Assembly: GCF_037076525.1 (NCBI RefSeq)
Contig: NZ_AP029018.1
Span: forward strand, 2,216,501 to 2,280,500
Length of the DNA stretch: 64,000 bases
Source: Selenomonas sp. TAMA-11512
Lineage (GTDB): Bacteria > Bacillota > Negativicutes > Selenomonadales > Selenomonadaceae
Direction of reading: 5' to 3'
Position 1 is the first letter of the stretch. Every line of letters begins with the position of its first letter. Of the stretch, positions 1 to 64,000 are shown piece after piece. The notes under the pieces are model-generated. The model had not been told where the DNA came from and made no database searches. It worked only from the letters and a program-made list of their open reading frames with translations. The position numbers and the translations under genes are program-made.

Positions 1-428
1 TGGTCGAAAAGGATTTCCATATCTGCGAGAGAGTCGATAGCGACGCCGACCTTGCCGACTTCGCCTTCCGAGATGGAAGCATCGGAGTCATACCCGATCT
101 GGGTGGGCAGATCAAACGCGCACGAAAGCCCCATTGCACCGTTTTCGATCAGCATGCGATAGCGCTTGTTGGATTCCTCCGCCGTGGAGAAACCGGCATA
201 CATGCGCATCGTCCAGAAGCGTCCGCGATACATCGTCGGCTGCACGCCGCGGGTGTACGGATACTCCCCCGGGAAACCGACTTCAGCCGCATACTTCTCT
301 CCCTCTACATCCAGAGGCGTGTAGAGGCGCTGCTTCGGAAGGTGCGGGCGCTCAGGGAATTTTGCCGTTGCCTTTTCGACAACAGCATCATACTTTGCGA
401 GCTCTTCTCTGATTTTCTCATTGCTCAT
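1..428 (-). CDS. Methylmalonyl-CoA mutase large subunit, N-terminal part (cut by window edge)
   Basis: This is the first ~142 codons of the B12-dependent mutase that interconverts succinyl-CoA and (R)-methylmalonyl-CoA in the succinate-propionate pathway. The translation has the family's characteristic N-terminal stretch ([20 protein letters not shown], then [14 protein letters not shown] and [14 protein letters not shown]), which lines the substrate channel of the TIM-barrel domain. The ATG at 428 has an AGGAGG about nine bases upstream. The gene follows the CoA-transferase in the same direction with a 191-bp gap, which fits a shared propionate pathway. The B12-binding C-terminus lies outside the window. 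Confidence 0.93.
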
Positions 429-619
429 AAGAGATTTTCCTCCTCGTATATGCATAGACAGATGGTTAAACCCTTCAGCAGATGCTCTTTTACATCGAGC
501 GAGATGCCGCAAACGCGGAATTAAGAAAAGCACCTGTTGTCGAGGCAGATGCCTTTGGACGTGATTTCGGCAAGTCATGTGTCGAGCATGACTCGTCCGC
601 AAAGAAATACGTGTCGAGC

Positions 620-2122
620 TTACTTCTTCATCGTACCCGTCTTTACAAATCTTTCATGGAAGGAGAGCGCCTCCGAAAGGATGTGCGGCGTGTGGGCATT
701 GCCCGTCTCCTTCACGGCGCGCTCGAAGTAGTCGCGGAGCATGGGGCGATAGTCCGGATGCGCGACATTCTCGATGATTTCCTTCGCTCTCTCCTTCGGG
801 CTCTTATTGCGAAGGTCCGCAACACCCTGCTCGGAGATGATGATGTCGACATCCGCCTCCGTGTGGTCGACGTGCGAACAGAAGGGAACGACCGACGAGA
901 TGGCACCATTCTTCGCAATCGACGGCGTGTAGAAGATCGTTAGGTAGGAGTTGCGCGAGAAGTCACACGAGCCGCCGATGCCGTTCATCATCTTCGTGCC
1001 GCAGATGTGCGTCGAATTGACGTTGCCGTAGATGTCGACCTCGATGGCCGTATTCATGCCGATGACGCCGATGCGGCGGACGACCTCCGGATGATTGGAG
1101 ACTTCCTGCGGGCGGAGCAGAAGATACTTCTTGTACTCCTCGACGTTCTTGTAGAAGCGCTCCATGCCTGCCGGCGATGGGGAAAACGCCGTTCCGGCGC
1201 AGAAGTCGAGCTTGCCGGCATCGATGAGATCGAGCATGCCGTCCTGAATGACCTCCGTCGAGACGATGAGATGCTCGAAGTCCGAATCGACAAAACCGGC
1301 AATGACGGCATTCGCGACGTTGCCGACACCCGACTGCAGCGGGAGCAAGTTCTTCGGCATGTGCCCCTTCCTGACCTCGTCCTTCAGGAGCTGAATCGTG
1401 AGGTCCGCCATCTTGTGCGAGTTCTCGTCGATGGGCGCGAGGTCGCGCGTCTTGTCGGTGATGTCACAGGGAACGATGTACATGATCTTCTCCGGCGTAC
1501 AGGGGATGTACGGTGTCCCGATGCGGTCATCCGGCTTGACGATCGGGATCGGCAGGCGATTCGGAGGATCGAGCGGCACGTAGACATCATGCATGCCCTC
1601 AAGCGTCAGAGGCTGTGACGTGTTGACCTCGACGATGATCTTGTCCGCCTGCTGGACATACGACGGCGCGTTGCCCAGAGACGTCGAAGGGATGATATTG
1701 CCCTCTTCCGTGATGGCAACCGCCTCGACGACACAGACATCGATATCGCCGTAAAAGCCGTAGCGCGCGTTCTGCGCCGACATGGAGAGATGGATATCCT
1801 GATAGTTGATCGTACCGTCATTGATCTGCTTGCGAACAATCGCATCCGTCTGATAGGGAATGCGATTCTTGATGCCCTTGACCTCAGCCAGTGTGTGATC
1901 GAGTTCAGGCCCCGTCGATGCGCCTGTCCACAGGTTGATCGTGAAGGGCTCCTTCTTCATGCGCTCGGCAAGAGCGATAGGTACCGCCTTCGGATAGCTC
2001 GAAGCCGTGAAGCCGCTCATGGCGACATTCATGCCCGGCTTAAAAAAAGCCGCCGCCTCTTCCGCGCTCACAATCTTGGAGTGTAAATCCCTGTTGCGTA
2101 CACGGTCTTTAATGTCGATCAT
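620..2122 (-). CDS. Acetyl-CoA hydrolase/transferase family; probable succinate/propionyl-CoA CoA-transferase
   Basis: This 500-residue protein has the usual length for the Cat1/AarC/ScpC family, which moves CoA between acyl-CoA and a carboxylate. The C-terminal half carries the Gly-rich [11 protein letters not shown] stretch (about residues 264-273) and STEVIQDG with Glu290 in the place of the catalytic glutamate. [10 protein letters not shown] and the late SEQGVADLR block are also family hallmarks. Its position beside methylmalonyl-CoA mutase makes propionyl-CoA:succinate CoA transfer the most likely reaction; acetate-dependent activity is possible. It has its own promoter downstream of rex, so redox control is plausible. 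Confidence 0.9.
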
Positions 2123-2303
2123 AGATAATCCTCCCTTGTATGCCTTCTTTCGGCGCCATATCGGGTGCTAGACTCCCCATATCGGCACCTTTGATGAACT
2201 GTCTCCGAGGAAATGCAATGCAAGCCGAAAAGGCTATGAATTGCGCAATAATTAATAAGTATCAATTATCATATCCCCCTGTGACAATTATATCCTAAAG
2301 CTA

Positions 2304-2332
2304 AGAATACCACAGAAAAAAATGCCCGTCAA
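2304..2332 (-). promoter_or_regulatory. Sigma-A-type promoter for the CoA-transferase
   Basis: On the minus strand TTGACG (2327-2332) is separated by exactly 17 bp from TATTCT (2304-2309). It is the best -35/-10 pair in the 278-bp gap between rex and the CoA-transferase and would give a leader of about 175 nt. Weaker -10-like TATAAT at 2287-2292 lacks a partner -35. Confidence 0.55.
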
Positions 2333-2369
2333 GTCAAGTTCTATCTACTTCTTCGCCATTTTCAAATTC

Positions 2370-2387
2370 TTGTGAAAATGTGCGCAA
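2370..2387. promoter_or_regulatory. Candidate Rex operator
   Basis: TTGTGAA-AATG-TGCGCAA matches the Rex consensus TTGTGAA-N4-TTCACAA perfectly in the left half and at 5 of 7 positions in the right half. It lies 38 bp upstream of the CoA-transferase -35 and immediately after the rex stop codon. A second overlapping inverted repeat (CATTTTCA at 2357-2364, TGAAAATG at 2373-2380) is present. Rex control of a propionate-pathway gene would make sense, but binding is inferred. Confidence 0.4.
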
Positions 2388-2400
2388 TTTCCGACATTCG

Positions 2401-3036
2401 CTAGATTTTTCTCGCCATGTAGAACGAGAGATTCGACAGACCGACAGACAGGTCTTCGTTGACGATCGCGATGCTCTCGGGGATTTTGATGCGCGCCGGG
2501 GCAAAGTTCCAGATGCCCTTGACATTCGCCTCGGCAAGCATATCCGCGACGCCCTGCGCAAACGGCGCTGGGACGGCGATGACGCCGATCTCGATGCGGC
2601 GCTCGGCGGCAATCTCCTTGAGGTTCGCGATGTCCTCGACCTTGATGTGGTTGACGCGTGTGCCGATGACGGCGGGATCCTGATCGAAGAGCGCGACCAT
2701 ATTGAAGCCCAGGACGGAGAAGTTCTGATAGTTGGCGAGCGCCGCGCCGAGATGCCCGATGCCGACGACGGCGATGTTCCAATGCTGATCGAGACCGAGG
2801 ATCGTGCCGACATTGCGCTTGAGCTCATTGACAAAGTAGCCGACGCCCTTCTTGCCGAACTGACCGAAGGAGGCGAGATCCTTGCGTATCTGCTCCGGCG
2901 TGATGGAGAGCCGCCGCCCCAGCTCCTCGGAGGAAATGATGTCCATGCCCTCGTCCTGCACGAGCCGGAGTGCGCGGAAATAAAGCGGCAATCGGTCGAC
3001 TGTCGCCTTGGATATGTTCATCTGCTCTTTCTTCAT
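2401..3036 (-). CDS. rex: Redox-sensing transcriptional repressor Rex
   Basis: Rex represses fermentation genes and is released by a high NADH/NAD+ ratio. The protein (211 aa, normal length) has an N-terminal winged helix (residues 1-80, with RKDLASFGQFGKKGVGY at 51-67, the family signature) and a Rossmann NAD(H) domain with GIGHLG at 92-97. The C-terminal helix typical of domain swapping is intact. The start overlaps the preceding ligase-like gene's stop by four bases (ATGA), so the two are translationally coupled. It is the last gene of the valS/folC/ligase/rex run. Confidence 0.96.
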   Translation of the reverse strand: MKKEQMNISKATVDRLPLYFRALRLVQDEGMDIISSEELGRRLSITPEQIRKDLASFGQFGKKGVGYFVNELKRNVGTILGLDQHWNIAVVGIGHLGAALANYQNFSVLGFNMVALFDQDPAVIGTRVNHIKVEDIANLKEIAAERRIEIGVIAVPAPFAQGVADMLAEANVKGIWNFAPARIKIPESIAIVNEDLSVGLSNLSFYMARKI

Positions 3037-4382
3037 GCTTCGTCACCGCCCTTTTCTGCCGCCTTTTCTTCCTTCTTCGCGCGGATATCCTCCAGCGTCA
3101 TGCGAAGCCGATTCCTGCGGGCGATCTGCTCCTCCACGGCGGCACGCTCCACGTCCTCCGGAGCGAGCGCATCGCCGACGCCGACCATCGCCGCAAGGAG
3201 ATAGAAGAGCATCGACGAGGGGATATTGAAGAGGACATAGTCCGTCACGCCGTTCAGCGCGATACTGAGAATCGCGAGCGCGAGCCCCAGCATGAGTCCC
3301 TGACGGAAGCCCGCCGTGTCCTCCGCCTTCGACAGAAACGCCCGAAGCATCGTACCGAAGAAGTACCAAAAGAACGTGAGCGCCCCGACGACGCCGATTT
3401 CCGCCGCGTAGTTCAGATACATATTGTGCGCGTGGACGACGAGCACATCGGCACCCTCAAGGTAGAAGTCGTACGCCGGATAGACCATCCAGTAGGCTCC
3501 CCAGCCGATGCCGAAGAAGGGGTGATCCGCGATCATCTGCACGGTGCTGTCCCAGAGCGCAATGCGCATCTCCATTGAGGTGTCCATCTGCGTGAAGACG
3601 GAGATGACGCGCTCATAGAGCGCCGAATCGAGTGTGAGCAGTCCCGCGCCGACCGCCGTCACGCCGAGCAGTACGCGCCAATCGCGCAGCATGCCGTAGA
3701 GCGCGAGCACCGCCGCGATAGTAAGCACCGCGCCGCGTGCGTACGTCATGGCGAGACACGCCGCGGACAGGAGGATCACGACGCCGAGCAGTACCTTCAT
3801 GCTGCGGTTCCGAAGCTTTATGAGGAAGCCGAAGGCGAGCGCGATCATGACATCGAGATAGCCGGCAAGGATGTTCGGATTTTCCCACGTCGAGAAGATG
3901 CGTTTCTTGAGCTCGGGGAACGCGTCGCCGTCCACCCATTTCATCTCGTTCGTGTCGATGCCGAACACGAATTGACTGAAGCCGTAGAAGACGACGAGCA
4001 GAAGCGACGTCAGGAGCGCGTAGCATATCGTCTTGAGTTCCCGCGATGTGCGGATGCGCTGGCCGACGAGGAAATACGTCAGAAGATATACGCCCACGAG
4101 ATTGTAGTAATTGTAAAAGCTGAAGCCCGGATCGGGCGAGACAAGGATGGACACCGCGCCCAATGCGGCAAAAATCGCCACGGGCACGTCAAAGGGCAGA
4201 TGGCGAAAATACCGCTCCTCCGCATCCGATGCAAAGCGTCCGATGTAGCATACAAGACCCAGGAGCGCCGCCGCCGTCGCCAATGTCGGAGAAAGCGCGA
4301 TCAAAAACGCCTCCGCCACGATCATATAGTAAAGGCCGCCGTCAAAGAATTCGACCCACATACCTCTTCGTTCCTGCCGCAA
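3033..4382 (-). CDS. O-antigen ligase / Wzy-like polymerase family membrane protein
   Basis: This protein of about 449 aa has roughly ten to eleven hydrophobic segments and a large polar loop (about residues 230-330) with the WNPNILA-like TWENPNILAG motif and a conserved HAHNMYLNYAAEIG block containing the histidine typical of the O-antigen ligase/polymerase superfamily. The C-terminal 50 residues are charged and coiled-coil-like. It acts in the inner membrane, joining or polymerising surface glycans; the substrate cannot be told. The start is either TTG at 4382, which has GAGGTG five bases upstream, or ATG at 4361. The gene lies 9 bp after folC and overlaps rex. Confidence 0.8.
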   Translation of the reverse strand: MRQERRGMWVEFFDGGLYYMIVAEAFLIALSPTLATAAALLGLVCYIGRFASDAEERYFRHLPFDVPVAIFAALGAVSILVSPDPGFSFYNYYNLVGVYLLTYFLVGQRIRTSRELKTICYALLTSLLLVVFYGFSQFVFGIDTNEMKWVDGDAFPELKKRIFSTWENPNILAGYLDVMIALAFGFLIKLRNRSMKVLLGVVILLSAACLAMTYARGAVLTIAAVLALYGMLRDWRVLLGVTAVGAGLLTLDSALYERVISVFTQMDTSMEMRIALWDSTVQMIADHPFFGIGWGAYWMVYPAYDFYLEGADVLVVHAHNMYLNYAAEIGVVGALTFFWYFFGTMLRAFLSKAEDTAGFRQGLMLGLALAILSIALNGVTDYVLFNIPSSMLFYLLAAMVGVGDALAPEDVERAAVEEQIARRNRLRMTLEDIRAKKEEKAAEKGGDEA

Positions 4383-4391
4383 AACAACACC

Positions 4392-5735
4392 TCATTCGCT
4401 AAGATAGAAATTCACCGGGATAGATGACGCGATGCTGTTTTTCTCCTTGATAAGACGGCGGAGCTCTCCGATCAGATAGAGCGAACCCGCGCAGATCAGG
4501 ATATCCTCCTCCCCGACGAGAGAGAGCGCGCGGTCGAGCGCTTCCTCCGCCGAGCCGCAGGTCGTCACCTCGGACGCCATCGTATCCGCAATCGCTTTGA
4601 TCGCTTCCGGGTCGCTTGCCCTCTCCGACTGCGGCCGCGTCAGCACGACGCGATCCTGCGGACGGAAGAGGATGTGCAGCATCTGCTCGACCTCCTTGTC
4701 CTTCAGGATGCCGAGGAGAAATACGCGAGACTCCTCCTTGTAATAGCTGTCGAGGCTGTCGCGAAGAGCGCGCATACCCGCGGGATTGTGGGCGCCGTCC
4801 ACAAGGATGCGCTGCGAACCGATCGCCATGCGCTCAAATCGGCCGGGCCACTCCGCAATGGAAAGCGCGTAGGCGACGGCCTCCTTTGTAATCGACGGAT
4901 TCGTCTGCTTGAGAATCTGCGCCGCCATGATGGCAAGCGCCGCGTTCTTGATCTGATACGTGCCGAGAAGGCGCAGGGCAAACCTTTCATCTGTCACGCC
5001 GAGAAGCGGGGATGAGAAGGAAATCACCTGACGGAAGTGATCGAAGTTCTCCGCCTTTGCCGAGAAGTCCTCTCCGAGGACGAACATGTCCGCACTCTTC
5101 TCTTCCGCGGTTTCGCGCAGGATGTCCAGCGGCTCTCCCGTCGCCGCCGTGACGACGGGGACGCCCTCCTTGATGATGCCCGCCTTGTGCCGCGCGATTC
5201 CCTCCAGGGTGCCGCCGCAGCGATCGGCGTGCTCCATCTCGACATTCGTGATGATGGAGAGCTCCGGCACGATGACGTTTGTCGAGTCGAGAAGCCCGCC
5301 GAGACCGACCTCGATGACCGCATAGTCGACCTTCTTTTCAGCAAAGATGACAAAGGCTGCCGCCGTCAGGACTTCAAACTCCGTCGGCGACTCCAGCCCC
5401 TCGCGAAGCATTGTATCGACAGCCCCGCGCACCTTCGTTACGGCGGCGGCAAATGACTCCTCATCGATCGTCTGCCCGTCGATGCGCATGCGCTCCGTAT
5501 ACGAGAGGAGATGCGGCGAGATGTAGAGACCTGTCTTGAGTCCCGCCTTTGTCAGGATTGCCGAGGTCATCAGGGCCGTCGACCCCTTGCCGTTCGTTCC
5601 CGTCACGTGGACGGTCGCGTAGCGATTCTCGGGATGTCCGAGAAGCTCCGTGAGCCTCTCTATGCGTTTCAGACCAAGCTGACTGCCGAAGACCGCCAGC
5701 GACTCCAAATATAACAGACTTGCTTGATAGTCCAT
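4392..5735 (-). CDS. folC: Bifunctional folylpolyglutamate synthase / dihydrofolate synthase
   Basis: FolC is an ATP-dependent ligase that adds glutamate to dihydropteroate and folates in the cytoplasm. The P-loop TGTNGKGSTA sits near residues 45-54, followed by the YISPHLLSYTERMRI block and the C-terminal VDGAHNPAGMRAL motif shared by Mur-type ligases. Length (447 aa) is normal. It follows valS with a 92-bp gap, an arrangement common in Firmicutes, and precedes the ligase-like gene by 9 bp. Confidence 0.95.
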   Translation of the reverse strand: MDYQASLLYLESLAVFGSQLGLKRIERLTELLGHPENRYATVHVTGTNGKGSTALMTSAILTKAGLKTGLYISPHLLSYTERMRIDGQTIDEESFAAAVTKVRGAVDTMLREGLESPTEFEVLTAAAFVIFAEKKVDYAVIEVGLGGLLDSTNVIVPELSIITNVEMEHADRCGGTLEGIARHKAGIIKEGVPVVTAATGEPLDILRETAEEKSADMFVLGEDFSAKAENFDHFRQVISFSSPLLGVTDERFALRLLGTYQIKNAALAIMAAQILKQTNPSITKEAVAYALSIAEWPGRFERMAIGSQRILVDGAHNPAGMRALRDSLDSYYKEESRVFLLGILKDKEVEQMLHILFRPQDRVVLTRPQSERASDPEAIKAIADTMASEVTTCGSAEEALDRALSLVGEEDILICAGSLYLIGELRRLIKEKNSIASSIPVNFYLSE

Positions 5736-5827
5736 ATCTGCTCCTTTGCACGGAACGCCGATCGCATCCGGCGCCTCCGCGGGAAATTACCCTATGGACA
5801 ATAGGCATGCGGAGTCTTTTATACTGC

Positions 5828-8509
5828 TCAAAGAGACTCTTTATCCCCTATATGCCCCAAGTACCCGATTCGCTCCTCAATGCTCTGTGCCTTCTCCTTC
5901 GCCGCGGTCAGCTTTTCCCGCTCCTTCTCCACGACGGCTGCCGGAGCCTTGGCGACGAAGGATTCGTTGGACAGCTTGCCGCCGAGACGTTTCTCCTCGT
6001 CGCGGAGCTTTTCGAGTTCCGCCTTGAGCCGCGCAATTTCCTTGTCGATATCGATAAGTCCCTTGAGCGGCAGATAGATCTCGACTCCGAAGGCGACGGA
6101 GGTCGTCGCGTTCTCCGGTGTCTCGCTCACCGGCTCCGCAATCGTCACGGGGAACGCTGAGGCGAGCGATACGAGATAGTCCTCGTTCTCCACGAAGCGT
6201 CCGCGCAGTTCATTGTCCGCGATATAGAGAATGACGGGGCTCTTGTGCCCCGGCGTCGCGCCGACCTCCGCGCGCATGTTGCGGATCGCGCGAATGACCT
6301 CCATCATGGCGGTCATGACCGACTCGCTCGCCGCATCGACAAGCGAGTCGTCCGCGACGGGGAATGAGGCGATCATGATGCTCTCGCCCTCATGCGGCAC
6401 CTTCTGCCAGATCTCCTCCGTGATGAACGGCATGAAGGGGTGCAGCAGGCGGAGCGTCCCCTCGAGGACGTGCGCCAGGACATATTGTGCCGTCCGCTTC
6501 GAGCGGACATCCCCGCTCTTATCGTAGAGACGATCCTTGACGAGCTCGATGTACCAATCGCAGAACTCATTCCAGATAAATTCGTAGATCGCGCGCGCCG
6601 CCTCGCCGAGCTCAAACTTCTCGAGGTTTTCCGTCACGCCCGTGATCGTCTTCTGATAGCGCGAGAGAATCCACCGATCCGAGAGCGCGAAGTCCTCTGC
6701 ATCAGGCACAATGGAAGCATCGTAGCCTTCGAGGTTCATGAGCATGAAGCGCGAGGCGTTCCACAGCTTGTTCGCGAAGTTGCGGGCGCTCTCGACGCGC
6801 TCCATGTAGAAGCGCATATCGTTGCCCGGCGTATTGCCCGTCACGAGCATGAAGCGCAGCGTATCCGCGCCGTACTTGTCGATGACCTCGACAGGGTCGA
6901 TGCCGTTGCCGAGCGACTTGCTCATCTTGCGCCCCTGCGAATCGCGCACGAGTCCGTGGATGAACACGCGCCGGAACGGAACATCCTTGCCGAAGCGCAG
7001 CCCCATCATCATCATACGGGCGACCCAGAAGAAGATGATGTCGTAACCGGTCACAAGCGTCGCCGTCGGATAGTATTTCTCGAGCTCCGGCGCCTGCTCG
7101 GGCCATCCCATCGTCTCGAACGGCCAAAGCGCCGAGCTGAACCACGTATCGAGGACATCCTCATCCTGACGGATGTGATCGCTGCCGCAGTGCGCGCACG
7201 TCGTCGGATCCTCGCGTGCGACTGTCGTCTTGCCGCAGTCGTCACAGTGCCATGCGGGAATGCGGTGCCCCCACCAGAGCTGGCGGGAAATGCACCAGTC
7301 ACGGATGTTCTCGAGCCAGTTCATATAAATCTTGTCAAACCGCGCGGGAACAAACTGCGTCCTGCCGCTCCGGACGGCTTCCATCGCCGGTGCCGCCAGC
7401 GCCTCCATGCGGACGAACCACTGCTTCGAGACGAGCGGCTCCACCGTCGAACGGCAGCGCGAACAGTGCCCCACCGCGTGCTCATGCTCCTCCGTCTTGA
7501 TGAGGACGCCCGCCGCCTCGAGATCCTTGATGAGCTCCTTGCGGCAGGCATAGCGATCCATGCCCGAATACTTTCCGATCCCGTCCGACATCGTGCCGTC
7601 GTTTTCGATGACCTTGACCTGCGGCAGGTCGTGGCGCAGCCCCATCTCGTAATCGTTCGGATCATGCGCGGGCGTGACCTTGACCGCGCCCGTGCCGAAC
7701 GCGGGATCGACGTACGCGTCCGCGAAGACGGGAATCGGCTTGTTCACGATCGGCAGGATGACGTTCTTCCCGACGAGCGCCTTGTAGCGGTCATCGTCCG
7801 GATGCACGGCCACGCCCGTATCGCCGAACATCGTCTCGGGGCGCGTCGTCGCGATCTCGACATAGCTTTCCGTGCCCTCCACGAGGTAGCGCAGATGCCA
7901 GAGATTTCCCGCCTCCGTCTCGTGCTCGACCTCGATATCCGAAAGCGCCGTGTTGCACGAGGGGCACCAGTTCGTGATGCGTGTCCCCTGATAGATGAGA
8001 CCGTCCTCGTAGAGCGACACAAACGCCTCGCGGACCGCGTGCGAGCAGCCCTCATCCATCGTGAAGCGCTCGCGCGGCCAGTCCAGAGAGGAGCCGAGCG
8101 TGCGAAGCTGCGTCATGATGCGGCTGCCGTATTCCTCTTTCCATTCCCAGACGCGCTCCGTGAACTTCTCGCGTCCGAGATCGTAGCGGCTCTTCCCCTC
8201 ATTGCGCAGCTGCTCCTCGACTCTTGCCTGCGTCGCGATGCCCGCGTGGTCGCAGCCCGGCATCCAAAGCGCCGAATAGCCCTGCATGCGGCGCCAGCGA
8301 ATCAGGATATCCTGCAGCGTATTGTCGAGCGCGTGCCCTATGTGGAGCTGCCCCGTCACGTTCGGCGGCGGGATGACGATACTGTAGGGTGTCTTGCCGT
8401 CGTCCGCCGACGCGTGGAAGAAGCCGTTCGACTCCCAGTACGCGTACCACTTTTTCTCAAAGGCATTCGGGTCATAGGCCTTCGGGATATTCTCTTCTGC
8501 CATTTGCAT
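5828..8509 (-). CDS. valS: Valyl-tRNA synthetase
   Basis: This is a class I aminoacyl-tRNA synthetase of 893 aa, the normal length. HIGH is at residues 56-59, KMSKS at 528-532, and an editing (CP1) domain lies between with THRPE-type TTRPETMFGDT near 222. Zinc-binding CPSC/CAHC-type cysteine pairs and a C-terminal coiled coil (last ~70 residues, rich in Lys/Glu) are present. The start is ATG at 8509 or the second ATG six bases downstream. I see no T-box leader: the conserved specifier/antiterminator sequence is absent from the 240 bp upstream. Confidence 0.97.
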   Translation of the reverse strand: MQMAEENIPKAYDPNAFEKKWYAYWESNGFFHASADDGKTPYSIVIPPPNVTGQLHIGHALDNTLQDILIRWRRMQGYSALWMPGCDHAGIATQARVEEQLRNEGKSRYDLGREKFTERVWEWKEEYGSRIMTQLRTLGSSLDWPRERFTMDEGCSHAVREAFVSLYEDGLIYQGTRITNWCPSCNTALSDIEVEHETEAGNLWHLRYLVEGTESYVEIATTRPETMFGDTGVAVHPDDDRYKALVGKNVILPIVNKPIPVFADAYVDPAFGTGAVKVTPAHDPNDYEMGLRHDLPQVKVIENDGTMSDGIGKYSGMDRYACRKELIKDLEAAGVLIKTEEHEHAVGHCSRCRSTVEPLVSKQWFVRMEALAAPAMEAVRSGRTQFVPARFDKIYMNWLENIRDWCISRQLWWGHRIPAWHCDDCGKTTVAREDPTTCAHCGSDHIRQDEDVLDTWFSSALWPFETMGWPEQAPELEKYYPTATLVTGYDIIFFWVARMMMMGLRFGKDVPFRRVFIHGLVRDSQGRKMSKSLGNGIDPVEVIDKYGADTLRFMLVTGNTPGNDMRFYMERVESARNFANKLWNASRFMLMNLEGYDASIVPDAEDFALSDRWILSRYQKTITGVTENLEKFELGEAARAIYEFIWNEFCDWYIELVKDRLYDKSGDVRSKRTAQYVLAHVLEGTLRLLHPFMPFITEEIWQKVPHEGESIMIASFPVADDSLVDAASESVMTAMMEVIRAIRNMRAEVGATPGHKSPVILYIADNELRGRFVENEDYLVSLASAFPVTIAEPVSETPENATTSVAFGVEIYLPLKGLIDIDKEIARLKAELEKLRDEEKRLGGKLSNESFVAKAPAAVVEKEREKLTAAKEKAQSIEERIGYLGHIGDKESL

Positions 8510-8668
8510 CCTCCATATCTCAGAGCGAACACTTCGCGATTTTTTGACAAGCTGCGCGCAAGCTTCCTCCTGCGCTTCTCGCGGCGCCCTTCACAAAAAG
8601 GTCCGATCGGTCAGTGCCGCAGCTTTCATCTTTTGGGGTTTCATGAGAAATCTATTTCATAAAATGAT

Positions 8669-8697
8669 ATTTTAATATAAAAATCGAATTTTTGCAA
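8669..8697 (-). promoter_or_regulatory. Candidate promoter for valS
   Basis: TTGCAA (8692-8697) and TAAAAT (8669-8674) on the minus strand are 17 bp apart in an AT-rich stretch 160 bp upstream of valS. The same TTGCAA-17-TAAAAT pair occurs upstream of trxB. Confidence 0.45.
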
Positions 8698-8754
8698 TCC
8701 GGAAATAGTACGAACATCTGTATCAAAACCGCAGCGGCAGCATAATTAAAATCA

Positions 8755-9303
8755 TCAGTTGAACTGATGGTTTGAACAGATCCTATAAGGGCCAATTGCT
8801 TGTGGTAGCACCTTAAAGAGTACATCGAACGGTTCTGACAACCACACTCTTATCACGGGCTGCCCCCTACTCGGGGGCATTTTTATTTGCCTTTCTCTCT
8901 TGCTGCCCGTAAACGGGTCAACAAACTCCTTCAGACTTAGCTGATCTGCCATAATATCTTCCTGCAACTGATTCTGGATATACTCTTTAATTGCAGTTTC
9001 ATATTTCCCTACCGTATCCACATAGTAACCTCTACACCAAAAGTGTCGATTCCCGTACTTATACTTCAAACTTGCATGCCGATCAAAATCATCAAACTGC
9101 TCTTCAAATATCCCATAAAGCTCGACACACTCATATGGGGTGGTATGCTTATCAGCATATGGAATATGGTCCGGGCAACACTCCGCGGCTAAAATTTCTA
9201 CGCCTTTACGTTCACATAAATCCCTCAAAATTTTCCTACATCCGTCTTAATCTGTTTGTATATCACCTGTCGTCGATATGTTCGAGCAAACACTAATATG
9301 CAT
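8755..9303 (-). pseudogene. Frameshifted IS200-type TnpA (Y1 transposase)
   Basis: Conserved pieces of the ~150-aa Y1 HUH transposase are spread over several frames. RRQVIYKQIKTDVG reads in one frame near 9240-9290, RDLCERKGVEILAAECCPDHI in a second, HMLISIPPHMSVSSFMGYLK in a third, and DRHASLKYKYGNRHFWCRGY back in the second. This implies a one-base loss near 9232, a one-base gain inside the DHIHM motif and a compensating one-base loss about 80 bp later. The single open frame (8755-9228) therefore has a scrambled middle and lacks the HUH pair. It should be inactive. Confidence 0.85.
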
Positions 9304-9308
9304 TGACA

Positions 9309-9369
9309 AGCGCCTCCTATGCTATCTTTGTGGTTGTCAGGCCACATATAGTTTAGCATAGGAGGCGCT
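9309..9369. repeat. 16-bp perfect inverted repeat of the IS200-like end
   Basis: AGCGCCTCCTATGCTA (9309-9324) and its exact complement (9354-9369) enclose a 29-nt loop. It lies just upstream of the tnpA start, where IS200 elements carry an outward-transcription-blocking and translation-blocking stem. Its perfection contrasts with the degraded transposase. Confidence 0.8.
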
Positions 9370-9509
9370 ACCCTTTTCTGTAAGATTTTTTTATCTGCCC
9401 CCGGTTGAACTGAGGGATTTTATCATAATCATGCCTATCGGCGCCGTTTGTTTGTGTTTCTATGCGAATGTCTCTTTATCGTTCTTTCATGTCAAAGGCG
9501 TATGGGAGG

Positions 9510-10469
9510 CTATCTCTTCATCAACGCGTCCAGGATCTCTTTCGCATCCCCGACCACCTTGTAGTCGGCGCTCCGGAAGATGGGCGCCTCCGCATCCTGA
9601 TTGACCGCGATGACGACAGGATCTCCCTTGATGCCCTCGGTGAACTGAATCGCGCCGGAAACACCGAAAATGAGGCATGCCTCCGGCCGGATCACCGTTC
9701 CCGACTCTCCGATCTGCGATGTGAAGGGGATGAGCCCCTGATCCGCCATGGGACGGCTTCCGGCAAGCGCCGCTCCGCGCGCTTCGGCGTAGCGCCGGGC
9801 AAGCTCGAGACTGCCGTTTTCCAGCGTGCCGCGTCCGACGCAGACGACGAAATCGGCTCCGCGCAGACGGTTTGCCGTGTGGTCCTTCGTGAGCTCGCCG
9901 ACCTCGATGGCGGATGTAATGTCCGGCATTTCGACGACCGTGATCTTCGGGCTGCCCTTCTCCGTAACCGGCTCGTAGGAGTCATCGAGAATCGTGATGA
10001 CGTTCGGCTTCGACGTGATGTCGCACGTCACCCATGCCTGGCTGCCGAAGGATGTCTTCAGCTGATGGACACGGACGCCGTCCGCGGTCTTCTCCGCGAT
10101 GAGGCGCGAGCACGCGGCCGTCATGCCCGTATCCAGCTTGACCGACAGGCGTGACAGCATCGAGCGTGTCCGATGATCCGACGGGGACAGCAGGAGCGAG
10201 ATATCCCTCCCGCGGATTGCGGCGAATATCGCCTGCGACAGTCCGTCCGTATGGCTTGCCGTAATGCCGGGCGTATGGATGAGCGTGACCTCGTCGATGC
10301 CGGCAACGGAAAATTCCTCTTTGTGCGACAGCACCCCGTCGTCCGCCGCGAGCACGTGAATCCTCTCTCCGGAAAGGCTTTTGACCTCCCGCGCCGCCGT
10401 GATGAGCTCGCGAAATACGGGGCTCGGGCCGCTTCCCGTCATAGGAGCAAAAATAAGGATTTCAGACAT
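9510..10469 (-). CDS. etfA: Electron transfer flavoprotein alpha subunit
   Basis: EtfA pairs with EtfB to carry electrons from flavin dehydrogenases. The C-terminal FAD domain is complete: SRPMADQGLIPFTSQIGESG, FGVSGAIQFTEGI and VIAVNQDAEAPIF. I use the ATG at 10469, which has AGGAGG seven bases upstream and overlaps the etfB stop by eight bases, rather than an in-frame start 33 bases further up. The product is 319 aa. It is the last gene of the hydrolase-oxidoreductase-etfBA operon, and no terminator is evident before the IS200 remnant. Confidence 0.94.
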   Translation of the reverse strand: MSEILIFAPMTGSGPSPVFRELITAAREVKSLSGERIHVLAADDGVLSHKEEFSVAGIDEVTLIHTPGITASHTDGLSQAIFAAIRGRDISLLLSPSDHRTRSMLSRLSVKLDTGMTAACSRLIAEKTADGVRVHQLKTSFGSQAWVTCDITSKPNVITILDDSYEPVTEKGSPKITVVEMPDITSAIEVGELTKDHTANRLRGADFVVCVGRGTLENGSLELARRYAEARGAALAGSRPMADQGLIPFTSQIGESGTVIRPEACLIFGVSGAIQFTEGIKGDPVVIAVNQDAEAPIFRSADYKVVGDAKEILDALMKR

Positions 10470-11256
10470 TATTTTTCCTCCTCTCGGCGATGAGCGATTC
10501 AATCTGCTCCGCGATTTCAGCCGGCGTTCCGGTCAGCTCTTTTGCCTCTTTCCCGGCAGGGTTTGGCGCGACGTCCGTGACGACGGACTTCGCCGTGAGC
10601 TTCGCGAGGACGGACGCGTCGAGATCATCCGCCGTAAGCTTGCGGATCTCGCGGCGATTCGCCTTCATCTGCGCGCGAAGCGTCGGAAGTGCCGGCTCAT
10701 TGCAGCCGAAGGGGATCGTCAGCAGGACGGGCAGCTTGATTCGAAGGCTCAGCGTGCCCTCCGGCACCTTCTGTCCGACGAGCAGCGTTCCGGTGTCCGT
10801 CGGATCCGGCTCGGCGCTCGTCGCGTCCGCCACATCCGCGATGCCCAGGAGCTCCGCGAGCATCGGTCCGACCTGCCCCGTCGCGCCGTCGGATGACTCC
10901 GCTCCCGTAATCACGACGTCATACGCATCGACGCGCTGCAAAAAGCTTGCCAGCACGCGCGCCGTCCCCAGCGTATCCCCGCCGGCGAACCTCCGATCGC
11001 TCAGGAGATACGCCTCATCCGCCCCGACCGCCAGACACTTTTTCAAAGACGAGGCCGCCGCATCGGGTCCCATCGTAAAGACATCAATGCGCGTATCTTC
11101 GTCCTTTTTCTTCAGCGATGCCGCAAGCTCCATCGCATTCATATTGCACGGATCGATATCGCAGGTTGCATCAGCCCGTTGAATGCTGTGCGTCTTCGGA
11201 TCGACCTCCACATCCGTTTCCACCGGAACGTGCTTGATGCAGACCGCAATCTTCAT
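10462..11256 (-). CDS. etfB: Electron transfer flavoprotein beta subunit
   Basis: EtfB holds the AMP or second FAD and forms the docking face of the ETF. The protein is 264 aa with the N-terminal MKIAVCIKHVP strand, the DPCNMNAMELA helix and GAESSDGATGQVGPMLAELLG in the nucleotide site, then LPVLLTIPFGCNEPALPTLR. It lies nine bases after the FAD oxidoreductase and overlaps etfA, so stoichiometric coupling is likely. The neighbour suggests that this ETF serves the amino-acid oxidoreductase rather than butyryl-CoA dehydrogenase. Confidence 0.94.
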   Translation of the reverse strand: MKIAVCIKHVPVETDVEVDPKTHSIQRADATCDIDPCNMNAMELAASLKKKDEDTRIDVFTMGPDAAASSLKKCLAVGADEAYLLSDRRFAGGDTLGTARVLASFLQRVDAYDVVITGAESSDGATGQVGPMLAELLGIADVADATSAEPDPTDTGTLLVGQKVPEGTLSLRIKLPVLLTIPFGCNEPALPTLRAQMKANRREIRKLTADDLDASVLAKLTAKSVVTDVAPNPAGKEAKELTGTPAEIAEQIESLIAERRKNNV

Positions 11257-11265
11257 ACATGCACC

Positions 11266-12426
11266 TCACTTCTTCCAAAGACGCGGAAATGCCCATTCTT
11301 CGAGCAGAAGCGTGCTCTCTCCGCGCATGATATATTTCGCGAGGTCGCGGCTGACCGCAGGCGCCTCGATGATGCCGTTTCCGCCGTAACCCGTCGCAAG
11401 GAGATAATTCTTAACGGGCGTATCGCCGATGATCGGCAGGAAGTCCCGCGTCTCCGCACGATAGGAGAGCCACGAAGAGCTCAAGCCGCCGTCTACGAGC
11501 CCCGGGACGTCTTTTTCCATCTGCTCGTACAGGAACTCGATGAAGTAGTCGTCTGTCCCGCCGCGCTCGGGAAGATGATCGGGGTTCCACTGCCCGGCAT
11601 GCTCCGGATTGTCGAGGTCCATGGAGAGATGCGACTTGCAGATAAAGACATTCTCGCCCGCGCGAAGCGCGTAGAAGGCGGGATACTTCAAAATCGGGAA
11701 GACGAAATCCATCTTCTCCGGCGGCGCGATGAAGAACGCCTCCGCCTTCGTGTGCCAGATCGGCACGTCCAGCCCGACGAGTTCACCCGTGAAGCGGCTC
11801 CACGGCCCCGTACAATCGATGACGACATCGTACGATTCGCTCTTCCCGTCGCTCGTCTCGATACCCGTCGCTTGTCCGTCCTCGACGGTCACCTTCGTGA
11901 CCTTAACGCCGGAGATGATCTTTCCGCCGTTTGCCTGCATCTTGCCCGCGAAGTTGTTCGAAATCATCGTGCCGTCGAAGTAGCCGTCATCCTTCGTATA
12001 GCCCGCACCCAGGATGGGCTCCGTATCAAGCATCGGAAGGATCTCGCGGATCCTCGCCTTGTCCGTGATGTACTCGCCCGTATAGCCGGCGGACTTCGCA
12101 AGGGCGATGCCGGCCTTGATGCGGAGAACCTCCTTCTCGCTTGTGGCGCAGACGAGTGTACCTGTCTGATCGAATCCCGCGGAGCCCGGCTTCTCCTTTT
12201 CCATCTTCAAATACGTCTCGAAGCCGTAAAGGCGGACATCGAAGTAGCGGTTGTCCAGGGAATCGTCGAAAAGGCAGACTGTGCCCGCTGACTTCGAGGT
12301 CGTACCGCCGCCAATGCGATCCTTCTCATACAGAGTGACATCCGCGTCGTCATACAGACTGAGGTTGTACCCGAGGGATGTCCCCGAAATGCCGCCGCCG
12401 ATAATGCAGATTTTCTTCTTTGCCAT
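11266..12426 (-). CDS. FAD-dependent oxidoreductase of the DAO (D-amino-acid/sarcosine oxidase) family
   Basis: The N-terminus has the dinucleotide-binding motif GGGISGTSLGYNLSL (about residues 10-24) and an acidic strand end, and the C-terminus has the second FAD contact LLATGYGGNGIIEAPAV. The middle has VVIDCTGPWSRF. This is the glycine/sarcosine/D-amino-acid dehydrogenase fold; the exact amine substrate is not readable. An anaerobe would need an electron acceptor other than oxygen, and etfB/etfA directly downstream supply one. A product role in oxidising the amino acid released by the upstream amidohydrolase is my inference. Confidence 0.85.
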   Translation of the reverse strand: MAKKKICIIGGGISGTSLGYNLSLYDDADVTLYEKDRIGGGTTSKSAGTVCLFDDSLDNRYFDVRLYGFETYLKMEKEKPGSAGFDQTGTLVCATSEKEVLRIKAGIALAKSAGYTGEYITDKARIREILPMLDTEPILGAGYTKDDGYFDGTMISNNFAGKMQANGGKIISGVKVTKVTVEDGQATGIETSDGKSESYDVVIDCTGPWSRFTGELVGLDVPIWHTKAEAFFIAPPEKMDFVFPILKYPAFYALRAGENVFICKSHLSMDLDNPEHAGQWNPDHLPERGGTDDYFIEFLYEQMEKDVPGLVDGGLSSSWLSYRAETRDFLPIIGDTPVKNYLLATGYGGNGIIEAPAVSRDLAKYIMRGESTLLLEEWAFPRLWKK

Positions 12427-12453
12427 CGTTGATTCTCCTCTTCACTTTTCCAA

Positions 12454-13692
12454 CTATTCTTTACCAAGCTTCTCCAATGCGCCCGCCAGCACATCCGTCC
12501 CCGCCGCGAGGTCTTCGATGCGGATCGCTTCCGCCCGGTCATGACTGATGCCGTCCCTGCAGGGAATAAAGATCATGCCCGTGTCCGTAATATCGCCCAG
12601 CATGAGACTGTCATGATACGGGCCGCTGATGATATCCATGGCGGGAATGCCCGCCGCGTCCGCCTCCGCACGCAAGAGCTGCTGCATCCGTTCCGGGCAC
12701 CGGTACGGACGGTCGTTGTTCTGCATGAGAAGCTCGGCCGCGACGCCGCGCCTTTCTTGAATGCGCTTTACCTCTTCCCGCAGCAGGCGGACGAGCTCAT
12801 CCTTGTCCTCCGCGCTGACCGAGCGAATGTCGATGGAGAAGACCGCCTTCCCCGGGATGACATTTGCCGCGCCCGGCACAAGCGCAATCGAGCCGACCGT
12901 GCCCGTGATATAGTCGCTCTTCGACTCTCTCGCGAGCCGCTCGAGCGTCAGGGATATCTCCGCTGCCGCCATAAAGGCGTCACGGCGGTCCCGCATGCTC
13001 GTCCCGCCGGCGTGCGACTGCGTGCCTGTCACCGTCACGGTCAGGTTCGTCGGAGCGCAGATCCCCGTGACGATGCCCAGCGGGATGCCCCGATCCTCCA
13101 AGATTCTGTTCTGCTCGATGTGCAGCTCGAGCGACGCGTGAACCGGCACTTTACGGGGGAACTCCTCGGCAAATCTATCCGGATGAAAACCCGCCGCTTC
13201 AAGCGCCTCATAGATGCTGCATCCGCCTGCTTCGCGGCTCTCTTTCAAATCCTCCGCCGTAATCTTCCCCGTGATTGCGCGGCTGCCGATGCAGCACATG
13301 CCGAAGCGGCTCATTTCCTCGCCGGCATACGCGTTGACGGAGATCGTCCGGCGCAGCCTGACGCCGCTTTCCTTCAGCAGCCGCACGGCTTCAAGCCCGG
13401 CAAAGACACCGGCAAGCCCGTCGTATCGACCGCCGTTCGGCACGGTATCGATATGCGATCCGGTCCAAACCGGGGCAAGTGACGTGTCCTCCCCCTCCAG
13501 ACATCCGAAGATATTGCCGACACAGTCCTCTCGGACAGCAAGCCCCATCGCGGCCATCTCCGTTTTCAGGTAGTCGCGGGCCGCGTAAAACTCCTTCGTA
13601 TAGACTTCTCGTGTCGTTCCCTCGCCCGGCGTGGCGTTGAACGCGTCGATTTCTTCCAGCCGGCGCTCCAGTCTTTTCGGGTCTGCCTTCAT
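12454..13692 (-). CDS. M20-family amidohydrolase (N-carbamoyl-L-amino-acid hydrolase / allantoate amidohydrolase type)
   Basis: This is a 412-aa di-zinc hydrolase. TGSHIDTVPNGGRYDGLAGV carries the first His and bridging Asp, AYAGEEMSRFG the Glu-Glu pair, ELHIEQNRILEDRGIPLGIV the later His, and HAGGTSMRDRRDA the dimer-domain residues. The family removes carbamoyl or ureido groups from amino acids (hydantoin or purine breakdown). It heads a four-gene operon with an amino-acid oxidoreductase and ETF. A consensus promoter lies about 100 bp upstream. The specific substrate is unknown. Confidence 0.86.
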   Translation of the reverse strand: MKADPKRLERRLEEIDAFNATPGEGTTREVYTKEFYAARDYLKTEMAAMGLAVREDCVGNIFGCLEGEDTSLAPVWTGSHIDTVPNGGRYDGLAGVFAGLEAVRLLKESGVRLRRTISVNAYAGEEMSRFGMCCIGSRAITGKITAEDLKESREAGGCSIYEALEAAGFHPDRFAEEFPRKVPVHASLELHIEQNRILEDRGIPLGIVTGICAPTNLTVTVTGTQSHAGGTSMRDRRDAFMAAAEISLTLERLARESKSDYITGTVGSIALVPGAANVIPGKAVFSIDIRSVSAEDKDELVRLLREEVKRIQERRGVAAELLMQNNDRPYRCPERMQQLLRAEADAAGIPAMDIISGPYHDSLMLGDITDTGMIFIPCRDGISHDRAEAIRIEDLAAGTDVLAGALEKLGKE

Positions 13693-13795
13693 CTGCTCCC
13701 TTCTTTCACATTTTGATTGTAAAAGTCAAGAAAAGCCGCGCATAAGAACGCCTTTCTCTTCCTTATACAACGGCTTTATTCTCTCAATAAATCGT

Positions 13796-13825
13796 ATTAT
13801 AAATTAAAATTATTAATCGTGTCAA
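13796..13825 (-). promoter_or_regulatory. Strong sigma-A promoter of the amidohydrolase-oxidoreductase-etfBA operon
   Basis: TTGACA (13820-13825) and TATAAT (13796-13801) are both perfect, with an 18-bp AT-rich spacer. The ~95-nt leader contains a long-range inverted repeat (AAAGCCG/CGGCTTT, plus-strand arms 13732-13738 and 13771-13777) followed by a short T-rich run, which might fold as a weak attenuator. Confidence 0.75.
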
Positions 13826-13869
13826 GTGTCCGATTGCACATCTCATGAGGTATATATTGGAATATATGC

Positions 13870-13907
13870 AAAAAGGCCGTCTGCAGATTTTTTCTCTGCA
13901 GACAGCC
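13870..13907 (-). terminator. Rho-independent terminator after the glutaredoxin gene
   Basis: A 12-bp stem (GGCTGTCTGCAG on the minus strand, 13896-13907, pairing with 13875-13886 with one mismatch) has a nine-base loop and is followed by six T. It ends the trxB-glutaredoxin transcript and separates it from the divergent leader region of the amidohydrolase operon. Confidence 0.88.
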
Positions 13908-13929
13908 TTTCTCGCGTCGTACTGTGCGA

Positions 13930-14172
13930 TTACGATAAGCCGAGGATCTTGTCGAGCTTCGGTTTGTCAAAGGAAACGGCGTACTCCTTTCCGTCAATGG
14001 TCGTCACGGGGACGATCTCATCGCCGGAGATTTCCTTCAGCTCCTTGAAATACTCCTCATTGTCCTCGACATTTCTCTCTTCGTAGTCAATCCCCTTGGA
14101 TTTCAAATACTTCTTGACCTTGTCGCACCATGGGCAGACGTGAATGCTGTAAACTTTGACTTTGTTGTCCAT
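13930..14172 (-). CDS. Glutaredoxin-family thiol protein (CPWC active site)
   Basis: This small thioredoxin-fold protein (79 aa from the ATG at 14172, preceded by GGAAGA; a longer frame would begin at 14214) has the motif HVCPWC near residues 11-16 and the cis-Pro loop VPVTTI. It lies 53 bp after trxB in the same transcript. Such a pair, thioredoxin reductase with a glutaredoxin-like partner, is known in clostridia (Cp34/Cp9) as an NAD(P)H-driven peroxide or disulfide reducing chain. It probably receives electrons from TrxB rather than from glutathione. Confidence 0.88.
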   Translation of the reverse strand: MDNKVKVYSIHVCPWCDKVKKYLKSKGIDYEERNVEDNEEYFKELKEISGDEIVPVTTIDGKEYAVSFDKPKLDKILGLS

Positions 14173-14225
14173 TGAAATCTTCCTTTCTCCGGCTGCGTAC
14201 TCTACTTTCCGCACGCGCCGCTTCT

Positions 14226-15152
14226 TCAGCCGTTGATGTATTTTTCCGCTAAGATCGCCGCCGTCGTTCCGTCCGATGCCGCTGTCGTCAGCTGACGCAC
14301 TTCCTTGCTGCGGATATCGCCCGCGGCAAAGACACCCGGCACATTTGTCCGGCAGTCCTCACCCGCCTTGATGCGGCCGTTTTCCATGAAGTCGATCTGC
14401 CCCGCGAAAAGCGCCGTGTTCGGCTCGACGCCGACATTGACAAAGACCGCGTCCATGGGCAGGTCGTACGCTTCACCGGTCTCCCTGCTGCGGAGGTGAA
14501 GCGTCTTCAGCTCCTTGTCCCCCGAGGCGCCCTCGATCAACGTATTGAATATCGCCTTGTTTTTCGGGTTGGCATTGAACTTGTCAATCGCCGCCTGATC
14601 CGCCGTGAGCTTCGGCGAGCGATGGATGATGTAGACCTCCGAACCGTACTTGCCGAGGAAGTTCGCCGCATCCACAGCGGCATTTCCGCCGCCGGCAACG
14701 GCGATGCGCTTGCCCTGATAACGGAAGCCGTCGCACTGCTCGCAGTAGTGGAATCCGCGATCGGCAAACTTCGTCTCATCGGGGATGCCGAGCTTTCGGC
14801 GCTGCATGCCGCTGGCAATGATGACCGCCTTCGGCGCGTAGATGAAGCTGCCCGTCTCGACGAGCTTTTCCTCCGCCGTCAGCGTCACCTTCTCAATCAT
14901 GTCGAACTCATCGACCTCGACGCCGTACGACTCCGCCTGCTTTTGCAGCGTCGCCATGAGCTCCGCGCCCGTGACATTCGGAAGCCCCGGATAGTTCTCT
15001 ATCCCCGTCGCGTTCGCAATCTGTCCGCCGACAATCGCATTCTCGAGGACAAGCGTCTTGAGATTCATGCGTCCCGCGTAAAGGGCGGCCGTGAGACCCG
15101 CCATACCTGCGCCGATGATGAGCACATCGAGTTCTTTTCTCTCTTTTTCCAC
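14226..15152 (-). CDS. trxB: Thioredoxin reductase (NAD(P)H-dependent, FAD)
   Basis: This 308-aa protein of normal length has the FAD motif GAGMAGLTAALYAGRM at about 14-29, the redox pair in HYCEQCDG (C-x-x-C near 136-139, where E. coli TrxB has CATC), the NADPH motif GGGNAAVDAANFLG, and C-terminal GVFAAGDIRSKEVRQLTTA. The start codon is GTG at 15152 with AGAAGGTGA upstream. It is cotranscribed with the CPWC glutaredoxin. The variant CEQC active site fits the Cp34-like subgroup. Confidence 0.93.
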   Translation of the reverse strand: MEKERKELDVLIIGAGMAGLTAALYAGRMNLKTLVLENAIVGGQIANATGIENYPGLPNVTGAELMATLQKQAESYGVEVDEFDMIEKVTLTAEEKLVETGSFIYAPKAVIIASGMQRRKLGIPDETKFADRGFHYCEQCDGFRYQGKRIAVAGGGNAAVDAANFLGKYGSEVYIIHRSPKLTADQAAIDKFNANPKNKAIFNTLIEGASGDKELKTLHLRSRETGEAYDLPMDAVFVNVGVEPNTALFAGQIDFMENGRIKAGEDCRTNVPGVFAAGDIRSKEVRQLTTAASDGTTAAILAEKYING

Positions 15153-15204
15153 AGAGTCACCTTCTTTTTAAATATATAAAATTATATTTTGTAAAGCTGA
15201 TATA

Positions 15205-15233
15205 ATTTTACACGAAAATGAATAAAATTGCAA
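15205..15233 (-). promoter_or_regulatory. Candidate trxB promoter
   Basis: TTGCAA (15228-15233) and TAAAAT (15205-15210) on the minus strand are 17 bp apart, about 55 bp upstream of trxB. The -35 abuts the T-run of the terminator of the operon upstream. Confidence 0.55.
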
Positions 15234-15234
15234 G

Positions 15235-15263
15235 CAAAAATCGCAGATCATCTCTCTGCGATT
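15235..15263 (-). terminator. Terminator overlapping the end of the PHP phosphatase gene
   Basis: AATCGCAG (plus strand 15239-15246) and CTGCGATT (15256-15263) form an 8-bp stem followed on the minus strand by TTTT. The upstream arm lies inside the last codons of the PHP gene (stop at 15248), so coding and termination signals are shared. Confidence 0.8.
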
Positions 15264-16033
15264 TCGATGCGTCTCTCTTTAAATGTGACGGGCGTGAGCC
15301 CCACCGCCTTCATCATATCCCGCGCAAGCGCGAAGTACGCTCCGACGGCCTCTGCCGCATGCGCGTCGGAGCCGATCGTCACATATCTGCCGCCGAGCGC
15401 TTTGTATCGGGCGTAAATCGGCAGAAGCTCCTTCGCCGCGTGGCGGTCGCCGAGGCAGCGCGTATTGAGCTCGAGCACCGTATCCGTTTCGATGCACGCG
15501 CGGAGCACGCCGTCGACGCCCTCCCTGTAGTCCGCATAGCCGAGCTCCGGGCTCTCGTAGATCTTGCCCGTATAGCGCGTGATGTAATCGATGTGCGCAA
15601 GGACATCGCCGAAGGGATGGAGCAGCAGGCACTCGCGCATATCCGACAGGTACGCCGAGTACGTCGTCCGCTTGTCCTTGTTCGCATAGCACGCGGGATA
15701 GTAGAGATCCACCCCGTCCAGGAGGTGCAGGGCGACGATCACCTGATCGAACGGCACGCGCCGGATAAAAGCTTTATTCTCCTCCACGACGTGCCGCTGC
15801 ATGCCGACCTCCACGCCGAGCCGCACCTCCTTGCCGCGCAGCGGTTCGTATGCGCGCCAATACGCCTCCGGGTCAAAGGAAAAATCGTACTCTCCCGGAA
15901 AATCGACGTCCAGATGCTCGGTAAAGACGATGCCCAGCCCCTGCTTTCGCGCCCGATCGACGGCATCCGCCGCCGCCATGTCCGAGTCCGCCGAAAATTT
16001 CGTATGCGTATGGCTGTCGAAAATCATTTCCAT
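15248..16033 (-). CDS. PHP-domain phosphatase, histidinol-phosphatase (HisK/HisJ) type
   Basis: This 261-aa metallo-phosphoesterase begins with the PHP signature DSHTHTKFSADS (residues 6-17) and has FTEHLD, GVEVGM, ALHLLDG, HPFGDVLAHIDY and SDAHAAE, which supply the metal ligands. The family dephosphorylates L-histidinol phosphate, but no his genes are adjacent, so other phosphoesters remain possible. The ATG directly follows the ksgA stop with no gap. It is the last gene of a six-gene operon. Confidence 0.86.
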   Translation of the reverse strand: MEMIFDSHTHTKFSADSDMAAADAVDRARKQGLGIVFTEHLDVDFPGEYDFSFDPEAYWRAYEPLRGKEVRLGVEVGMQRHVVEENKAFIRRVPFDQVIVALHLLDGVDLYYPACYANKDKRTTYSAYLSDMRECLLLHPFGDVLAHIDYITRYTGKIYESPELGYADYREGVDGVLRACIETDTVLELNTRCLGDRHAAKELLPIYARYKALGGRYVTIGSDAHAAEAVGAYFALARDMMKAVGLTPVTFKERRIEIAER

Positions 16034-16945
16034 TCACTCCATCCGACCGTCCGCCGCCTTGCCCCCGCAGGAACGGCAAATCCCCTGCACATCCGATTCC
16101 ACATCCGACAGGACATCGGCGATGCGCGCAAACTCTTCGAGCGAGAGCGTCTCCCCGCGTCTCGTCTCGTCCATCCCCGCCGCCTCGAATGCCGCGCGGA
16201 TTTCATCCTTCGTCTTCCCCGTCCCCGTCAGCGCATTGAGAAGCGTCTTGCGCCGCTGTCCGAAGGCGGCCTTGATGACGCGGAAGAACATCTTCTCATC
16301 GCGGCAGGCAACGGCAGGCTCCTCCCGCACATGACAGGCGATGACAGCCGACTCCACGTCCGGCGCGGGGATAAACGACCGTCTCGGCACGTGCAGCACG
16401 ATCTCCGGTCGCGAGTGATACTGCACGGCGACGGAGAGCGATCCGTACGTGCGGGAGCCGGGACGCGCGATCATGCGCTCGGCGACCTCCCTCTGCACCA
16501 TTGTGACGAGCTCCGTGATGGGGAGCTTCTGCTCGAGGAGCCCGAGGAGGATCGGCGTCGTGATGTAGTACGGCAGGTTTGCCGCCACCTTGAAGGGCGC
16601 GTCTCCCATGCACGCGCGGATATTCGTCTTCAGGATATCCCCTCGTATGAGCGTGAAGTTCTCGTAGCCCTTGAGCGTTTCGGCCAGCACGTCGGGAAGC
16701 TTTTTGTCAATCTCTACTGCCGTAACGTGCGCGCCCGCCTCGAGAAGTCCCTGTGTGAGCGTGCCAATGCCGGGGCCAATCTCCAGCACGCGGTCGCCCT
16801 CCCGGATGTCCGCCGCGCGGACGATGCCGTCAACGACAGCCTCCGATACGAGGAAATTCTGTCCGAAGCGCTTCGAGGCACGCAGCCCGAATGCATGGAG
16901 AATGCGGCGGGTGACCTTCGGGTCGGAAATTCTTGGATGCAGCAT
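16034..16945 (-). CDS. ksgA: 16S rRNA dimethyladenosine transferase KsgA/RsmA
   Basis: KsgA dimethylates two adjacent adenines in helix 45 of 16S rRNA using S-adenosylmethionine. The protein has KRFGQNFLVSEAVVDGIV, the SAM motif LEIGPGIGTLTQGLLE (about 55-70), the catalytic NLPYYITTPI and the C-terminal FGQRRKTLLNAL. Its 303 aa include a slightly longer Cys-containing tail. It follows rnmV by 36 bp; the rnmV-ksgA pair is a standard Firmicute arrangement. Confidence 0.96.
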   Translation of the reverse strand: MLHPRISDPKVTRRILHAFGLRASKRFGQNFLVSEAVVDGIVRAADIREGDRVLEIGPGIGTLTQGLLEAGAHVTAVEIDKKLPDVLAETLKGYENFTLIRGDILKTNIRACMGDAPFKVAANLPYYITTPILLGLLEQKLPITELVTMVQREVAERMIARPGSRTYGSLSVAVQYHSRPEIVLHVPRRSFIPAPDVESAVIACHVREEPAVACRDEKMFFRVIKAAFGQRRKTLLNALTGTGKTKDEIRAAFEAAGMDETRRGETLSLEEFARIADVLSDVESDVQGICRSCGGKAADGRME

Positions 16946-16981
16946 ATATGTGTACCTCTGTTATTTATAATGCACGCGCAT

Positions 16982-17521
16982 CTATAGTGCCCGTATGCCT
17001 TCGTCAAATTCCTCCCTCGTCACTCCGTAGTGATTGAGTCGCAGGAGGAATGTCTTCGCGTTCGCGTAGCCGATGCCCAGCGCCGCGCCGAGCCTTGCGC
17101 GCCGCTCCGCCGCGCTGTCGGCGCCCGAGAGGCGCCAGCGCACCATGTCCGCGCTTTGAAATGTCTCCTTGACGTCGATGTGCGCCGTCCGCACCTTGGC
17201 GAGCGCGCTCCGTATCGCCTCCGGACTCGCCTGCTCGATGCCGACATCGTCGTTCGCCGTCGCGTCCTCACGCGGCACGAAGGCGTGCTTTGCCTCGGGG
17301 AAGCGCTTCGCCAGGAACTTGCGGATCCGCTCTCCCGCTCCGTCGGGGTCGGTGAGGATGATGATGCCGCGCCTTTTCGACGCCTTCTCAATGTCGTCCA
17401 GCGTGTGCTTGGCAAGGGTAAAGCCGCCCGTGATGATGCAGTCGGGCGGGTCGTCGGGATACGCTTTGCGGATGGCGGCAATGTCCATCTTCCCCTCGAC
17501 GACGAGAACCTCTTTGATCAT
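16982..17521 (-). CDS. rnmV: Ribonuclease M5 (5S rRNA maturation)
   Basis: RNase M5 trims 5S rRNA precursors. The N-terminal Toprim domain is clear: VVEGKMDIAAIRKAYP with the catalytic Glu, and TDPDGAGERIRKFL with the DxD metal site. Length is normal at about 179 aa. I use the ATG at 17521, which has GGGGAG eight bases upstream, over a GTG two codons earlier. The gene sits between tmk and ksgA. Confidence 0.93.
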   Translation of the reverse strand: MIKEVLVVEGKMDIAAIRKAYPDDPPDCIITGGFTLAKHTLDDIEKASKRRGIIILTDPDGAGERIRKFLAKRFPEAKHAFVPREDATANDDVGIEQASPEAIRSALAKVRTAHIDVKETFQSADMVRWRLSGADSAAERRARLGAALGIGYANAKTFLLRLNHYGVTREEFDEGIRAL

Positions 17522-17618
17522 GAACACATCTCCCCACTTCCGGCATCGTGCCCGTCCGCGTCTCCCGCCCGCTTCCGACGCGCGGACTCGGCGCGGGCGC
17601 CGCGCGGCGAATACGGAC

Positions 17619-18275
17619 TTATACGCATACGCGTCTTCTTATCTCTTCCTGAATGTCTTCGATTGACCGCAGCTTTCCGTTCCGCGTACAGGGAATGCTC
17701 TCCCATCCGTACGCCTCCGCGATGTCCCGATACAGCTCGTGCACGCGGGCGAGGTAGGCGGCATCCGCCTCGTGGATGTCCGGGGCCGTGCCGCTCTTCG
17801 CCGCGCGTTCGGCGATGAGCCGATCGCTGATCTCCGCTTCCACGGCGAGGTGCAGGATGAGATCGGGACGCGGCAGACCGAGCTTCTCGTACTCGTAGTC
17901 GAGCATCCAGTCGATGAACTTCCCGCGCTCCGCCGCCTCCAGCTTCACGCTCTGGTGCACCATATTGGAGGTCGTATAGCGATCCGCGAGAATGACCGTA
18001 CCGCTCTCGTAGTCCTTCTTCCACTTCAGTCGGTAGGAGGTGTATCGGTCCATCGCGAAAAACGTCGCGGCGGCATAGGCATTGACATCGTCCGCCTCCG
18101 CGCCGAAATCACCGCGCAGGTACATCCGCGCGAGAAGGGAGCCGTCCGATTCGTAATCGGGAAACTCGAGACGGCGGACACGGTGCCCCCGGCTTTTCAA
18201 GTATTCGGCCAAGAGCGCCGTCTGGGTCGCCTTGCCCGATCCGTCCGCGCCTTCGATAACAATGAGTTTAGACAT
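17619..18275 (-). CDS. tmk: Thymidylate kinase
   Basis: The enzyme phosphorylates dTMP to dTDP. The P-loop GADGSGKATQT is near residues 10-20, the DRY-type motif is ILADRYTTSNMVHQ, and the LID region lies around residues 140-160. FPDYESDGS replaces the more common FTREPGG loop, as in the variant Tmk of several Firmicutes. I choose the ATG at 18275, which overlaps the decarboxylase stop by eight bases (ATGTCTAA). It is 218 aa. Confidence 0.92.
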   Translation of the reverse strand: MSKLIVIEGADGSGKATQTALLAEYLKSRGHRVRRLEFPDYESDGSLLARMYLRGDFGAEADDVNAYAAATFFAMDRYTSYRLKWKKDYESGTVILADRYTTSNMVHQSVKLEAAERGKFIDWMLDYEYEKLGLPRPDLILHLAVEAEISDRLIAERAAKSGTAPDIHEADAAYLARVHELYRDIAEAYGWESIPCTRNGKLRSIEDIQEEIRRRVCV

Positions 18276-19761
18276 CGACAATCACCTTTATCATGTTCAA
18301 TCCGGCATCCGACGCGCCGTGTACGGCAAGCCCCGCTTCCATCCCCAACCGCAGGGCATCAAGCACCTCCCCAGAGAGCCGTTCGCCGGCGCAGACGAGG
18401 GGAATGCCCGGCGGATAGAAGAGCAGCGTCTCCCCCGCGACGCGCCCTTCCGCCTCCCGGAAGGATACGGATTCCGTCGGCGCGAAGAATGCCTCCCTCG
18501 GCGTGAGAATCTGCTGCGGCGTCGGAACCATGCTCGCGCAGCGCGTGCCCGCCGGCTTCGAACGTCGCTGCCGGCACAGCGCCCGCAGGCCGTCGAGCAG
18601 CCTTGCCGCGGTCTCCTCCGTATCCGCGTATGAGATGATGCACAGTATGTTGCGCGCGTCGGCGAGTTCAACGGCGATGCCCGCCTCATCGAGCAGAAAA
18701 TCCGCCGCCTGCCGCCCGGTAAAGCCGAGCTCCGAAACGTTGACCGTCAGCTTCAGCACGTCCAGCGCGTATGCGCCCGCTCCGTCGAGATGCGATGTCT
18801 CCAGCAGGCGCAGTCCGTCCATATCGCGGATGCTCTGCCGAAGCCGCAGGGCAAGCTCCACGGCTCGCTCGGCCCGAGCGGGCCCCTCGACAGCCATCTG
18901 TCTTCTCGCCGCGTCAAGCGAGGCGAGCAGGAGGCCGTTCGGGCTCGTCGACTGCAGGAGCGCGCTCGCCCGGCGCACCCGCGCTTCATCAACGCGCTCG
19001 CGCCGCAACAGGAGCGTCGACGTCTGCGTCAGAGAGCCCGTGAGCTTGTGCGTGCTCTGCGCCGCCATATCCGCCCCCGCCTCCATCGCCGGCATGGGCA
19101 GTCGGTCAGAGAGGCACAGATGTGCGCCGTGGGCCTCGTCGACGAGAAGCAGCCTCCCGGCGCGGTGTACGATGTCCGCAATCGCCGCGAGGTCGCTTGC
19201 CGCGCCATAGTACGTCGGCGACACGAGAAGCACCGCCCGCGCTTCGGGATGCGCCGCGAGCGCGGACGCCACGGCGTCCGGCGAGACGCCGTGCGGAATG
19301 CCGAAGCGCGCGTCGTATACCGGCTCCATATAGATTGGCACAAGCCCCGCGAGAATGACGCCCCCCGTGACCGAGCGATGGACATTTCGCGGCAGAAGTA
19401 CGGCGTCTCCCGGACAGAGCGTCCCGAGAAGCATCGCGTGAATGAGAGCTGTCGTGCCGTTGACGGAAAAGACGGCGGCATCCGCACCGTGGAAGGCTGC
19501 CGCCAGACGCTCCGCCTCCGCCAGCGCGCCCGCGGGCTCTTCCGGCGTCCCCAGGGACTCCATGAGCGACACATCCGCGGCAGCCCCAAGCTCCGTGAAA
19601 AAGGCATGCAGCTCACGCGGCATGCCTCTCCCCTGCCGATGCCCCGGCGTATCGAAGGGCAGGATGTTCCGATCCAGCACCTCCATCATCGCCTCATGGA
19701 ACGGCGCGCGATCCTGCTCCGCCCGCGCGCTCTCGTTCGAGGCTCCTTTCACCGGCGTCAT
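18268..19761 (-). CDS. PLP-dependent Orn/Lys/Arg decarboxylase-like protein (YaaO type)
   Basis: This fold-type I PLP enzyme of 497 aa carries DTPGHRQGRGMP near residue 37, the PLP-stacking segment VNGTTALIHAMLLG, LLLVDEAHGAHL with the PLP-N1 aspartate, and STHKLTGSLTQTS with the Schiff-base lysine. The C-terminal domain has FYPPGIPLVCAGE. It matches the small Firmicute decarboxylases that precede tmk, and a role in arginine or lysine decarboxylation is inferred. The start overlaps the kinase stop (ATGA). Confidence 0.87.
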   Translation of the reverse strand: MTPVKGASNESARAEQDRAPFHEAMMEVLDRNILPFDTPGHRQGRGMPRELHAFFTELGAAADVSLMESLGTPEEPAGALAEAERLAAAFHGADAAVFSVNGTTALIHAMLLGTLCPGDAVLLPRNVHRSVTGGVILAGLVPIYMEPVYDARFGIPHGVSPDAVASALAAHPEARAVLLVSPTYYGAASDLAAIADIVHRAGRLLLVDEAHGAHLCLSDRLPMPAMEAGADMAAQSTHKLTGSLTQTSTLLLRRERVDEARVRRASALLQSTSPNGLLLASLDAARRQMAVEGPARAERAVELALRLRQSIRDMDGLRLLETSHLDGAGAYALDVLKLTVNVSELGFTGRQAADFLLDEAGIAVELADARNILCIISYADTEETAARLLDGLRALCRQRRSKPAGTRCASMVPTPQQILTPREAFFAPTESVSFREAEGRVAGETLLFYPPGIPLVCAGERLSGEVLDALRLGMEAGLAVHGASDAGLNMIKVIVDV

Positions 19762-21035
19762 CCCTGCGCCGCCATGATGTTGTCCCGATACGGCAGACGC
19801 AGGTGCACCCGCGTCCCCTCGCCCGGCTTCGATGTGATCTTCAGCTCCGCCCCGATGATCGCGGCGCGCTCCTTCATGCCCAGGAGGCCGTAGCCGCCCT
19901 CCAAGTGCCGCTGCTTCGGATCATTGACATCGCGATCCTCTTCAAAGTCCTCCGTCGCCGTCTTCTTCGGCATCGGCTTATCCGGGTCAAACCCGTTCCC
20001 CTTATCCGTAACCGTCAACGCCATGGCCGTCGCCGAGAAGAGGACACGCACCTCAGCCTTCAGCGTGCCCGAGTGATGCGCCACATTGTTGAGCGCCTCC
20101 TGTACGATGCGGAACACGCTGACCTCCACGTATTTCGAGAACTTCCGCTCATCCCCGTCGACCGTAAAGGAAGCGTCCACCATGCCGCGGTCGCGCATCT
20201 TCGAGACGAGCTGGGAGAGCGCCGGTGTCAAGCCCAGATCGTCGAGCGACATCGGGCGCATATCAAAGATGATTTGGCGAATATCGCCGAGACACCCGCG
20301 CACCATCTCGCGAAGCTCCTGCAGGCCGCGCTTTGCCTCCTCCGCGTCCTTATCGATCATCCGCTCGATGATCGACGACTGGAAGATGAGATTCGCGATG
20401 TCCTGCGCCGGCCCGTCGTGCAGCTCGCGCGACACGCGGAAGCGCTCCTCCTCCTGCGCCTTGATGACCTGCGCGCCGATGAACTTGCTCTTCTGCGCCT
20501 CCTCGATCTGCCACACGACACCGTTGATTTCGCTCGAAAGATAGCCGAGCACCGAGCCGATTGCGATCGCCATGTGCTCCGCCGTCCGGAGGATGTCCTT
20601 GAGCCCGCGGAGCCGGAGCTCGAGTGCGTCCCGCTGCGCCCGGAGCTGCGTCTCCTTCTCCCGCGCGACATTGAGCTCGATCTGAATGCCCGTGACCACC
20701 TCATAGTGCATGCGGATGCGCTCTTCCGAATAGTTTCGGAAGTCCGCGCTGACCCGCGCGAGCTCCTTCTTCTCCAGCTGCTCACGCTTCGCAAGATCGT
20801 CCACCACAGCGATGGTCTGCATCGTCTCCTGCCGGATCTGCACGAGCTTCTTGCGGCTGTCATCGACCTCTTCGCGCGCCTTTTCATAGATGTCGACGAC
20901 CTGCGTCTTATTCGTCTCAATCGTATTGACGGTATTCTTCAAAATCCCGTCGAGGGACTTTGTACTGAGCTTCTCCATCAGGTCCTCTTTTTTCAGATTC
21001 TCGAGGGCCTGCTTCTTCGCTCTCTTGCCTGCCAT
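19758..21035 (-). CDS. Cytoplasmic DegS-like sensor histidine kinase
   Basis: A long N-terminal coiled-coil sensor region (about residues 1-200, similar to DegS) precedes a HisKA_3 dimerisation/phosphoacceptor segment with RVSRELHDGPAQDIANLIF and a C-terminal ATPase with EALNNVAHHSG, DKGNGFDP and GGYGLLGMKERA. No transmembrane helix is present. The ATG at 21035 is preceded by AGGGTG six bases upstream. No response regulator gene is adjacent, so the partner (DegU-like or other) must be elsewhere. It is the first gene of the operon with the decarboxylase, tmk, rnmV, ksgA and the PHP gene. Confidence 0.88.
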   Translation of the reverse strand: MAGKRAKKQALENLKKEDLMEKLSTKSLDGILKNTVNTIETNKTQVVDIYEKAREEVDDSRKKLVQIRQETMQTIAVVDDLAKREQLEKKELARVSADFRNYSEERIRMHYEVVTGIQIELNVAREKETQLRAQRDALELRLRGLKDILRTAEHMAIAIGSVLGYLSSEINGVVWQIEEAQKSKFIGAQVIKAQEEERFRVSRELHDGPAQDIANLIFQSSIIERMIDKDAEEAKRGLQELREMVRGCLGDIRQIIFDMRPMSLDDLGLTPALSQLVSKMRDRGMVDASFTVDGDERKFSKYVEVSVFRIVQEALNNVAHHSGTLKAEVRVLFSATAMALTVTDKGNGFDPDKPMPKKTATEDFEEDRDVNDPKQRHLEGGYGLLGMKERAAIIGAELKITSKPGEGTRVHLRLPYRDNIMAAQG

Positions 21036-21072
21036 TTCATCACCCTGTTTTCTATAAGGTACTAACGGCTTA

Positions 21073-21102
21073 ATTATATCCCAAAACGGCATTTGACTGC
21101 AA
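21073..21102 (-). promoter_or_regulatory. Candidate promoter of the kinase-decarboxylase-tmk-rnmV-ksgA-PHP operon
   Basis: TTGCAG (21097-21102) and a perfect TATAAT (21073-21078) on the minus strand are separated by 18 bp, and lie about 40 bp upstream of the kinase start and just downstream of the glutamine synthetase terminator. Confidence 0.6.
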
Positions 21103-21134
21103 GGGAAGCACGGATAAATTCAGCGCTTCCCAAG

Positions 21135-21158
21135 AAAAAGGGGAGCTTCCGCTCCCCC
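21135..21158 (-). terminator. Rho-independent terminator after glutamine synthetase
   Basis: GGGGAGC (21140-21146) and GCTCCCC (21151-21157) form a GC-rich stem with a TTCC-type tetraloop (GGAA on the minus strand), followed by five T and a C. It is a textbook intrinsic terminator. Confidence 0.92.
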
Positions 21159-21223
21159 TCGATTGTAGGTTTAATTGCCGCATCGTTCCGCCAAACGCAA
21201 GGCAGCACCGATGCGTTCATCGA

Positions 21224-23110
21224 TTAAATCATATTCTTCTGATACTGATCGTAGAGTGCCTTGAGCTCCTCCATGCGGTCGTACATCTCGACCTGCAGGC
21301 GGGACGCCATGCCGTAATCCCCGGCGAGGAGCGCCGTCTTCAGACGCGTAAAGACACACTTCTCATCGACGCTGTCCTTCGCAAGATACGAGCGAAGGCC
21401 GTTGATCTTATTCCACATATAGGAATCCTGATCCGTCATGAACTCCGTCTTGATCTCGTGCGCCTTACGTATGAGATCGCGATTTTCCGGAATGATGCGC
21501 GAAACGACTTCCATCTTCCAGCGCAGAAGAGCGCCGTCCTTAAAGGCATCGATGATCTGCGTGCGCAGAGCGCCTCCCTCCGTGACGGCACGGAGCTTGT
21601 CCGGATAGCGCTCAAACGCCTGCATATTCTCCCAGACCGTCTCGGGCGGCGCGCCGAACAGCCGGTTTCGCTCCGCCTCCGTGAAGTCGTCAAAGACGTC
21701 GATCTCGCTGCGATAGGCGCGGTCCTTCTCCAGGTACTGCGCATCCGCGCCGGCTTCCTTCGAAAGCTCCGCAAGGAGATCATCCGTCGTGCGCGTAATC
21801 GTCGAGCGAATCCCGTCGAGCACCGCCATGTAGACGGCGGCCGCGACGAGATATATGTTGGAATACGGATTGCAGGCGCGCAGCTCAAAGCGCGTCGCGT
21901 ACGGGTTCTTGAGGTCGCGGATCAGCCCAGCGAGGATCGTGCGGTTGCGCGCCGCCATGTCCGGCCGGTCGCCAAGCGATGTGACGATGCAGACGGGCGC
22001 CTCAAAGCCGGGCTTCAGGCGGTTCAGAGAATCGTTCGTCGCCGAGACGAACGGATTGATCACCTCATAGTTTTTGAGAAGACCCATGATGGCGCCATAG
22101 CCCAGCGCGCTCATGAAGTCCTTCGTCATATCCTCCGCCGTGAAGAGATTGACCTTCTTGCCATCCTCCAGCACTGCCATGAGGCCGATGTGGAGATGCT
22201 CGCCGTTGCCCGCGAGACCGATCATCGGCTTCGCCTTGAAGATGACCTCGAGACCGTTCTCGCGGAAGACCTCGCGCACGAGCGTGCGGACAAAGAGCTC
22301 ATTGTCCGCGGCCTGCAGTGTCTCCGCATACTTCCAGTCGATCTCCAGCTGCTCGCAGACGTGCGTCATGCGGCCCGACTCGTCAATCTGCCCCTTGAGT
22401 CCGCCGACCTCCTTGTGCCCCATCTCCACCTCGAAGCCGTAGCGGTCGAGGAGCAGGAGCGTCTCCTCCATCGCCGTGCGGACAGAGCCGTGCGTCCTCT
22501 GCCAGTACTGCTCCTGCAGGACCTGCGACGTCGACAGATCCTCGATATTGGATTCCTCCAGCGGTGTCTTGACCCAGAACTCAAGCTCCGTTGCCGAGGT
22601 GAACACAATGTCCCTGACCTTGCTGCCGTCGACGTGCATGAAGCCCGAAACCCTCGGATGGTCGTTCAGAAGCTTGACAAGGGAGTCCCGAACAAAGGAA
22701 AGCGTATCCGTCAGAACGGCGCGCGAATCAACGCGCTTCCCCTCATGGATGATGAACGAAGGAATGCGCAGTGTCCCTACCGGCAGCCCCGTCTCCATGT
22801 CCGTATGCTCATAATTGTAATCCACGAACCAGTTGACCGTCGGATCGATCGGCATATCCACCTTCGCGTTGTGCAGCGTCGCGATGCCGTTTAAGACGAC
22901 CGACGAGCCGTCCGTCTGGACCGCCGTCCCCGCATAGAACTTATCCATGTCCTCGAGGAAGATGCGCACGGGGATTTTTTCGTCCGTATCGTTTCCGGCG
23001 AGATCGATGCCGACCACGGAGACAAAGCGCACCTCCGGATGAGCCGCCAGGAGCTTTCTGATCTCGTCTTTTGACGAATTCGCAGGAACTACATACAGAA
23101 GGTCTTCCAT
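21224..23110 (-). CDS. Long-form glutamine synthetase family protein
   Basis: This ~628-aa protein has the glutamine synthetase beta-grasp and catalytic domains: ATELEFWV with metal-binding glutamates, MEMGHKEVGGLKGQIDESG, FKAKPMIGLAGNGEHLHIG (the GAGMH-type His loop), NPFVSATNDSLNRLKPG and RNRTILAGL..RFELRACNPYSN at the ATP site. A C-terminal ~190-residue extension is absent from the usual 450-aa GSI. The ATG at 23110 fits AAGGA eight bases upstream better than the ATG at 23119. It is monocistronic with a terminator. Whether it makes glutamine or is a GS-like ligase is not settled by sequence. Confidence 0.85.
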   Translation of the reverse strand: MEDLLYVVPANSSKDEIRKLLAAHPEVRFVSVVGIDLAGNDTDEKIPVRIFLEDMDKFYAGTAVQTDGSSVVLNGIATLHNAKVDMPIDPTVNWFVDYNYEHTDMETGLPVGTLRIPSFIIHEGKRVDSRAVLTDTLSFVRDSLVKLLNDHPRVSGFMHVDGSKVRDIVFTSATELEFWVKTPLEESNIEDLSTSQVLQEQYWQRTHGSVRTAMEETLLLLDRYGFEVEMGHKEVGGLKGQIDESGRMTHVCEQLEIDWKYAETLQAADNELFVRTLVREVFRENGLEVIFKAKPMIGLAGNGEHLHIGLMAVLEDGKKVNLFTAEDMTKDFMSALGYGAIMGLLKNYEVINPFVSATNDSLNRLKPGFEAPVCIVTSLGDRPDMAARNRTILAGLIRDLKNPYATRFELRACNPYSNIYLVAAAVYMAVLDGIRSTITRTTDDLLAELSKEAGADAQYLEKDRAYRSEIDVFDDFTEAERNRLFGAPPETVWENMQAFERYPDKLRAVTEGGALRTQIIDAFKDGALLRWKMEVVSRIIPENRDLIRKAHEIKTEFMTDQDSYMWNKINGLRSYLAKDSVDEKCVFTRLKTALLAGDYGMASRLQVEMYDRMEELKALYDQYQKNMI

Positions 23111-23158
23111 TCTATCCATCCTTTTTCCGCAGAAAATACCAATATTTCAACACAGTAA

Positions 23159-23187
23159 AAGATAGCATATCTCAGAAAAAAAGTCCA
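23159..23187 (-). promoter_or_regulatory. Candidate extended -10 promoter for glutamine synthetase
   Basis: TGC-TATCTT (TATCTT at 23159-23164, with TG one base upstream) has TGGACT (23182-23187) 17 bp upstream. The ISLre2 insertion lies only about 20 bp further upstream, so the element may have removed regulatory sequence. Confidence 0.4.
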
Positions 23188-23200
23188 GTGACGGGGCAAA

Positions 23201-23209
23201 TATACATCA
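23201..23209. repeat. 9-bp target-site duplication, left copy (ISLre2 element)
   Basis: TATACATCA is directly repeated at 24778-24786, immediately flanking the element on both sides. This fixes the insertion ends. Confidence 0.93.
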
Positions 23210-24777
23210 GTAAGTGTAAAATAGTTCTCGGAGGGGGTTGCAAAAAGAGAAAGAGACCAGTACCCTAAAGTGTATGCTAACGAGGCGAATACACAAGAAG
23301 GAAGGTCTCTTATGGAAACTATTGTAACAGAAATCCTGGAAATAATAAAGGGTACAAAAGACAATATCTCACAAGAAGAACAACTGCGCAGTTACTTTGA
23401 GATCCTGATATGCCGTGCAGTTAGTGAGGCATTCGAACGAATTGACAAAGAACTGGCAAAGCGATACGCAGCCAAAGGCTGGCACGTGGAACGGCTTGAT
23501 GCACGGTGCGTGCAAGCAAGCTACGGAACCATGCAAATCCGTCGCAGGCGCATGAAAAAAGAAGGAGAAGCCGGTATATACCCCTTGGACAAAGAAGTGG
23601 GTATTCGCCCTTACCGGAGATACACCGCCTATTTGGAATACGTTATTGCCTGTATTGCAGCCAAGAGCGTCTACCGTGATACAGCCGCTGTCGTCAACCT
23701 GCTGAGTCCCGTCACGATAAGCCACCAACAAGTTGCACATGTCGTGAGACGAGTAGGAGAAACCTATGGTGCTTGGGAGAAATTGCAGGAAAGCACCGAT
23801 CCCATGGAAGAGACAGAACTGCGCCGACCGGAAGTTCTCTACATCGAAGGGGATGGACTCATGCTGCACGGGCAGAATAAGAAACAGCTCGAGCTCCATC
23901 GATTCCAAATCGCCGAAGGCGTGCAAGAAAACGGCAACCGTCGTACCCTTATTGGCACCCACTATGTAGCGAATCTCGATCACGAGAAAGCCAAAGAGAG
24001 TCTGCTGCACTATCTGGGGAGCCACTATGATCTAACCCATACCCTGGTTCTGAGCAACAGTGATGGAGGTGCCGGTTACACCTGCGGCGTCTTTGAAGAA
24101 ATCCTTGGAAGCGTCGGCCAGCATGAGCACTTTCTGGATTGGTACCACGTACAAAGGAAATGCAGAGAACGCCTTTTATGGGCGAATTCGACCCTGTGTA
24201 AGAAACTACACAAAGCGCTGTATATACATGAGCGTGAGGAAGTGAGCCTTGTATTGGATACCGTGGAATCTATGTCCCAAGATGAGCGACAAACGGAACA
24301 AGTGGAGCTTCTTCGAAAGTACATAGAAAGAAACTGGATATACCTTGCCGGCTTGGAAGAACGAGGGATCGGGGAATACAGGAAGCTTTTGGGGACGTGT
24401 GAAAGCAACCATAGGCTCTACAGCTACCGGATGAAGAAGCAAGGCAGACGATGGAGTCGAGCCGGTGGCGAAGCGATGGTAAAGATCATCACTGGATTGA
24501 AGAACGGTGATCTGCGAGAGGCCATGGCGGCGAAGGCGGAGTGGTTCAATGCGAAGGTAGGAAGAGACTTCCGCGGAGCCGTGCGAGAGGCATTGAAAAG
24601 AAGAAAAAGCACGACATATGACGGGGTCCGACATGGGAGGATTACAGTAAGTGCGCCGATGAGCAGTGGGATTGGACATTTGTCCAAATGCTTTGCTTAG
24701 AGGCAAAAAAAGACTATGCCACGAAGGCAGACACATCAAGGGTGAAAACTCACCACCGAGAAAATCTTGACACATAC
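23210..24777 (+). mobile_element. ISLre2-family insertion sequence, complete copy (1568 bp)
   Basis: The ends carry imperfect 22-bp inverted repeats (16 of 22 matching): GTAAGTGTAAAATAG at the left against GTATGTGTCAAGATT read inward from the right, both continuing to CTCGG. A 9-bp duplication flanks it. The single transposase is intact. The first 203 bp are identical to the copy at 63,798, so at least one recent move is indicated. It sits between the divergent glutamine synthetase and chromate transporter genes. Confidence 0.93.
23312..24700 (+). CDS. ISLre2-family transposase (UPF0236)
   Basis: This 462-aa protein has an N-terminal helical region and a catalytic core with EGDGLMLHGQ, LVLSNSDGGAGY and DWYHVQRKCRERL, the acidic blocks of the ISLre2/UPF0236 transposases, and ends with RHGRITVSAPMSSG. 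I choose the ATG at 23312, preceded by AAGGAAGG, over an in-frame ATG 42 bases upstream. No stop or frameshift interrupts it, so the element may be active. Confidence 0.92.
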   Translation: METIVTEILEIIKGTKDNISQEEQLRSYFEILICRAVSEAFERIDKELAKRYAAKGWHVERLDARCVQASYGTMQIRRRRMKKEGEAGIYPLDKEVGIRPYRRYTAYLEYVIACIAAKSVYRDTAAVVNLLSPVTISHQQVAHVVRRVGETYGAWEKLQESTDPMEETELRRPEVLYIEGDGLMLHGQNKKQLELHRFQIAEGVQENGNRRTLIGTHYVANLDHEKAKESLLHYLGSHYDLTHTLVLSNSDGGAGYTCGVFEEILGSVGQHEHFLDWYHVQRKCRERLLWANSTLCKKLHKALYIHEREEVSLVLDTVESMSQDERQTEQVELLRKYIERNWIYLAGLEERGIGEYRKLLGTCESNHRLYSYRMKKQGRRWSRAGGEAMVKIITGLKNGDLREAMAAKAEWFNAKVGRDFRGAVREALKRRKSTTYDGVRHGRITVSAPMSSGIGHLSKCFA

Positions 24778-24786
24778 TATACATCA
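24778..24786. repeat. 9-bp target-site duplication, right copy
   Basis: TATACATCA, identical to the left copy at 23201-23209. Confidence 0.93.
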
Positions 24787-24793
24787 TACAATG

Positions 24794-24822
24794 TTGCCTT
24801 TCTTCCTGCGAACGATTATACT
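24794..24822 (+). promoter_or_regulatory. Candidate promoter of the chromate-transporter operon
   Basis: TTGCCT (24794-24799) and TATACT (24817-24822) are 17 bp apart and start about 40 bp before the first transporter gene. The promoter lies just outside the ISLre2 element. Confidence 0.55.
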
Positions 24823-24860
24823 GTAATTTGTTTCATATATCGAACGAAGGGAGACATTTC

Positions 24861-25439
24861 ATGTCCGATGTTCCATCCGAAGAGAAAAACCCGCGCTTCT
24901 TTTGGCAGCTCTTCTCCTCCACCTTCCTCATCAGCGCTGTCACCATCGGCGGCGGGTTCGTAATCATACCCATTCTGAAAGCAAAATACGTCGATGAATA
25001 CGGCTGGCTGGAGGAGTACGACGCTCTGAACCTCGTGTCCATCGCGCAATCCATGCCGGGCGTCGTCGCCGTCAATGCCTGCATCCTGCTGGGCTACCGC
25101 ATGGCGGGACTGCCGGGCTCGATCACAGCCCTCCTGGGCTCCGTCCTTCCCCCGCTTTTCATCATCATGGCGGTCGCCGCCTTTTATGACGCCTTCTCGA
25201 CAAACTCATACGTTCAGATGGTCCTCAAAGGCATGCAGTGCGGTGCCACCGCACTCATCCTGAAAGTCGCCGTCGAACTGCTCATGAAAGAAGGCAAGTC
25301 TCGTCTTTTGATTCCCCTCCTCATTACCGTCGGCACGTTTATAGGGAATGTGGTCTTTGACATCAACATCATGGCGCTCATCCTCATCGACGGCATCATA
25401 GGTCTCTTCCTGCTTCGCGATGCGAAGTACAACGGCTGA
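24861..25439 (+). CDS. Chromate transporter, first half-size (short-chain) subunit
   Basis: This 192-aa membrane protein of the CHR family has the diagnostic TIGGGFVIIPILK and SIAQSMPGVVAVNACILLGYRMAG, the latter being the CHR motif in the first conserved half. Five to six hydrophobic helices follow. The ATG at 24861 is preceded by GAAGGGAG. Its partner half is encoded 11 bp downstream. Short-chain pairs act together as an anion (chromate/sulfate-like) transporter in the inner membrane; the physiological substrate in this organism is unproven. Confidence 0.9.
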   Translation: MSDVPSEEKNPRFFWQLFSSTFLISAVTIGGGFVIIPILKAKYVDEYGWLEEYDALNLVSIAQSMPGVVAVNACILLGYRMAGLPGSITALLGSVLPPLFIIMAVAAFYDAFSTNSYVQMVLKGMQCGATALILKVAVELLMKEGKSRLLIPLLITVGTFIGNVVFDINIMALILIDGIIGLFLLRDAKYNG

Positions 25440-25450
25440 GGAGGGACGTC

Positions 25451-26017
25451 ATGATCTACTTGACACTGTTTTATGAATTCGCGAAAGTCAGCATCTTCTG
25501 CGTCGGCGGCGGCTATGCATCCATGCCCCTCATTCAGACCGCCGTCATCGACAATCACGCGTGGATGACGCTGCCCGAATTCATCGACATCTTTACCATT
25601 TCTCAGATGACCCCCGGGCCGATCGGCATCAACGCGGCGACCTTCGCCGGTCTGAAAGTCGCGGGCGTCGGAGGCGCCGTCGCCGCCACGGCAGGCTTTG
25701 TCACGCCGTCGCTCATCCTCGGCATCTTCCTGGCGCGTCTCTTTTTCAAATACGGCGGCATCGGCGTCATCCGGGGCATCCTGAACGGCCTCCGTCCCGC
25801 CGTTATCGCTCTCATCGCGGGCGCCGCGCTCGACTTCATCCTGCTCGCCGTCTGGAATTCCGAGACCCTTCCCGGTAATTGGGAAGCCGTGAGCAGCACC
25901 TCTGTCTTCATTATCTGCTTCGCGCTCGCCGCGCAGTACTACGGCTACGGCGTCATCACCACGCTGCTCGCCTCCGGAGCCCTCGGCCTGTTTGTCGGAT
26001 TCCTGTCAATGCCCTGA
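25451..26017 (+). CDS. Chromate transporter, second half-size subunit
   Basis: This 188-aa integral membrane protein has FCVGGGYASMPLIQ and FTISQMTPGPIGINAATFAGLKVAG, the same two CHR motifs as the neighbour, and about six hydrophobic helices. It starts with an ATG after GAGGAGGG. The two subunits are homologous to each other and likely form an antiparallel heteromer. It is followed by trpD 33 bp downstream, so the three genes may share a transcript. Confidence 0.9.
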   Translation: MIYLTLFYEFAKVSIFCVGGGYASMPLIQTAVIDNHAWMTLPEFIDIFTISQMTPGPIGINAATFAGLKVAGVGGAVAATAGFVTPSLILGIFLARLFFKYGGIGVIRGILNGLRPAVIALIAGAALDFILLAVWNSETLPGNWEAVSSTSVFIICFALAAQYYGYGVITTLLASGALGLFVGFLSMP

Positions 26018-26050
26018 TGCACACACAATCTTATACGAGGAGTATTTCAC

Positions 26051-27073
26051 ATGATCAAAGAAGCCATTGAGAAAATCGTCAGCAAAAAAGACCTTACTTA
26101 TCAGGAAGCGTACACCGTCATGAACGAAATCATGAACGGAGAATCGACCCAGGTGCAGAACGCGGCCTACCTTGCCGCACTCTCCACGAAGAGCACGAAG
26201 GCCGAGACCATCCATGAGATCTCCGGCTCCGCCGCCGCCATGCGTGAGCACGCTCTTCCCGTCAGTCATGACGGCTTCGAGGTTCTGGAGATCGTCGGTA
26301 CGGGAGGCGATCACGCGAACAGCATCAACGTCTCCACGACAGCGTCCATGATCATTGCCGCCGCCGGCATCCACGTCGCCAAGCACGGCAACCGTGCAGC
26401 TTCCTCCAAGAGCGGAGCCGCCGATGTTCTCGAGGCGCTCGGCGTCAAAATCGACCTGCCGCCCGAGAAATGCGAGCAGCTTTTAAGAGATATTCGCGTT
26501 TGCTTCATGTTCGCCCAGACCTACCACCGCTCCATGAAATATGTAGGCGCCATTCGGAAAGAGCTCGGCATCCGCACCGTCTTCAATATCCTGGGCCCCC
26601 TCACGAATCCGGCAAAGCCCGACCGCATCCTCCTCGGCGTCTATGACCCGCACCTCCTCGACCCACTCACCAAGGTGCTCATTCAGCTCGGCATGAAGCG
26701 AGGCATGGTCGTCTACGGCACCGACGGCTTTGATGAGATCTCCGTCAGCGCGCCGACCTTCGTCTCCGAGTTCAGCGACGGCTGGTACAAGACATACACC
26801 ATTACGCCGGAAGACTTCGGCATCCCGCGCGGACAAAAAGCCGACACCGTCGGCGGTTCGCCGCAGGAAAACGCGGATATCACACGCGCCATTCTCAATG
26901 GCGAGGAAACCGGCACCAAGGCGAACTTCGTCCTGCTGAACGCGGGCGCCGCCATCTATACAGGCGGCAAGGCGGACAGCATCAAAGAGGGCATCGACAA
27001 GGCGCGCGAGCTGATCGCGAACGGCGCGGCACGAAAGAAGCTTGAGGATTTCGTCGCTCAGTCCAATCTGTGA
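26051..27073 (+). CDS. trpD: Anthranilate phosphoribosyltransferase
   Basis: TrpD joins anthranilate to PRPP in tryptophan synthesis. The PRPP site [18 protein letters not shown] is near residues 82-99, and [47 protein letters not shown] and [10 protein letters not shown] follow. Length (340 aa) is normal. No other trp gene is adjacent, and it is linked instead to the chromate transporter pair and ends 70 bp before tRNA-Leu. It may act in a dispersed trp pathway or on a different aromatic acid. Confidence 0.93.
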
Positions 27074-27101
27074 CCTCCAAGCCGTAATCCGCAAAAAGAG
27101 G

Positions 27102-27131
27102 TTGACACATCGCTCGCCTCTATGATAGTAT
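27102..27131 (+). promoter_or_regulatory. Promoter of tRNA-Leu
   Basis: TTGACA (27102-27107) is followed after 18 bp by TAGTAT (27126-27131), 14 bp before the mature tRNA start. The perfect -35 and close spacing suit a stable RNA gene. Confidence 0.6.
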
Positions 27132-27145
27132 TTTTACTGTTATGT

Positions 27146-27232
27146 GCCGAAGTGGCGGAATTGGCAGACGCACTTGACTCAAAATCAAGCGTAGGCAACT
27201 ACGTGCCGGTTCAAGTCCGGCCTTCGGCACCA
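27146..27232 (+). tRNA. tRNA-Leu (anticodon CAA), CCA encoded
   Basis: The acceptor stem GCCGAAG pairs with CTTCGGC, the anticodon stem-loop is CTTGA-CTCAAAA-TCAAG with anticodon CAA, there is a long variable arm (GCGTAGGCAACTACGT) as class II tRNAs require, and the T arm GCCGGTTCAAGTCCGGC is complete. The 3' end is A-CCA. The prophage begins about 60 bp downstream, so the 3' half is the likely attachment target. Confidence 0.97.
27202..27232. other. Candidate phage attachment core (3' part of tRNA-Leu)
   Basis: Temperate phages often recombine within the T-arm and 3' end of tRNA genes and leave the gene intact, as here. The left-most phage gene ends 235 bp downstream. The matching direct repeat at the other phage end would lie beyond the window, so the call rests on position only. 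Confidence 0.35.
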
Positions 27233-27244
27233 TAGAAAGCACAA

Positions 27245-27276
27245 GGTTTCCGAGCATTTTGCCCGGAAGCCTTTTT
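27245..27276 (+). terminator. Terminator downstream of tRNA-Leu
   Basis: GGTTTCCG (27245-27252) pairs with CGGAAGCC (27264-27271, one G-T pair) around an A/T-rich loop and is followed by TTTTT. Confidence 0.85.
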
Positions 27277-27290
27277 CATGCGCATTTTTA

Positions 27291-27314
27291 TTTTTGACAG
27301 CCTTTTTGACAGCC
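27291..27314. repeat. Tandem pair of 12-bp repeats next to tRNA-Leu
   Basis: TTTTTGACAGCC occurs twice without a gap (27291-27302, 27303-27314). It lies between the tRNA terminator and the first phage gene, where integrase arm-binding sites would be expected, but no such role is shown. Confidence 0.7.
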
Positions 27315-27402
27315 TTACGAATTTTCTTTACATTCAGCGGCTATCCTCAGAAACCAATTGAGCTCTTTTTGCTCTGAAAAAACACAAAAACGGAAGACAA
27401 GA

Positions 27403-27433
27403 GAAAAGCCCCCGGAGCGGATGCCCCGAGGCT
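27403..27433 (-). terminator. Terminator closing the left end of the prophage transcript (after panT1)
   Basis: On the minus strand AGCCTCGGGGC and GCTCCGGGGGCT form a long stem with one bulged G and an ATCC loop, followed by TTTTC. It ends transcription from the panA1-panT1 pair before the tRNA. Confidence 0.75.
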
Positions 27434-27466
27434 GTCTAAATCATTGCGACTCTTCCGCCGTCTTTC

Positions 27467-27916
27467 TCAAAAGAATACATGATCAGGATCAAACCACAGG
27501 ACGCAGAACATTCCTCCATCGACGATGCCAATAAGGCGTTCCCTCCCCGATAGGCGCAAAGAAAAGACTTTTTCATATCTCTCCATATAACCTTTCTCGA
27601 TAAAGGCGCGACCTTCCTCTTTCGGCAGTTTGTTGCCCATAATGAAATGATGATTGTTCCCGTTACCTTTCGACTTGCCGCCGCTTGCGTCGAGTATTTC
27701 CTGCCATACCATACTTTCGAAATCTTTCAGTTTCGCTATGATACGATCGTGGAAGTCTTGTATCGTCGTTACACTCTTCCATCCCTTGTGTTCCCAAAAG
27801 CATTGAGAGAATTTCCAACGGAATGGTTTATCGTTGAGTTTTGTACCTTCTTTTTCGGGCTTATTGGAAAAGGGCGGGCATGTCGCCCGCCCCTGCTTCT
27901 TACCAGTGTTCCGCAT
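27467..27916 (-). CDS. Candidate toxin/effector of Panacea pair 1 (small RelE-like protein)
   Basis: This 149-aa basic protein overlaps the end of the Panacea gene by 17 bases. After a low-complexity first 25 residues come WKFSQCFWEHKGWKSV, a central helical part and a C-terminal beta-rich LSGRERLIGIVDGGMFCVLWFDPDHVFF. The pattern RLxGIxDGxxxxVLWxDPDH is found in a family of small proteins and resembles RelE/ParE-fold strands, but the family assignment is inference. The antitoxin-first order and overlap match PanTA loci. The first ~20 codons contain a terminator-like hairpin, and the ribosome site (GGA six bases upstream) is weak, so low expression relative to the antitoxin is expected. Without a recognised domain the toxin role is a proposal. 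Confidence 0.65.
   Translation of the reverse strand: MRNTGKKQGRATCPPFSNKPEKEGTKLNDKPFRWKFSQCFWEHKGWKSVTTIQDFHDRIIAKLKDFESMVWQEILDASGGKSKGNGNNHHFIMGNKLPKEEGRAFIEKGYMERYEKVFSLRLSGRERLIGIVDGGMFCVLWFDPDHVFF
27868..27892 (-). terminator. Terminator-like hairpin inside the start of the panT1 ORF
   Basis: GGGCGGGC (27885-27892 on the minus strand reading) and GCCCGCCC form a perfect 8-bp GC stem with a five-base loop and are followed by TTTT. It begins eight bases after the panA1 stop and lies within codons ~9-17 of the effector ORF. It would let most transcripts end after the antitoxin. Confidence 0.65.
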
Positions 27917-28346
27917 AATATTCCATCATCGACTCTTTTGAAATGATTGCGTCACTGTTCTTCGTGTCTGGGATTCCTCCTCGTGCGTCCTTCCACGGGG
28001 CTTCTCCATGCGTCATGCAGCTGAGCTGATACGGCGTTACGTCGATAAGCGAGCGCACGACTGCATCAATCGTTTCTTTCTGGTCATCTGTCAAAGCAGA
28101 CGGCGAAACTAGATAAGGTTCGAGAAATGTGCTGTCGTCGAGCATGAATTTCCCTTTATGTGCGTTGTATAGTTCACGACAAACAGGGCCTTTGCGCCAA
28201 GCTTCAAAGTCGTCCTCAAACAGAGGAATATCATCCCATACTAAGGACATTGCCTGTGAATAAAAAATTAACTTCTGTAGTTTCATTGCAGACATAGAAC
28301 CGTATTTATCTAAAATATACTTTGCTACATCGTACACTGTCGCCAT
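27900..28346 (-). CDS. panA: Panacea-domain (DUF4065/SocA-like) antitoxin, pair 1
   Basis: This 148-aa protein has the full Panacea signature: VAKYILDKYGSMSAMKLQKL, IFYSQAMSLVWDDIPLFED, DFEAWRKGPVCRELYNAH and a late LSCMTHGEAPWKDAR. Panacea proteins neutralise structurally unrelated toxins, and some (SocA) act as adaptors for proteolysis. The ATG at 28346 has GGGGTGA five bases upstream. It has its own consensus promoter and precedes the putative effector. Independent transcription within the lysogen is consistent with a moron. Confidence 0.9.
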   Translation of the reverse strand: MATVYDVAKYILDKYGSMSAMKLQKLIFYSQAMSLVWDDIPLFEDDFEAWRKGPVCRELYNAHKGKFMLDDSTFLEPYLVSPSALTDDQKETIDAVVRSLIDVTPYQLSCMTHGEAPWKDARGGIPDTKNSDAIISKESMMEYYAEHW

Positions 28347-28399
28347 ATTACTCACCCCACCCACAGGAGTCGTCCTAAAATTTCATATCTTACACCTCT

Positions 28400-28429
28400 A
28401 TAATAATGTATTATTTACCTTATTGTCAA
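28400..28429 (-). promoter_or_regulatory. Promoter of the panA1-panT1 pair
   Basis: TTGACA (28424-28429) and TATTAT (28400-28405) on the minus strand are separated by an 18-bp AT-rich spacer, about 50 bp upstream of panA1. The upstream phage gene ends in a terminator at 28487-28527, so this pair is a separate transcription unit. Confidence 0.72.
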
Positions 28430-28443
28430 CTCATTTCCTGCAC

Positions 28444-28486
28444 TTATCAACACTATATTAACAGGGTTATCAACATCTTATCCACT
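28444..28486 (+). promoter_or_regulatory. Cluster of three DnaA-box-like 9-mers
   Basis: TTATCAACA (28444-28452), TTATCAACA (28467-28475) and TTATCCACT (28478-28486) lie in one orientation; the last two are spaced exactly 11 bp, one helical turn. Each differs from TTATCCACA by one base. They sit directly upstream of the panA1 promoter in AT-rich DNA. Confidence 0.5.
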
Positions 28487-28527
28487 AAAAAATGCTCTAC
28501 ACTACGCACTATCGCGTAATGTAGAGC
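28487..28527 (-). terminator. Strong terminator ending the phage late/lysis transcript
   Basis: A 14-bp stem (GCTCTACATTACGC and GCGTAGTGTAGAGC on the minus strand, one wobble pair) with a six-base loop is followed by six T (28487-28492 on the plus strand are A). It separates the lysis genes from the Panacea pair. Confidence 0.92.
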
Positions 28528-28539
28528 CTTTTACTTTGT

Positions 28540-28827
28540 CTATTTCGTGACTGTCGGCGTCAGCGACTTTTCAAGCACTAACTTGATGCCCCACACCGCA
28601 CCTTGCAGGACCATCGGCAGGACAAACGCATCGCGCAAGTAGCACCAGCCGCTTTCCGTTTTTGCTTGCTCTTTCGTCTTGCCAACGAACTTATCAACGA
28701 CAACCTCGACGAACGGAATGCCTTCGTTGAGTATCGTGCGCGTGACACGCTGCTTGACTTCTTCTGTCACATTCTCGACATTGAGTTCTTTGACGATTGC
28801 GTCCCTGACGTCTGTCCACTTGCTCAT
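28540..28827 (-). CDS. Small phage protein of unknown function after the endolysin
   Basis: This 95-aa protein starts MSKWTDVRDAIVKELN behind GAAAGGAGA, has a charged helical N-terminal half and a moderately hydrophobic C-terminal stretch (FVLPMVLQGAVWGIKLVLE). I do not recognise a family. As the last gene of the lysis block it might assist release, for example as an accessory holin, but the hydrophobic segment is short. It is followed by a strong terminator. Confidence 0.7.
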   Translation of the reverse strand: MSKWTDVRDAIVKELNVENVTEEVKQRVTRTILNEGIPFVEVVVDKFVGKTKEQAKTESGWCYLRDAFVLPMVLQGAVWGIKLVLEKSLTPTVTK

Positions 28828-28896
28828 TTTATAAAATCTCCTTTCAGAAAGTGAAATGTATTTGAGTTTTCGATTTAATATTTCACTTTTATTTCA

Positions 28897-29424
28897 CTAA
28901 ATCATCTGCTCATAATCCGTTATCCCTCTCGCGACAGCCCTCGCAAATTCATCCTGCCGCTCTCTCAGCAGTGCTGCGTCGCCGGCATTATCAATAAACG
29001 CCAGTTCGACAAGCACCGCGGGCATATCCGTGCTTTTCAGCACCCAGAGATCCTTACGTGCTTTCAGACCGCGATCGACTGTTCCGAGGCTATCGACGAT
29101 CTGCCGTTGAATGCAGTCCCCAAGCTTCCTGCCAGCGTCGCTCCCGGGATACACGAGTACCTCCGTACCCTTTGCATTCCCGTTGAATGCGTTGCAATGG
29201 ATGCTGACGAAAATGTCCGCTCCGCTCGCGTTGGCCACACTCGTGATTGTATAGAGGTCGTCATCCTGCATGTTGCCGACGACTTCCACGCCCGCCGCTG
29301 TGAGATAGTGCTCTACGAGGTCAGCGACACTCTTTGCTACGTCGCACTCTCGGAGTCCGCAGCCGCATGCTCCGGGATCCGGAATCCCGTTCGGCGCATG
29401 GCCGGGATTTAAAAACACTTTCAT
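28897..29424 (-). CDS. N-acetylmuramoyl-L-alanine amidase (Amidase_3 endolysin)
   Basis: This 175-aa zinc amidase cleaves the bond between MurNAc and the stem peptide. Zinc ligands are visible as His9 (NPGH), Glu26 (LRECD) and His76 (SIHCNA), with the catalytic Glu in VLVELAFIDN. The ATG at 29424 is preceded by the near-perfect AAAGGAGGTGA, so the longer in-frame ORF (to 29553) is not the protein. No separate cell-wall-binding domain is present, as is common for phages of diderm hosts. No signal peptide is seen, so a holin is needed for export. Confidence 0.93.
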   Translation of the reverse strand: MKVFLNPGHAPNGIPDPGACGCGLRECDVAKSVADLVEHYLTAAGVEVVGNMQDDDLYTITSVANASGADIFVSIHCNAFNGNAKGTEVLVYPGSDAGRKLGDCIQRQIVDSLGTVDRGLKARKDLWVLKSTDMPAVLVELAFIDNAGDAALLRERQDEFARAVARGITDYEQMI

Positions 29425-29429
29425 TCTCT

Positions 29430-29567
29430 TCACCTCCTTTCCGGTCTGCACTTTTTCAAGTGCTCTTCCATTGCTCTGAGCTCCGGCACGAAGAATCCCG
29501 TTCTCGTTGCAATTGCCAAAAATGCGTAGTACTTCGACCAGAGCTCGCACCACTCAAGATTTGTCAT
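29430..29567 (-). CDS. 45-aa phage protein between holin and endolysin
   Basis: The reading frame MTNLEWCELWSKYYAF... runs to a TGA that overlaps the endolysin's Shine-Dalgarno (AGGAGGTGA). Its start lies inside the last codons of the holin gene. It has a Trp/Tyr-rich N-terminus and an amphipathic, basic C-terminus with no clear membrane segment or lipobox. I recognise no family; its place suggests a lysis accessory role. Length and composition resemble short phage proteins such as XkdX, but motifs do not match well. Confidence 0.65.
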   Translation of the reverse strand: MTNLEWCELWSKYYAFLAIATRTGFFVPELRAMEEHLKKCRPERR

Positions 29568-30027
29568 TTCCCCGCTCTCCTTTTTCGTTCTTGAGCTGTT
29601 CTAATGTATCGCATAGCTTCTGCGGCACCGGAACGCCGGAGTTTGCCGCGTTCTCGATAATTGATAGTCCTTCATTCCCGATATAGAACCAGACGATCAT
29701 CGTATGTACTGCCGATGTTCCCATTGCCGTGTCGATATAGTGCGCCAGTGCCACAATGCACAGAATAGACACCTTGCGTACAATGCCCAGTGCCCCCACT
29801 CGGCTACTTGGTCCCCTTTTGCTGTTAGGGTGTTTCCTCTTGTAGCGGTATGCTGCGAGGACGCCCGTCACATAGTCGATCGCCATCGCGACAAGCAGAG
29901 TCTCTACAAGATTATTCCACCCGAGCAAATGCCCTGCGATTCCGCCTGCGACGGAACACACCGCCCCCCATACCATCTGCATTTCCGTCGGGATCATTCC
30001 TTTTAAAAAAATCAATGCATCCTGCAT
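29554..30027 (-). CDS. Phage holin, TcdE/Holin_4 family
   Basis: This 157-aa protein has three to four hydrophobic helices: VWGAVCSVAGGIAGHLLG, VETLLVAMAIDYVTGVLAAY, VSILCIVALAHYI and an amphipathic last one, with the family pattern AIDYVTGVLAAYRYKRKHPNSKRG and IGNEGLSIIENAANSGVPVP. It permeabilises the inner membrane to release the amidase. The ATG at 30027 follows AAAGGAGA. The C-terminus overlaps the 45-aa ORF. Confidence 0.93.
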   Translation of the reverse strand: MQDALIFLKGMIPTEMQMVWGAVCSVAGGIAGHLLGWNNLVETLLVAMAIDYVTGVLAAYRYKRKHPNSKRGPSSRVGALGIVRKVSILCIVALAHYIDTAMGTSAVHTMIVWFYIGNEGLSIIENAANSGVPVPQKLCDTLEQLKNEKGERGNDKS

Positions 30028-30052
30028 ATGATCTCCTTTCCTCCGCCTTTCA

Positions 30053-30211
30053 TTATCCTTCGGCGTGTTCCGCAAGATGCATCGCAACATCTTCCCGGTA
30101 GATTGCCGGGACGACTTTCTGCCCCTCCGTTTTCTCCTCTTCGCTGTTCGCATATCTCCCCAGCCGGATGAGCTCTGCATAGATCGGAATCATAAACGGC
30201 TGCTTTTTCAT
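30053..30211 (-). CDS. 52-aa phage protein upstream of the holin (CD1375-like)
   Basis: The ORF MKKQPFMIPIYAELIRLGRY... ends 25 bases before the holin start and overlaps the preceding gene's stop by four bases. It has a good AGGAGGTG ribosome site. Its form (short, YAELIRxG followed by VPAIYREDVAMHLAE) is like the small CD1375-type proteins found between tail and holin genes in clostridial phages. The function is unknown. Confidence 0.75.
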   Translation of the reverse strand: MKKQPFMIPIYAELIRLGRYANSEEEKTEGQKVVPAIYREDVAMHLAEHAEG

Positions 30212-30543
30212 GCCTGTACACCTCCTTTCTGTGCCGACTCTATTCGTTCAACAGCTTCGTAAAGCCCGGCTACCGCTTCCAGTATTGACGCGTTTATATC
30301 TTCTGTTTTTGTATCTTCCGCCGATGTGTTGAGCACGTTGTCCGGCGGTGCGGAGACCGGCTTCCCAGACTCGCCGTCTCGAATGTAGCCGGTGCCATTT
30401 TCGCCCATGCCGTGCATTCCTACATAATGCTCCCAGTCATCCGCTGAAATCTGAATATACCCTTCCTTTTTCGCACTGCCTTGGTACGAATCCAGCAGAT
30501 GCCCTGCGTCGTCAAACAATGCTTTGTATCCTGCCTTTGCCAT
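30208..30543 (-). CDS. Phage protein of unknown function downstream of the receptor-binding protein
   Basis: This 111-aa acidic protein begins MAKAGYKALFDDAGHLLDSY, includes IQISADDWEHYVGMHGMGENGTGYI and ends with a helix (AVAGLYEAVERIESAQ). Its place directly after the receptor-binding gene suggests a tail-fibre assembly or accessory protein, but no domain is recognised. The ribosome site is AAAAGGAG. It overlaps the 52-aa ORF by four bases. Confidence 0.78.
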   Translation of the reverse strand: MAKAGYKALFDDAGHLLDSYQGSAKKEGYIQISADDWEHYVGMHGMGENGTGYIRDGESGKPVSAPPDNVLNTSAEDTKTEDINASILEAVAGLYEAVERIESAQKGGVQA

Positions 30544-30555
30544 ATTTTTCTCCTT

Positions 30556-31713
30556 TTAATTATCCGCGTACTTTGCGAGGCGCAGCCCGAGGTACGTAAG
30601 TGAGACCGTCGCGGCATAGTTCACAGCGAACGAGAACGGACCGCAGTACGTACCGTGTCCAAAACAGTCGCTCTGATGCAGCACGCTATTTGCCGCCGCC
30701 CACGCGTAATCCGCATATGTCGCGTTAACTTCCACAGCATCGGCAGTTACGGGAATAAAGACGTCTGCAAGGTCGTACGCTTCGCCTTTCGCTACGGATA
30801 CGTCCGTTATCCATCCGGCAGCTACAGTTACGTTTGTTTGCACGTATGTGCCGTCGCACGCGTTTGAGAATATCTGCGCTTTCCCCTCCGCGTCTGTTTT
30901 GAAACCGTCTGTGTGTTCCCATACGTTTCCCCACCACTCGGATAGACCGCGCCACTTCGCGTTGGACGTCCCCGTTGCGACTATCGTGCTCTGTGAACCG
31001 TTTCCGATTTCCGCTTGCATGTCTGTCGTCGCATACTCTATGAGCATGAGAAGCGAGATTGCCGCTCTCTCGTAGATTGTCTGCAAGTGCCATCCGCGTT
31101 TGTTCGGATCATTTGCATTTGTATTTCGCGCCGTGCAGCTGTTGATCGCACTTGCCAGCCCGCCGACGCTCACCCACGGTGTCTTCCCTGCCGCGCTTCC
31201 CGCTGCGCTGTCCGCGTTGTACGCTTCATACGCGCCGATGTAGAAGCAGCTCTTTTCTTCACCATTTCTGATAAACGCAGGATGCAAATGGTATCCCTCG
31301 CGCGGCTCTTTACTGATCCAGCGGCACTTGTTCTCGTACTTGTGATAGAACTTCGGAATCTTCACCATCGCCTGCCCGTCAAATGTAACCGCCTCTATCG
31401 CGTTCCACGGATAGAGCTCGTCAAAGTTTGGCCGTGGGATCATCCGGCCGGCTTTGTTGATGTGCAGCCATATGCCTGACTTCAAGCCCTCTTTCGCGAG
31501 CATGACGCCGACGACATCTTTTGCATCTTCTTTGAGTTCGTTGATGCTCTCATTAAGCGCATTCGTCTGCGCCGTGTTGAGTTCGTCAACCTCGGTCTTC
31601 GTGTACGTGTTTTCTGCGTGTACTTCTCCGAAGTATCCGGCCTTCCATTTCTTTTTCTTTGTTCCGATTGTTCCTTCGTCCATCGCACGCGGTACATAGT
31701 TTCTCGTCGCCAT
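30556..31713 (-). CDS. Receptor-binding protein with C-type-lectin (Mtd/FGE-like) variable-type domain
   Basis: This 385-aa protein has an N-terminal virion-attachment part with a coiled coil (residues ~35-75) and a C-terminal formylglycine-generating-enzyme/C-type-lectin fold: MVKIPKFYHKY, GLSEWWGNVWEHTDGF and a terminal block WAAANSVLHQSDCFGHGTYCG...YLGLRLAKYADN. That last block has the layout of the variable region of diversity-generating-retroelement (DGR) target proteins such as BPP-1 Mtd. The head genes of this phage are also BPP-1-like. No reverse transcriptase or template repeat is in the window, so diversification is unproven. Confidence 0.82.
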   Translation of the reverse strand: MATRNYVPRAMDEGTIGTKKKKWKAGYFGEVHAENTYTKTEVDELNTAQTNALNESINELKEDAKDVVGVMLAKEGLKSGIWLHINKAGRMIPRPNFDELYPWNAIEAVTFDGQAMVKIPKFYHKYENKCRWISKEPREGYHLHPAFIRNGEEKSCFYIGAYEAYNADSAAGSAAGKTPWVSVGGLASAINSCTARNTNANDPNKRGWHLQTIYERAAISLLMLIEYATTDMQAEIGNGSQSTIVATGTSNAKWRGLSEWWGNVWEHTDGFKTDAEGKAQIFSNACDGTYVQTNVTVAAGWITDVSVAKGEAYDLADVFIPVTADAVEVNATYADYAWAAANSVLHQSDCFGHGTYCGPFSFAVNYAATVSLTYLGLRLAKYADN

Positions 31714-31724
31714 TCTCTTCCTCC

Positions 31725-32435
31725 TTATTCCTTCGGCATGATATCGCCGTTCTCGTCGAGCTCGTAGTTGACATCGTAAATCGGCTCTTCGCTCGGCATA
31801 ATGTCGCCGTTTATGTCTACTTCGAAGAAGTCGATTTTAGCGACATTGATTGCATCAGTCACCTTCTTCACGTACTCGAGCAGCTTCGTCTCCGCTTCCA
31901 CAGCGTCTCGCAGTTCTTTCGATGTCGCAAGCGCTTCTGCCGCCGTATTCGCGGCGCCCTCCACTTTTTCCGACGCGCTCTCTGCACGTCTGGCAAACAT
32001 TTCCGCGTCTTCGCTCCCGCGCTTCAGGCGCTCGAAGAGCTCATCCGGAGAAGTCTCACTGACATAAGTTGTCTTGATACACCGTTCCAGTGCTTCCTCC
32101 TGCTCCTGCGTTATCTGCGTCAGCTTGTCCAACGAAGCTTCTATGGTCTCTGGCCACGCACCGCCTTGATTCGTGAGGTCGGCAAGCTGAGTCTTTTCCG
32201 TTACCCGATAGATTGTGATCATCTCTCCCACAGCAAGCGCCGGAGCCTCATTGAACTTGGGGTAGGTTAAGGTCAATGCGCCGGTATCTACCGTAAAATC
32301 GGTCTGAGCAATGACCGTGTCCTCTCCAAGCACAGCATAAATCTGATTTTTGTCTGTAAAGGCAAAGGTGATGGGGAAGGTCCTTGTAAGGCCGTTCCCG
32401 TTATACGTAGCCTTTACCTTAAGATTACTTATCAT
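31725..32435 (-). CDS. Tail-fibre/tailspike adaptor (T7 gp17 N-terminal-like)
   Basis: This 236-aa protein has the podoviral fibre-anchoring domain (GNGLTRTFPITFAF, TDFTVDTGALTLTYP, ITIYRVTEKTQLADLTNQGG, ETIEASLDKLTQITQEQEEALERCI; residues 10-120), then a long coiled coil (120-200) and a short C-terminal duplication of NGDIMP. It likely attaches the receptor-binding protein encoded next to the tail. It overlaps the giant protein gene by four bases. Confidence 0.82.
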   Translation of the reverse strand: MISNLKVKATYNGNGLTRTFPITFAFTDKNQIYAVLGEDTVIAQTDFTVDTGALTLTYPKFNEAPALAVGEMITIYRVTEKTQLADLTNQGGAWPETIEASLDKLTQITQEQEEALERCIKTTYVSETSPDELFERLKRGSEDAEMFARRAESASEKVEGAANTAAEALATSKELRDAVEAETKLLEYVKKVTDAINVAKIDFFEVDINGDIMPSEEPIYDVNYELDENGDIMPKE

Positions 32436-35400
32436 CGGCCACTCCTCCTTGAAATGAAGTCTGCAAGGGTAATGTCTCCTTTAGATATGGCGTCCCAGCA
32501 GTTTAGGGCCAGGGTGTTGATTTTCATTGGATAACCCACAAGCAGAGACGCAGTATCCGCTGTTTGTATGAGCGCTTTCCTTCCGGCATCCGGGTCACCG
32601 CCCTTTTTGATTAAGAAGTCGTACCATGCCGGTGGCGTTCCGAAGGTCTTTTCTATGGTCGTCTCTATAGGTGATAATTCATAGGAGCCGTATGTCCCGG
32701 CCATCTTGTTAAGGCCGTAGGATATGCCGCCGCCAACAATCGGAAACATCTGGAACGGGAAGGAAAGACCTGAAACAACACCGGACTTCACCGCCGATTC
32801 TTCCCTCTTTTTCGGATCCGGGTTCCGGTTATTGTTGAGCGCGTAGTTCATAATGCCTTCAATGGTCATCGGAATCACAAGCCCCATTACAATCATCCGG
32901 GTAAAAACCCGTGCCGCATCCATCGGTCGGCCATCCTCCATCTTGATTTGCGCCATTTTTGTATCAAACCAGATTCGATTGAACATGGAATTGAAGAAGG
33001 AATAGAAGGGCAGCATAAGCTTTGTTCCCTCACCGCCTCTCTGTATCTTAGACAATCCCGCCTTGCTGGTGTCCACACTTGAACGCCTTATCCAGCTGTC
33101 CGCTATCGTAGCTGCCTCCGTTTCACCCTTTCCTTCAGCGATTGCCTTAGAATACATGTGGATCCACATCGGATAATTGACCGCCATATCCGCCACCATA
33201 TCGCAGCAGAAGGCCGCCTTGACCAGCTTGTCCTTATCTATGCCAAGGACCGTATTCTTTTCAAACATGTGGTTGCGAAAGTCTGCCATATTCTGATCCA
33301 TGAAGGACGTCTTTTCCCGCATCATGGCAGACCGCGCATTTACAAAGTTAATCTTCTCCATGAAGTTACCGGTGTAAAATTCGCCCATACCCTTGATTAC
33401 GTTACCGGCTCCCATCTGCCAGCATGCAGTAACTACATTCTGAGGAAGATCAATTGCCAATGCCTTGACTCTAAAGCCCAGCATGGCCACAGACATTCTG
33501 GTGCGCAGCCACCGGGTTCCCTTCTCCAATACCGTCAGGCTTTCTCGCTGGTCCGCTGCAATATTAATCAGCCAGTCCTGCAGAGCCTTTGTCGTGCTGA
33601 CGCCGAAGCGGCTGTCAATTGCGGATATAAAATCCGGGTTCTTGATGATCTTATTAACATCGATGACCGGCTTGCGCATGGCCAGATCATAGTTTACGTT
33701 TTGAATATGATTGGTAAACGCTGACCAGTTCAAAAGAAGCGGCCGGTTGACGTGCGACACGCGCCCGCTGGTGTGCCCATGAGATGTCATAGCTGACGCC
33801 GTAGGATTAACCTTGAACAGCTGATTGGCCTCCTGCTGGTTCATGGTCACGATGGACTTTCCCGGGTCATACGCGATGGGGTAATATCCGCCCGACATGT
33901 CCATTATCACACCATCTTTGGTAAAGACCCTGAACGGAGTAGGCTCTACCATTTTCACGTCAAGTCCGGCGCAGTCGATTTCATGCTGTCTGATTTCCGG
34001 TGCATAGGTGTTGAGATAATCCCACACGCCCTGTACCAGTTTCCAGTGCTTTTCCTCCATCACAGAGAAGACCTGCATGGCCAGCTGATCTATCTGCTGA
34101 TTCTCCATCTCCGTCATTTTCATCCGTCGCTGCTCCGGACTCTTAAAGTAATACCGGAGCCTATCCCGGTTTCCTTCGTTGCCCCAGTTCATGGCCGCCA
34201 GAACGATCTCTTCCATGGTCAGATCATTCGGCAGGAAATCAAAGTGATGTTTTTCTCCCTTCATCTTCTCGATGGACTTGCGATCCCACCCCGCATCTCT
34301 TATCACTTTTTCAATGTCGGCGATGGACTTCCGGTTCCTGTGGTTCACGTCATCAAGGCCCCGAATGATAGGGTTGAAGATATACTTTATCGCCGGCCCC
34401 TGTTCCTCGCCCTTGTCGATAATTCTGAGCAGAGTCTCCGTCTTTACTAGAGAATTGATCGGGATGTCCACCAGCCGCCCCAAACGAGCCATCAGAGAAA
34501 GATCCTCCCGCCCCATCTCGGACTGGTTGGGATATCTATTTGTGAGTTCAATTGCCTTGCCTATGATGGCCTTGGTACGTTCTTTCATACTTGCCGTATC
34601 CGCATCCGACAGGGCGCGGTCCATCATCTTGCCGACATGCTGCAGGCTCTTGGCGCCGTCCTTAAGATCCCTGAACTCGTTGAGAGATAACCGGCTGTAG
34701 TGCTTTGCCTCACCCTTGACAATGCTTTCCGGAACAATTGGCACGAAGTAATTTTCTCTGCAGCTTTCAATAAACGCAGCCAAAGGAGCCGGCGCCGAAC
34801 CGTCCACCGGCGTGAGCGGCTCATGGCTTAATAGGCCATACTTCGCCAGCAGGTTATCTATTTGGACATTGAAGTTATGGTCAATACTCTTTTCGTTCAG
34901 GTTACGCTTGTTGATCTTACCAAAGAAGCGCATACCGACCTGAATTTCCTTTTCAGCTTTCATGGCCTGCATGGCCATAGCCCGCTGCAGGAGTTCTTCG
35001 TCCTTGAAAATAATAGCCAGGTCATAGTCGCCCTTGGCCATGGCACGAGTGGCCTTCTTGCCGGCCCTGGTTGCGGCCGCCAGCATTTGCCGCCACTTTC
35101 CCGCCTCAGCTATTCGCTGGTTGCCGATGGTTTCCTTGGCTATTTCCCTTGCTACCTTGGCCTTCAGCTTGCCTTGTTGAACCTCCGCGGCCTGCCGTCT
35201 GGTATCTCTGGCCTGTTTTTCCTGCGCCTTCGCTACCGCCTTATCCGTACGTTCCTGCGCTTCTCTCGCCTGCCGGGCCTTCTTACGGCCCTCAGCCATA
35301 GCCTCCGCAGTGGCCTTTTCATTCTTCGCTCGGAGCTCCTTCGCAGCATTCCTCAAAACCTCAGCCTCAATGCCAATAGCCTCCAGCGTCCTTTCACCGG

Positions 35401-38400
35401 TTACCATCTGCACCGCAAGGTCCTGAATATTCCCCAGCTCCTGCTCCTTCCACTTCGCCATTCTCGCATCCACGCGGTCCTTAAACTCAGCGGCATAAGA
35501 CCTGTTATTAAGAACGGCCTGTCGGAGTTCGTCCCCGGACTTCATACCGACAATGTCGGCAATATCGTCAAGGGTCCACTGACCGTCCTTGGTAAACCAG
35601 CGCTGTGGCATTTCGGCCACGGCCTTTTCGCCATAGGTCTCAACCGCCTGCGCCCTATTAAGCTTTAAGCCACCCCCGTTTTCCTTCACGAAGTCCGCGC
35701 CCAACACGCCCTCCGGTACGGTTCCCCCCTTCTTTGCTTCCATAAGAAGTCTTGCCGCATAGAGGGGTTCCCGATGCATGGCTGCTTCTGTCAGGAAAGT
35801 AACCTTGGCCCGTGCTTCCTTTTCCAGTTTTTTAAACGCAGGTGAGAACTCTTTCAGAATACGCTGCTCCATCTTCTTCCGGGCTTCGCGATGTGCATCC
35901 TCCAGCAGCTTGGTGTAGTCTTTCATCTCCTTGAGGCCCAGCTCCTTGCCACCAAAGAGACGTTCGGAGTTATAGAACAGTTCCGCGGCATTGAGTTGTT
36001 CCTCGGATGCCAGCATACGGTCAAACACCTGACGGATGTCATCGTTAATCGGCAGTTGCTGGCGTGTCAGGGTATTGTAAATCTTCTTCATCCAGCCCTT
36101 GAACTTCTCGAAAATACCCACCAGCTCCAGCGAAGGCGCCTTGCCTTCGGAGAGGTAAGCCTCAAAGGCGGAGGTAACCTTCTCTTGCTGGGAGGCGGTC
36201 CAGGATTCTCCATCCTTGGCACCCACAAAATTATTGAGGGTCCGGAAGTCTTTTACAACATCCTCGGATGCCCGCCCAGTCTCAATGGCCTGCTGATATA
36301 GGTTTACAAAGTGGTGCATCATCTCATGTGGCAGGGTGCTGTAATTGGCATTTTTGTACAGCTCAATAATGGCCTTGCCCTGTTCTGCCGGGATGTATGC
36401 GCCGGTGATTTTGGCAGTGTCAAGCGGTCCGCCGTTTGCCTTATTTTCGTCTTGCAGAAGCGGATTTTCTAAGTGAAGTTTTATTGTTTCTTCTTTACCG
36501 TTGACTCCGAATAATTTATCGTGTATACTACGAAGTGAAAACGGATTCCCAACAAAATTCGAGGGCCTGGATTCGTCCAGGAGGCTCGTGTTGGACCCGT
36601 TTTTTTTCATCCAATTATCAATACCGGCATCACTATCAAAGAATGCTGTTTTAAGATAACTTTTGCCATTAGGTAACACTTCGTAACACACGCCGGCGTT
36701 ACCTAATGGCGTTTTTATTTTTGCTAAAACAGGTACGCCATTGTAATCCCCCTTAACATTTTCATCCAAATAACCGTCAATGAAGTTTTCGCTATTTTTT
36801 TGAATTGCGCCCCATTGTTTTTCCGTGAGGCCGTGCCTGTTATCAATATGCATCGCGTCATCATGAGCAAGTGCTATACGCGATCCTTGCGTGCCGTTAA
36901 ATTCATATTTGATTTTCCCCCTACCATCTTCCGTAAGCACGGTTCCTTTAACTTTCTTAAAAAAGCTATATAATCCGTCCGCTTTTACAAGCTTCATTGC
37001 TTGAAGCAATGTCTGGGCAGATGCCCGTTCATCGGCAATACGGGCAGGATCATAAGCCTCGCGTCGAACCACGCCCAAATTGTCCATGGCCTCGGAAACA
37101 TCCTTGTAGCCCAATACTTTGAGCAGACCCCGGTCCTCGGCTCTGGTAAACATGGTATGAATCAGGTTCGCCTGACCTTCTATGATACGTTCAGAGGCAT
37201 CCGGATATACAGAACGAACGTAATCCACGGCCTTTTGATAGGACGGAGATTCCTTGTCGATCCCCTCGCCCTTGGCCATTTCCTCTGCCTGCTTCTGAAG
37301 CTCTTTGAAATACTCGGTGGTTTCCGCGATTTCCCGGTCCGTAAATTCGCCCATGCGAACGTCCTTGGCCAGACCTTTGATATGCTCGGTACCGGAATAT
37401 TCCTTGATAAAATCAGAGGTTTTTACGTTGATGTCCTGTCCCTGCTGCAGCGCTGTTTGAAGCTCTTCTTCCGTAACTCCCAACTTCTTGGCTTCCGCAG
37501 CCGCCCGGTTCACATTTTCAGAGTCTATCTCCTGAAAATACGCCACGAACTCCTTGGCCGGAATACCGACCGTCTCCAGCTTGGAGCCTTCCACTATTCC
37601 GCCGATCATGTCCCCGATAGCGTTCTTTGACCGCCTGGCGGTCTTTGTTTCGCTGACCGCTTTATCAATAGCATTCAATGCATCCGCGGTACTTGTCGCG
37701 GGCCGTGAGCTCTCCGGTGCCTTAGGCATAACGGTGCGCAAAGCCGCACCACCGGCAAGAGTCACACCGGACAAGGTAACCGCGGTAGGAACAAACTCGG
37801 TTGTAGCATGGAGTATCTGCTCCGCGGCTCCCGGTTCGTCGCTGTGGTCAAATTCCAGCCCGCTCAGCTCCTCGGCCGTCTTACGTCCGGCCAGTTCCAC
37901 GGCTTTGGTGCCGCCGCCGAAAATGAGTGACTGTTCTGCTGTGGACTCGGCAAGATTCTTCACAAATACCTTCCATGCCGCTTTCTTCGTTTCAGGATTA
38001 TTCAGAACGGCTTCGGGGACCGCGCCCTTAAATGCGGCATATACTTCCCCGGAGGCCGGTATTCTTGAAAACAATCTGGTTATCCCGCCGGCACCGAGAA
38101 CGGCATTGCCGCCGCCCGCGAGCAGCGCGCCGTAATATGCGCTGTCCGCGGACATATACCGACCGTCTGCGCTCTTTTCACCAATGCTGTCAAGGTATTG
38201 GTTACCCATAGCGCGGGCGCCCATTGAATATGCCAGTCCGCCTCTAAATCCAAAGCCGAATCCGGTCAGAGCTCCCGGTATTGCCCCGACACCGGCGCCG
38301 GCTAAACCCACCCCGGCGCCGATAGCTGCCCCGCCCGCACCCGTAACGAGACCAGCCTCCACGTCATTGGCCATACCGGCAATGCCTCCGATAATATTGG

Positions 38401-39142
38401 CCATGTTCCAGCTGAACGGGTTATACCATTTGCTTTCCGGGTCCTGATATTTTTTGGCAAGCTCCTCCCTGCGCTTGTTGATGTTCTCCAGCTCCACCCG
38501 CTGATCCGCGGTAATGGTTGTCATATCCTGACCGTTGTGCATCATTTCCCGGCCGATCTCTGACCTCCTTAACTCAATATCCGCCAGCTCCAGATGGTCC
38601 CGGACACTTGCGACAGTATCCTCTACAAACTTCAACGGCTTAATATCATCCCACGACTGGGCCATGTTCTTCTGGTCTGTCAGATATTTGGCCGTGGCCG
38701 GATTATCCGCCACAAAAGTATCCCAGTCCTCCGGACTGTTCTGTTTCTGCCTGGCCGTCTGAAGCGCGACGTCCATAAGCTCACTGTCCGTTATGCCGCT
38801 CTGAATCAGAGCGCGTTTCTGCGCGTCGTCATGTATCCCTAAAATGCCGGCGGCTTCGTTTAACCTGGCCGCTTTTTCGGTATCCGTCTTCTGCATGGCA
38901 TTGCCGGCATAGAGTGCCGCTACCCTGTTCCTAATTTCCTGATTATTATTGGCATAGGCATCGGCAAGCTCGGGGCTGTAAGAAGAAGGACCGGAGCTGA
39001 ACATTTTACCGATCCTATCAAAAATACCGCCGCTTGTATTTGCCTCGACGCGCTGCCGAACTTCTTCAGCCGATACCTGCACGCCGGTATCTTTGTCTAT
39101 GTATATTGTCCCCTGAGCGGTTTGTCGTGCTATTACTGGCAT
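32432..39142 (-). CDS. Giant (2236-aa) polyvalent internal virion/ejection protein
   Basis: This single 6.7-kb gene is in the position of a T7 gp16-type ejection protein. Visible parts: a helical N-terminus; a Gly/Ala-rich, membrane-like stretch at about 245-355 (GAGGAAIGAGVGLAGAGVGA); a small nuclease-like domain at about 715-850 (HDDAMHIDNRHGLTEKQW and PVLAKIKTPLGNAGVCYEV) of the phage PBECR type; a zincin-like HEMMH at about 939-943; long charged coiled coils (1080-1420); and a C-terminal ~500-residue region with TM-like helices and PLxRFG-like phage patterns. It is probably packaged in the head and injected with the DNA. Individual domain activities are inference. Confidence 0.85.
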   Translation of the reverse strand: MPVIARQTAQGTIYIDKDTGVQVSAEEVRQRVEANTSGGIFDRIGKMFSSGPSSYSPELADAYANNNQEIRNRVAALYAGNAMQKTDTEKAARLNEAAGILGIHDDAQKRALIQSGITDSELMDVALQTARQKQNSPEDWDTFVADNPATAKYLTDQKNMAQSWDDIKPLKFVEDTVASVRDHLELADIELRRSEIGREMMHNGQDMTTITADQRVELENINKRREELAKKYQDPESKWYNPFSWNMANIIGGIAGMANDVEAGLVTGAGGAAIGAGVGLAGAGVGAIPGALTGFGFGFRGGLAYSMGARAMGNQYLDSIGEKSADGRYMSADSAYYGALLAGGGNAVLGAGGITRLFSRIPASGEVYAAFKGAVPEAVLNNPETKKAAWKVFVKNLAESTAEQSLIFGGGTKAVELAGRKTAEELSGLEFDHSDEPGAAEQILHATTEFVPTAVTLSGVTLAGGAALRTVMPKAPESSRPATSTADALNAIDKAVSETKTARRSKNAIGDMIGGIVEGSKLETVGIPAKEFVAYFQEIDSENVNRAAAEAKKLGVTEEELQTALQQGQDINVKTSDFIKEYSGTEHIKGLAKDVRMGEFTDREIAETTEYFKELQKQAEEMAKGEGIDKESPSYQKAVDYVRSVYPDASERIIEGQANLIHTMFTRAEDRGLLKVLGYKDVSEAMDNLGVVRREAYDPARIADERASAQTLLQAMKLVKADGLYSFFKKVKGTVLTEDGRGKIKYEFNGTQGSRIALAHDDAMHIDNRHGLTEKQWGAIQKNSENFIDGYLDENVKGDYNGVPVLAKIKTPLGNAGVCYEVLPNGKSYLKTAFFDSDAGIDNWMKKNGSNTSLLDESRPSNFVGNPFSLRSIHDKLFGVNGKEETIKLHLENPLLQDENKANGGPLDTAKITGAYIPAEQGKAIIELYKNANYSTLPHEMMHHFVNLYQQAIETGRASEDVVKDFRTLNNFVGAKDGESWTASQQEKVTSAFEAYLSEGKAPSLELVGIFEKFKGWMKKIYNTLTRQQLPINDDIRQVFDRMLASEEQLNAAELFYNSERLFGGKELGLKEMKDYTKLLEDAHREARKKMEQRILKEFSPAFKKLEKEARAKVTFLTEAAMHREPLYAARLLMEAKKGGTVPEGVLGADFVKENGGGLKLNRAQAVETYGEKAVAEMPQRWFTKDGQWTLDDIADIVGMKSGDELRQAVLNNRSYAAEFKDRVDARMAKWKEQELGNIQDLAVQMVTGERTLEAIGIEAEVLRNAAKELRAKNEKATAEAMAEGRKKARQAREAQERTDKAVAKAQEKQARDTRRQAAEVQQGKLKAKVAREIAKETIGNQRIAEAGKWRQMLAAATRAGKKATRAMAKGDYDLAIIFKDEELLQRAMAMQAMKAEKEIQVGMRFFGKINKRNLNEKSIDHNFNVQIDNLLAKYGLLSHEPLTPVDGSAPAPLAAFIESCRENYFVPIVPESIVKGEAKHYSRLSLNEFRDLKDGAKSLQHVGKMMDRALSDADTASMKERTKAIIGKAIELTNRYPNQSEMGREDLSLMARLGRLVDIPINSLVKTETLLRIIDKGEEQGPAIKYIFNPIIRGLDDVNHRNRKSIADIEKVIRDAGWDRKSIEKMKGEKHHFDFLPNDLTMEEIVLAAMNWGNEGNRDRLRYYFKSPEQRRMKMTEMENQQIDQLAMQVFSVMEEKHWKLVQGVWDYLNTYAPEIRQHEIDCAGLDVKMVEPTPFRVFTKDGVIMDMSGGYYPIAYDPGKSIVTMNQQEANQLFKVNPTASAMTSHGHTSGRVSHVNRPLLLNWSAFTNHIQNVNYDLAMRKPVIDVNKIIKNPDFISAIDSRFGVSTTKALQDWLINIAADQRESLTVLEKGTRWLRTRMSVAMLGFRVKALAIDLPQNVVTACWQMGAGNVIKGMGEFYTGNFMEKINFVNARSAMMREKTSFMDQNMADFRNHMFEKNTVLGIDKDKLVKAAFCCDMVADMAVNYPMWIHMYSKAIAEGKGETEAATIADSWIRRSSVDTSKAGLSKIQRGGEGTKLMLPFYSFFNSMFNRIWFDTKMAQIKMEDGRPMDAARVFTRMIVMGLVIPMTIEGIMNYALNNNRNPDPKKREESAVKSGVVSGLSFPFQMFPIVGGGISYGLNKMAGTYGSYELSPIETTIEKTFGTPPAWYDFLIKKGGDPDAGRKALIQTADTASLLVGYPMKINTLALNCWDAISKGDITLADFISRRSGR

Positions 39143-39155
39143 AATCCGTTCTCCT

Positions 39156-41726
39156 TTAGCTGTTCATTACTTCCCACTCTTGCGTCTCCATGTTATACCG
39201 CATCGTGTTGCCGTTCGGGTCCAAGACTCCGTATTCCGTTACAGTCCAATTGTACGGAACATCCGCCCGTTTAATATTTTGGCCGCTGAATGGGAGCATG
39301 TTCTTATTTATAGTTAAACCGGAAGCCTCATTCTGCACAAAGGCTCGAACATCGGCAAGATCAAGCGGCGCCTCGCCAGCCTCCTGCCGGCGTTCCGATT
39401 CTTTGTTGAGCTTCTCGCGTACATAGGACTTTTCCATGCCGGTCAATTTCAAAGAACCGCATACATCGTTGAAGGTCTTCTCATTGTCAGAATTCTTTCC
39501 CCATGCATAGGCGTCTTTCAGACTTCCGCCGATTCCCAGCGAATTCTGGATGGCGTACTGTTCTTTCGGATTCAATCCATAGGCTTTGGCCGCTTCTAAA
39601 ATATCTGCACTGCTCGCGTCCGGATTTAGCAGTCTCCAAGCGTAGAAATCTTTTGAGGCCTGTTCTGCTTCCCGGTATTCTTGTTGATGCCGGTACCCCT
39701 CATCGGAACGGGTATCCGACACGGTAGCGCTGGCAACGGCTTTAATGACAGTATTTATATCTGTCGGAGTCATATTCGGGTAGTTAGACCTTACGAGCTC
39801 TTCAACCTGGCTGATATATTCCATTCCCTTTGCAGCCGGAATAAGCGCATTAATCGCGTTCTGGAGGTTGTCGTCATGGCCCATTTTTATAACACCCGCC
39901 TGGCGAATCAAGGCCTTATATGCCGCATTGTAAATCTTTTCGTTATATGCGGATACTTCAACCTCTTCGTATTGCATCGGCCCGCCTGCGCTGAGACTTC
40001 TCTTCAATCCGCCTAGATGGAGGTGATAACCGGAGCCTGCGTTGTGGTAAAGTACCTCGGAAAAATCCCCGCTTTGCTCAAAATACTCCCTGATTTCATC
40101 CGCCTTAGCAGCTGAAGTACCCCGCGGCAAGACTATGTCCAATGCGTCTCCGCCATTACCGCTGTCGATATGATGTGAAGTCGGAGAACCGTTCACCTCT
40201 GCATTGTGCTCCGGCGTACGCGCACCGGATGAAATCTCGCCTTCAATACCGAACTTGCTGTATAGGATTCCGCCTATGATCGGTATAGCGGACTGCCAGC
40301 CCGGTTTAAGGGCCTGTACCTGGGCATCTATATTCGGACCCTGCGTGCGCATATCACGGGCTATTACAGCCGCATTGCCTCTGGACTTAAACTCTTCATA
40401 TGTGTCCAAAACCTTTTGCACGTAGTCCTGCGTTTCTTTATATGGCGGGGTGCCGTTATAGTCTTTAACCGCCTGCGGTCCTGCATTATAAGCTGCAATC
40501 GCTTTATGGACGTCCCCGCCGAAAGTATCCAGCAGCTCCTTGATGTACCGGGCACCGCCATCAATATTGCCGGCTTTATCATGGGGATCAACACCAAGTC
40601 CTGCCGCCGTCCCGGGCATGAGCTGCATGATCCCGATGGCACCGGCTTCTGAAACTGCATCCTGGTTATAGCCGGATTCCGTAGAAGCGATGGCCGCCAC
40701 CAGAAGCGGATCAACGCCATATGCTGCCGCTGCATTATTAATCAGGGTATCCGTAGCGCTGTCGCCGGAGTACCCGCCGCTTCCTCCGACAGCTCTTCTA
40801 ACCTTCTTTTTCATATTAGGCCCGCAAGTATTCTCTAGGTCTTCCAAGGCTTTAGGCAAATTTATTGTGCCGTCGGGATTCCTATAATCCGGATTATTCA
40901 AATAAGAGCGAACGATCTGTTCACCCTCCATCAGGGTTTTAAGCTCACCGCTCATACGCGCCGCCCTAACCTCCGCATCCGCCGTTACCTTGCCGTGTCC
41001 CGCTTCTACCAGCTCAAACAGCCCCTGCGTATCGCCGTTGGCATTGAGAATTTCGGCCATCTTCACGTAAGACTCGCTCAATTTCGTTTGTATCGTCTGA
41101 TCCGCCGTTTCGGAAGACATTCCGACGAAGTGCATATAGTCCGCCTTATTCGTTTGCGCCTGAAGAGCCAACGTCAAAAAAGACGTTGCGCTTGGAGCAG
41201 TCATGGCGGCTTCTTCTGCATTGGCGTAATTCGTGCCGATATCCTGAATGTATGCCGCATTTACCTCCTGCCCCTCATTCCTGGATACCGTATTTCTGTA
41301 TTGAGAAAGCCAGCCGGCAGTCCTCTCATACAGCTTGGCCTTCATACTCTCGGAAGGCATATTGTCCATAGCTTCTTTCAGCCGCTTCTCCGCTATCTGG
41401 TCATAGGCCATAGTAGCCCCCTGCGCTTGGTGCCCTTTTTTCATGGCCAGCCCGCTATCCGGGTTATGTATAACGTCATTTATATACGCCCGCAGTTCAT
41501 TCTCCTGACGCACCACCGCATTATCATCGGCCATCTGCTGCATCTTGATCGCGTGCTCGGCCAGCATGTTACCCAGTTTGGACAGATTCTCGCCGAAGCC
41601 GGCCTGCTCCTTGGCGACTGTGGTGCCGAAAGCTGAGGGCGATCCCTGGGGAATCTGGGGATTAATGGTGGCCGTATAGCTGGCCTGTCGCTGATATGTA
41701 GGTATTTCGTTGTTTAGCGAAGCCAT
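39156..41726 (-). CDS. Internal virion protein with lytic transglycosylase and M15 peptidase domains
   Basis: This 856-aa protein combines two wall-cutting modules. The SLT goose-lysozyme-like domain (about 320-440) has ASTESGYN with catalytic Glu350, GIMQLMP (365-371) and AYNAG (412-416). The M15/VanY-type domain (about 475-575) has SGARTPEHN, SHHIDSGNGGDALDI and YHLHLG with the Zn ligands His, Asp and His. The rest is helical. It likely opens the peptidoglycan during genome entry, cutting both glycan and peptide. It overlaps the next gene by 13 bases. Confidence 0.9.
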   Translation of the reverse strand: MASLNNEIPTYQRQASYTATINPQIPQGSPSAFGTTVAKEQAGFGENLSKLGNMLAEHAIKMQQMADDNAVVRQENELRAYINDVIHNPDSGLAMKKGHQAQGATMAYDQIAEKRLKEAMDNMPSESMKAKLYERTAGWLSQYRNTVSRNEGQEVNAAYIQDIGTNYANAEEAAMTAPSATSFLTLALQAQTNKADYMHFVGMSSETADQTIQTKLSESYVKMAEILNANGDTQGLFELVEAGHGKVTADAEVRAARMSGELKTLMEGEQIVRSYLNNPDYRNPDGTINLPKALEDLENTCGPNMKKKVRRAVGGSGGYSGDSATDTLINNAAAAYGVDPLLVAAIASTESGYNQDAVSEAGAIGIMQLMPGTAAGLGVDPHDKAGNIDGGARYIKELLDTFGGDVHKAIAAYNAGPQAVKDYNGTPPYKETQDYVQKVLDTYEEFKSRGNAAVIARDMRTQGPNIDAQVQALKPGWQSAIPIIGGILYSKFGIEGEISSGARTPEHNAEVNGSPTSHHIDSGNGGDALDIVLPRGTSAAKADEIREYFEQSGDFSEVLYHNAGSGYHLHLGGLKRSLSAGGPMQYEEVEVSAYNEKIYNAAYKALIRQAGVIKMGHDDNLQNAINALIPAAKGMEYISQVEELVRSNYPNMTPTDINTVIKAVASATVSDTRSDEGYRHQQEYREAEQASKDFYAWRLLNPDASSADILEAAKAYGLNPKEQYAIQNSLGIGGSLKDAYAWGKNSDNEKTFNDVCGSLKLTGMEKSYVREKLNKESERRQEAGEAPLDLADVRAFVQNEASGLTINKNMLPFSGQNIKRADVPYNWTVTEYGVLDPNGNTMRYNMETQEWEVMNS

Positions 41727-42355
41727 GAGAATCCACCTCTCTGTCTATTCGGCCAACCCGGATATGTTGACATAGGCGTCGTGCTGTTGTACTGCGGGAC
41801 CGGTGCGGGAGCTGCAGCGGCAGACCTTCCTCCACTCCGCCCCATGCTGGTTTGTCCCCAGCTCAGCATGTTGTTGGCAAATTGACTGCCGGCAGAAAGG
41901 ATACCGGAATAATACGCAATTTTACCCGCAGCGCGTTCCCCGGCTGCCTGCCCCTTATACTGAGCCACCTGAATTTTGTTGGTCGCCCTCAGGTTCTGCA
42001 TCTGAACGTCCGCATTGTACTGAATGGCCAGCGCATCCATCTCGGAACGGGTTATGGAGTCATCCAGCAGATTCTGATATGTAAAAGAGTTCGAAGCCAG
42101 ACCGCGGCTTGCCATGGCAGCCTTCTGCGCCTTGGTCGTAGAAAGGCCCTTTATCCGGGCTTCGGACGCCTGCATGCCGGCGTTATGAGCAACAGAGTCC
42201 ACAGCATTCTCCGTCATTATGGTATTCAGCTCACCCATGGAATTCAGATAATCCGCATTGGCGTTATGATAATTCCGCTGCGCTTTTGCAGCCGTAATGC
42301 CGCCCATGAGCTGGAGCCCGGAGCCCACCACCATCCCCGCCGTTGACGTACACAT
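41714..42355 (-). CDS. Internal core protein (T7 gp14-like)
   Basis: This 213-aa protein starts with a hydrophobic N-terminus (MCTSTAGMVVGSGLQLMGGITAA), continues with a long Ala/Gln-rich helix and a Gly/Pro-rich tail. Position upstream of the SLT protein and downstream of gp13-like and the nozzle matches T7 gp14, a membrane channel component ejected first. The ATG at 42355 has GGAGGTGA; the earlier in-frame ATG overlaps that signal. Confidence 0.78.
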   Translation of the reverse strand: MCTSTAGMVVGSGLQLMGGITAAKAQRNYHNANADYLNSMGELNTIMTENAVDSVAHNAGMQASEARIKGLSTTKAQKAAMASRGLASNSFTYQNLLDDSITRSEMDALAIQYNADVQMQNLRATNKIQVAQYKGQAAGERAAGKIAYYSGILSAGSQFANNMLSWGQTSMGRSGGRSAAAAPAPVPQYNSTTPMSTYPGWPNRQRGGFSWLR

Positions 42356-42360
42356 ATTGC

Positions 42361-42825
42361 TCACCTCCAAATAAAAAACCGCTTGAACGCTCGCCCAAGC
42401 AGTGTTATATTCTCCTTCTCGAACTGTGCCCCAAGGCGTTTCAGCCAGCGCACAGACTCCTTATGGTCCATACATATGACATTGGTCAGATAGGTATACC
42501 GGACCATCAAATCATTTTTTAGAATGTCAAAAGACTTTATCATAAACTCCTTCGGATAGCTGTTAATCCTGTCCGTACCCAAAAGCCAGAACACCGCCCC
42601 GCCATCGGGCAAAGGCTTGGAGCCCATAGCGCCTATAGGCTCCCCGTCCGCAAAAAACACACTTGCATCCGGGCACTCGCTTATGGACGACCGCAGCCCT
42701 TCCATGGGACTGAGTCCGACGGCCCGGCACTCAAACACATCCATTTCCCGCATGTTATCCGCAATGTACCGGAGCATTTCATCCTCCGGTTCTACAAAGG
42801 TAATGCGCTCCCGTCTTTTAATCAT
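42361..42825 (-). CDS. T7 gp13-like (DUF2833) GNAT-fold phage protein
   Basis: This 154-aa protein has GNAT-like elements: MREMDVFECRAVG, SVFFADGEPIGAMGSKPL, FWLLGTDRINSYP and DHKESVRWLKRLGAQFEKE. In T7-like phages the equivalent (gp13, often called internal virion protein A) is needed for morphogenesis. It overlaps the nozzle gene's end by eight bases. Acetyltransferase activity is not assured, because the acetyl-CoA loop is not clear. Confidence 0.82.
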   Translation of the reverse strand: MIKRRERITFVEPEDEMLRYIADNMREMDVFECRAVGLSPMEGLRSSISECPDASVFFADGEPIGAMGSKPLPDGGAVFWLLGTDRINSYPKEFMIKSFDILKNDLMVRYTYLTNVICMDHKESVRWLKRLGAQFEKENITLLGRAFKRFFIWR

Positions 42826-45133
42826 CGGATACCGTCAACCCCATCAAGATTCCAAGAATTGTTAAAGGCATCGGCGTGTCCTGGACAACGATCACCCGTC
42901 CGCCTTCCTCACAGCTGAAATTGCCGTTGATAAAAACGTCGCCGGTGTAGAGCGCCAGCTTTTCCCCAAGATAATCCGTCTTGCTTCGCCTCTGCCATTC
43001 GTCCAGGTATTCTTCCGTCTGACCCGCCTTGCCTCCGCGGCTGTTTAAGAGCCGCAGGATAACCTCACCGATCTTTACCTTGTGCCCCTGCATTACGCCC
43101 CGGAACACCATGCCCTGCATCTCTATGTTCATGGTCTCCAGCTTCGATACGTATTTCAGACCGACCGCCACCTTTTTGCCGCTACGCAGAAGCTGCAGTG
43201 TTCCGTCCTCGGGGACCTCCGCATCCGGCAATATATTTCCGTCTACCACTACGCCCACCGTGCGCCCCGCGAGCTGTGGACAGCTTATGGAAGATACAGT
43301 GCTTCCGGTATCACTCACGGAAGCGGCATCCATGTACAGCTGATCTGCCGGGTCCGTAGTGGGCAGTCTCTTGGACATACGCTCTATGTAGCGCACTGTC
43401 GAGCCGTTGACCGTCCGCTTTACCGCCGCCCATATCCTTGTGGCATTGTCATAGGGTATGCAGCAGACAGATTCAAATTCTCCATCGGTTTCATGCTCTG
43501 CCCATGCCACCATCTTTTGCTCCGGCATATAGGTGCATGACAGCAGTGCTCCGTCCTCCCGAACAAGCCAAATAATGGAATCCGGCTCCAGCTGGTAACT
43601 CATTTCAACCGGAATCTTGTCATTTATCAGGCAGGAAGAGAAGAGGGAAATCTCATTTCCGGAATACGCGTCATGCACATAATCATAGCCGATATCCCGA
43701 ACGGCTCCGCCCGTTTCCTGCACATAGATACACTGGGCGCCTACCGTAAGTATATCCAGATTCCTCGCACCGTAATAGCTCTCCGCGCGCTGAGATATGG
43801 AAGTCGGCGTCAGGGATGAGCCGGAATAGGAGATGGTGTTTACGCCGTCCTCTGAAAAAGCAATGAGAGACTGACGCATGGCCACCAGCGTATGGATGAC
43901 ACTCATTTTACGGCTGGTCAGCACGATCTGAATGGAGTCATCATCTTCACTTGTGGGAGATGACGTCTCGAAGTTGTAATAATCTGCGGGCTTGCTCATC
44001 CACACACCGCGCGGAGAACCCTTGGTGCCGGCAAAGCACAGCCGGTCCTCATAGAAGCATACTGCGGACGGATATCCCTGCGCACCGCTCCATGCAGCCT
44101 CAAACCACATATCCGTCTTTGAGGTATTGCATATGGGCTTGTCCTTGTCCACGGAAGCCGTGGCTGTCATGCCGTCGGTTACAGCTGTTATGGCAACGTA
44201 GCCCACATTCACATACGGATCGACGGACAGCTCCATGCTGCATGCACCGGAGGTGATTGCGTCCAGCCTTGCCCGCAGCAGACACTGCTCCCCCTCTTCC
44301 GCATATACATTGAAATTGACCTCAGCATCCTTATGCGTAAAAGAGCGCAGCTGCATCCACGTCGTTCCGTTATCATAGGAGCGCTCAACTACGGCCGTAC
44401 CTGCCCATGATGCGCCATGCGTAACAAAACGCCATGTGCCGGAGGCGCCGCAGGGCAGCGTGTCGGTGGTAAATGCCGCAGAGCCTGAACCGCTGACGCT
44501 GCCGCCGGACATGTGCTGGTCAAGTCTCCACACAGAGCCGACATGCCCCTCCAGAAAGATGCTTTTTGAGGCGGTAAGGGTTATTGTACCTTCGGTACCG
44601 GACGGCGTAATCGTACTGGCCTCGTCAAGGTTCTGAGAGATAAACGGCCCCCGCTTATAGCCGTACGGCATAATGCTCCACGAGGACACCGTGTCACGGG
44701 TGAGTACCCTTGGAGGGACCTCCCTGCACGCAATGAATATCGTGTCGGCGCTTTGCACAAAGCGCAAACTGTTCAGCATATCGGAGGTATAAGGCGTGTC
44801 CAGCTCCACCGGGTCATTGTTTTCTCCCAATACCCGGGAGCCGTCACTGTTCCAAAACCGTACATATAGATGGCCGAACTCCATCACATAAGCCTGGTCG
44901 TCGGAGTAAACGAAGGGAAGCAGTCGGCACTTCTTGTCGCTGACCTTGGCATCCCCCAGATATAAAAATCCGGTCCGGTTGCTCACGGATCCGAACTTGT
45001 GTATAAAAAAGTTCTTGCACTCCCGGAGCCCGGAGGCGTACCGTTCGTTATCTATCCGGCCCCACACTTTAGGGTCGAATTTACCTCCGGCAAAGGACGG
45101 CTGCATGTAATATGCGGTTCCCATGCGCGTCAC
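42818..45133 (-). CDS. Tail tubular protein B / tail nozzle (T7 gp12-like)
   Basis: This 771-aa beta-rich protein has the nozzle hallmarks: MQPSFAGGKFDPKVWGRIDNERYASGL at the start (FSGG-type), RFVQSADTIFIACREVPPRVL, YPSAVCFYEDRLCFAGTKGSP, SQRAESYYGARNLDIL and YMPEQKMVAWAEHET. It closes the tail tip and docks fibres. It overlaps the gp11-like gene by four bases. No internal frameshift is seen. Confidence 0.88.
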   Translation of the reverse strand: MTRMGTAYYMQPSFAGGKFDPKVWGRIDNERYASGLRECKNFFIHKFGSVSNRTGFLYLGDAKVSDKKCRLLPFVYSDDQAYVMEFGHLYVRFWNSDGSRVLGENNDPVELDTPYTSDMLNSLRFVQSADTIFIACREVPPRVLTRDTVSSWSIMPYGYKRGPFISQNLDEASTITPSGTEGTITLTASKSIFLEGHVGSVWRLDQHMSGGSVSGSGSAAFTTDTLPCGASGTWRFVTHGASWAGTAVVERSYDNGTTWMQLRSFTHKDAEVNFNVYAEEGEQCLLRARLDAITSGACSMELSVDPYVNVGYVAITAVTDGMTATASVDKDKPICNTSKTDMWFEAAWSGAQGYPSAVCFYEDRLCFAGTKGSPRGVWMSKPADYYNFETSSPTSEDDDSIQIVLTSRKMSVIHTLVAMRQSLIAFSEDGVNTISYSGSSLTPTSISQRAESYYGARNLDILTVGAQCIYVQETGGAVRDIGYDYVHDAYSGNEISLFSSCLINDKIPVEMSYQLEPDSIIWLVREDGALLSCTYMPEQKMVAWAEHETDGEFESVCCIPYDNATRIWAAVKRTVNGSTVRYIERMSKRLPTTDPADQLYMDAASVSDTGSTVSSISCPQLAGRTVGVVVDGNILPDAEVPEDGTLQLLRSGKKVAVGLKYVSKLETMNIEMQGMVFRGVMQGHKVKIGEVILRLLNSRGGKAGQTEEYLDEWQRRSKTDYLGEKLALYTGDVFINGNFSCEEGGRVIVVQDTPMPLTILGILMGLTVSDD

Positions 45134-45741
45134 CCCCTAACATTGATAAAGAACCCCTGCGATTCTTCATCGTTCTTCTTCTCCGTCTTGTTGGCCGTCT
45201 GGGCGGCGCTGAGGCTGCTTAGGTACATCTGATTGCACTTCGTAAAAAGACCGGTGTCAGAGGCCAGTCTTTGGCACACATCCATTGCCAGCCGCCAGCC
45301 CAGACAATCCACAAACTGCGTATCCCACAGTGTCGGGTCCTCCACTATGGATGTATACCTGCCATATGCGTGCGGGCAGTCCGTAGCAATGGCAAGTGTC
45401 CCGGAATTCGGCGAAAGCATCAGCTCCCACCTATAGGTCGCCTCGCTGTTACGGATACTGTTCTCATTCTCTATAGCCCATATGGCCACACAGTCATTCG
45501 GATATTGATATAGATAGTCCCACCCCAGAGCCTTTTCAAATGCCAGCTCCGCAAGCGGTGTTATTTTCCTTGCAAAATTCCATTCAGCCCCTCGCAGTAC
45601 GGAATGTACTGCGAGAGACCAAACAGACTTTAATTCTGTCGCTGCGGTACTTGTATCGGATTCAACATTGTTGATGGGACGTATGCCTATACGGCGCAGC
45701 GCAGTATTACAAATCTCCGTTTTACCAAGGGTATTCGGCAT
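45130..45741 (-). CDS. Tail tubular protein A / gatekeeper (T7 gp11-like)
   Basis: This 203-aa protein has the family N-terminus LGKTEICNTALRRIG, the WSLAVHSVLRGAEWNFARK helix, YLYQYPNDCVAIW and RYTSIVEDPTLWDTQFVDCLGWRLAMDV. It forms the ring between portal and nozzle in short-tailed phages. Its start follows a 16-bp gap after the small acidic protein. Confidence 0.9.
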   Translation of the reverse strand: MPNTLGKTEICNTALRRIGIRPINNVESDTSTAATELKSVWSLAVHSVLRGAEWNFARKITPLAELAFEKALGWDYLYQYPNDCVAIWAIENENSIRNSEATYRWELMLSPNSGTLAIATDCPHAYGRYTSIVEDPTLWDTQFVDCLGWRLAMDVCQRLASDTGLFTKCNQMYLSSLSAAQTANKTEKKNDEESQGFFINVRG

Positions 45742-45756
45742 AACGCGCCCTCCTTC

Positions 45757-45990
45757 TCAGCTGCTCTTCTTGCTTCTGGAAGCCGTCTTCTTCTCGGTGA
45801 CGGCAGCAGGATCCGTTTCATGCTCCCCATCCGCAGCAGCGGCAGCAGGATCCGTTTCAGGCGAATCAACCGATCCGGAAAGTAATGCAAAATGCTCATT
45901 GGGGAACTCGGCAGCTTCCACGGTCTCCCCCTCTTTCCAGTATGTGCCGCCATAGCCGAAGCTGTCGCGGATAGCAATGAACTTAGCCAT
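45757..45990 (-). CDS. Small head-tail protein of unknown function
   Basis: This 77-aa protein has a folded N-terminal half (FIAIRDSFGYGGTYWKEGETVEAAE, SH3-like barrel pattern) and a disordered acidic-to-basic tail ending KKTASRSKKSS, with a duplicated ETDPAA. The position between cement and gatekeeper suggests a minor head component. It overlaps the Bbp16-like gene by eight bases. Confidence 0.75.
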   Translation of the reverse strand: MAKFIAIRDSFGYGGTYWKEGETVEAAEFPNEHFALLSGSVDSPETDPAAAAADGEHETDPAAVTEKKTASRSKKSS

Positions 45991-46372
45991 CGATATTCAC
46001 ATCCTTCGCCATGTTGATCGTGATCTTACCGGCGGTTGCGTTACCGCCGGCTACGGTGTAGTACGCACGGACATAACGCTTGGTCTTGATCGGCAGGCGT
46101 TCCTTGAATACCTCCGCCCCCTTGGTCAGCCTTGCAACCGGGATAGCCCCGGAGCTGACAAGAGTCTCCGGAGAAGTAAATGCGGAATCCGCAGCCGTCT
46201 GAATGCTGATCGTCAGGGAGGTAAGTGCTGCGAACGCAACATCCACCGTAGCAACAACAAATACCGGAGCATAAGATGCACCTGCCGTTTTCAAGTCAAT
46301 GTAATTCGTGGAAGCCGCCGAAGCAGTGACGGCCTGCGCATCGGACAGCTGTAAAGCCTTATCGAGAATCAT
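45983..46372 (-). CDS. Bbp16-family capsid cement protein
   Basis: This 129-aa protein begins MILDKALQLSDAQAVTASAAST and ends with KRYVRAYYTVAGGNATAGKITI, the pattern of the cement protein described from Bordetella phage BPP-1. It decorates the capsid and stabilises it. It is next to the major capsid gene, as in BPP-1. Confidence 0.88.
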   Translation of the reverse strand: MILDKALQLSDAQAVTASAASTNYIDLKTAGASYAPVFVVATVDVAFAALTSLTISIQTAADSAFTSPETLVSSGAIPVARLTKGAEVFKERLPIKTKRYVRAYYTVAGGNATAGKITINMAKDVNIDG

Positions 46373-46389
46373 CAGTCAATACCTCCTTC

Positions 46390-47391
46390 TCAAACTACAC
46401 GGGCCTCAGCGTTCAGGAGTGCGTCGACACGGCGAACGGGGATCCCATCGAACATGGTAACCATCTTGCCGCCCACCGTCTCCTGCGTGAGCTGGTATAC
46501 CGTCTTGTTCATCATCTGGCGGCGCAGGAAGCTGCGGATAGTCTTGTTGCACAGGAAGGTCAGACGAGTGCTGCCCTCTGCATTGGTCGGCAAAAGCTCC
46601 TCCGCTTGTACCAGCAAGTCAATGAGGTCTGCACCGGCAGAAGCATTCTTGGTCAGGTCGCTTACGTCAATGTTGGCGATACGCACCACGTATCTCCAGT
46701 CGCGAACGCAGAGCCCGCAGTCCCACTTGTAATGTGTACGGTACCCCTGATACTTGCCGCCGTTCTTATCAAACAGCGTGATGCCGTCGGGTTGCCCCTT
46801 AGATAAGTCAGTATGGGAAATACCGGCCTTCAGGCCCTTTGGATAGATACCGAATACGGTATTGGGCCCCCAGCCTACTAGATAGATGGAGGTGTTATCG
46901 GCACCGGTACCGCCGGCGTCAATAACGTTGCCCGCACTGGGCGCGCCGGAGGTTACGCCATAACGGGGCGCAAATCCCACAAACTGCTCCGGCTTGGACT
47001 TATCGCCATACATCAGGGTACGGCAGAACTCCTGATTCATTGACTCGAGGAATGCACGGTCCTCGGACAGACGGAAATCCGCGGTGTTACCGTTGAGATC
47101 AGCCAGAGCCTTATCAATTTCAGAGTACGCCTCCAGCATACCGCAGGTAGCCGTAATCTGCTGGGTTGCGGACTTGCTGTCCTGCACGCCATAGTTCAAG
47201 AGCCTCCAGGTTACATCCGGAAGGCCCGTACGAACAGTTGTCTTATGACCGGTCGGCAGATTGCCCTCCTGCCAGTGCATATCCTGAAGCACCTCATTTG
47301 TGCTGGTCAGAATCTCCGCGATTTTGTCGATCTTCCCCTGCGGGTCCTCACGACGGGCAATGTCCTGTAAAGTTACGACTGCATCAGACAT
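46390..47391 (-). CDS. Major capsid protein (BPP-1 type, HK97 fold)
   Basis: This 333-aa protein has TLQDIARREDPQGKIDKIAEIL, a shell domain with WRLLNYGVQDSKSATQQITATCGMLEAYSEIDKALADL, an E-loop-like region and FLCNKTIRSFLRRQM with GIPVRRVDALLNAEA at the end. It sits between scaffold and cement genes. Codon use is regular, as for highly expressed phage genes. Confidence 0.9.
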   Translation of the reverse strand: MSDAVVTLQDIARREDPQGKIDKIAEILTSTNEVLQDMHWQEGNLPTGHKTTVRTGLPDVTWRLLNYGVQDSKSATQQITATCGMLEAYSEIDKALADLNGNTADFRLSEDRAFLESMNQEFCRTLMYGDKSKPEQFVGFAPRYGVTSGAPSAGNVIDAGGTGADNTSIYLVGWGPNTVFGIYPKGLKAGISHTDLSKGQPDGITLFDKNGGKYQGYRTHYKWDCGLCVRDWRYVVRIANIDVSDLTKNASAGADLIDLLVQAEELLPTNAEGSTRLTFLCNKTIRSFLRRQMMNKTVYQLTQETVGGKMVTMFDGIPVRRVDALLNAEARVV

Positions 47392-47407
47392 GCATTATCT
47401 CCTCCTC

Positions 47408-48055
47408 TTAGTTAAGCTCCGGGTAAAGTACATTGGCGGCCGTCTTCTTCTCCCCGCCGCTCGGTTTACCCGTCTCAAATTTATCTTCTTTAATGGAGCG
47501 CCCTACGTGCATAAAGAACTCCACAAAAGACTTGTTATTATCAAACCCGCACGCCGCAAGCATGTTCTGAACCTCCTGCGGCGCGGACTTGAAGCCCTTA
47601 ACGGCGTCGGCGATTTCCTCCTTCGTGAAGGCCTTGCCGGTCTCTTCCTTCCAGGTCTTCACCTCATTGGCTGCATATGCATCCAGCTTGGCCTGCTGCT
47701 CCTGCATAAACTTGACCTGATAGTCCACCAGCCTCTGGGCGCTCTCCTGAGAAAGATCCAGGTCCTTAGCAAGAGCACTGAATTCCGTAAACGCCGTTTC
47801 ATCGACGGTGAAACCCTCAGGAGTGTTGAAAGCCTCATACGCTTCAGGCGCCTTCGGCTCCGACTTAGGCTTATCGCCCTCGCCTTCCTTGCCGTCACCG
47901 TCTCTGTCGTCATCATTTTCCGGCAGATCTTTCGGGGCCTCATTGCCCCCTTCGCCGCCTCCGGAAAGCACGCCCTCCGGATTGCCCTCTGCGCCCTGCG
48001 GATCGGTACCGCCTGACAGCAAACCGCCGTTCGGATTATTGTTGTCGTTATCCAT
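47408..48055 (-). CDS. Scaffold-like capsid assembly protein
   Basis: This 215-aa protein has a disordered acidic N-terminus rich in Gly, Asp and Glu (residues 1-75) and an alpha-helical C-terminal part with LSQESAQRLVDYQVKFMQEQQAKLD and KTWKEETGKAFTKEEI. Composition and location immediately upstream of the capsid gene fit a scaffolding protein. Confidence 0.85.
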   Translation of the reverse strand: MDNDNNNPNGGLLSGGTDPQGAEGNPEGVLSGGGEGGNEAPKDLPENDDDRDGDGKEGEGDKPKSEPKAPEAYEAFNTPEGFTVDETAFTEFSALAKDLDLSQESAQRLVDYQVKFMQEQQAKLDAYAANEVKTWKEETGKAFTKEEIADAVKGFKSAPQEVQNMLAACGFDNNKSFVEFFMHVGRSIKEDKFETGKPSGGEKKTAANVLYPELN

Positions 48056-48410
48056 TCTCTATTTCCTCCTTCATCTTCTCCAGTTGCGCAGCTTCCTCCT
48101 GAGCAGCTTTCGTGTGCTCCGCCCGCATAAGCTCATAGGCTTCCGGCTTGGCTTCCATGATGTCCTGCATGATCCGGATGCCGATATCCCGCTGGCCTTC
48201 ACGGAAAGCCATGATCATGGAATTAGCGTCCATGGACTTGTCCATTACCTTGCAGAACGAAAGCACACGCCAAACATACCGCCTAAAAACCGGATGCTCC
48301 AGCAACAGCTTCAGGTCATTGACGACCCTCTCTCTCCGCTGACGTTCCAGTTCATTGAGGGCCTCCTGCTCCTTTGCATGCCCGTCCCACATTGCGCCCA
48401 TACTAAACAC
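48048..48410 (-). CDS. Bbp19-like phage protein
   Basis: This 120-aa helical protein has LEHPVFRRYVWRVLSFCKV, FREGQRDIGIRIMQDIMEAKPEAYELM and a terminal coiled coil, matching the Bbp19-type family of BPP-1-like phages. It is encoded between portal and scaffold and overlaps both by eight bases. Its role in the head is not known. Confidence 0.8.
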   Translation of the reverse strand: MFSMGAMWDGHAKEQEALNELERQRRERVVNDLKLLLEHPVFRRYVWRVLSFCKVMDKSMDANSMIMAFREGQRDIGIRIMQDIMEAKPEAYELMRAEHTKAAQEEAAQLEKMKEEIENG

Positions 48411-50088
48411 CGTTTACACCTCCTAACCCGGTAATAGCTGCCAGTGCATTGTTGTCATCCAGCTTGGCGTCGGACAGTGTCTTGGCACCCTGCACCATAG
48501 CGCCCATATCCTGCGCCATCTGCTGTTGCTGCGCCGCCTGCTGCTTCTGCTGGCGGATGTTTTCAATCGCATCACGGGAGCGGATACACTTGGCCGGCAT
48601 ACCGTTGGCCTGCATGTAGTCAATGGCAGCCTCGTCAATGTCCACCACGTCCAGAACATCCGGAAACAGTCCGGCAACAGAACCGATAAAGCCAAGGCTC
48701 TGCTGAATGGAGGTCGTGGCCACCATCTGCTGCGCCTGTGCCAGTATGCTGATAAAGTTTACCTTCAGCATCTGGGCATTGAGCTCCGGGGGCGGCGGCG
48801 GGATAAGTCCGCCGCGCATCATGATGTTGAACACCCGCTTGATAAGCGGCGCGTGGAGCTCCTGGTTCATGGATTCCAGCACCGGGCCCAGGTTCATCAT
48901 CTTTTCCTCGTGCTTCTCCACGACCTCACGGGCCGTTATCGGCTGCGTCTGTTCACTGTTGAGGATCATCTTGAACAGGTCGACGTACATCATCTCGTCA
49001 ATGCGCTGCTCTGTCCGCTGGACATAGGAGCTCAGGGAGTTGAAGTCTATATTCACCTGGTACGTTGCTCTTGCGCCCGCATCCGCGCCGACAGCCACCG
49101 GATCAAAAGGATTCACGCCGCCCGGCATGGTGTTAACCGCCTTGACCGTACCGCTCACAGAAACCGGAGGGTCAACCATCTTGGCCAGGCCCATGAGCCC
49201 CCGGCGCTCCATTTCCTGCAGCGACTTCTGATCACCCATGGCGTACATGGCCGGAGAGACGCCGTATATATCGCTGGTCTTGGTCACCTCCCAGCGCGGC
49301 GCAATGATGGGAAATTCATCGTAGCCGCCCAGCCGCAGCACCGTATTAGACCCCTTGCCCGGTATCCAGTAGACCGACCGGTACGGCTTGTTGGCAAAAT
49401 CCCTCTGCCCCTTGATCCGGTCATCATTCGGCTCAATGATGTGATGCACCTGATATATCCGGTTCAGCTCGTCGCGTTCGTATTTGTCCCTTACCTCCTC
49501 CGGGCAATTATCCGATCCGAATACATTGACCAGCTGAGCCACACTCATATCCACGCGCCGGGCAAAGGTGTTCACCAGACCATACTCATCCACATCGAGG
49601 TAATATTGTCCGCAGGTCAGGCTTTTGCAGTTGAACACCCGGTCAAAGTTCTCCTCCACCGGGGCGGCCGCCGTGCCGAACAAGAGCAGCTCACTGTACA
49701 TCATCGGCAGTATCTTGTAGATGTTGCTGGTATTGAGGACTGCATATATCCTCGTCTCCACATCATCCAGCCACGCCATGACAGCCGCATCCTTGGCAAG
49801 CTCCGGATCACCCACGGTCAGCTGGAACCACGGTCGGGACGGGGAAGTCAGACCGGAGTGCAGGCCCGCCGCGGATGTCCGGAGCGCCCGGATAAACTTG
49901 TTGTTGAGTATCCGCTTATGGTCTATCCTGCGCGCCTGCCGCACGTCCTCCCCGCTGAAAAAGCCCCGGGTAGGGTTCCCCCATTGCTTGAGGTCCTTCC
50001 ATACTGGAATCCAGTTCTCCGCATCCTGCTCCATCTGCTTGAACCGTGACGCGATCTTTTTTCTGTTTTCAAACTCCATAGCCATCAT
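48403..50088 (-). CDS. Portal (head-to-tail connector) protein, podovirus type
   Basis: This 561-aa portal has GNPTRGFFSGEDVRQARRIDHKRI, LHSGLTSPSRPWFQLTV, the SELLLFGTAAAPVEE clip region, PAMYAMGDQKSLQEMERR and TAREVVEKHEEKMMNLGPVLE, all typical of the T7/BPP-1-like connectors. The Gln-rich C-terminus (about 515-540) is a barrel-like tail. It forms the dodecamer that DNA passes through. It overlaps both neighbours by a few bases. Confidence 0.92.
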   Translation of the reverse strand: MMAMEFENRKKIASRFKQMEQDAENWIPVWKDLKQWGNPTRGFFSGEDVRQARRIDHKRILNNKFIRALRTSAAGLHSGLTSPSRPWFQLTVGDPELAKDAAVMAWLDDVETRIYAVLNTSNIYKILPMMYSELLLFGTAAAPVEENFDRVFNCKSLTCGQYYLDVDEYGLVNTFARRVDMSVAQLVNVFGSDNCPEEVRDKYERDELNRIYQVHHIIEPNDDRIKGQRDFANKPYRSVYWIPGKGSNTVLRLGGYDEFPIIAPRWEVTKTSDIYGVSPAMYAMGDQKSLQEMERRGLMGLAKMVDPPVSVSGTVKAVNTMPGGVNPFDPVAVGADAGARATYQVNIDFNSLSSYVQRTEQRIDEMMYVDLFKMILNSEQTQPITAREVVEKHEEKMMNLGPVLESMNQELHAPLIKRVFNIMMRGGLIPPPPPELNAQMLKVNFISILAQAQQMVATTSIQQSLGFIGSVAGLFPDVLDVVDIDEAAIDYMQANGMPAKCIRSRDAIENIRQQKQQAAQQQQMAQDMGAMVQGAKTLSDAKLDDNNALAAITGLGGVNGV

Positions 50089-50414
50089 GCCCCTAAGCTG
50101 CTTTTAAGCTGGTTGCCGGAAGCTGAAGAAACACCCAGCCCGCTCCGGTAGCCTGCTGCCGCCCCGGTCTGCGTGGACGCAAGGCCCTGCGCGCCCGCGA
50201 TTCGTCTGCGATTCTGCTGAATGGCCGCGGACACATCCCTGGCAGTCTCAGAAGCCGATGCCGGCTTTGCCGCAGCCTCCTTTGCCGCTTCAAGCTGCTG
50301 CTGCGCAGCCTCTCTCTGCGCTCTTGCCGCGTCCTCTGCTGCAGACGCCTGCCGCCTCGAGGCATGGACTCCCAAAATGGCGGAACCGATTGCCGCCGCT
50401 GCTGCTGCACACAT
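50085..50414 (-). CDS. Small Ala/Gln-rich virion-associated protein
   Basis: This 109-aa protein begins with a hydrophobic Ala-rich segment (MCAAAAAAIGSAILGVHA), then a coiled coil (AARAQREAAQQQLEAAKEAAAK) and a Gly/Ser-rich end. The ATG at 50414 lies six bases after GGAGGTGA at the end of terL. It resembles in layout the gp14-like protein at 41.7 kb, but the sequences are not alike. Function unknown. Confidence 0.78.
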   Translation of the reverse strand: MCAAAAAAIGSAILGVHASRRQASAAEDAARAQREAAQQQLEAAKEAAAKPASASETARDVSAAIQQNRRRIAGAQGLASTQTGAAAGYRSGLGVSSASGNQLKSSLGA

Positions 50415-50416
50415 AT

Positions 50417-51865
50417 TCATTCACCTCCGAAAATGTCATAGGGCTTACCGTTTGCCCACATGAGCTTATCCCTTTCCTTCTTCCTGATCTCGCGCATGAA
50501 GGTTATGGCAAATGCGTCGGCCCGGTTCGGCGAAGCCAGCCCGCGCTTCTTCATGGACTCCTTGGATTCAAGCTGTATCTTGCCGTCCTCGCGCGGTTTG
50601 GTCTCCGGGCCGATAAGGTCGTCGCACAGCTGCGGATCATTCGGAATAACCCCGCCTTCACGGAGCCAATTTTTCATCCGGCCCCAGCCATAGGCACGCA
50701 GATTGACATACCCCGCATCCGGAGACTTCTCTGCAAAGTTCACCAGCAGCCATTCGCGGCCCAAATGCTTGCCCGCTGAATAGATGCCGGTGCCGTAGCC
50801 GAAGTCTATAATCACACCGTCCGCTTTGTGTTCATCCTCCAGCTGGGCGATACGGTTGGCCATCTGAAAATCATCATCGTTTTTCGAAAATGTAGCAAGA
50901 ATAGACCCCGCCAACCCCTGACGCTTTACAATTACCAATTCGTCTCCGCCGGTCCAGGCAGGGTCTATTCCGATAATCACAGGCGCAAAATCATACTGCG
51001 AAGGATGCAGCTTTCTCTTTCTGGCTTCATCGACGTAATGCCGGGGAATAAACTGCAATTCGGATGCGGATGGAAACTCACCAAGCACCCGGACCTTCAC
51101 GAAGTCACTGTCAATCCCCCGGCTGTCAATCCATTGTTGTATCTGTGCCTTGTTGGAAACCGACACGTCACGGCTGTCCACCTTCTGCAGCCCCCAGTAA
51201 GCCCGGTCTCGGTGGAAGCAGTCAAAGAAGCGTCCGGTGTTTCGGGTCGGATTGCCGAACGCCGCCCAGATGATTTCCGTGTTGGCGTCCGTCATTGCGC
51301 CCTCCGCCACCTCCCAGATAATATTGGGTATCGCGGACGCCTCATCAAAGACCAGGAGCGTCCGCTTACCGAGATTGTGCAGACCCGCAAAGGCCTCCGG
51401 GTTGGATTCGCTCCACGGTATGGCGTCGATACGCCAGTTCTTCTGGTGCGATTCCTCCGCGGAGAATATGGCCGTGGCCTTACACACAAAGAGCTCCTTG
51501 CCGATAAAGCGGTTGTACCACTTGGTCAATTCCGGCCAGGTCTTGGTCTTCAGCTGCGTATCCGTGTTGGCCGTGACCACCCCGCGGGTATCCGGGAAGG
51601 TGGACAGTGCCCAGAGAATAAGCCAAGCCACCACAGCCGACTTCCCTACCCCGTGACCTGACGCCACCGCCTCCCGGATAACCTCATCCGGAGTATTCAG
51701 CTTGTCCCGAATGTCCGCGAGCAGCTTGCGCTGCCATTCTTCCGGGCCGTGCTTATCCTTGAGCTCACCCTTCCCCCATGGGAATGCGAAGAGCACAAAG
51801 CGGAGCGGATCATGGCGGAACTTAGCCAGCGCATCCACCAGCGCCAACATGTCAGTCTGCGTCAT
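50417..51865 (-). CDS. Terminase large subunit
   Basis: This 482-aa DNA-packaging motor has Walker A GHGVGKS (70-76), Walker B TLLVFDEASAIP, and a nuclease domain with IIGIDPAWTGGDE, GVIIDFGYGTG and NRADAFAITFM providing acidic metal ligands. It translocates DNA into the head and cuts concatemers. It overlaps the small subunit gene by 14 bases. Confidence 0.95.
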   Translation of the reverse strand: MTQTDMLALVDALAKFRHDPLRFVLFAFPWGKGELKDKHGPEEWQRKLLADIRDKLNTPDEVIREAVASGHGVGKSAVVAWLILWALSTFPDTRGVVTANTDTQLKTKTWPELTKWYNRFIGKELFVCKATAIFSAEESHQKNWRIDAIPWSESNPEAFAGLHNLGKRTLLVFDEASAIPNIIWEVAEGAMTDANTEIIWAAFGNPTRNTGRFFDCFHRDRAYWGLQKVDSRDVSVSNKAQIQQWIDSRGIDSDFVKVRVLGEFPSASELQFIPRHYVDEARKRKLHPSQYDFAPVIIGIDPAWTGGDELVIVKRQGLAGSILATFSKNDDDFQMANRIAQLEDEHKADGVIIDFGYGTGIYSAGKHLGREWLLVNFAEKSPDAGYVNLRAYGWGRMKNWLREGGVIPNDPQLCDDLIGPETKPREDGKIQLESKESMKKRGLASPNRADAFAITFMREIRKKERDKLMWANGKPYDIFGGE

Positions 51866-52397
51866 GTTCCTTCACCCGCCGCCACGCCTCCTCCAGCGCA
51901 CCGGCGATCCCAACATTGCCGGATATCTCCACCTTGTCAATAAACATCCCGATATGACGCCCCAGGATCTCTATAGCACGTGTCTTGTCATATAATTTGA
52001 GCTCTATGCCGTTCGTGCCTTGCTTGATGCTCGCGATGGCTGCGCGCTGGTCTTTCGTCAGTTCACTTGTATCTTTGACCTTCACTGTCTGCACCGCATA
52101 TGGCTTACCCTTTTTCGGATGAACGATCTCCGTTCGCACTTTCACGTAATCCGACGCGTCAGCGAAAGCGATACGAGCTAATTCTTTGACAACTCGATCT
52201 TGTGAAATCTCCGTGCGAACCTGCAAAACCCGCTGACGACGGGCGATCTCATCTTGAATTTGAATTTTTTTTAAGTTCTGCGCACCGATGAATGCTGCTG
52301 TCTTTTTGCTGTACCCCGCCCTCAATGCAGCTTGCGTCGCATTAAAGTCTATAAGATACTCGTCTATGAATCTCTGCTGCTTCGCCGTCAGCTTCAC
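51852..52397 (-). CDS. Terminase small subunit
   Basis: This ~181-aa protein begins (GTG at 52397, behind GGGAGGTGA) with KLTAKQQRFIDEYLIDFNATQAALRAGYSKKTA, the helix-turn-helix that binds the packaging site, and ends with an oligomerisation region (TRAIEILGRHIGMFIDKVEI). It recognises phage DNA for the large subunit. Its leader and first codons are nearly repeated at the 25-aa ORF at 52.9 kb. Confidence 0.93.
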   Translation of the reverse strand: MKLTAKQQRFIDEYLIDFNATQAALRAGYSKKTAAFIGAQNLKKIQIQDEIARRQRVLQVRTEISQDRVVKELARIAFADASDYVKVRTEIVHPKKGKPYAVQTVKVKDTSELTKDQRAAIASIKQGTNGIELKLYDKTRAIEILGRHIGMFIDKVEISGNVGIAGALEEAWRRVKEHDAD

Positions 52398-52520
52398 GTC
52401 GTCACCTCCCCTCTTACGATTTCTTGCGATTCTCCACAATAAAAACCACCAGTTGAACTAGTGTAAAACTGAAACTTATTTTATGTTTCACGCAAACGAA
52501 ATATAAAAAATCGCAGAAAT

Positions 52521-52886
52521 TTATGTTTCGTCTATGCTTCGTTGTAAACGAACTAATGTTTTTGCGCTCTGCTCAATTAACCTCTCCCAGAGATCATGCC
52601 GCAGAGGGTCATCCTTTGGCTCAAAAAACGCAAAAGACAGATGTAAGAGCTCGTGAACAAGTACTTTTTCTATGTCATATGGGAACGTGAAGTTATATGG
52701 GATTTTAGGGTCGAGCAAACAAATATGCGCCTCGCCTTTCGCGAGTTCGATAAAGCATTCACCCTCCCGATCTTGTTCACTCAGCTCATCTGGCCGCCCC
52801 AGATCAACGCGAATATCCCATTCGTTGAGTTTTAGAATCTCCTTCCATTTCTTGCACAGCTCGTTGATATGACTGTCATTTCTCAT
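52521..52886 (-). CDS. Small phage zinc metalloprotease-like protein (HELLH)
   Basis: This ~122-aa protein has VLVHELLHLSFAFFE with an HExxH motif and a downstream acidic/His region, like minimal SprT- or minigluzincin-type phage proteins. The ATG at 52886 has AGAGAGG six to seven bases upstream; an earlier ATG at 52910 is possible. It heads the packaging block. A role in head or lysis maturation or a non-protease metal role are both possible. Confidence 0.78.
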   Translation of the reverse strand: MRNDSHINELCKKWKEILKLNEWDIRVDLGRPDELSEQDREGECFIELAKGEAHICLLDPKIPYNFTFPYDIEKVLVHELLHLSFAFFEPKDDPLRHDLWERLIEQSAKTLVRLQRSIDET

Positions 52887-52903
52887 AAAGAACCTCTCTT
52901 TTC

Positions 52904-52981
52904 TCAACATAAAAGCCGTCTCACACGAAATGAGGCGGCTATCCGTGATAGGATGGGATTTAGGAGATACAGTAGCTTCAC
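52904..52981 (-). CDS. 25-aa leader peptide or small hydrophobic protein
   Basis: A GTG at 52981 directly follows a very strong GGGAGGTGA and opens MKLLYLLNPILSRIAASF, a hydrophobic then basic peptide that stops just inside the next gene's upstream ATG. It contains a terminator-like hairpin (52911-52940). It may be a translated leader that couples to the protease gene, a small toxin-like peptide, or a relic of the terS start, which has the same 21-base initiation sequence with one change. Confidence 0.45.
   Translation of the reverse strand: MKLLYLLNPILSRIAASFRVRRLLC
52911..52940 (-). terminator. Hairpin with short T-run upstream of the protease gene
   Basis: AGCCGCCTCA (52931-52940) and TGAGACGGCT (52914-52923) form a ten-base stem with one mismatch and a seven-base loop, followed by TTT-A. 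It lies inside the 25-aa ORF and between the promoter at 53.07 kb and the packaging genes, so it could act as an attenuator. Confidence 0.5.
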
Positions 52982-53056
52982 GTCATCACCTCCCTTCGCT
53001 TTTCCTGCACACAAAAAAGGACACCGCCTGCGCGATGCCCTCATGTGCAATTCTCG

Positions 53057-53069
53057 ATACTATCAGTAT
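53057..53069. promoter_or_regulatory. Inverted repeat overlapping a -10 box (operator candidate)
   Basis: ATACT-ATC-AGTAT is a perfect 5-bp inverted repeat around a three-base centre and covers most of the -10 of the promoter at 53065-53092. Such a position suits a repressor site. Confidence 0.45.
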
Positions 53070-53092
53070 ACCACTGATTTCAGCAAAAACAA
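53065..53092 (-). promoter_or_regulatory. Candidate extended -10 promoter for the packaging/late block
   Basis: TATACT (53065-53070) has TGG one base upstream (extended -10) and TTGTTT (53087-53092) 16 bp upstream. It would transcribe the 25-aa ORF, the protease-like gene and terS/terL. The ArpU/RinA-like regulator gene lies 1.5 kb upstream. Confidence 0.6.
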
Positions 53093-53147
53093 GGAAGTAA
53101 AAGGGAAGTAAATGTCCGTTAAAATACCCGTTGCAAGAGATGAAAAG

Positions 53148-53156
53148 TTATCCACA
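53148..53156 (+). promoter_or_regulatory. Perfect DnaA box
   Basis: TTATCCACA, the consensus DnaA-binding 9-mer, lies 12 bp after the end of panT2. A single box may be chance, but a cluster of near-boxes lies beside panA1. Confidence 0.4.
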
Positions 53157-53168
53157 GGCATAACCTGT

Positions 53169-53927
53169 TTAATTAAACCGCCACCAATACACCAACCATG
53201 CAATAAAATCAATGATAATGATCAGAAAAATTACTGTGTTGATTGTTTCTATCTGTTTAGCGTTTTCGTCTCTTTCAAGTTCGTAACCTCTATTGATTCG
53301 CTGAATGAATCTCAGTAAAAGATTTACCAAATTAAAGAGCCCTAATCCAACTATAGCAATGATAAGTATTAATCTATATATAGACGCTTTATCTATATTA
53401 CCCAATATAGACGTAGAAAATGCCATTCCTGCTACAAAAGTAATCACGATAGATGAAAATATTCCAAGAATCGTAATGTACTCCCTTTGCATAGACCTTT
53501 GCGCCTGTTCAGCCTCATCTTTCATGGCTTTTAACTGATAGCTCATATTCTCATGCTTATTCTTGAGCTCATTCGCGATATTACGTGTATACGCTATACG
53601 TGCAATATCAAGATTAACATGATCATACAATTTTGCAATCTTTTTACAAAGAGTATCGTCTATTAACCCACCATTTCCATTCTCTTCAATCGCTTGTTTA
53701 TACAACGCTTGAATATTTCTGGATAAAATATCGAGACCGTCCGGACTCTTCCCATCAATCCGCGTAATGATTCCAAACACTTCCGAGTATAGGTGTCGAA
53801 AATCATCCGAGTAAATATACTGTAATTTTCGTATACATTCTTCAAACACTCCACGCTCACTTATCTTAGCGTCTTCTTTAGCAAGATCTTTCAAGAATCC
53901 TTGGAGTTTCATCTGTTTATCATGCAT
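53169..53927 (-). CDS. Membrane effector paired with Panacea protein 2 (candidate toxin)
   Basis: This ~252-aa protein has a soluble helical part (residues 1-145) and three strongly hydrophobic C-terminal helices: ITILGIFSSIVITFVAGMAF, YRLILIIAIVGLGLFNLVNL and TVIFLIIIIDFIAWLVYWW. Between helices 2 and 3 is a charged cytoplasmic loop. The ATG at 53927 overlaps the Panacea stop by eight bases (ATGCATGA). The DNA is markedly more AT-rich than the phage structural genes, which suggests recent acquisition. Panacea partners include membrane-acting toxins; membrane depolarisation is my inference. I know no named family. Confidence 0.72.
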   Translation of the reverse strand: MHDKQMKLQGFLKDLAKEDAKISERGVFEECIRKLQYIYSDDFRHLYSEVFGIITRIDGKSPDGLDILSRNIQALYKQAIEENGNGGLIDDTLCKKIAKLYDHVNLDIARIAYTRNIANELKNKHENMSYQLKAMKDEAEQAQRSMQREYITILGIFSSIVITFVAGMAFSTSILGNIDKASIYRLILIIAIVGLGLFNLVNLLLRFIQRINRGYELERDENAKQIETINTVIFLIIIIDFIAWLVYWWRFN

Positions 53928-54387
53928 ATTTAGCAATCACAGCCTTTGGTATAATTTCCTTATTACCCAAACCACCCCGATAAATACGATCCCATGGTTT
54001 CCCCTGCTCATGCGTTGCATTAACAAGCTCCCATACTTTTATGTTACGCTTATCTGCAACGATATTGTTCATCACCGCTATCTCATCATCACTAAACGAA
54101 ACATTCGGTTCATCTGTTTCATAGATTTCCGTAGAACCGTAACCACAGTAGCGCATGTATACATCACGCACGACCGGACCAAATGTCCACGCTTCTATTT
54201 CATCAGAAAACAATGCCTTGTTTTTCTTTTGAAGAAACTCTGCCTGAATGTAATATAAAATTTTTTGTAACTGTAAGTTGCTAATTGGATTTCCATCCAA
54301 TGCACATTTTCGAATCAAATATTGTGCAACATCAACAGCGGAGTATTCCCCTGAATAATCCGGAGAATTGTTAAGAAACCAGAACAT
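53920..54387 (-). CDS. panA: Panacea-domain (DUF4065/SocA-like) antitoxin, pair 2
   Basis: This 155-aa protein has the Panacea core: VAQYLIRKCALDGNPISNLQLQK, ILYYIQAEFLQKKNKALFSD, IEAWTFGPVVRDVYMRYCGYG and LVNATHEQGKPWDR. It shares the domain with panA1 but is otherwise dissimilar, so they are not a recent duplication. AAAGGAGGAG lies seven bases before the ATG. It is placed between the late regulator and packaging genes, a usual place for phage morons. No clear consensus promoter was found upstream. Confidence 0.9.
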   Translation of the reverse strand: MFWFLNNSPDYSGEYSAVDVAQYLIRKCALDGNPISNLQLQKILYYIQAEFLQKKNKALFSDEIEAWTFGPVVRDVYMRYCGYGSTEIYETDEPNVSFSDDEIAVMNNIVADKRNIKVWELVNATHEQGKPWDRIYRGGLGNKEIIPKAVIAKYA

Positions 54388-54523
54388 TGCTACTCCTCCT
54401 TTGCACTATTTCTATATATCATAGTATAACATATTTTATCGTTTATGCATATCACTTTCATAACTGTCCATGAAAATAATATGGCATATTTATATAAAAA
54501 ACACAAGTAAATTGACAATTTAG

Positions 54524-55039
54524 TCAAAAAATCGCCAGTCTCAACTGCGCCGGCCGCTCAATCACCCCGAACATCATCAGTGCCACATCGCAAAGTGCTT
54601 TACTGCCTCTTTCGCGCGCCCACTTCTCCGTGTACCCCGCGTCCCGCGCCACCTGCCACCACGCATATCCGTCAATGTAACGCCCGCGCACGAGACGCTC
54701 ATCCCCATCCGACAGGCACTCAATCGCACGTTCTACAGCCCGCAGCGTCCTATCCATCTCCGCCTTGCGCCCTTTCATTGTCTCGATATCCGATTCTGCA
54801 CGCCTTCTCCTCTCTGCCGCCGCCTCCGTCGCTGTCAGCTCCGACGCGCCTCCCATCGGCTCGTCTCCGTAACGGGCGATGGCGACGGATTCTCCTTGAA
54901 GCGAAGATATACGCGCCTCGATTTCTTCCGTGAGATTCTGCACGGCGACCTGCATCTTGTTGTAATTCCGCAGTATTCTCTTTGTTTCTCTGATGTAGTC
55001 GCCGTACTCTCTCACGCTATTTCCTCCCTGTTCCATCAT
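54524..55039 (-). CDS. Phage late transcriptional regulator (ArpU/RinA-like)
   Basis: This ~171-aa protein has an N-terminal coiled coil (residues 10-110, RETKRILRNYNKMQVAVQNLTEEI) and a C-terminal sigma-70-region-4-like helix-turn-helix: LSDGDERLVRGRYIDGYAWWQVARDAGYTEKWARERGSKAL. This is the form of ArpU/RinA activators that turn on packaging and structural genes. It lies between early and late blocks, as expected. It is preceded by two acidic-protein/SSB genes. Confidence 0.85.
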   Translation of the reverse strand: MMEQGGNSVREYGDYIRETKRILRNYNKMQVAVQNLTEEIEARISSLQGESVAIARYGDEPMGGASELTATEAAAERRRRAESDIETMKGRKAEMDRTLRAVERAIECLSDGDERLVRGRYIDGYAWWQVARDAGYTEKWARERGSKALCDVALMMFGVIERPAQLRLAIF

Positions 55040-55097
55040 TTTGTTGACGTCACCAAATAGCGGTTATTTGCCGCTCTTTTTCTGTTGCCACTTACTT

Positions 55098-55472
55098 TCA
55101 AACAGGACGTCCCGTCTTCAAATCATACAACTTAGTATCCGTTCCATATGTGACAGATTTTGCATACCCATGCTTATCTGCCCATTCTTGAAAGACTTTT
55201 GTGAGCATATCACTCAGTTCATCCAGCTCCGGTTTCTCCGGATCCGCAAGATCAACATGGATACTTTCTTCATCCAATTGACATTGCATGTCTTCAATGA
55301 GTTCTTCGCCCCTCACTCGAAGCTCGAACTCTTCTTCTTTCCAGATGTAGACAGTCTCATCTTCATCCGCGTTTTTTCTTGCATCATCCAAAGCCTCTTC
55401 GACGCTTGAAAAATAAAACCGTGCTCGCTCTCCGTCTTCGTTGAAGCTGTACAAGTACAGTTCATCATCCAT
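55098..55472 (-). CDS. Acidic phage protein, paralogue A (flanks ssb)
   Basis: This 124-aa, strongly acidic protein shares with the protein at 55,865-56,260 the pattern Y-x-Y...DG.....F.(S/T)(V/I)E(E/D)AL..AR.N....TVYI....EF and, at the C-terminus, VFxEWAxxxG....YDLxT..P. Both flank ssb in the same operon. No known domain is recognised. High acidity suggests a DNA-mimic or inhibitor, but this is a guess. Confidence 0.8.
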   Translation of the reverse strand: MDDELYLYSFNEDGERARFYFSSVEEALDDARKNADEDETVYIWKEEEFELRVRGEELIEDMQCQLDEESIHVDLADPEKPELDELSDMLTKVFQEWADKHGYAKSVTYGTDTKLYDLKTGRPV

Positions 55473-55487
55473 TTCGATTCACTCCCT

Positions 55488-55868
55488 TCAAAACGGAATA
55501 TCTTCGTCCGACACTGCCGTCCCCGCGAACTCTCCTGTGCTCGCCGACTGCCCGCCATGCCCTCGCGGTTTCTCACCGAAATCCACTTCACGCGCCAAAA
55601 TCTCAATGACGCTTCGATTCTGCCCGTCTTTCTCATATGTGCGCTGCGTGAGCTTGCCCGAGACAGCCACCTTCTGCCCCTTGACGAGATTATTCCCGCA
55701 CGATTCTGCGAGCCCTTCCCAGCAGACGATGGGGAAGAAATACGTCTTTTTCTTGTCTCCCCAGCCGTCGTCTATCGCTACCGTAAACGACGTGACCGCC
55801 TTTCCGCTCTGCGTATAGCGTGCCTCCGGGTCTTTCGTGAGCCGCCCGACAATTACACATGTGTTCAT
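55488..55868 (-). CDS. ssb: Single-stranded DNA-binding protein
   Basis: This 126-aa SSB has an OB fold starting MNTCVIVGRLTKDPEARYTQSGKAV and FPIVCWEGLAESCGNNLVKGQKVAVSGKL, a Gly-rich linker and the acidic tip DEDIPF that recruits host partners. It overlaps paralogue B by four bases (ATGA). It serves phage replication and ERF-mediated annealing. Confidence 0.95.
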   Translation of the reverse strand: MNTCVIVGRLTKDPEARYTQSGKAVTSFTVAIDDGWGDKKKTYFFPIVCWEGLAESCGNNLVKGQKVAVSGKLTQRTYEKDGQNRSVIEILAREVDFGEKPRGHGGQSASTGEFAGTAVSDEDIPF

Positions 55869-56260
55869 GATACACCCTCCGCCGGCTTTTCAGTCCTCAA
55901 GTCATACAGAACGCAATTCTCCTCGTCTGGAACATCTATCCAGTACTCAATGCCGCGCTCTTTCGCCCACTCTATGAATACTTCTTGAAGCGCATCGCCG
56001 AGCACTTCTCTATCATTCTTTGACACATTGTCAAGATATCCCTCATAGCTGCCCGCGCATTCATTGTCGACGGCTTCCTGCAAGTCTTCTATCAGTACGT
56101 CGTGCCAGATAGATGGAACGAATTCATTTGTCTCTGTGATATATACCGTCTTTTCCATCGGCTCATTCGCTCTCGCCGTTTCGAGAGCGTCTTCTATCGT
56201 CTCAAAGCCCGTGTAATAGCCGTCGTCGTGCGGGTACATATACGCGTATCTTCTTTTCAT
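55865..56260 (-). CDS. Acidic phage protein, paralogue B (flanks ssb)
   Basis: This 131-aa protein is a diverged homologue of the 124-aa protein at 55,098-55,472 (shared VYI....EF, LIEDxQ..(V/L)D.E and VFIEWAKERG....YDLRT blocks). It is acidic, with no recognised domain. It lies between the helicase-methyltransferase and ssb and overlaps both by four bases. A gene duplication around ssb is implied. Confidence 0.8.
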   Translation of the reverse strand: MKRRYAYMYPHDDGYYTGFETIEDALETARANEPMEKTVYITETNEFVPSIWHDVLIEDLQEAVDNECAGSYEGYLDNVSKNDREVLGDALQEVFIEWAKERGIEYWIDVPDEENCVLYDLRTEKPAEGVS

Positions 56261-58788
56261 GATACAGACCTCTCTTTCCCCTCGTCCTCGATAAAGTCAA
56301 AGAGCGTCGGTGCACTGCGTTTCTGCTCTTCTACTTTGAGATATCCGACACCGTCTCTGAAATAATCCGGATTCAGCTCCGTTGCCATGCCGCGCCGTCC
56401 GAGTTTCAAAGCGCAAATCGGAACGGTCATCAGCCCGCCAAATGGGTCAAAGACCATGTCGCCCTCGTTGCTGTACCGCTCAATGAGCCGCTCTACAATG
56501 TCGAACTGTAACGGGCACACATGCAGCTGCTTGCCCTTTTGCGCCTGCAATGTGTTCATCGTCCGCATGCGGTTGATGTCGTCCCAGACTTCATCCGTCC
56601 AGCTCCCCGGAGCGACAACCATGAACGTCGCCGGCAGCTTTCTGTCTTTGTCGAGCTTCTCCGCCATTTCGACGTGCTCTTTGTAGTCATAGACGCTTTC
56701 GCGGCTGTACTTGCGATAGACGCGCTGGAGGTCGGTCACCGGGAATTTCATGACTTCTTCTTTCGTGAGAGGTCTGTCTCCGCTGCTCCGCCAGTAGCCG
56801 TGCGCGTCAATCTGCCAGCGTCCGCGCGTATAATCCTCTTTGCTCTTCTTGACGGGCGTATCCGCATACGCTTTGGATGTATCTGTCGGCAGCTTGCGGA
56901 ACAGCAGAATGTATTCCGGGCACCCGACACCCATCTTGCTTCCGTCCTTGCACTGCTCTGTCCATCCGAGTCGGTACGTCTGATTGTTCTCACGCACGAC
57001 GTCCGTCACGACGGTAATCATGCCGAAATACTGAAATCCGTGCTTCATGTAGTGTTCGATGCAGAGCGCATGGAATGGCTCGATGGTCGGCATTCCCGTT
57101 CCCGTCGCATTGCCAAATAGCACGCGATCCTTGACATGGCACGCAAACACCCGGCCGGGCTTTAAGATACGCAAGAGCTGCGGGCTTAGATAGTCCATCT
57201 GCTCAAAGAATCGCGCTGTATCTTCGTTGTGACCGAAGTCGTTGTAACTCGCCGTGTACTCGTAATGATTCGAGAACGGAATAGACGTCACAATCTCATC
57301 GACGGAGTTCTCTTTCATCTGCTTTGTCTCTTCGATGCAGTCATTGTGTATAGCTGTCCATCCTTCGCCTTTTACTTCCACACGCATCACTCCTATGCTT
57401 CGTCCCATCTCAGCGGCCGCATTCGCGCCGCCTAGCCCATACTCTTTGATAATATCCGCCATCTTCTGCGCCAGCTTGTTGTATTGCGTCCACTTGCGCT
57501 GTAAGACCTTCAAAATTTCCTGCTCACTGTCCATGTAGATAATGTCCACAACGACCTTCTCCGGCTGTAAGAAGCGATGACAACGATGAATCGCCTGTAT
57601 AAAGTCGTTGAACTCATAGTCAATGCCTAAGAATATCATCCGATGACAATGCCGCTGGAAGTTGCACCCACTCCCGGAGAGCTCTTTCTTCGTCGCAAGC
57701 AGTCGAAATTTGCCGTCAGAAAAGTCGATCGTGTTCTTCTCTCGTATGTCCATGTCCTGCGAACCGTAGATTTCCTTCGCCTCCGGCAACGCCCTCTTGA
57801 TTGCCTGACGCTCTGCCTCGAGGTCATGCCAGATGATGAAGTGATCCTCCGGCGCTTCGTCGACAATCTGCTTCGCTTTCGCCATCCTCGCATCGATACT
57901 CTTGCGCTTCTCATACGCAGCTTCTTTGAGCCCGTGCGCGGCGTCTTGAAATATCTTGATCTGTCCGTCTTTCTCTTCCGTGAGCTCTGCCGGACGTCCG
58001 AGCTTATGATAGCGCACCTCGAGTTCGGGCAGGTCGTAGCCCGTATCGTCATAGCCGAGGTTCGACGGCTTCTGGATAAAGAGCGCCCACGTCGAGAGCC
58101 ATAACCAGAACTCTTTTTCCTTGTGCGGATAGAGCGTCAGATTATTCGCCTTTGTACTGTCGCGTTTGAAAAACCGGGTAAGCGCGAGTCCCGTATCCAT
58201 GATCTCAAGATAGCCCGCATAGTGAATGAGCTCCTTGTACTTGTTCGGCGATGGCGTCGCTGTAGATACCAGCTTATACGGCACGCCGCGAAACTTCGCA
58301 AGAAACGTCTGATATGTCTTGCTTCCGAAAGAGCGCAATACCGCCGCCTCGTCAAGACTCGTCCCCGAGAATGCATCCGGTCGGATGTCTCCATCACGGA
58401 TACGCTCATAGTTCGTTATCATGAGCCAGCCTGATGTAGCCTCCACCTCCGCCATGTTGCGGACGTAGACAGGCGCGTCTATGTGCAGAAGCATTTCCGC
58501 GTCGCGCATAAACTCTTGTTTTACGCCCAGCGGGCAAACGATGAGCATCTTCCCGCCTTTGTGCTCGTGTATGAGTCGGCACCATTCGAGCTGCATGATT
58601 GTCTTGCCAAGCCCGAAAGCAGCGAAGATTGCCCTGCGCCCGCCACGAACTGCCCACATGACCGCGTCTTTCTGGTGCGGCTTTAGAATATCGCTGATTT
58701 CTTCTCTCGCGATGTCAATGCCCGTTTTCTTTGCAATAACCATTTTCGACTTCAAAAAGCCGATATAGTCCTTTTCCATTCCACTCAC
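56257..58788 (-). CDS. Fused SNF2-type helicase and DNA methyltransferase
   Basis: This 843-aa protein has an N-terminal superfamily-2 helicase: Walker A FGLGKT (58-63), a LDEAA motif II (145-149), and QAIHRCHR motif VI (398-405). The C-terminal part is a beta-class N4/N6-type methyltransferase with motif order IV then I: motif IV reads SIPF (502-505) in place of (D/N/S)PP(Y/F), and the SAM motif is VFDPFGG (779-785) followed by GRRGMATELN. It lies in the early operon. It may modify phage DNA against restriction, with the helicase acting as a translocation or replication-coupled module. No restriction nuclease domain is seen. Confidence 0.85.
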   Translation of the reverse strand: MSGMEKDYIGFLKSKMVIAKKTGIDIAREEISDILKPHQKDAVMWAVRGGRRAIFAAFGLGKTIMQLEWCRLIHEHKGGKMLIVCPLGVKQEFMRDAEMLLHIDAPVYVRNMAEVEATSGWLMITNYERIRDGDIRPDAFSGTSLDEAAVLRSFGSKTYQTFLAKFRGVPYKLVSTATPSPNKYKELIHYAGYLEIMDTGLALTRFFKRDSTKANNLTLYPHKEKEFWLWLSTWALFIQKPSNLGYDDTGYDLPELEVRYHKLGRPAELTEEKDGQIKIFQDAAHGLKEAAYEKRKSIDARMAKAKQIVDEAPEDHFIIWHDLEAERQAIKRALPEAKEIYGSQDMDIREKNTIDFSDGKFRLLATKKELSGSGCNFQRHCHRMIFLGIDYEFNDFIQAIHRCHRFLQPEKVVVDIIYMDSEQEILKVLQRKWTQYNKLAQKMADIIKEYGLGGANAAAEMGRSIGVMRVEVKGEGWTAIHNDCIEETKQMKENSVDEIVTSIPFSNHYEYTASYNDFGHNEDTARFFEQMDYLSPQLLRILKPGRVFACHVKDRVLFGNATGTGMPTIEPFHALCIEHYMKHGFQYFGMITVVTDVVRENNQTYRLGWTEQCKDGSKMGVGCPEYILLFRKLPTDTSKAYADTPVKKSKEDYTRGRWQIDAHGYWRSSGDRPLTKEEVMKFPVTDLQRVYRKYSRESVYDYKEHVEMAEKLDKDRKLPATFMVVAPGSWTDEVWDDINRMRTMNTLQAQKGKQLHVCPLQFDIVERLIERYSNEGDMVFDPFGGLMTVPICALKLGRRGMATELNPDYFRDGVGYLKVEEQKRSAPTLFDFIEDEGKERSVS

Positions 58789-58835
58789 CTACTTCGCAAT
58801 TAGCCCGCGCATGACCGCGCTGTATCTTCCGTAGC

Positions 58836-59105
58836 TCATCCTATTCCGACCTCTCGAAGAATCTCAGCAACAACTCTTTCTTGATCGGAAATATAATCTT
58901 CGTCACGAAATACATAATCCGTATCTCTTTCTGCAATACTCTCAAGATTATTCAAAATATCACGGTCAAGCCCGAGACGTTCGCTAATATCTAATGCTTT
59001 TTGAAGCCGCTCTAGATTTCTCGCCGTCGGATCGTAAAGTGTCTCCGCTACGAGCTTGGCAATTTTAGAGAAAATCACTCTATCCTCTGCTGTCATTGTT
59101 GCCAT
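58836..59105 (-). CDS. Small phage early protein of unknown function
   Basis: This 89-aa acidic, all-helical protein (LVAETLYDPTARNLERLQKALDISERLGLD) starts at an ATG that shares bases with the stop of the DUF1064 gene, with GGGAGGTG five bases upstream. No family is recognised. It belongs to the early operon. Confidence 0.75.
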   Translation of the reverse strand: MATMTAEDRVIFSKIAKLVAETLYDPTARNLERLQKALDISERLGLDRDILNNLESIAERDTDYVFRDEDYISDQERVVAEILREVGIG

Positions 59106-59533
59106 CACCGCACCTCCCGAAACACGATATCCGTATCTTTCATCGCGTATAGAAACAGCTTTTTTCGCAGCATATAGTCTCGCGTGCGCACGCCCTTGAC
59201 CTCAATAACCTCCGAATGACCATCGGCAAATGTAACAAAGAAATCCGCCGTGTACTTGATCGGTCTCTGCTTCTTGCCCTCGTTGTCCGTAAAGCCCTCA
59301 AGAAGCGTGTACTCCGGCTGAAACCCTATGCGGACAATCTCCCCCGCTTGCTTGCGTGCCAGCAGATCGAGATAGATTTCCGCCTCTCTCTTGCTGTCGA
59401 ACGTGTGCTTTCCGACGACGGTCTTTCTTGCGTTATACTTGTTCTTTTTCTGCGCCCGCAAGAGCCGCATCACGTTACTGATTGCTTTCTTTGCCGTTGG
59501 GTCTTTCTTCTTGCATGGCGTGTATTCCGTCAT
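59105..59533 (-). CDS. DUF1064-family phage nuclease-like protein
   Basis: This 142-aa protein has KYNARKTVVGKHTFDSKREAEIYLDL, IGFQPEYTLLEGF, IKYTADFFVTFADG and SEVIEVKGVRTRDYMLRKKLF. The E...D...E-x-K pattern is that of PD-(D/E)XK endonucleases, and the DUF1064 family is common in replication blocks of Firmicute phages. Resolution of branched DNA is a reasonable inference. Confidence 0.85.
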   Translation of the reverse strand: MTEYTPCKKKDPTAKKAISNVMRLLRAQKKNKYNARKTVVGKHTFDSKREAEIYLDLLARKQAGEIVRIGFQPEYTLLEGFTDNEGKKQRPIKYTADFFVTFADGHSEVIEVKGVRTRDYMLRKKLFLYAMKDTDIVFREVR

Positions 59534-59545
59534 AGTCTCGCCCCC

Positions 59546-59866
59546 TCAGAAGTAACCTCGCGAATTGTTCTTCTCGTTTACGAACTCCTGCATCTCCCGA
59601 CGCTTTTCGAGATCATATCCGAGAATCTCCATGGCCGTGGTTGCCGCTGTGATGACGTCCGTCAGCTCCTCCGCCATCCTGTCTTTCGTCTCCCTGTGCA
59701 GATAGCACATCTCGCGCCACACAAGCCGGCACTCACGGAGCTCTTCTTCGACTCGTACGAGCTGATAAAAGACCTGGTAGAACAGCTCTTTATCGCCATT
59801 CTCGAGCTCCACCTGCTTCATGCACGGCATCGGCTCCCACGGCTCTTGCTTCATGTTCCCATTCAT
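59546..59866 (-). CDS. MazG-like nucleotide pyrophosphohydrolase-family protein
   Basis: This 106-aa helical protein has ENGDKELFYQVFYQLVRVEEEL and MAEELTDVITAATTAMEILGYD, the EExxD type of MazG-like folds. The C-terminus NEKNNSRGY is also typical. It may clear modified or damaged dNTPs or alter (p)ppGpp levels. AGAGGTGA precedes the ATG at 59866, which lies 77 bases inside the preceding short ORF. Confidence 0.78.
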   Translation of the reverse strand: MNGNMKQEPWEPMPCMKQVELENGDKELFYQVFYQLVRVEEELRECRLVWREMCYLHRETKDRMAEELTDVITAATTAMEILGYDLEKRREMQEFVNEKNNSRGYF

Positions 59867-59990
59867 CGATTCTCACCTCTTCGCCGTAATAGATCATCAT
59901 TCGCTCGTCTGTTGCTGTCTTGAATCTCTCCACACGTTCACGCATCCGCGGAGAAATTGCCGACAGTTCTTGAAGCAAGTCTGTTGTCAT
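59790..59990 (-). CDS. 66-aa phage ORF overlapping the MazG-like gene
   Basis: This ORF (MTTDLLQELSAISPRMRERVERF...) has AGAAGG about eight bases upstream and overlaps the MazG-like start by 77 bases in another frame. Its last 25 codons are also the MazG-like ribosome site and N-terminus. It could be a translated coupling peptide. Function unknown. Confidence 0.5.
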   Translation of the reverse strand: MTTDLLQELSAISPRMRERVERFKTATDERMMIYYGEEVRIDEWEHEARAVGADAVHEAGGAREWR

Positions 59991-60190
59991 ATCATGCGCC
60001 TTCTCTTAACACAGAATTTCTTCTTCGGTCGCTGATAAATTTGTTCATTTTCCGTTACCTCGAACGATTCTCTTTCCAGTACTTCTGCCGCAAATAGCTC
60101 CAGATATTCATGACCATAGTCCATCGTTCGGATGTAGTTCAAAACCGTCTCTACAACACAAATTGCTTTCTCAACGCTTACCGCTTTCAT
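59987..60190 (-). CDS. Small phage early protein of unknown function
   Basis: This 67-aa protein (MKAVSVEKAICVVETVLNYIRTMDYGHEY...KKKFCVKRRRMI) has GAGGGAGG before the ATG at 60190 and overlaps the DnaC-like gene's end by four bases. It has an amphipathic helix and a basic C-terminus that could bind nucleic acid. No family recognised. Confidence 0.75.
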   Translation of the reverse strand: MKAVSVEKAICVVETVLNYIRTMDYGHEYLELFAAEVLERESFEVTENEQIYQRPKKKFCVKRRRMI

Positions 60191-61071
60191 GCTATAACCT
60201 CCCTCTTGCTTTTCACACGATAGTCTTCGCCTTGAATTTCTACACGCTCGCACATGTCGTATAGGCGGCTCATGATTCTCTGCCCTTGCATGTCGTCACC
60301 ATTCGCCGACATGCGCTTGATAATTTCCGCGGGGCTGTAGTTGCTCGTGACGATCGTCTGTAGCCGTCCGTTATATCTGTGATTGACGATGTTAAAGAGC
60401 TGTTCACCCACCCACTCCGTCATGCGTTCTGCCCCCAGATCGTCAAGAATCAAGAAAGGCGCGTTCTTGACGGCATCCACAAGCTCCGGTGCATTCTTGC
60501 TGTCATAAGCGTTTCGCATGTCCGCTAAAAGATCCGGTACCGATACGAACAAGACAGGTTCTCTCTCTTTGATACGAGCGTTGGCAATAATCGCTGCGAG
60601 CTTCGTCTTTCCCGTACCACGCTTGCCGTAGAGAAATAAGCCCTTCTCCCCTTTTAGTACCCAACGTGCAGCGTCCACCGCTTTTTTGTTAAATGCCGTG
60701 ACCTCGTAATTTTCAAACGTGTCAGACGCATACACCGTCGGCACACGGGCGGAAGAAAAGAGCCGCTGACTCTTCGCCTCACGCCTTCTCTCCTGCTCAT
60801 ATCTGCATAGAGCTGTACCATACGTGAAGTACCCGTCCTTGTCGTTGACGACCGGAATAAACCCCTTGACCGGCTGCTTGCACGTTGTACCGTCACACCC
60901 TCTGCACTTGTCTTGTTCTCGCTCTATCTCGACAATTTCAGCTCGATGCAGAGTCAGCTCATTCTCCGTGAGATTGTACTTCCCACGGATGGACATGGTT
61001 TCGATCGGCTTCGACGAAATCGCTATACCGCGCTTCAAGAGCCGCGCGGCTATTGTCCCTGCCTGTTCCAC
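60187..61071 (-). CDS. DnaC-like helicase loader (AAA+ ATPase)
   Basis: This 294-aa protein has Walker A GKRGTGKT (149-156), Walker B FLILDDLGAE and SNYSPAEI (sensor 1), typical of DnaC/DnaI loaders. The N-terminal domain has a cysteine set (Cys56, 59, 64 and 89) that could bind zinc or an Fe-S cluster, as in DnaI. It starts at GTG 61071 behind AGGAGGTGA and overlaps the initiator gene by 113 bases. It loads the replicative helicase at the phage origin. Confidence 0.9.
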   Translation of the reverse strand: MEQAGTIAARLLKRGIAISSKPIETMSIRGKYNLTENELTLHRAEIVEIEREQDKCRGCDGTTCKQPVKGFIPVVNDKDGYFTYGTALCRYEQERRREAKSQRLFSSARVPTVYASDTFENYEVTAFNKKAVDAARWVLKGEKGLFLYGKRGTGKTKLAAIIANARIKEREPVLFVSVPDLLADMRNAYDSKNAPELVDAVKNAPFLILDDLGAERMTEWVGEQLFNIVNHRYNGRLQTIVTSNYSPAEIIKRMSANGDDMQGQRIMSRLYDMCERVEIQGEDYRVKSKREVIA

Positions 61072-61759
61072 TTTGTCTCACCTCCTGTTTCAGCGGGTAG
61101 AATGTCTTCCATCCGTTCATGACTGCCTCATCGACAATGACAATCTTCTCCTCGTCGGTACTTGCCAGACTATCCAGCTTAGAGAGGCTCAACCGCATCG
61201 CCCGTTCCGTCAACGGAGACTTTTTGCCATTCCGCATTTCGATAAATCCAGCAAGGGATTCTCTAAGAGCGGGATTATCGGTGTAGGAATTCAAAAGAGC
61301 GGCGACAGCTTTTTCTTTTGGATTCTTTTTTGTCATTGTCTTAGTCATTGTCTCTTGTCTATATATGTGTGCAGTTTGCGGTGCAGTATTTGATGCACTT
61401 TCTAATGCAGTTTGCGGTGCAGTATTCAGTGCAGTATTCAGTGCAGTATTCAGTGCATTTAATGCACCCTTTTCTTCACACATATCATTCAGACGATAGA
61501 GCGTCGGTTGACCTTTTTTCCCCTGCTTGAAATCGATGAACCCCAATCTTTTCAGGAGGTTTCGGTTCTCAATGAGAGTATGGGCACTACTGAGTCCGAC
61601 TTCTAACATTAGTCTCTGATTTGTCGCCCCGAACCATTCCGTCCAGCCGGCGCGGTTGTTTATGAGAAACAGCCTAAAATAAAGCGCTTGGGCTACGGGC
61701 GGGACTAATCCCACGCTAGAATCAGAGTAAGATTTTAGAAGTGTCATATACTGCCGCAT
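60959..61759 (-). CDS. Phage replication initiator with internal origin repeats
   Basis: This 266-aa protein has an N-terminal winged-helix replisome-organiser domain (VGLVPPVAQALYFRLFLINNRAGWTEWFGATNQRLMLEVGLSSAHTL..GFIDFKQGKKGQPTLYRL), a repeat-coded linker rich in ALNT, and a C-terminal helical part with LAGFIEMRNGKKSPLT. It is followed by a DnaC-like gene. The linker is encoded by eight 12-bp repeats, the arrangement of an initiator carrying its own origin, as with lambda O. Confidence 0.87.
   Translation of the reverse strand: MRQYMTLLKSYSDSSVGLVPPVAQALYFRLFLINNRAGWTEWFGATNQRLMLEVGLSSAHTLIENRNLLKRLGFIDFKQGKKGQPTLYRLNDMCEEKGALNALNTALNTALNTAPQTALESASNTAPQTAHIYRQETMTKTMTKKNPKEKAVAALLNSYTDNPALRESLAGFIEMRNGKKSPLTERAMRLSLSKLDSLASTDEEKIVIVDEAVMNGWKTFYPLKQEVRQSGTGRDNSRAALEARYSDFVEADRNHVHPWEVQSHGE
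61369..61464. repeat. Eight 12-bp iterons inside the initiator gene (probable phage origin)
   Basis: Eight contiguous 12-mers in strict register run from 61369: consensus GTGCAGTATTCA (three exact copies at 61417-61452), with variants GTGCAGTTTGCG, GTGCAGTATTTG, ATGCACTTTCTA, ATGCAGTTTGCG and GTGCATTTAATG. An AT-rich stretch with the direct repeat GTCATTGTCT lies at 61333-61360. The 12-bp unit keeps the reading frame (four codons). Confidence 0.88.
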
Positions 61760-61763
61760 ACGT

Positions 61764-62447
61764 TCACCTCCCTTTCAGCCGATACACCTTCGCAATCCGC
61801 TCATCAATCTGCACAGGCTCAAGAATGTACTTTTTCAAGAAGTCCTCTCGCCCTGTCGAGTGAATTTCTATGTGATGCTCTCGACAAAGCGGCAGAGCCC
61901 GCATACCGATATGACATATCTCTTTTCGATTGCGCCCCATGCCGACTGCATCCACATGATGCAGCTCTGCTTTCCGACCGCACACGGCACATTTCTTGTT
62001 TATTAGACAAGAATATACATACCGTGCTACATCCTCACAATTTTCGATCAGCGGAACATGCGTCGGGATGTCATTCTCTATGATGAAATCTACAAGAAAA
62101 TTGATAAATTCTCTCGCTGTAGTCACATCACAGTTCGAAAGAGAGAACAGTCGTCTCTCCATCCCCTCCATGCGGGAAAGCATGAACTCCATCTTCAACG
62201 TGCGCTTGGCACTCTCGATCGTTCCTGCATTACGAATACCGTCAACATACTCCGCAACTTCCCCGATCAGTGCGTACACTTTGCGACGTTGCTCCGGAGA
62301 TATGCGTCTGCCATCCGGCAGGATAATCTCAACGCTTCTGTATTCCCGTAAGAGTGCCCGGTCAAGGCTAGGGAGAGCGGCGTGTATGACCGCTGTCCCA
62401 TCCTCCATAATGTCCTTGACCGCACCCATCATGTGCTCCTGAATCAT
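61764..62447 (-). CDS. Putative HNH nuclease-like phage protein
   Basis: This 227-aa protein has a C-terminal HNH-type motif with zinc cysteines: CAVCGRKAELHHVDAVGMG and ALPLCREHHIEIHSTG. The N-terminal part is alpha/beta and of unknown role (Phage HNHc family). It lies between ERF and initiator genes, suggesting a recombination or replication-linked nuclease. Confidence 0.85.
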   Translation of the reverse strand: MIQEHMMGAVKDIMEDGTAVIHAALPSLDRALLREYRSVEIILPDGRRISPEQRRKVYALIGEVAEYVDGIRNAGTIESAKRTLKMEFMLSRMEGMERRLFSLSNCDVTTAREFINFLVDFIIENDIPTHVPLIENCEDVARYVYSCLINKKCAVCGRKAELHHVDAVGMGRNRKEICHIGMRALPLCREHHIEIHSTGREDFLKKYILEPVQIDERIAKVYRLKGR

Positions 62448-63082
62448 GCCGCGCCTACGTGAATAGCTGCGAGACTTGCCGTGAGCTTTTTCAGCTCCTC
62501 CACTGTGAGCTCACGAGAAGAGTCTTTGTCAAACATCTTCCGGCAAATCTTTGTGACTTCTTCCTTCGTCGCATTCAGCCGATGCATCTCTTCTGTGAGA
62601 GCCCGCAGCGCCGTCCGTACATCCTCCGTCGAATCTTTTGGCGGCGAATGCTCCTCACGCCTCGAAGATTGCCCCTGCCGCGTGTATTCGTCCGTGTCAG
62701 CATCCTTGGCATCATCAATACCAAAGAGCGCGTTCAAGGCGTATTTGCGGGCGTAAGAAGAGGTTGCCCCCGTCACCTGCGCCACGTCAACGCCTTTTTT
62801 CTCCACCTGCTCACGGGCGTATGCCGTCGCGCTTTCCGTATCCCCCGTCGCGATGTCCACCACCGTGACCGTTGCCTTGATGTAGTAGCGGTCACCGATC
62901 AGCTCTACACTGTCCGAAATGCGGAGATATAATCCATTATCTTTGAGAAGCGGCTTGACTGCCTCCAAAATATCCTCCGCGCTTCGGTAGTTGTAGTTAC
63001 CGAAAGTGTTCTTTTGCCCCTTCGGCGCTTTCAATTCACTCTGCACCGCCATCAGTGCGGCGTAAATTGCCTTGCCGGCCAT
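62444..63082 (-). CDS. erf: ERF-family single-strand annealing recombinase
   Basis: This 212-aa protein has KAPKGQKNTFGNYNYRSAEDILEAVKPLLKDNGLYL, the annealing core, and GATSSYARKYALNALFGIDDAKDAD, the ERF signature. The ATG at 63082 has GAGGTGA six bases upstream. It anneals ssDNA at replication forks, probably with SSB. It overlaps the HNH gene by four bases. Confidence 0.92.
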   Translation of the reverse strand: MAGKAIYAALMAVQSELKAPKGQKNTFGNYNYRSAEDILEAVKPLLKDNGLYLRISDSVELIGDRYYIKATVTVVDIATGDTESATAYAREQVEKKGVDVAQVTGATSSYARKYALNALFGIDDAKDADTDEYTRQGQSSRREEHSPPKDSTEDVRTALRALTEEMHRLNATKEEVTKICRKMFDKDSSRELTVEELKKLTASLAAIHVGAA

Positions 63083-63092
63083 GTGTATCACC

Positions 63093-63554
63093 TCACTTGA
63101 TCTGTATGCTCTGACGCTCGACAAGTTCCGCCCCAGCTATGACGGCCCCATTCTTGAGTGCCGCGAGAATGCCTGACCTATCAATCTTGTCCGGCTGCGG
63201 AATCCTGTACTCTGCAGGAATTGCCGCCTCGTCCGTGATCTCCGTTGCTGTGGACTTTCGAAAGCCTATCTGATATTCCGCAGCCTTGACCGGCTTTCCG
63301 TCGAGATATGCGGCGAGATAGTTTTTCAGACCCTCCGCCTTGTTCTTCGCCGCCTTCTCACGAGCTGCGAATACATCCTTTTGTTCTTTAAGAGCTGCCG
63401 ACTCTGCATTGAGCTCCTTAATCCAGCAAGCGATGTTTCGGATTTTCTTCGACTTTTCCATGTTGAGCGCATCGAGTTTTTCTGCGTCGATGATTTCGCC
63501 AGTCTCCATGTCTACGCATGAGAGAATTTCCGCGTCAATTTCAAATAGATTCAT
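63093..63554 (-). CDS. Siphovirus Gp157-family protein
   Basis: This 153-aa protein starts MNLFEIDAEILSCVDMETGEI and ends RKSTATEITDEAAIPAEYRIPQPDKIDRSGILAALKNGAVIAGAELVE, which matches Gp157. These proteins often sit next to ERF and may protect phage DNA or replication. The ATG at 63554 has AAAGGTGG upstream. Confidence 0.88.
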   Translation of the reverse strand: MNLFEIDAEILSCVDMETGEIIDAEKLDALNMEKSKKIRNIACWIKELNAESAALKEQKDVFAAREKAAKNKAEGLKNYLAAYLDGKPVKAAEYQIGFRKSTATEITDEAAIPAEYRIPQPDKIDRSGILAALKNGAVIAGAELVERQSIQIK

Positions 63555-63797
63555 GATGCAAGCGCCACCTTTCTGATCGTGCTCATATCTCTGCTGTGTG
63601 TGCTCCATGTCTTATACACCTTGCCGCCAGAATAGAAAGCGTAGTAATCGAAGGTGACAAGCTCATCGAAGCGAACTCCATAGTACGTTTGTTGAATCCT
63701 GAAATCCCCTTTTCCACGACGCATGACAGATGACAACAGCGTCATGCTGCCCTTGTATCTGTGCTCATCGTCTATGATTTTTTGGATTCTCCTCGGT
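63551..63797 (-). pseudogene. Phage early gene truncated by ISLre2
   Basis: Only the last ~82 codons remain, ending ...TWSTHSRDMSTIRKVALAS; the reading frame continues upstream into the IS element by chance. The remnant overlaps Gp157 by four bases, so it was the upstream gene of the early operon. Its 5' part should continue to the right of the IS copy. I do not recognise its family. Confidence 0.85.
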
Positions 63798-64000
63798 GTA
63801 AGTGTAAAATAGTTCTCGGAGGGGGTTGCAAAAAGAGAAAGAGACCAGTACCCTAAAGTGTATGCTAACGAGGCGAATACACAAGAAGGAAGGTCTCTTA
63901 TGGAAACTATTGTAACAGAAATCCTGGAAATAATAAAGGGTACAAAAGACAATATCTCACAAGAAGAACAACTGCGCAGTTACTTTGAGATCCTGATATG
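63798..64000 (+). mobile_element. Second ISLre2 copy, left end (runs off window)
   Basis: From GTAAGTGTAAAATAG to the window edge this copy is identical over 203 bp to the element at 23,210. It lies in the same orientation and inserts into a minus-strand phage gene. The last nine bases before it (63789-63797) should recur at its other end if the duplication is intact. Confidence 0.92.
63900..64000 (+). CDS. ISLre2 transposase, N-terminal part (second copy)
   Basis: The first 33 codons (METIVTEILEIIKGTKDN...) are identical to those of the first copy and follow the same AAGGAAGG signal. The rest lies outside the window. Confidence 0.9.
   Translation, partial: METIVTEILEIIKGTKDNISQEEQLRSYFEILI

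Follow-up and report, generated by a model that had tools for sequence, protein, structure and literature searches.

The tropism-switching cassette of Bordetella phage BPP-1 (mtd-avd-TR-brt) places its receptor gene, mtd, after a fibre gene with a T7-type N terminus (bbp9) and before the lysis genes, with avd, the template repeat (TR) and the reverse transcriptase (RT) gene brt following mtd. In this phage, efficient retrohoming requires a hairpin located after the variable region (VR), with a GRNA loop of 4 nt (PMC3240598). A further DGR, complete and located in a Thermus aquaticus prophage, encodes TaqVP, a C-type lectin of the FGE subtype with a solved structure (PDB 5vf4, PMC6328139). Surveys of DGRs by design miss VRs that do not adjoin an RT (PMC8144416), and because they start from the RT, targets that have outlived their retroelement are invisible to them. 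A limited literature search, which is not proof of absence, found no description of a DGR target lacking both RT and TR. Here we describe a receptor gene of this kind in Selenomonas sp. TAMA-11512. It lies within a stretch of 64,000 nucleotides, referred to below as the window, that carries a BPP-1-type phage with the following features.

46390..47391, minus strand: major head protein; its top match, at 60% identity, is BPP-1 Bbp17
48403..50088, minus strand: portal (head-tail adaptor), 40% identical to BPP-1 Bbp21
31725..32435, minus strand: fibre adaptor of 236 aa and equivalent of BPP-1 Bbp9, with T7-tail N-terminal similarity
30556..31713, minus strand: receptor protein, 385 aa, with a podovirus-type N-terminal anchor and a C-type-lectin DGR variable-protein domain
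31453..31713, minus strand: anchor/coiled-coil of the receptor, residues 1-87, with the MATRNYVPRA... motif and, in the model, a helix at 39-66
30559..31452, minus strand: C-type-lectin domain (FGE subtype), residues 88-385, homologous to DGR variable proteins
30589..30669, minus strand: former VR, residues 349-375, at positions matching the Asn codons of relatives' template repeats
30572..30591, minus strand: 3' end of the VR, IMH-like, CTCGGGCTGCGCCTCGCAAA; it still matches the IMH in relatives that carry DGRs
30544..30558, minus strand: junction 3' of the receptor stop codon, with the Shine-Dalgarno sequence and start of the next gene
30208..30543, minus strand: small protein, 111 aa, not a component of DGRs; members of its family adjoin unrelated receptor tips elsewhere among phages
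29554..30180, minus strand: holin (Phage_holin_4_1), part of the shared module
28897..29553, minus strand: N-acetylmuramoyl-L-alanine amidase (endolysin), part of the shared module
28540..28827, minus strand: phage protein of 95 aa with no assigned function, at the edge of the shared module

The major head protein, portal and tail genes are homologous to those of BPP-1 and occur in the same order, which places the phage among BPP-1-type podoviruses, in agreement with the BPP-1-like head genes noted in the first-pass annotation. The order of T7-N fibre, receptor and lysis genes is likewise that of BPP-1, minus avd-TR-brt. Also encoded in the window are a 2236-aa protein (32432-39142) that is partially similar to BPP-1 Bbp10 and weakly matches the large-polyvalent-protein domain LPD22, and an 843-aa protein (56257-58788) whose matches are to phage DNA helicase families along most of the protein and to DNA methyltransferase families near the C terminus. 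The 111-aa gene was considered as a relic of Avd and rejected, given that it has no Avd match and that its relatives adjoin unrelated tips.

The receptor protein ends in ...VLHQSDCFGHGTYCGPFSFAVNYAATVSLTYLGLRLAKYADN. This C-terminal end has the VR and IMH layout seen in DGR proteins that are accompanied by a TR, as had been proposed from the sequence, and the gene has kept the IMH at the 3' end of its VR. No Pfam family was found for the protein, and PHROGs labels it a tail protein. Its AlphaFold model (pLDDT 89.6) retrieves TaqVP (8.8e-14), TvpA of Treponema (2.5e-5) and FGE-type folds as the best solved structures in Foldseek, with Mtd a weaker match placed lower. By sequence alone, a profile of 36 homologues matches TaqVP at E=2.2e-46, whereas hhalign aligns the Mtd variable region over the receptor VR at an E of 0.027 and with low probability. 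The model, the Foldseek matches and the profile all indicate a C-type-lectin fold with the VR at its C-terminal end, the architecture of DGR variable proteins. The initial description of an Mtd/C-type-lectin receptor is thus correct as to the lectin, but the protein is nearer to TaqVP than to Mtd. Its position and fold suggest that it functions as a receptor, and from the fold it is predicted that the exposed former variable residues still enable the tip to bind a ligand on the cell surface.

Homologues of the receptor in Selenomonadaceae genomes and IMG/VR contigs, with identities of 41-61% among the closest, have an RT ~0.5-1 kb downstream of the gene. Both RT and TR are found beside the gene in all 16 homologues with at least 35% identity and at least 2 kb of downstream sequence. 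An RT is close by in 49 of 85 loci, although many of the RT-less loci end too soon after the gene, and records such as L100, L101 and L113 may be fragments. In 48 of these 49, a scan tolerant of mismatches solely at A positions of the candidate template identified a template with no more than 8 non-A mismatches. The template repeats of relatives typically show 0-2 non-A mismatches over 90-100 nt, and their TR/VR pairs differ almost solely at TR adenines. The RTs resemble BPP-1 Brt (1e-37 to 1e-56), and a PF00078 search is positive in 9 of 12 relatives or records, unlike in the orphan's genome.

Three copies of the receptor gene occur in this genome (see below), and in a tree calculated without the VR they form one group (100/100) inside the DGR-bearing clade. 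Their sister (100/96) is L065, from a Mu-like phage (IMGVR_UViG_3300037400_000632), which is also the closest homologue, with a lectin domain 61% identical to that of the window receptor. It is a 619-aa fibre that shares the VR layout and the GLRLAKYAD end with the window receptor and belongs to a complete VP-Avd-TR-RT cassette, comprising an NF033474 Avd, a TR free of non-A mismatches over 90 nt, an RT and a GATA hairpin, whereas the window gene has none of these parts. The tail of the L065 phage is Mu-like (Baseplate_J, Gp48), in contrast to the BPP-1-type phage in the window. By tree, fold and VR layout, the receptor is a C-type-lectin DGR variable protein by descent. Together with its homology to proteins of intact DGRs, this bears out the initial view of an orphan DGR-type lectin receptor on a BPP-1-like phage.

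The VR also appears to carry a record of past mutagenesis. Compared with the TRs of 12 relatives, the VR of the orphan differs at 61-74% of A positions and at 30-45% of non-A positions, with the 12 p-values not independent because the templates used are those of relatives and akin to each other. In the rest of the domain, which served as a control, the two rates are alike (33-45% at A and 36-40% at non-A). The nine codons 350, 353, 356, 363, 365, 366, 370, 372 and 374 correspond to Asn in the consensus template, and in the orphan the consensus template-Asn codons encode C, H, Y, A, N, Y, V, L and Y, in every case with C or T at the third position. A C or T is thus present there in 8 of 8 changed template-Asn codons, compared with retention of a pyrimidine third base in 47-52% of changed NNY codons in the core. 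This retention is consistent with AAY codons in which the first and second bases were rewritten. Viewed through the templates of relatives, the pattern is indirect evidence that the VR was probably written by adenine-specific mutagenesis in the past.

The genome searched is complete, a single contig of 2.59 Mb. There is no PF00078 (RVT_1) match in the window or in the complete genome, and no genome match at E<=1 to a profile of 14 DGR RTs. For Avd (PF22296), nothing in the genome scores above threshold, as the best match (E=0.15) fails the cut-off and contains a stop. A BLAST search of the whole genome with the 405-nt 3' block returned solely two further full copies of the gene and short chance matches, and an adenine-tolerant scan identified no TR in the window or in the stretches around the other two prophages. 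In the genome, the IMH pattern is mismatch-free in the three genes alone, and other matches carry 3 mismatches. No stem of at least 6 bp follows the VR in any of the three copies; most close relatives have a GRNA-loop hairpin 16-38 nt after the stop codon, as does BPP-1. At the junction where relatives place the GRNA-loop hairpin, Avd, TR and RT, the Shine-Dalgarno sequence of the next gene directly follows the stop codon in the window. Two pattern scans of viral contigs, for the orphan's own ending and for the upstream block, gave no matches.

Of the parts of a functional DGR, the genome has the IMH and lacks RT, TR, Avd and GRNA-loop hairpin. The earlier observation that no RT or template repeat is visible in the phage therefore stands for the window, and the genome-wide search for an RT with a matching template repeat, which had been suggested at that stage, found neither, the near-repeats being the two additional gene copies. 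That the retroelement might lie beyond the right edge of the window is refuted, because the complete single-contig genome has no RT. Given that neither RT nor TR was found in the genome, the site would no longer be rewritten by retrohoming.

The two further full receptor gene copies (967821-968978, plus strand, and 1348828-1349985, minus strand) are both in other BPP-1-type prophages, whose head genes are merely 32-38% identical to those in the window. The three prophages share a module of receptor, 111-aa protein, holin and amidase (3.2-3.4 kb, 91-92% identical), with identity reaching as much as 98% further downstream for one of the two prophages and low or no DNA similarity outside it. The module extends over 28540-32435 in the window, 12067-17001 in L022 and 1335-5262 in L023. 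Relative to the L022 copy, dS in the receptor gene is about 1.0 over codons 88-204, 0.01 over codons 205-348 and 0.9 over codons 376-385, and such abrupt changes of divergence within the gene are a mark of recent recombination. The receptor is under purifying selection, with dN/dS of about 0.1 over codons 88-348. The three VRs differ at 3 codons (357, 363 and 364), with 3 nonsynonymous and 0 synonymous differences, too few to test; two are at codons of the template-Asn/Asp type and one (GTG/GCG) fits no template adenine. This absence of silent differences could hint at rewriting of the VR after the copies diverged. The VR nevertheless appears to be frozen at present, as judged from three copies in one genome, and homologous recombination of the module would now be the sole visible route for exchange of receptor variants.

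We consider it very probable that this is an orphaned DGR variable protein acting as a fixed receptor tip, with a lectin domain captured without its retroelement and a module that spread among three prophages. In this scenario, a lectin domain of DGR-target descent would have been joined to the receptor anchor of a BPP-1-type prophage, leaving hairpin, Avd, TR and RT behind. The VR would then have been frozen, as retrohoming would have ended without RT and TR, and the module of receptor, holin and amidase may subsequently have moved among three divergent BPP-1-type prophages by homologous recombination. Residues 1-30/40 of the receptor are common to non-DGR receptor genes of other Selenomonadaceae phages. 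Furthermore, the MATRNYVPRA..EGTIGT motif, the 111-aa family and the adaptor end together flank unrelated tips (L171, L172, L173 and L174) in other phages of Selenomonadaceae, some with Mu-like baseplates and some with a T7-N adaptor. The same flanks surround quite different tips, and the locus is therefore a swapping place for receptor tips; at such a site, capture of the lectin domain from a DGR fibre without the retroelement is the simplest history. The main rival is that a BPP-1-type ancestor had a complete DGR here and that hairpin, avd, TR and RT were deleted once before the module spread, with the same end state. BPP-1 indeed carries avd-TR-brt at exactly the syntenic site between mtd and the lysis genes, and all three copies have their junction in common. 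We nonetheless regard deletion in place as possible but somewhat unlikely, since the 111-aa gene, 3' of the stop codon, is a constituent of the receptor locus in phages whose tips are unrelated, the nearest relative with a DGR is a phage of the Mu-like type, and the head, portal and tail proteins in the window match no compared DGR-bearing locus except BPP-1. Judged from this one genome, capture is the likeliest history. The earlier suggestion that the retroelement was lost is thus right about the outcome, but the flanking modules point to capture without it rather than deletion in place.

Diversification in trans by an outside DGR (on a plasmid, a co-infecting phage or a sister strain) appears very unlikely. 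Remote-target DGRs do occur within the same protein family: the distant homologues L064/L084 (with L145), L110 (with L146) and L121 (with L147) have a matching TR beside an RT far off, with 0-3 non-A mismatches, on the same record or in the same genome, one case being a Devosia elaeis prophage (L064/L084). These loci were considered as further orphans and rejected, as their TR and RT are elsewhere on the record or genome. The preserved IMH and the exclusively nonsynonymous VR differences, two of three at template-Asn/Asp type codons, are also what action in trans could leave. However, with no RT or template in the genome, and no Avd above threshold, the DGR would have to come from beyond the assembly; the hairpin by which BPP-1 retrohomes more efficiently (PMC3240598) is absent, the VR copies are almost identical, unlike active VRs, and the GTG/GCG difference does not suit a template adenine. 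Action in trans within the cell, as raised in the first-pass annotation, is accordingly nearly excluded. It is highly improbable that the uncoupled receptor, within a recombining receptor-lysis cassette shared by co-resident prophages, still has its VRs occasionally rewritten by an RT and template arriving from outside the cell's genome. FGE-fold domains are widespread outside DGRs, and PvdO, FGE and EgtB are among the Foldseek matches of the receptor, so an ordinary FGE-type lectin tip could resemble a VR protein by chance or shared fold. That this tip was never in a DGR is scarcely credible, however, given that the receptor nests inside the DGR-bearing clade, preserves the IMH, and shows both the adenine fingerprint and third-base retention.

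The orphaned lectin domain can be set beside the described systems. The window phage has head and tail gene kinship with BPP-1, and both have a receptor of lectin fold with a C-terminal VR. BPP-1 has avd, TR, brt and the hairpin, which the window lacks, and the similarity of the receptor to Mtd is barely detectable by sequence (only over the Mtd VR) and weak in Foldseek. TaqVP, the best solved structure by profile and by fold, is 17% identical over the structural alignment and, unlike the window receptor, part of a complete DGR. In Pseudogulbenkiania, the own RT of distal DGR targets has decayed and a second genomic RT is thought to serve them (PMC3521204). Those targets, like the window receptor, lost their own RT, whereas the Selenomonas genome keeps no RT whatever. 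The receptor described here is a clear example from a complete genome, for which intact DGRs in relatives, the fingerprint of past mutagenesis and the absence of cis and trans parts are all documented. It opens to testing the benefit to a phage of freezing a diversified receptor, and whether recombination between co-resident prophages then takes over the exchange of receptor variants.

Follow-up and report, generated by a model that had tools for sequence, protein, structure and literature searches.

The gene and its prophage setting

The window analysed here, a stretch of 64,000 nucleotides of Selenomonas sp. TAMA-11512 DNA (contig NZ_AP029018.1, positions 2,216,501 to 2,280,500), contains a gene for an 843-residue protein in which a helicase-type ATPase part is followed by a DNA methyltransferase part (Table 1). 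An earlier note on this DNA had reported the ORF, and its existence is borne out, but its strand needs correction: it is the minus strand, the plus strand of the same interval being full of stops. The ORF is not due to chance. It matches the phage profile PHROG_16 with an E value of 5.9e-134, and dN/dS is below 0.3 in all pairs of relatives with unsaturated dS; together with the Pfam matches, these results rule out a spurious ORF. PHROG matches of the window's proteins place the gene inside a prophage, in an early block of replication and recombination genes; the prophage's matches also include the small and large terminase subunits and a head-tail adaptor.

The chromosome, a single contig of 2.59 Mb, has another prophage that encodes an identical protein at 940414-942942. 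Across window positions 55470-62009 the prophages share 98.7% identity, the remainder being mosaic. The two gene copies differ at 10 of 2529 bases, all of them silent third-position changes within codons 782-826. The host genome also has four matches, three of them long, to the type I methylase model PF02384, so restriction is likely to be present in the host.

Table 1. Features of the fusion gene, its product and its neighbours, with positions in the window
Feature	Position	Strand	Residues	Basis or remark
Helicase-methyltransferase fusion gene	56257..58788	-	843 aa	GTG start; Pfam and PHROG matches
SNF2-type ATPase part	57439..58731	-	~20-450	FGLGKT (58-63), DEAA (146-149), TATP (176-179), QAIHRCHRFLQ (398-408); SNF2 remodeller match, Z 29.4
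Beta-class amino-methyltransferase part	56311..57393	-	~466-826	Pfam, structure model
Motif IV, SIPF	57274..57285	-	502-505	Aligns to SPPY of TTHA0409
Most conserved stretch of the protein	56839..57000	-	597-650	Mean pairwise identity 0.79, 58 rows
Candidate target-recognition region	56554..56838	-	651-745	Putative role, from position
H756-V757-C758-P759, intein site of some relatives, just before Cys	56512..56523	-	756-759	Relatives' alignment
SAM-binding FxGxG-like motif I, DPFGGLM	56428..56448	-	781-787	DPFGGLMT aligns to DPFAGTGT of TTHA0409
Single-strand DNA-binding protein (SSB), neighbour	55488..55868	-		phrog_44, E 4.5e-43
DUF1064, resolvase-like, neighbour	59105..59533	-		phrog_190, E 1.8e-42; PF06356
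DnaC-like helicase loader	60187..61071	-		phrog_50, E 5.4e-57
Replication initiation O-like protein	60959..61759	-		phrog_678, E 2.3e-17
Erf-like annealing protein	62444..63124	-		phrog_155, E 2.1e-52
Mu Gam-like end-protection protein	63093..63608	-		phrog_253, E 7.2e-35

Domain architecture and structure models

The protein had been described as an SF2 helicase and a methyltransferase in a single chain without a nuclease, and that description holds. The Pfam family N6_N4_Mtase (PF01555) matches residues 496-811 (E 2.4e-16, 60.8 bits against a cut-off of 26.7). In the helicase part, SNF2-rel_dom (residues 38-188, 23.3 bits, cut-off 24.9) and Helicase_C (residues 335-406, 22.0 bits, cut-off 23.5) score just under their cut-offs. 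Residues 27-837 align with positions 265-929 of the 986 of PHROG_16, and a profile of 58 relatives matches the Sulfolobus SNF2 protein 1z63 in its first half (E 1.3e-14) and TTHA0409 (2zie) in its second (E 1.1e-16). A type I or type III restriction enzyme does not fit: no nuclease family is among the five Pfam families listed for the fusion protein, and the immediate neighbours of the gene are SSB, DUF1064 and unknowns.

The full-length model (pLDDT 77.2, pTM 0.66) matches SNF2 remodellers, with INO80 (7zi4) at Z 29.4 and 2.9 Å over 368 residues; other SF2 enzymes reach Z 24-25 as well. Its pLDDT falls below 50 at residues 597-611, 668-675, 696-703, 720-723 and 727-740, in the middle of the methyltransferase part. 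The model of the methyltransferase domain (pLDDT 84.7, pTM 0.83) has its best match in TTHA0409 of Thermus thermophilus (2zie, 2zif, 2zig), and superimposes on the SAM complex 2zif at Z 24.0 over 228 residues, with 2.6 Å and 28% identity. TTHA0409 differs in being a stand-alone methylase, with SPPY and FAGTGT and without a helicase. Further matches are M.BceJIV (Z 23.9), M.PvuII, an N4-cytosine enzyme (Z 22.4), and CcrM (Z 22.4). In beta-class methyltransferases motif IV comes first, followed by the middle region, motif X and finally motif I, and the order found here, with SIPF at 502, HVCPLQ at 756 and DPFGG at 781, is that of the beta class.

Motif IV and the SxPF clade

The four-letter form (S/D/N)PP(Y/F) is usual for motif IV and does not by itself define beta-class enzymes. 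The earlier note had singled out SIPF as non-canonical. That is so when it is set against the general SPPY/F rule, but not in the sense of an oddity, SIPF being standard in a large clade. A set of 109 distinct fused proteins, made up of the window protein and 108 others left from 122 full-length loci after identical ones were removed, has SIPF in 102, SVPF in three, SWPF in two and SPPF in two, the last being proteins of a sister clade (L125 and L127). All 107 distinct members of the SxPF clade deviate from (S/D/N)PP(Y/F) at position 2. Since SIPF is the rule there, a sequencing error or a degenerate motif can be set aside. The core S/D/N-x-P-aromatic is kept, with S502, P504 and F505 invariant in a 58-row alignment, and judged from these proteins SIPF is a trait of the clade, not a defect. 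The same alignment has D781, F783, G785 and E804, and K62, D146, E147, R402, R405 and Q408, as further invariant residues. A second departure went unmentioned before: the second G of FxGxG is M in the window protein (FGGLMT). This position varies freely within the clade, the forms among the 109 proteins including FGGLMT (32), FGGIGT (16) and FGGLFT (13).

A family tree of fused and unfused forms, suggested earlier, was built from 111 methyltransferase domains. The trees are quick trees with SH-aLRT support only. A branch with support 100 separates all 43 SxPF rows from the rest as one clade, and the separation persists after removal of the columns of the two motifs. The sister clade carries SPPF, one change apart. 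A single change between SPPF and SxPF is therefore enough, in a direction that the tree does not give.

Fused and split forms

Among 363 loci, 301 are fused and 56 split, while five have the methyltransferase part only and one the helicase part only; these counts do not reflect how often each form occurs in nature, as the loci include contigs fetched twice and 12 phage records chosen partly for being split. Motif IV in the fused proteins is SIPF in 188, SPPF in 107, SVPF in four and SWPF in two; in the split loci it is SPPF in 54, SIPF in one and unread in one. The single split locus with SIPF may be a frameshift.

The fused or split state needs 10 changes on the tree with all columns and eight without the two motif stretches, though the starred branches alone force fewer. 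The genus Cheoctovirus has both states at one locus: the fused gene of Job42 and Sarma624 and the two-gene form of Whouxphf (gp63 and gp64) and Ramsey (gp65 and gp66) lie directly behind the same HNH gene. The two-gene form encodes the same two activities but differs from the window protein in its separate genes, in identity (about 29%) and in having the canonical SPPF with FAGIGS. That the two partners stay at one locus while their genes fuse and separate again and again leads us to infer that motor and methyltransferase act jointly; since they are two genes in many phages, the fusion itself would not be needed.

Distribution of relatives

The window protein is a member of the PHROG_16 phage fusion family, whose profile it matches over nearly its full length but whose name covers the helicase alone. 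Relatives occur in 324 of 50,697 phage records, all at less than 60% identity, and 304 of them cover at least 80% of the query. By host these phage relatives fall to Mycobacterium (146), Flavobacterium (85), Arthrobacter (27), Pseudomonas (23) and others. A single-sequence scan of IMG/VR gave 115 loci, of which 80 were kept, and a profile scan at least 594 confirmed relatives among the 600 matches listed. In stretches of bacterial genomes, 37 of 49 candidates were confirmed, the named organisms including Bacillota, Bacteroidota and Pseudomonadota. Plasmids contribute 18 matches in 72,556 records, six with coverage of at least 80%. Of 60 genomes, the host's and 59 near it, two carry a full-length copy, the host's own and that of a single relative (at 70%), while the remaining 58 have none. 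A host restriction system as the gene's origin can be set aside, given this absence and the position of the copies in two prophages.

The closest named comparisons are Job42 gp69 and Sarma624 gp65 of F1 mycobacteriophages, which align to 98% of the query at about 56-57% protein identity; these and Pacc40 gp60 share full-length architecture and motif IV with the window protein. Pacc40 gp60, 94.9% identical to Job42 gp69 in DNA, has been described as a helicase domain followed by a methylase domain (PMC11855218). The window protein lacks two insertions of these relatives, the intein of Job42 and Pacc40 at H-V|C758 and a second insertion in Pacc40, reported as a hidden HNH gene (PMC11855218). The main family of PMC9957025 (Dorothy_75, PopTart_63, ShiLan gp65) is not the same family, because passages of PMC11855218 put Pacc40 gp60 in a different pham and describe a poor alignment with ShiLan gp65.

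The novelty that the earlier note implied does not survive. The fusion belongs to a widespread, annotated family, with record names such as 'DNA helicase/methylase' and 'DNA helicase/methyltransferase fusion protein'; Pacc40 gp60 is in print, and counter-restriction by a helicase and methylase has been argued (PMC5512222). The window protein adds one more example of an annotated phage protein that is already very common. The listings and passages of open-licence papers covered here yielded no assay of any member of the fusion family; PMC4936722 reports an assay of a stand-alone prophage m4C methyltransferase, which is another protein.

Proposed function and alternatives

We favour, with moderate confidence, a phage DNA methyltransferase of the orphan type that carries a DNA motor of its own, for which anti-restriction would be the main benefit. 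The SNF2-type ATPase would move along duplex DNA and so bring the methylating part to its sites. The first-proline position of motif IV contributes mainly backbone contacts, so the isoleucine of SIPF would be tolerated and the pocket would work. Phage DNA made during replication would become modified, at N4 of cytosine, and the main gain would be that it escapes restriction, whether in the current host or in the next one. A Ser-type motif IV points to N4 of cytosine over N6 of adenine, and the modification is probably N4-cytosine on this ground. The fold gives no choice of base, as N6-adenine and N4-cytosine enzymes tie at Z 22-24. The role is probably anti-restriction, and the earlier suggestion of a translocation-coupled modification or anti-restriction enzyme remains the most economical reading.

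A different emphasis would make the protein first of all an enzyme of replication or recombination, its motor remodelling intermediates and its methylation marking phage or new DNA for timing or packaging. The gene's place among those for SSB, DUF1064, DnaC, O-like and Erf proteins fits this, and the neighbours of relatives include further replication and recombination genes. The neighbours found comprise 226 ORFs, 112 upstream, of which 98 were scanned, and 114 downstream, of which 93 were, minus-strand ORFs and two more being dropped; with four proteins from the window the downstream set came to 97. The families listed include SSB (four upstream, two downstream), C5 DNA methylase (four and six), RusA (two and two), DUF1376 (five downstream), RecT, RdgC, DnaB, VRR_NUC and the DNA polymerase beta clamp. 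Three neighbours match the generic ResIII helicase model, and no dedicated restriction enzyme is among the Pfam families listed (25 of 34 for the 98 upstream proteins and 25 of 44 for the 97 downstream). A distant relative in a Streptococcus phage (Javan628) has the helicase only, and the recognition region, described below, is undiversified, which would also suit such a role. The gene is patchy near its host, however, and an early-region position is usual for anti-restriction genes too. We regard a primary role in replication or recombination as unlikely, if worth keeping in mind.

The candidate target-recognition region bears on two further readings. Residues 651-745 have a mean pairwise identity of 0.53 in the 58 rows, compared with 0.65 in the N-terminal core and 0.58 in the C-terminal one, the borders of the regions being our own; within the candidate region, residues 681-700 drop to 0.33. 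Identity to the window protein goes as low as 51% among the 58 members, and members from actinophages can be aligned over this region as well. Judged by these values, the candidate recognition region is not hypervariable. This was the least expected result of the analysis. Methyltransferases matched to their hosts should vary most in the recognition region, and the conservation seen here hints at one shared target rather than mimicry host by host. It is a hint of a common target for the family, not proof, and the dip at 681-700 leaves room for some diversity. The family occurs in phages with many different hosts, its two partners stay together through repeated fusion and separation, and its presumed recognition region is conserved; a target found for one member would suggest a target for hundreds of phages.

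A bolder proposal builds on this: all SxPF members, in phages of at least four bacterial phyla, would be motor-driven hypermethylases of broad host range that share a single cytosine target, short or loose, the SNF2 motor sweeping each enzyme along phage DNA as it replicates. Such protection would be general, not matched to each host, and the change from proline to isoleucine in motif IV would reflect, across the clade, another way of holding the base. We put this forward as a speculation, rather improbable as it stands. The opposite view is that the protein mimics particular hosts and, as a classic stand-alone phage methyltransferase would, methylates the sites of their restriction systems. 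Restriction is likely in this host, with its four PF02384 matches, and such mimicry is a common explanation for orphan phage methyltransferases (PMC9957025). A recognition region about as conserved as the core, in members this divergent, is a poor fit to site-for-site mimicry of varied host systems; the named hosts, moreover, span three phyla, and the actinophage members align there as well. We give host-specific mimicry little credence.

Another possibility, that the methyltransferase is degenerate and kept solely as the helicase's DNA-binding partner, would account for two altered positions, the first proline of SPPF and, in most clade members, the second G of FxGxG. The second G is still G in part of the clade (FGGIGT in 16 of 109), however, and selection points the other way. 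In pairs with dS below 1 (for example L040-L097, L071-L073 and L019-L045), dN/dS is 0.08-0.29 for the helicase and 0.05-0.15 for the methyltransferase; many dS values were saturated and left out. The methyltransferase value is the lower one in 12 of the 13 listed pairs with both values unsaturated, and these ratios mark both domains as being under purifying selection. An intein lies exactly before the cysteine matching the invariant C758 in Job42, in Pacc40 and in a Duganella prophage (L110, left out of alignment A1 as intein-bearing), so that phages with different hosts carry an intein at this site of the methyltransferase part; inteins tend to insert into conserved parts of conserved genes (PMC9957025). 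The suspicion that SIPF might mark a non-catalytic pocket is not supported, given the invariance of S502, P504 and F505 and the match of the model to SAM-bound enzymes at Z ~24. With the catalytic residues kept, purifying selection and this structural match, a working enzyme appears much likelier than a dead one, and a degenerate methyltransferase very improbable.

SWI2/SNF2 ATPases coupled to DNA methylases, whether within a single chain or as adjacent proteins, are described for phages and plasmids in PMC5512222 and read there as counter-restriction. The examples include DarB of P1 and the 'DNA methylase-helicase dyad' of polyvalent proteins, which have the same two activities as the window protein, and DarB protects P1 DNA in cis (PMC5512222). 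As described in that source, DarB-type proteins place the methylase before the helicase, have a methylase of the EcoKI/TaqI-like adenine class and LPD36, and are virion components, whereas the window protein has the helicase first and a beta-class methylase. The reversed order and the other methylase class argue that it is not a member of the DarB group, and a DarB orthologue is rejected. That it is nevertheless a DarB-like virion protein, injected with the DNA and protecting it in cis against type I restriction, is hardly credible, with no further domain listed in the 843 residues and the gene in the early module. In its action the window protein may perhaps work like DarB.

Possible recent exchange between the two prophages

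The host chromosome carries two mosaic prophages, which have in common a block of 6.5 kb (window 55470-62009, ~937-944 kb of the chromosome) at 98.7% identity. This block includes the helicase-methyltransferase gene, the two copies of which are identical over the first 2.3 kb and differ at 10 positions, all of them silent and all within codons 782-826. Judged from the sequences, the distribution of these differences looks as it might after a recent exchange between the prophages. A further segment, window 27395-32139, is also found in the second prophage, at 92-98% identity.

Three copies of a UPF0236-family element were seen, two in the window and a third near the other prophage; both window copies are 99.0% identical to the third.

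Genes near the helicase-methyltransferase gene

The helicase-methyltransferase gene is followed closely downstream by an SSB gene, which has a gene for a phrog_1672-family protein on either side. The SocA/Panacea-like gene and the gene overlapping it (together 53169-54387) are a possible toxin-antitoxin pair.

Locations of neighboring genes and UPF0236-family elements in the window
Feature	Position	Strand	Remark
Gene for 255-aa protein	53169-53936	-	overlaps SocA/Panacea-type gene
SocA/Panacea-type antitoxin-like gene	53920-54387	-	
phrog_1672-family protein	55098-55472	-	PHROG match
phrog_1672-family protein	55865-56260	-	PHROG match
UPF0236-family element, copy 1	23210-24777		
UPF0236-family element, copy 2	63798-64000		continues beyond window end

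Probable host restriction systems

The type I methylase model PF02384 has four matches in the host chromosome (three long, one a short piece), at ~1.64, 1.79 and 2.05 Mb, so it is likely that the host itself encodes restriction systems.

An intein in relatives

Relatives of the fusion protein in mycobacteriophages (Job42, locus L120; Pacc40, L372) and in a betaproteobacterial prophage (Duganella sp. OV510, L110) carry an intein at the same residue, directly before the position of the methyltransferase part's invariant Cys, C758. The intein-bearing proteins of Job42 and Pacc40 are labeled ‘anaerobic ribonucleoside reductase large subunit’ in RefSeq.
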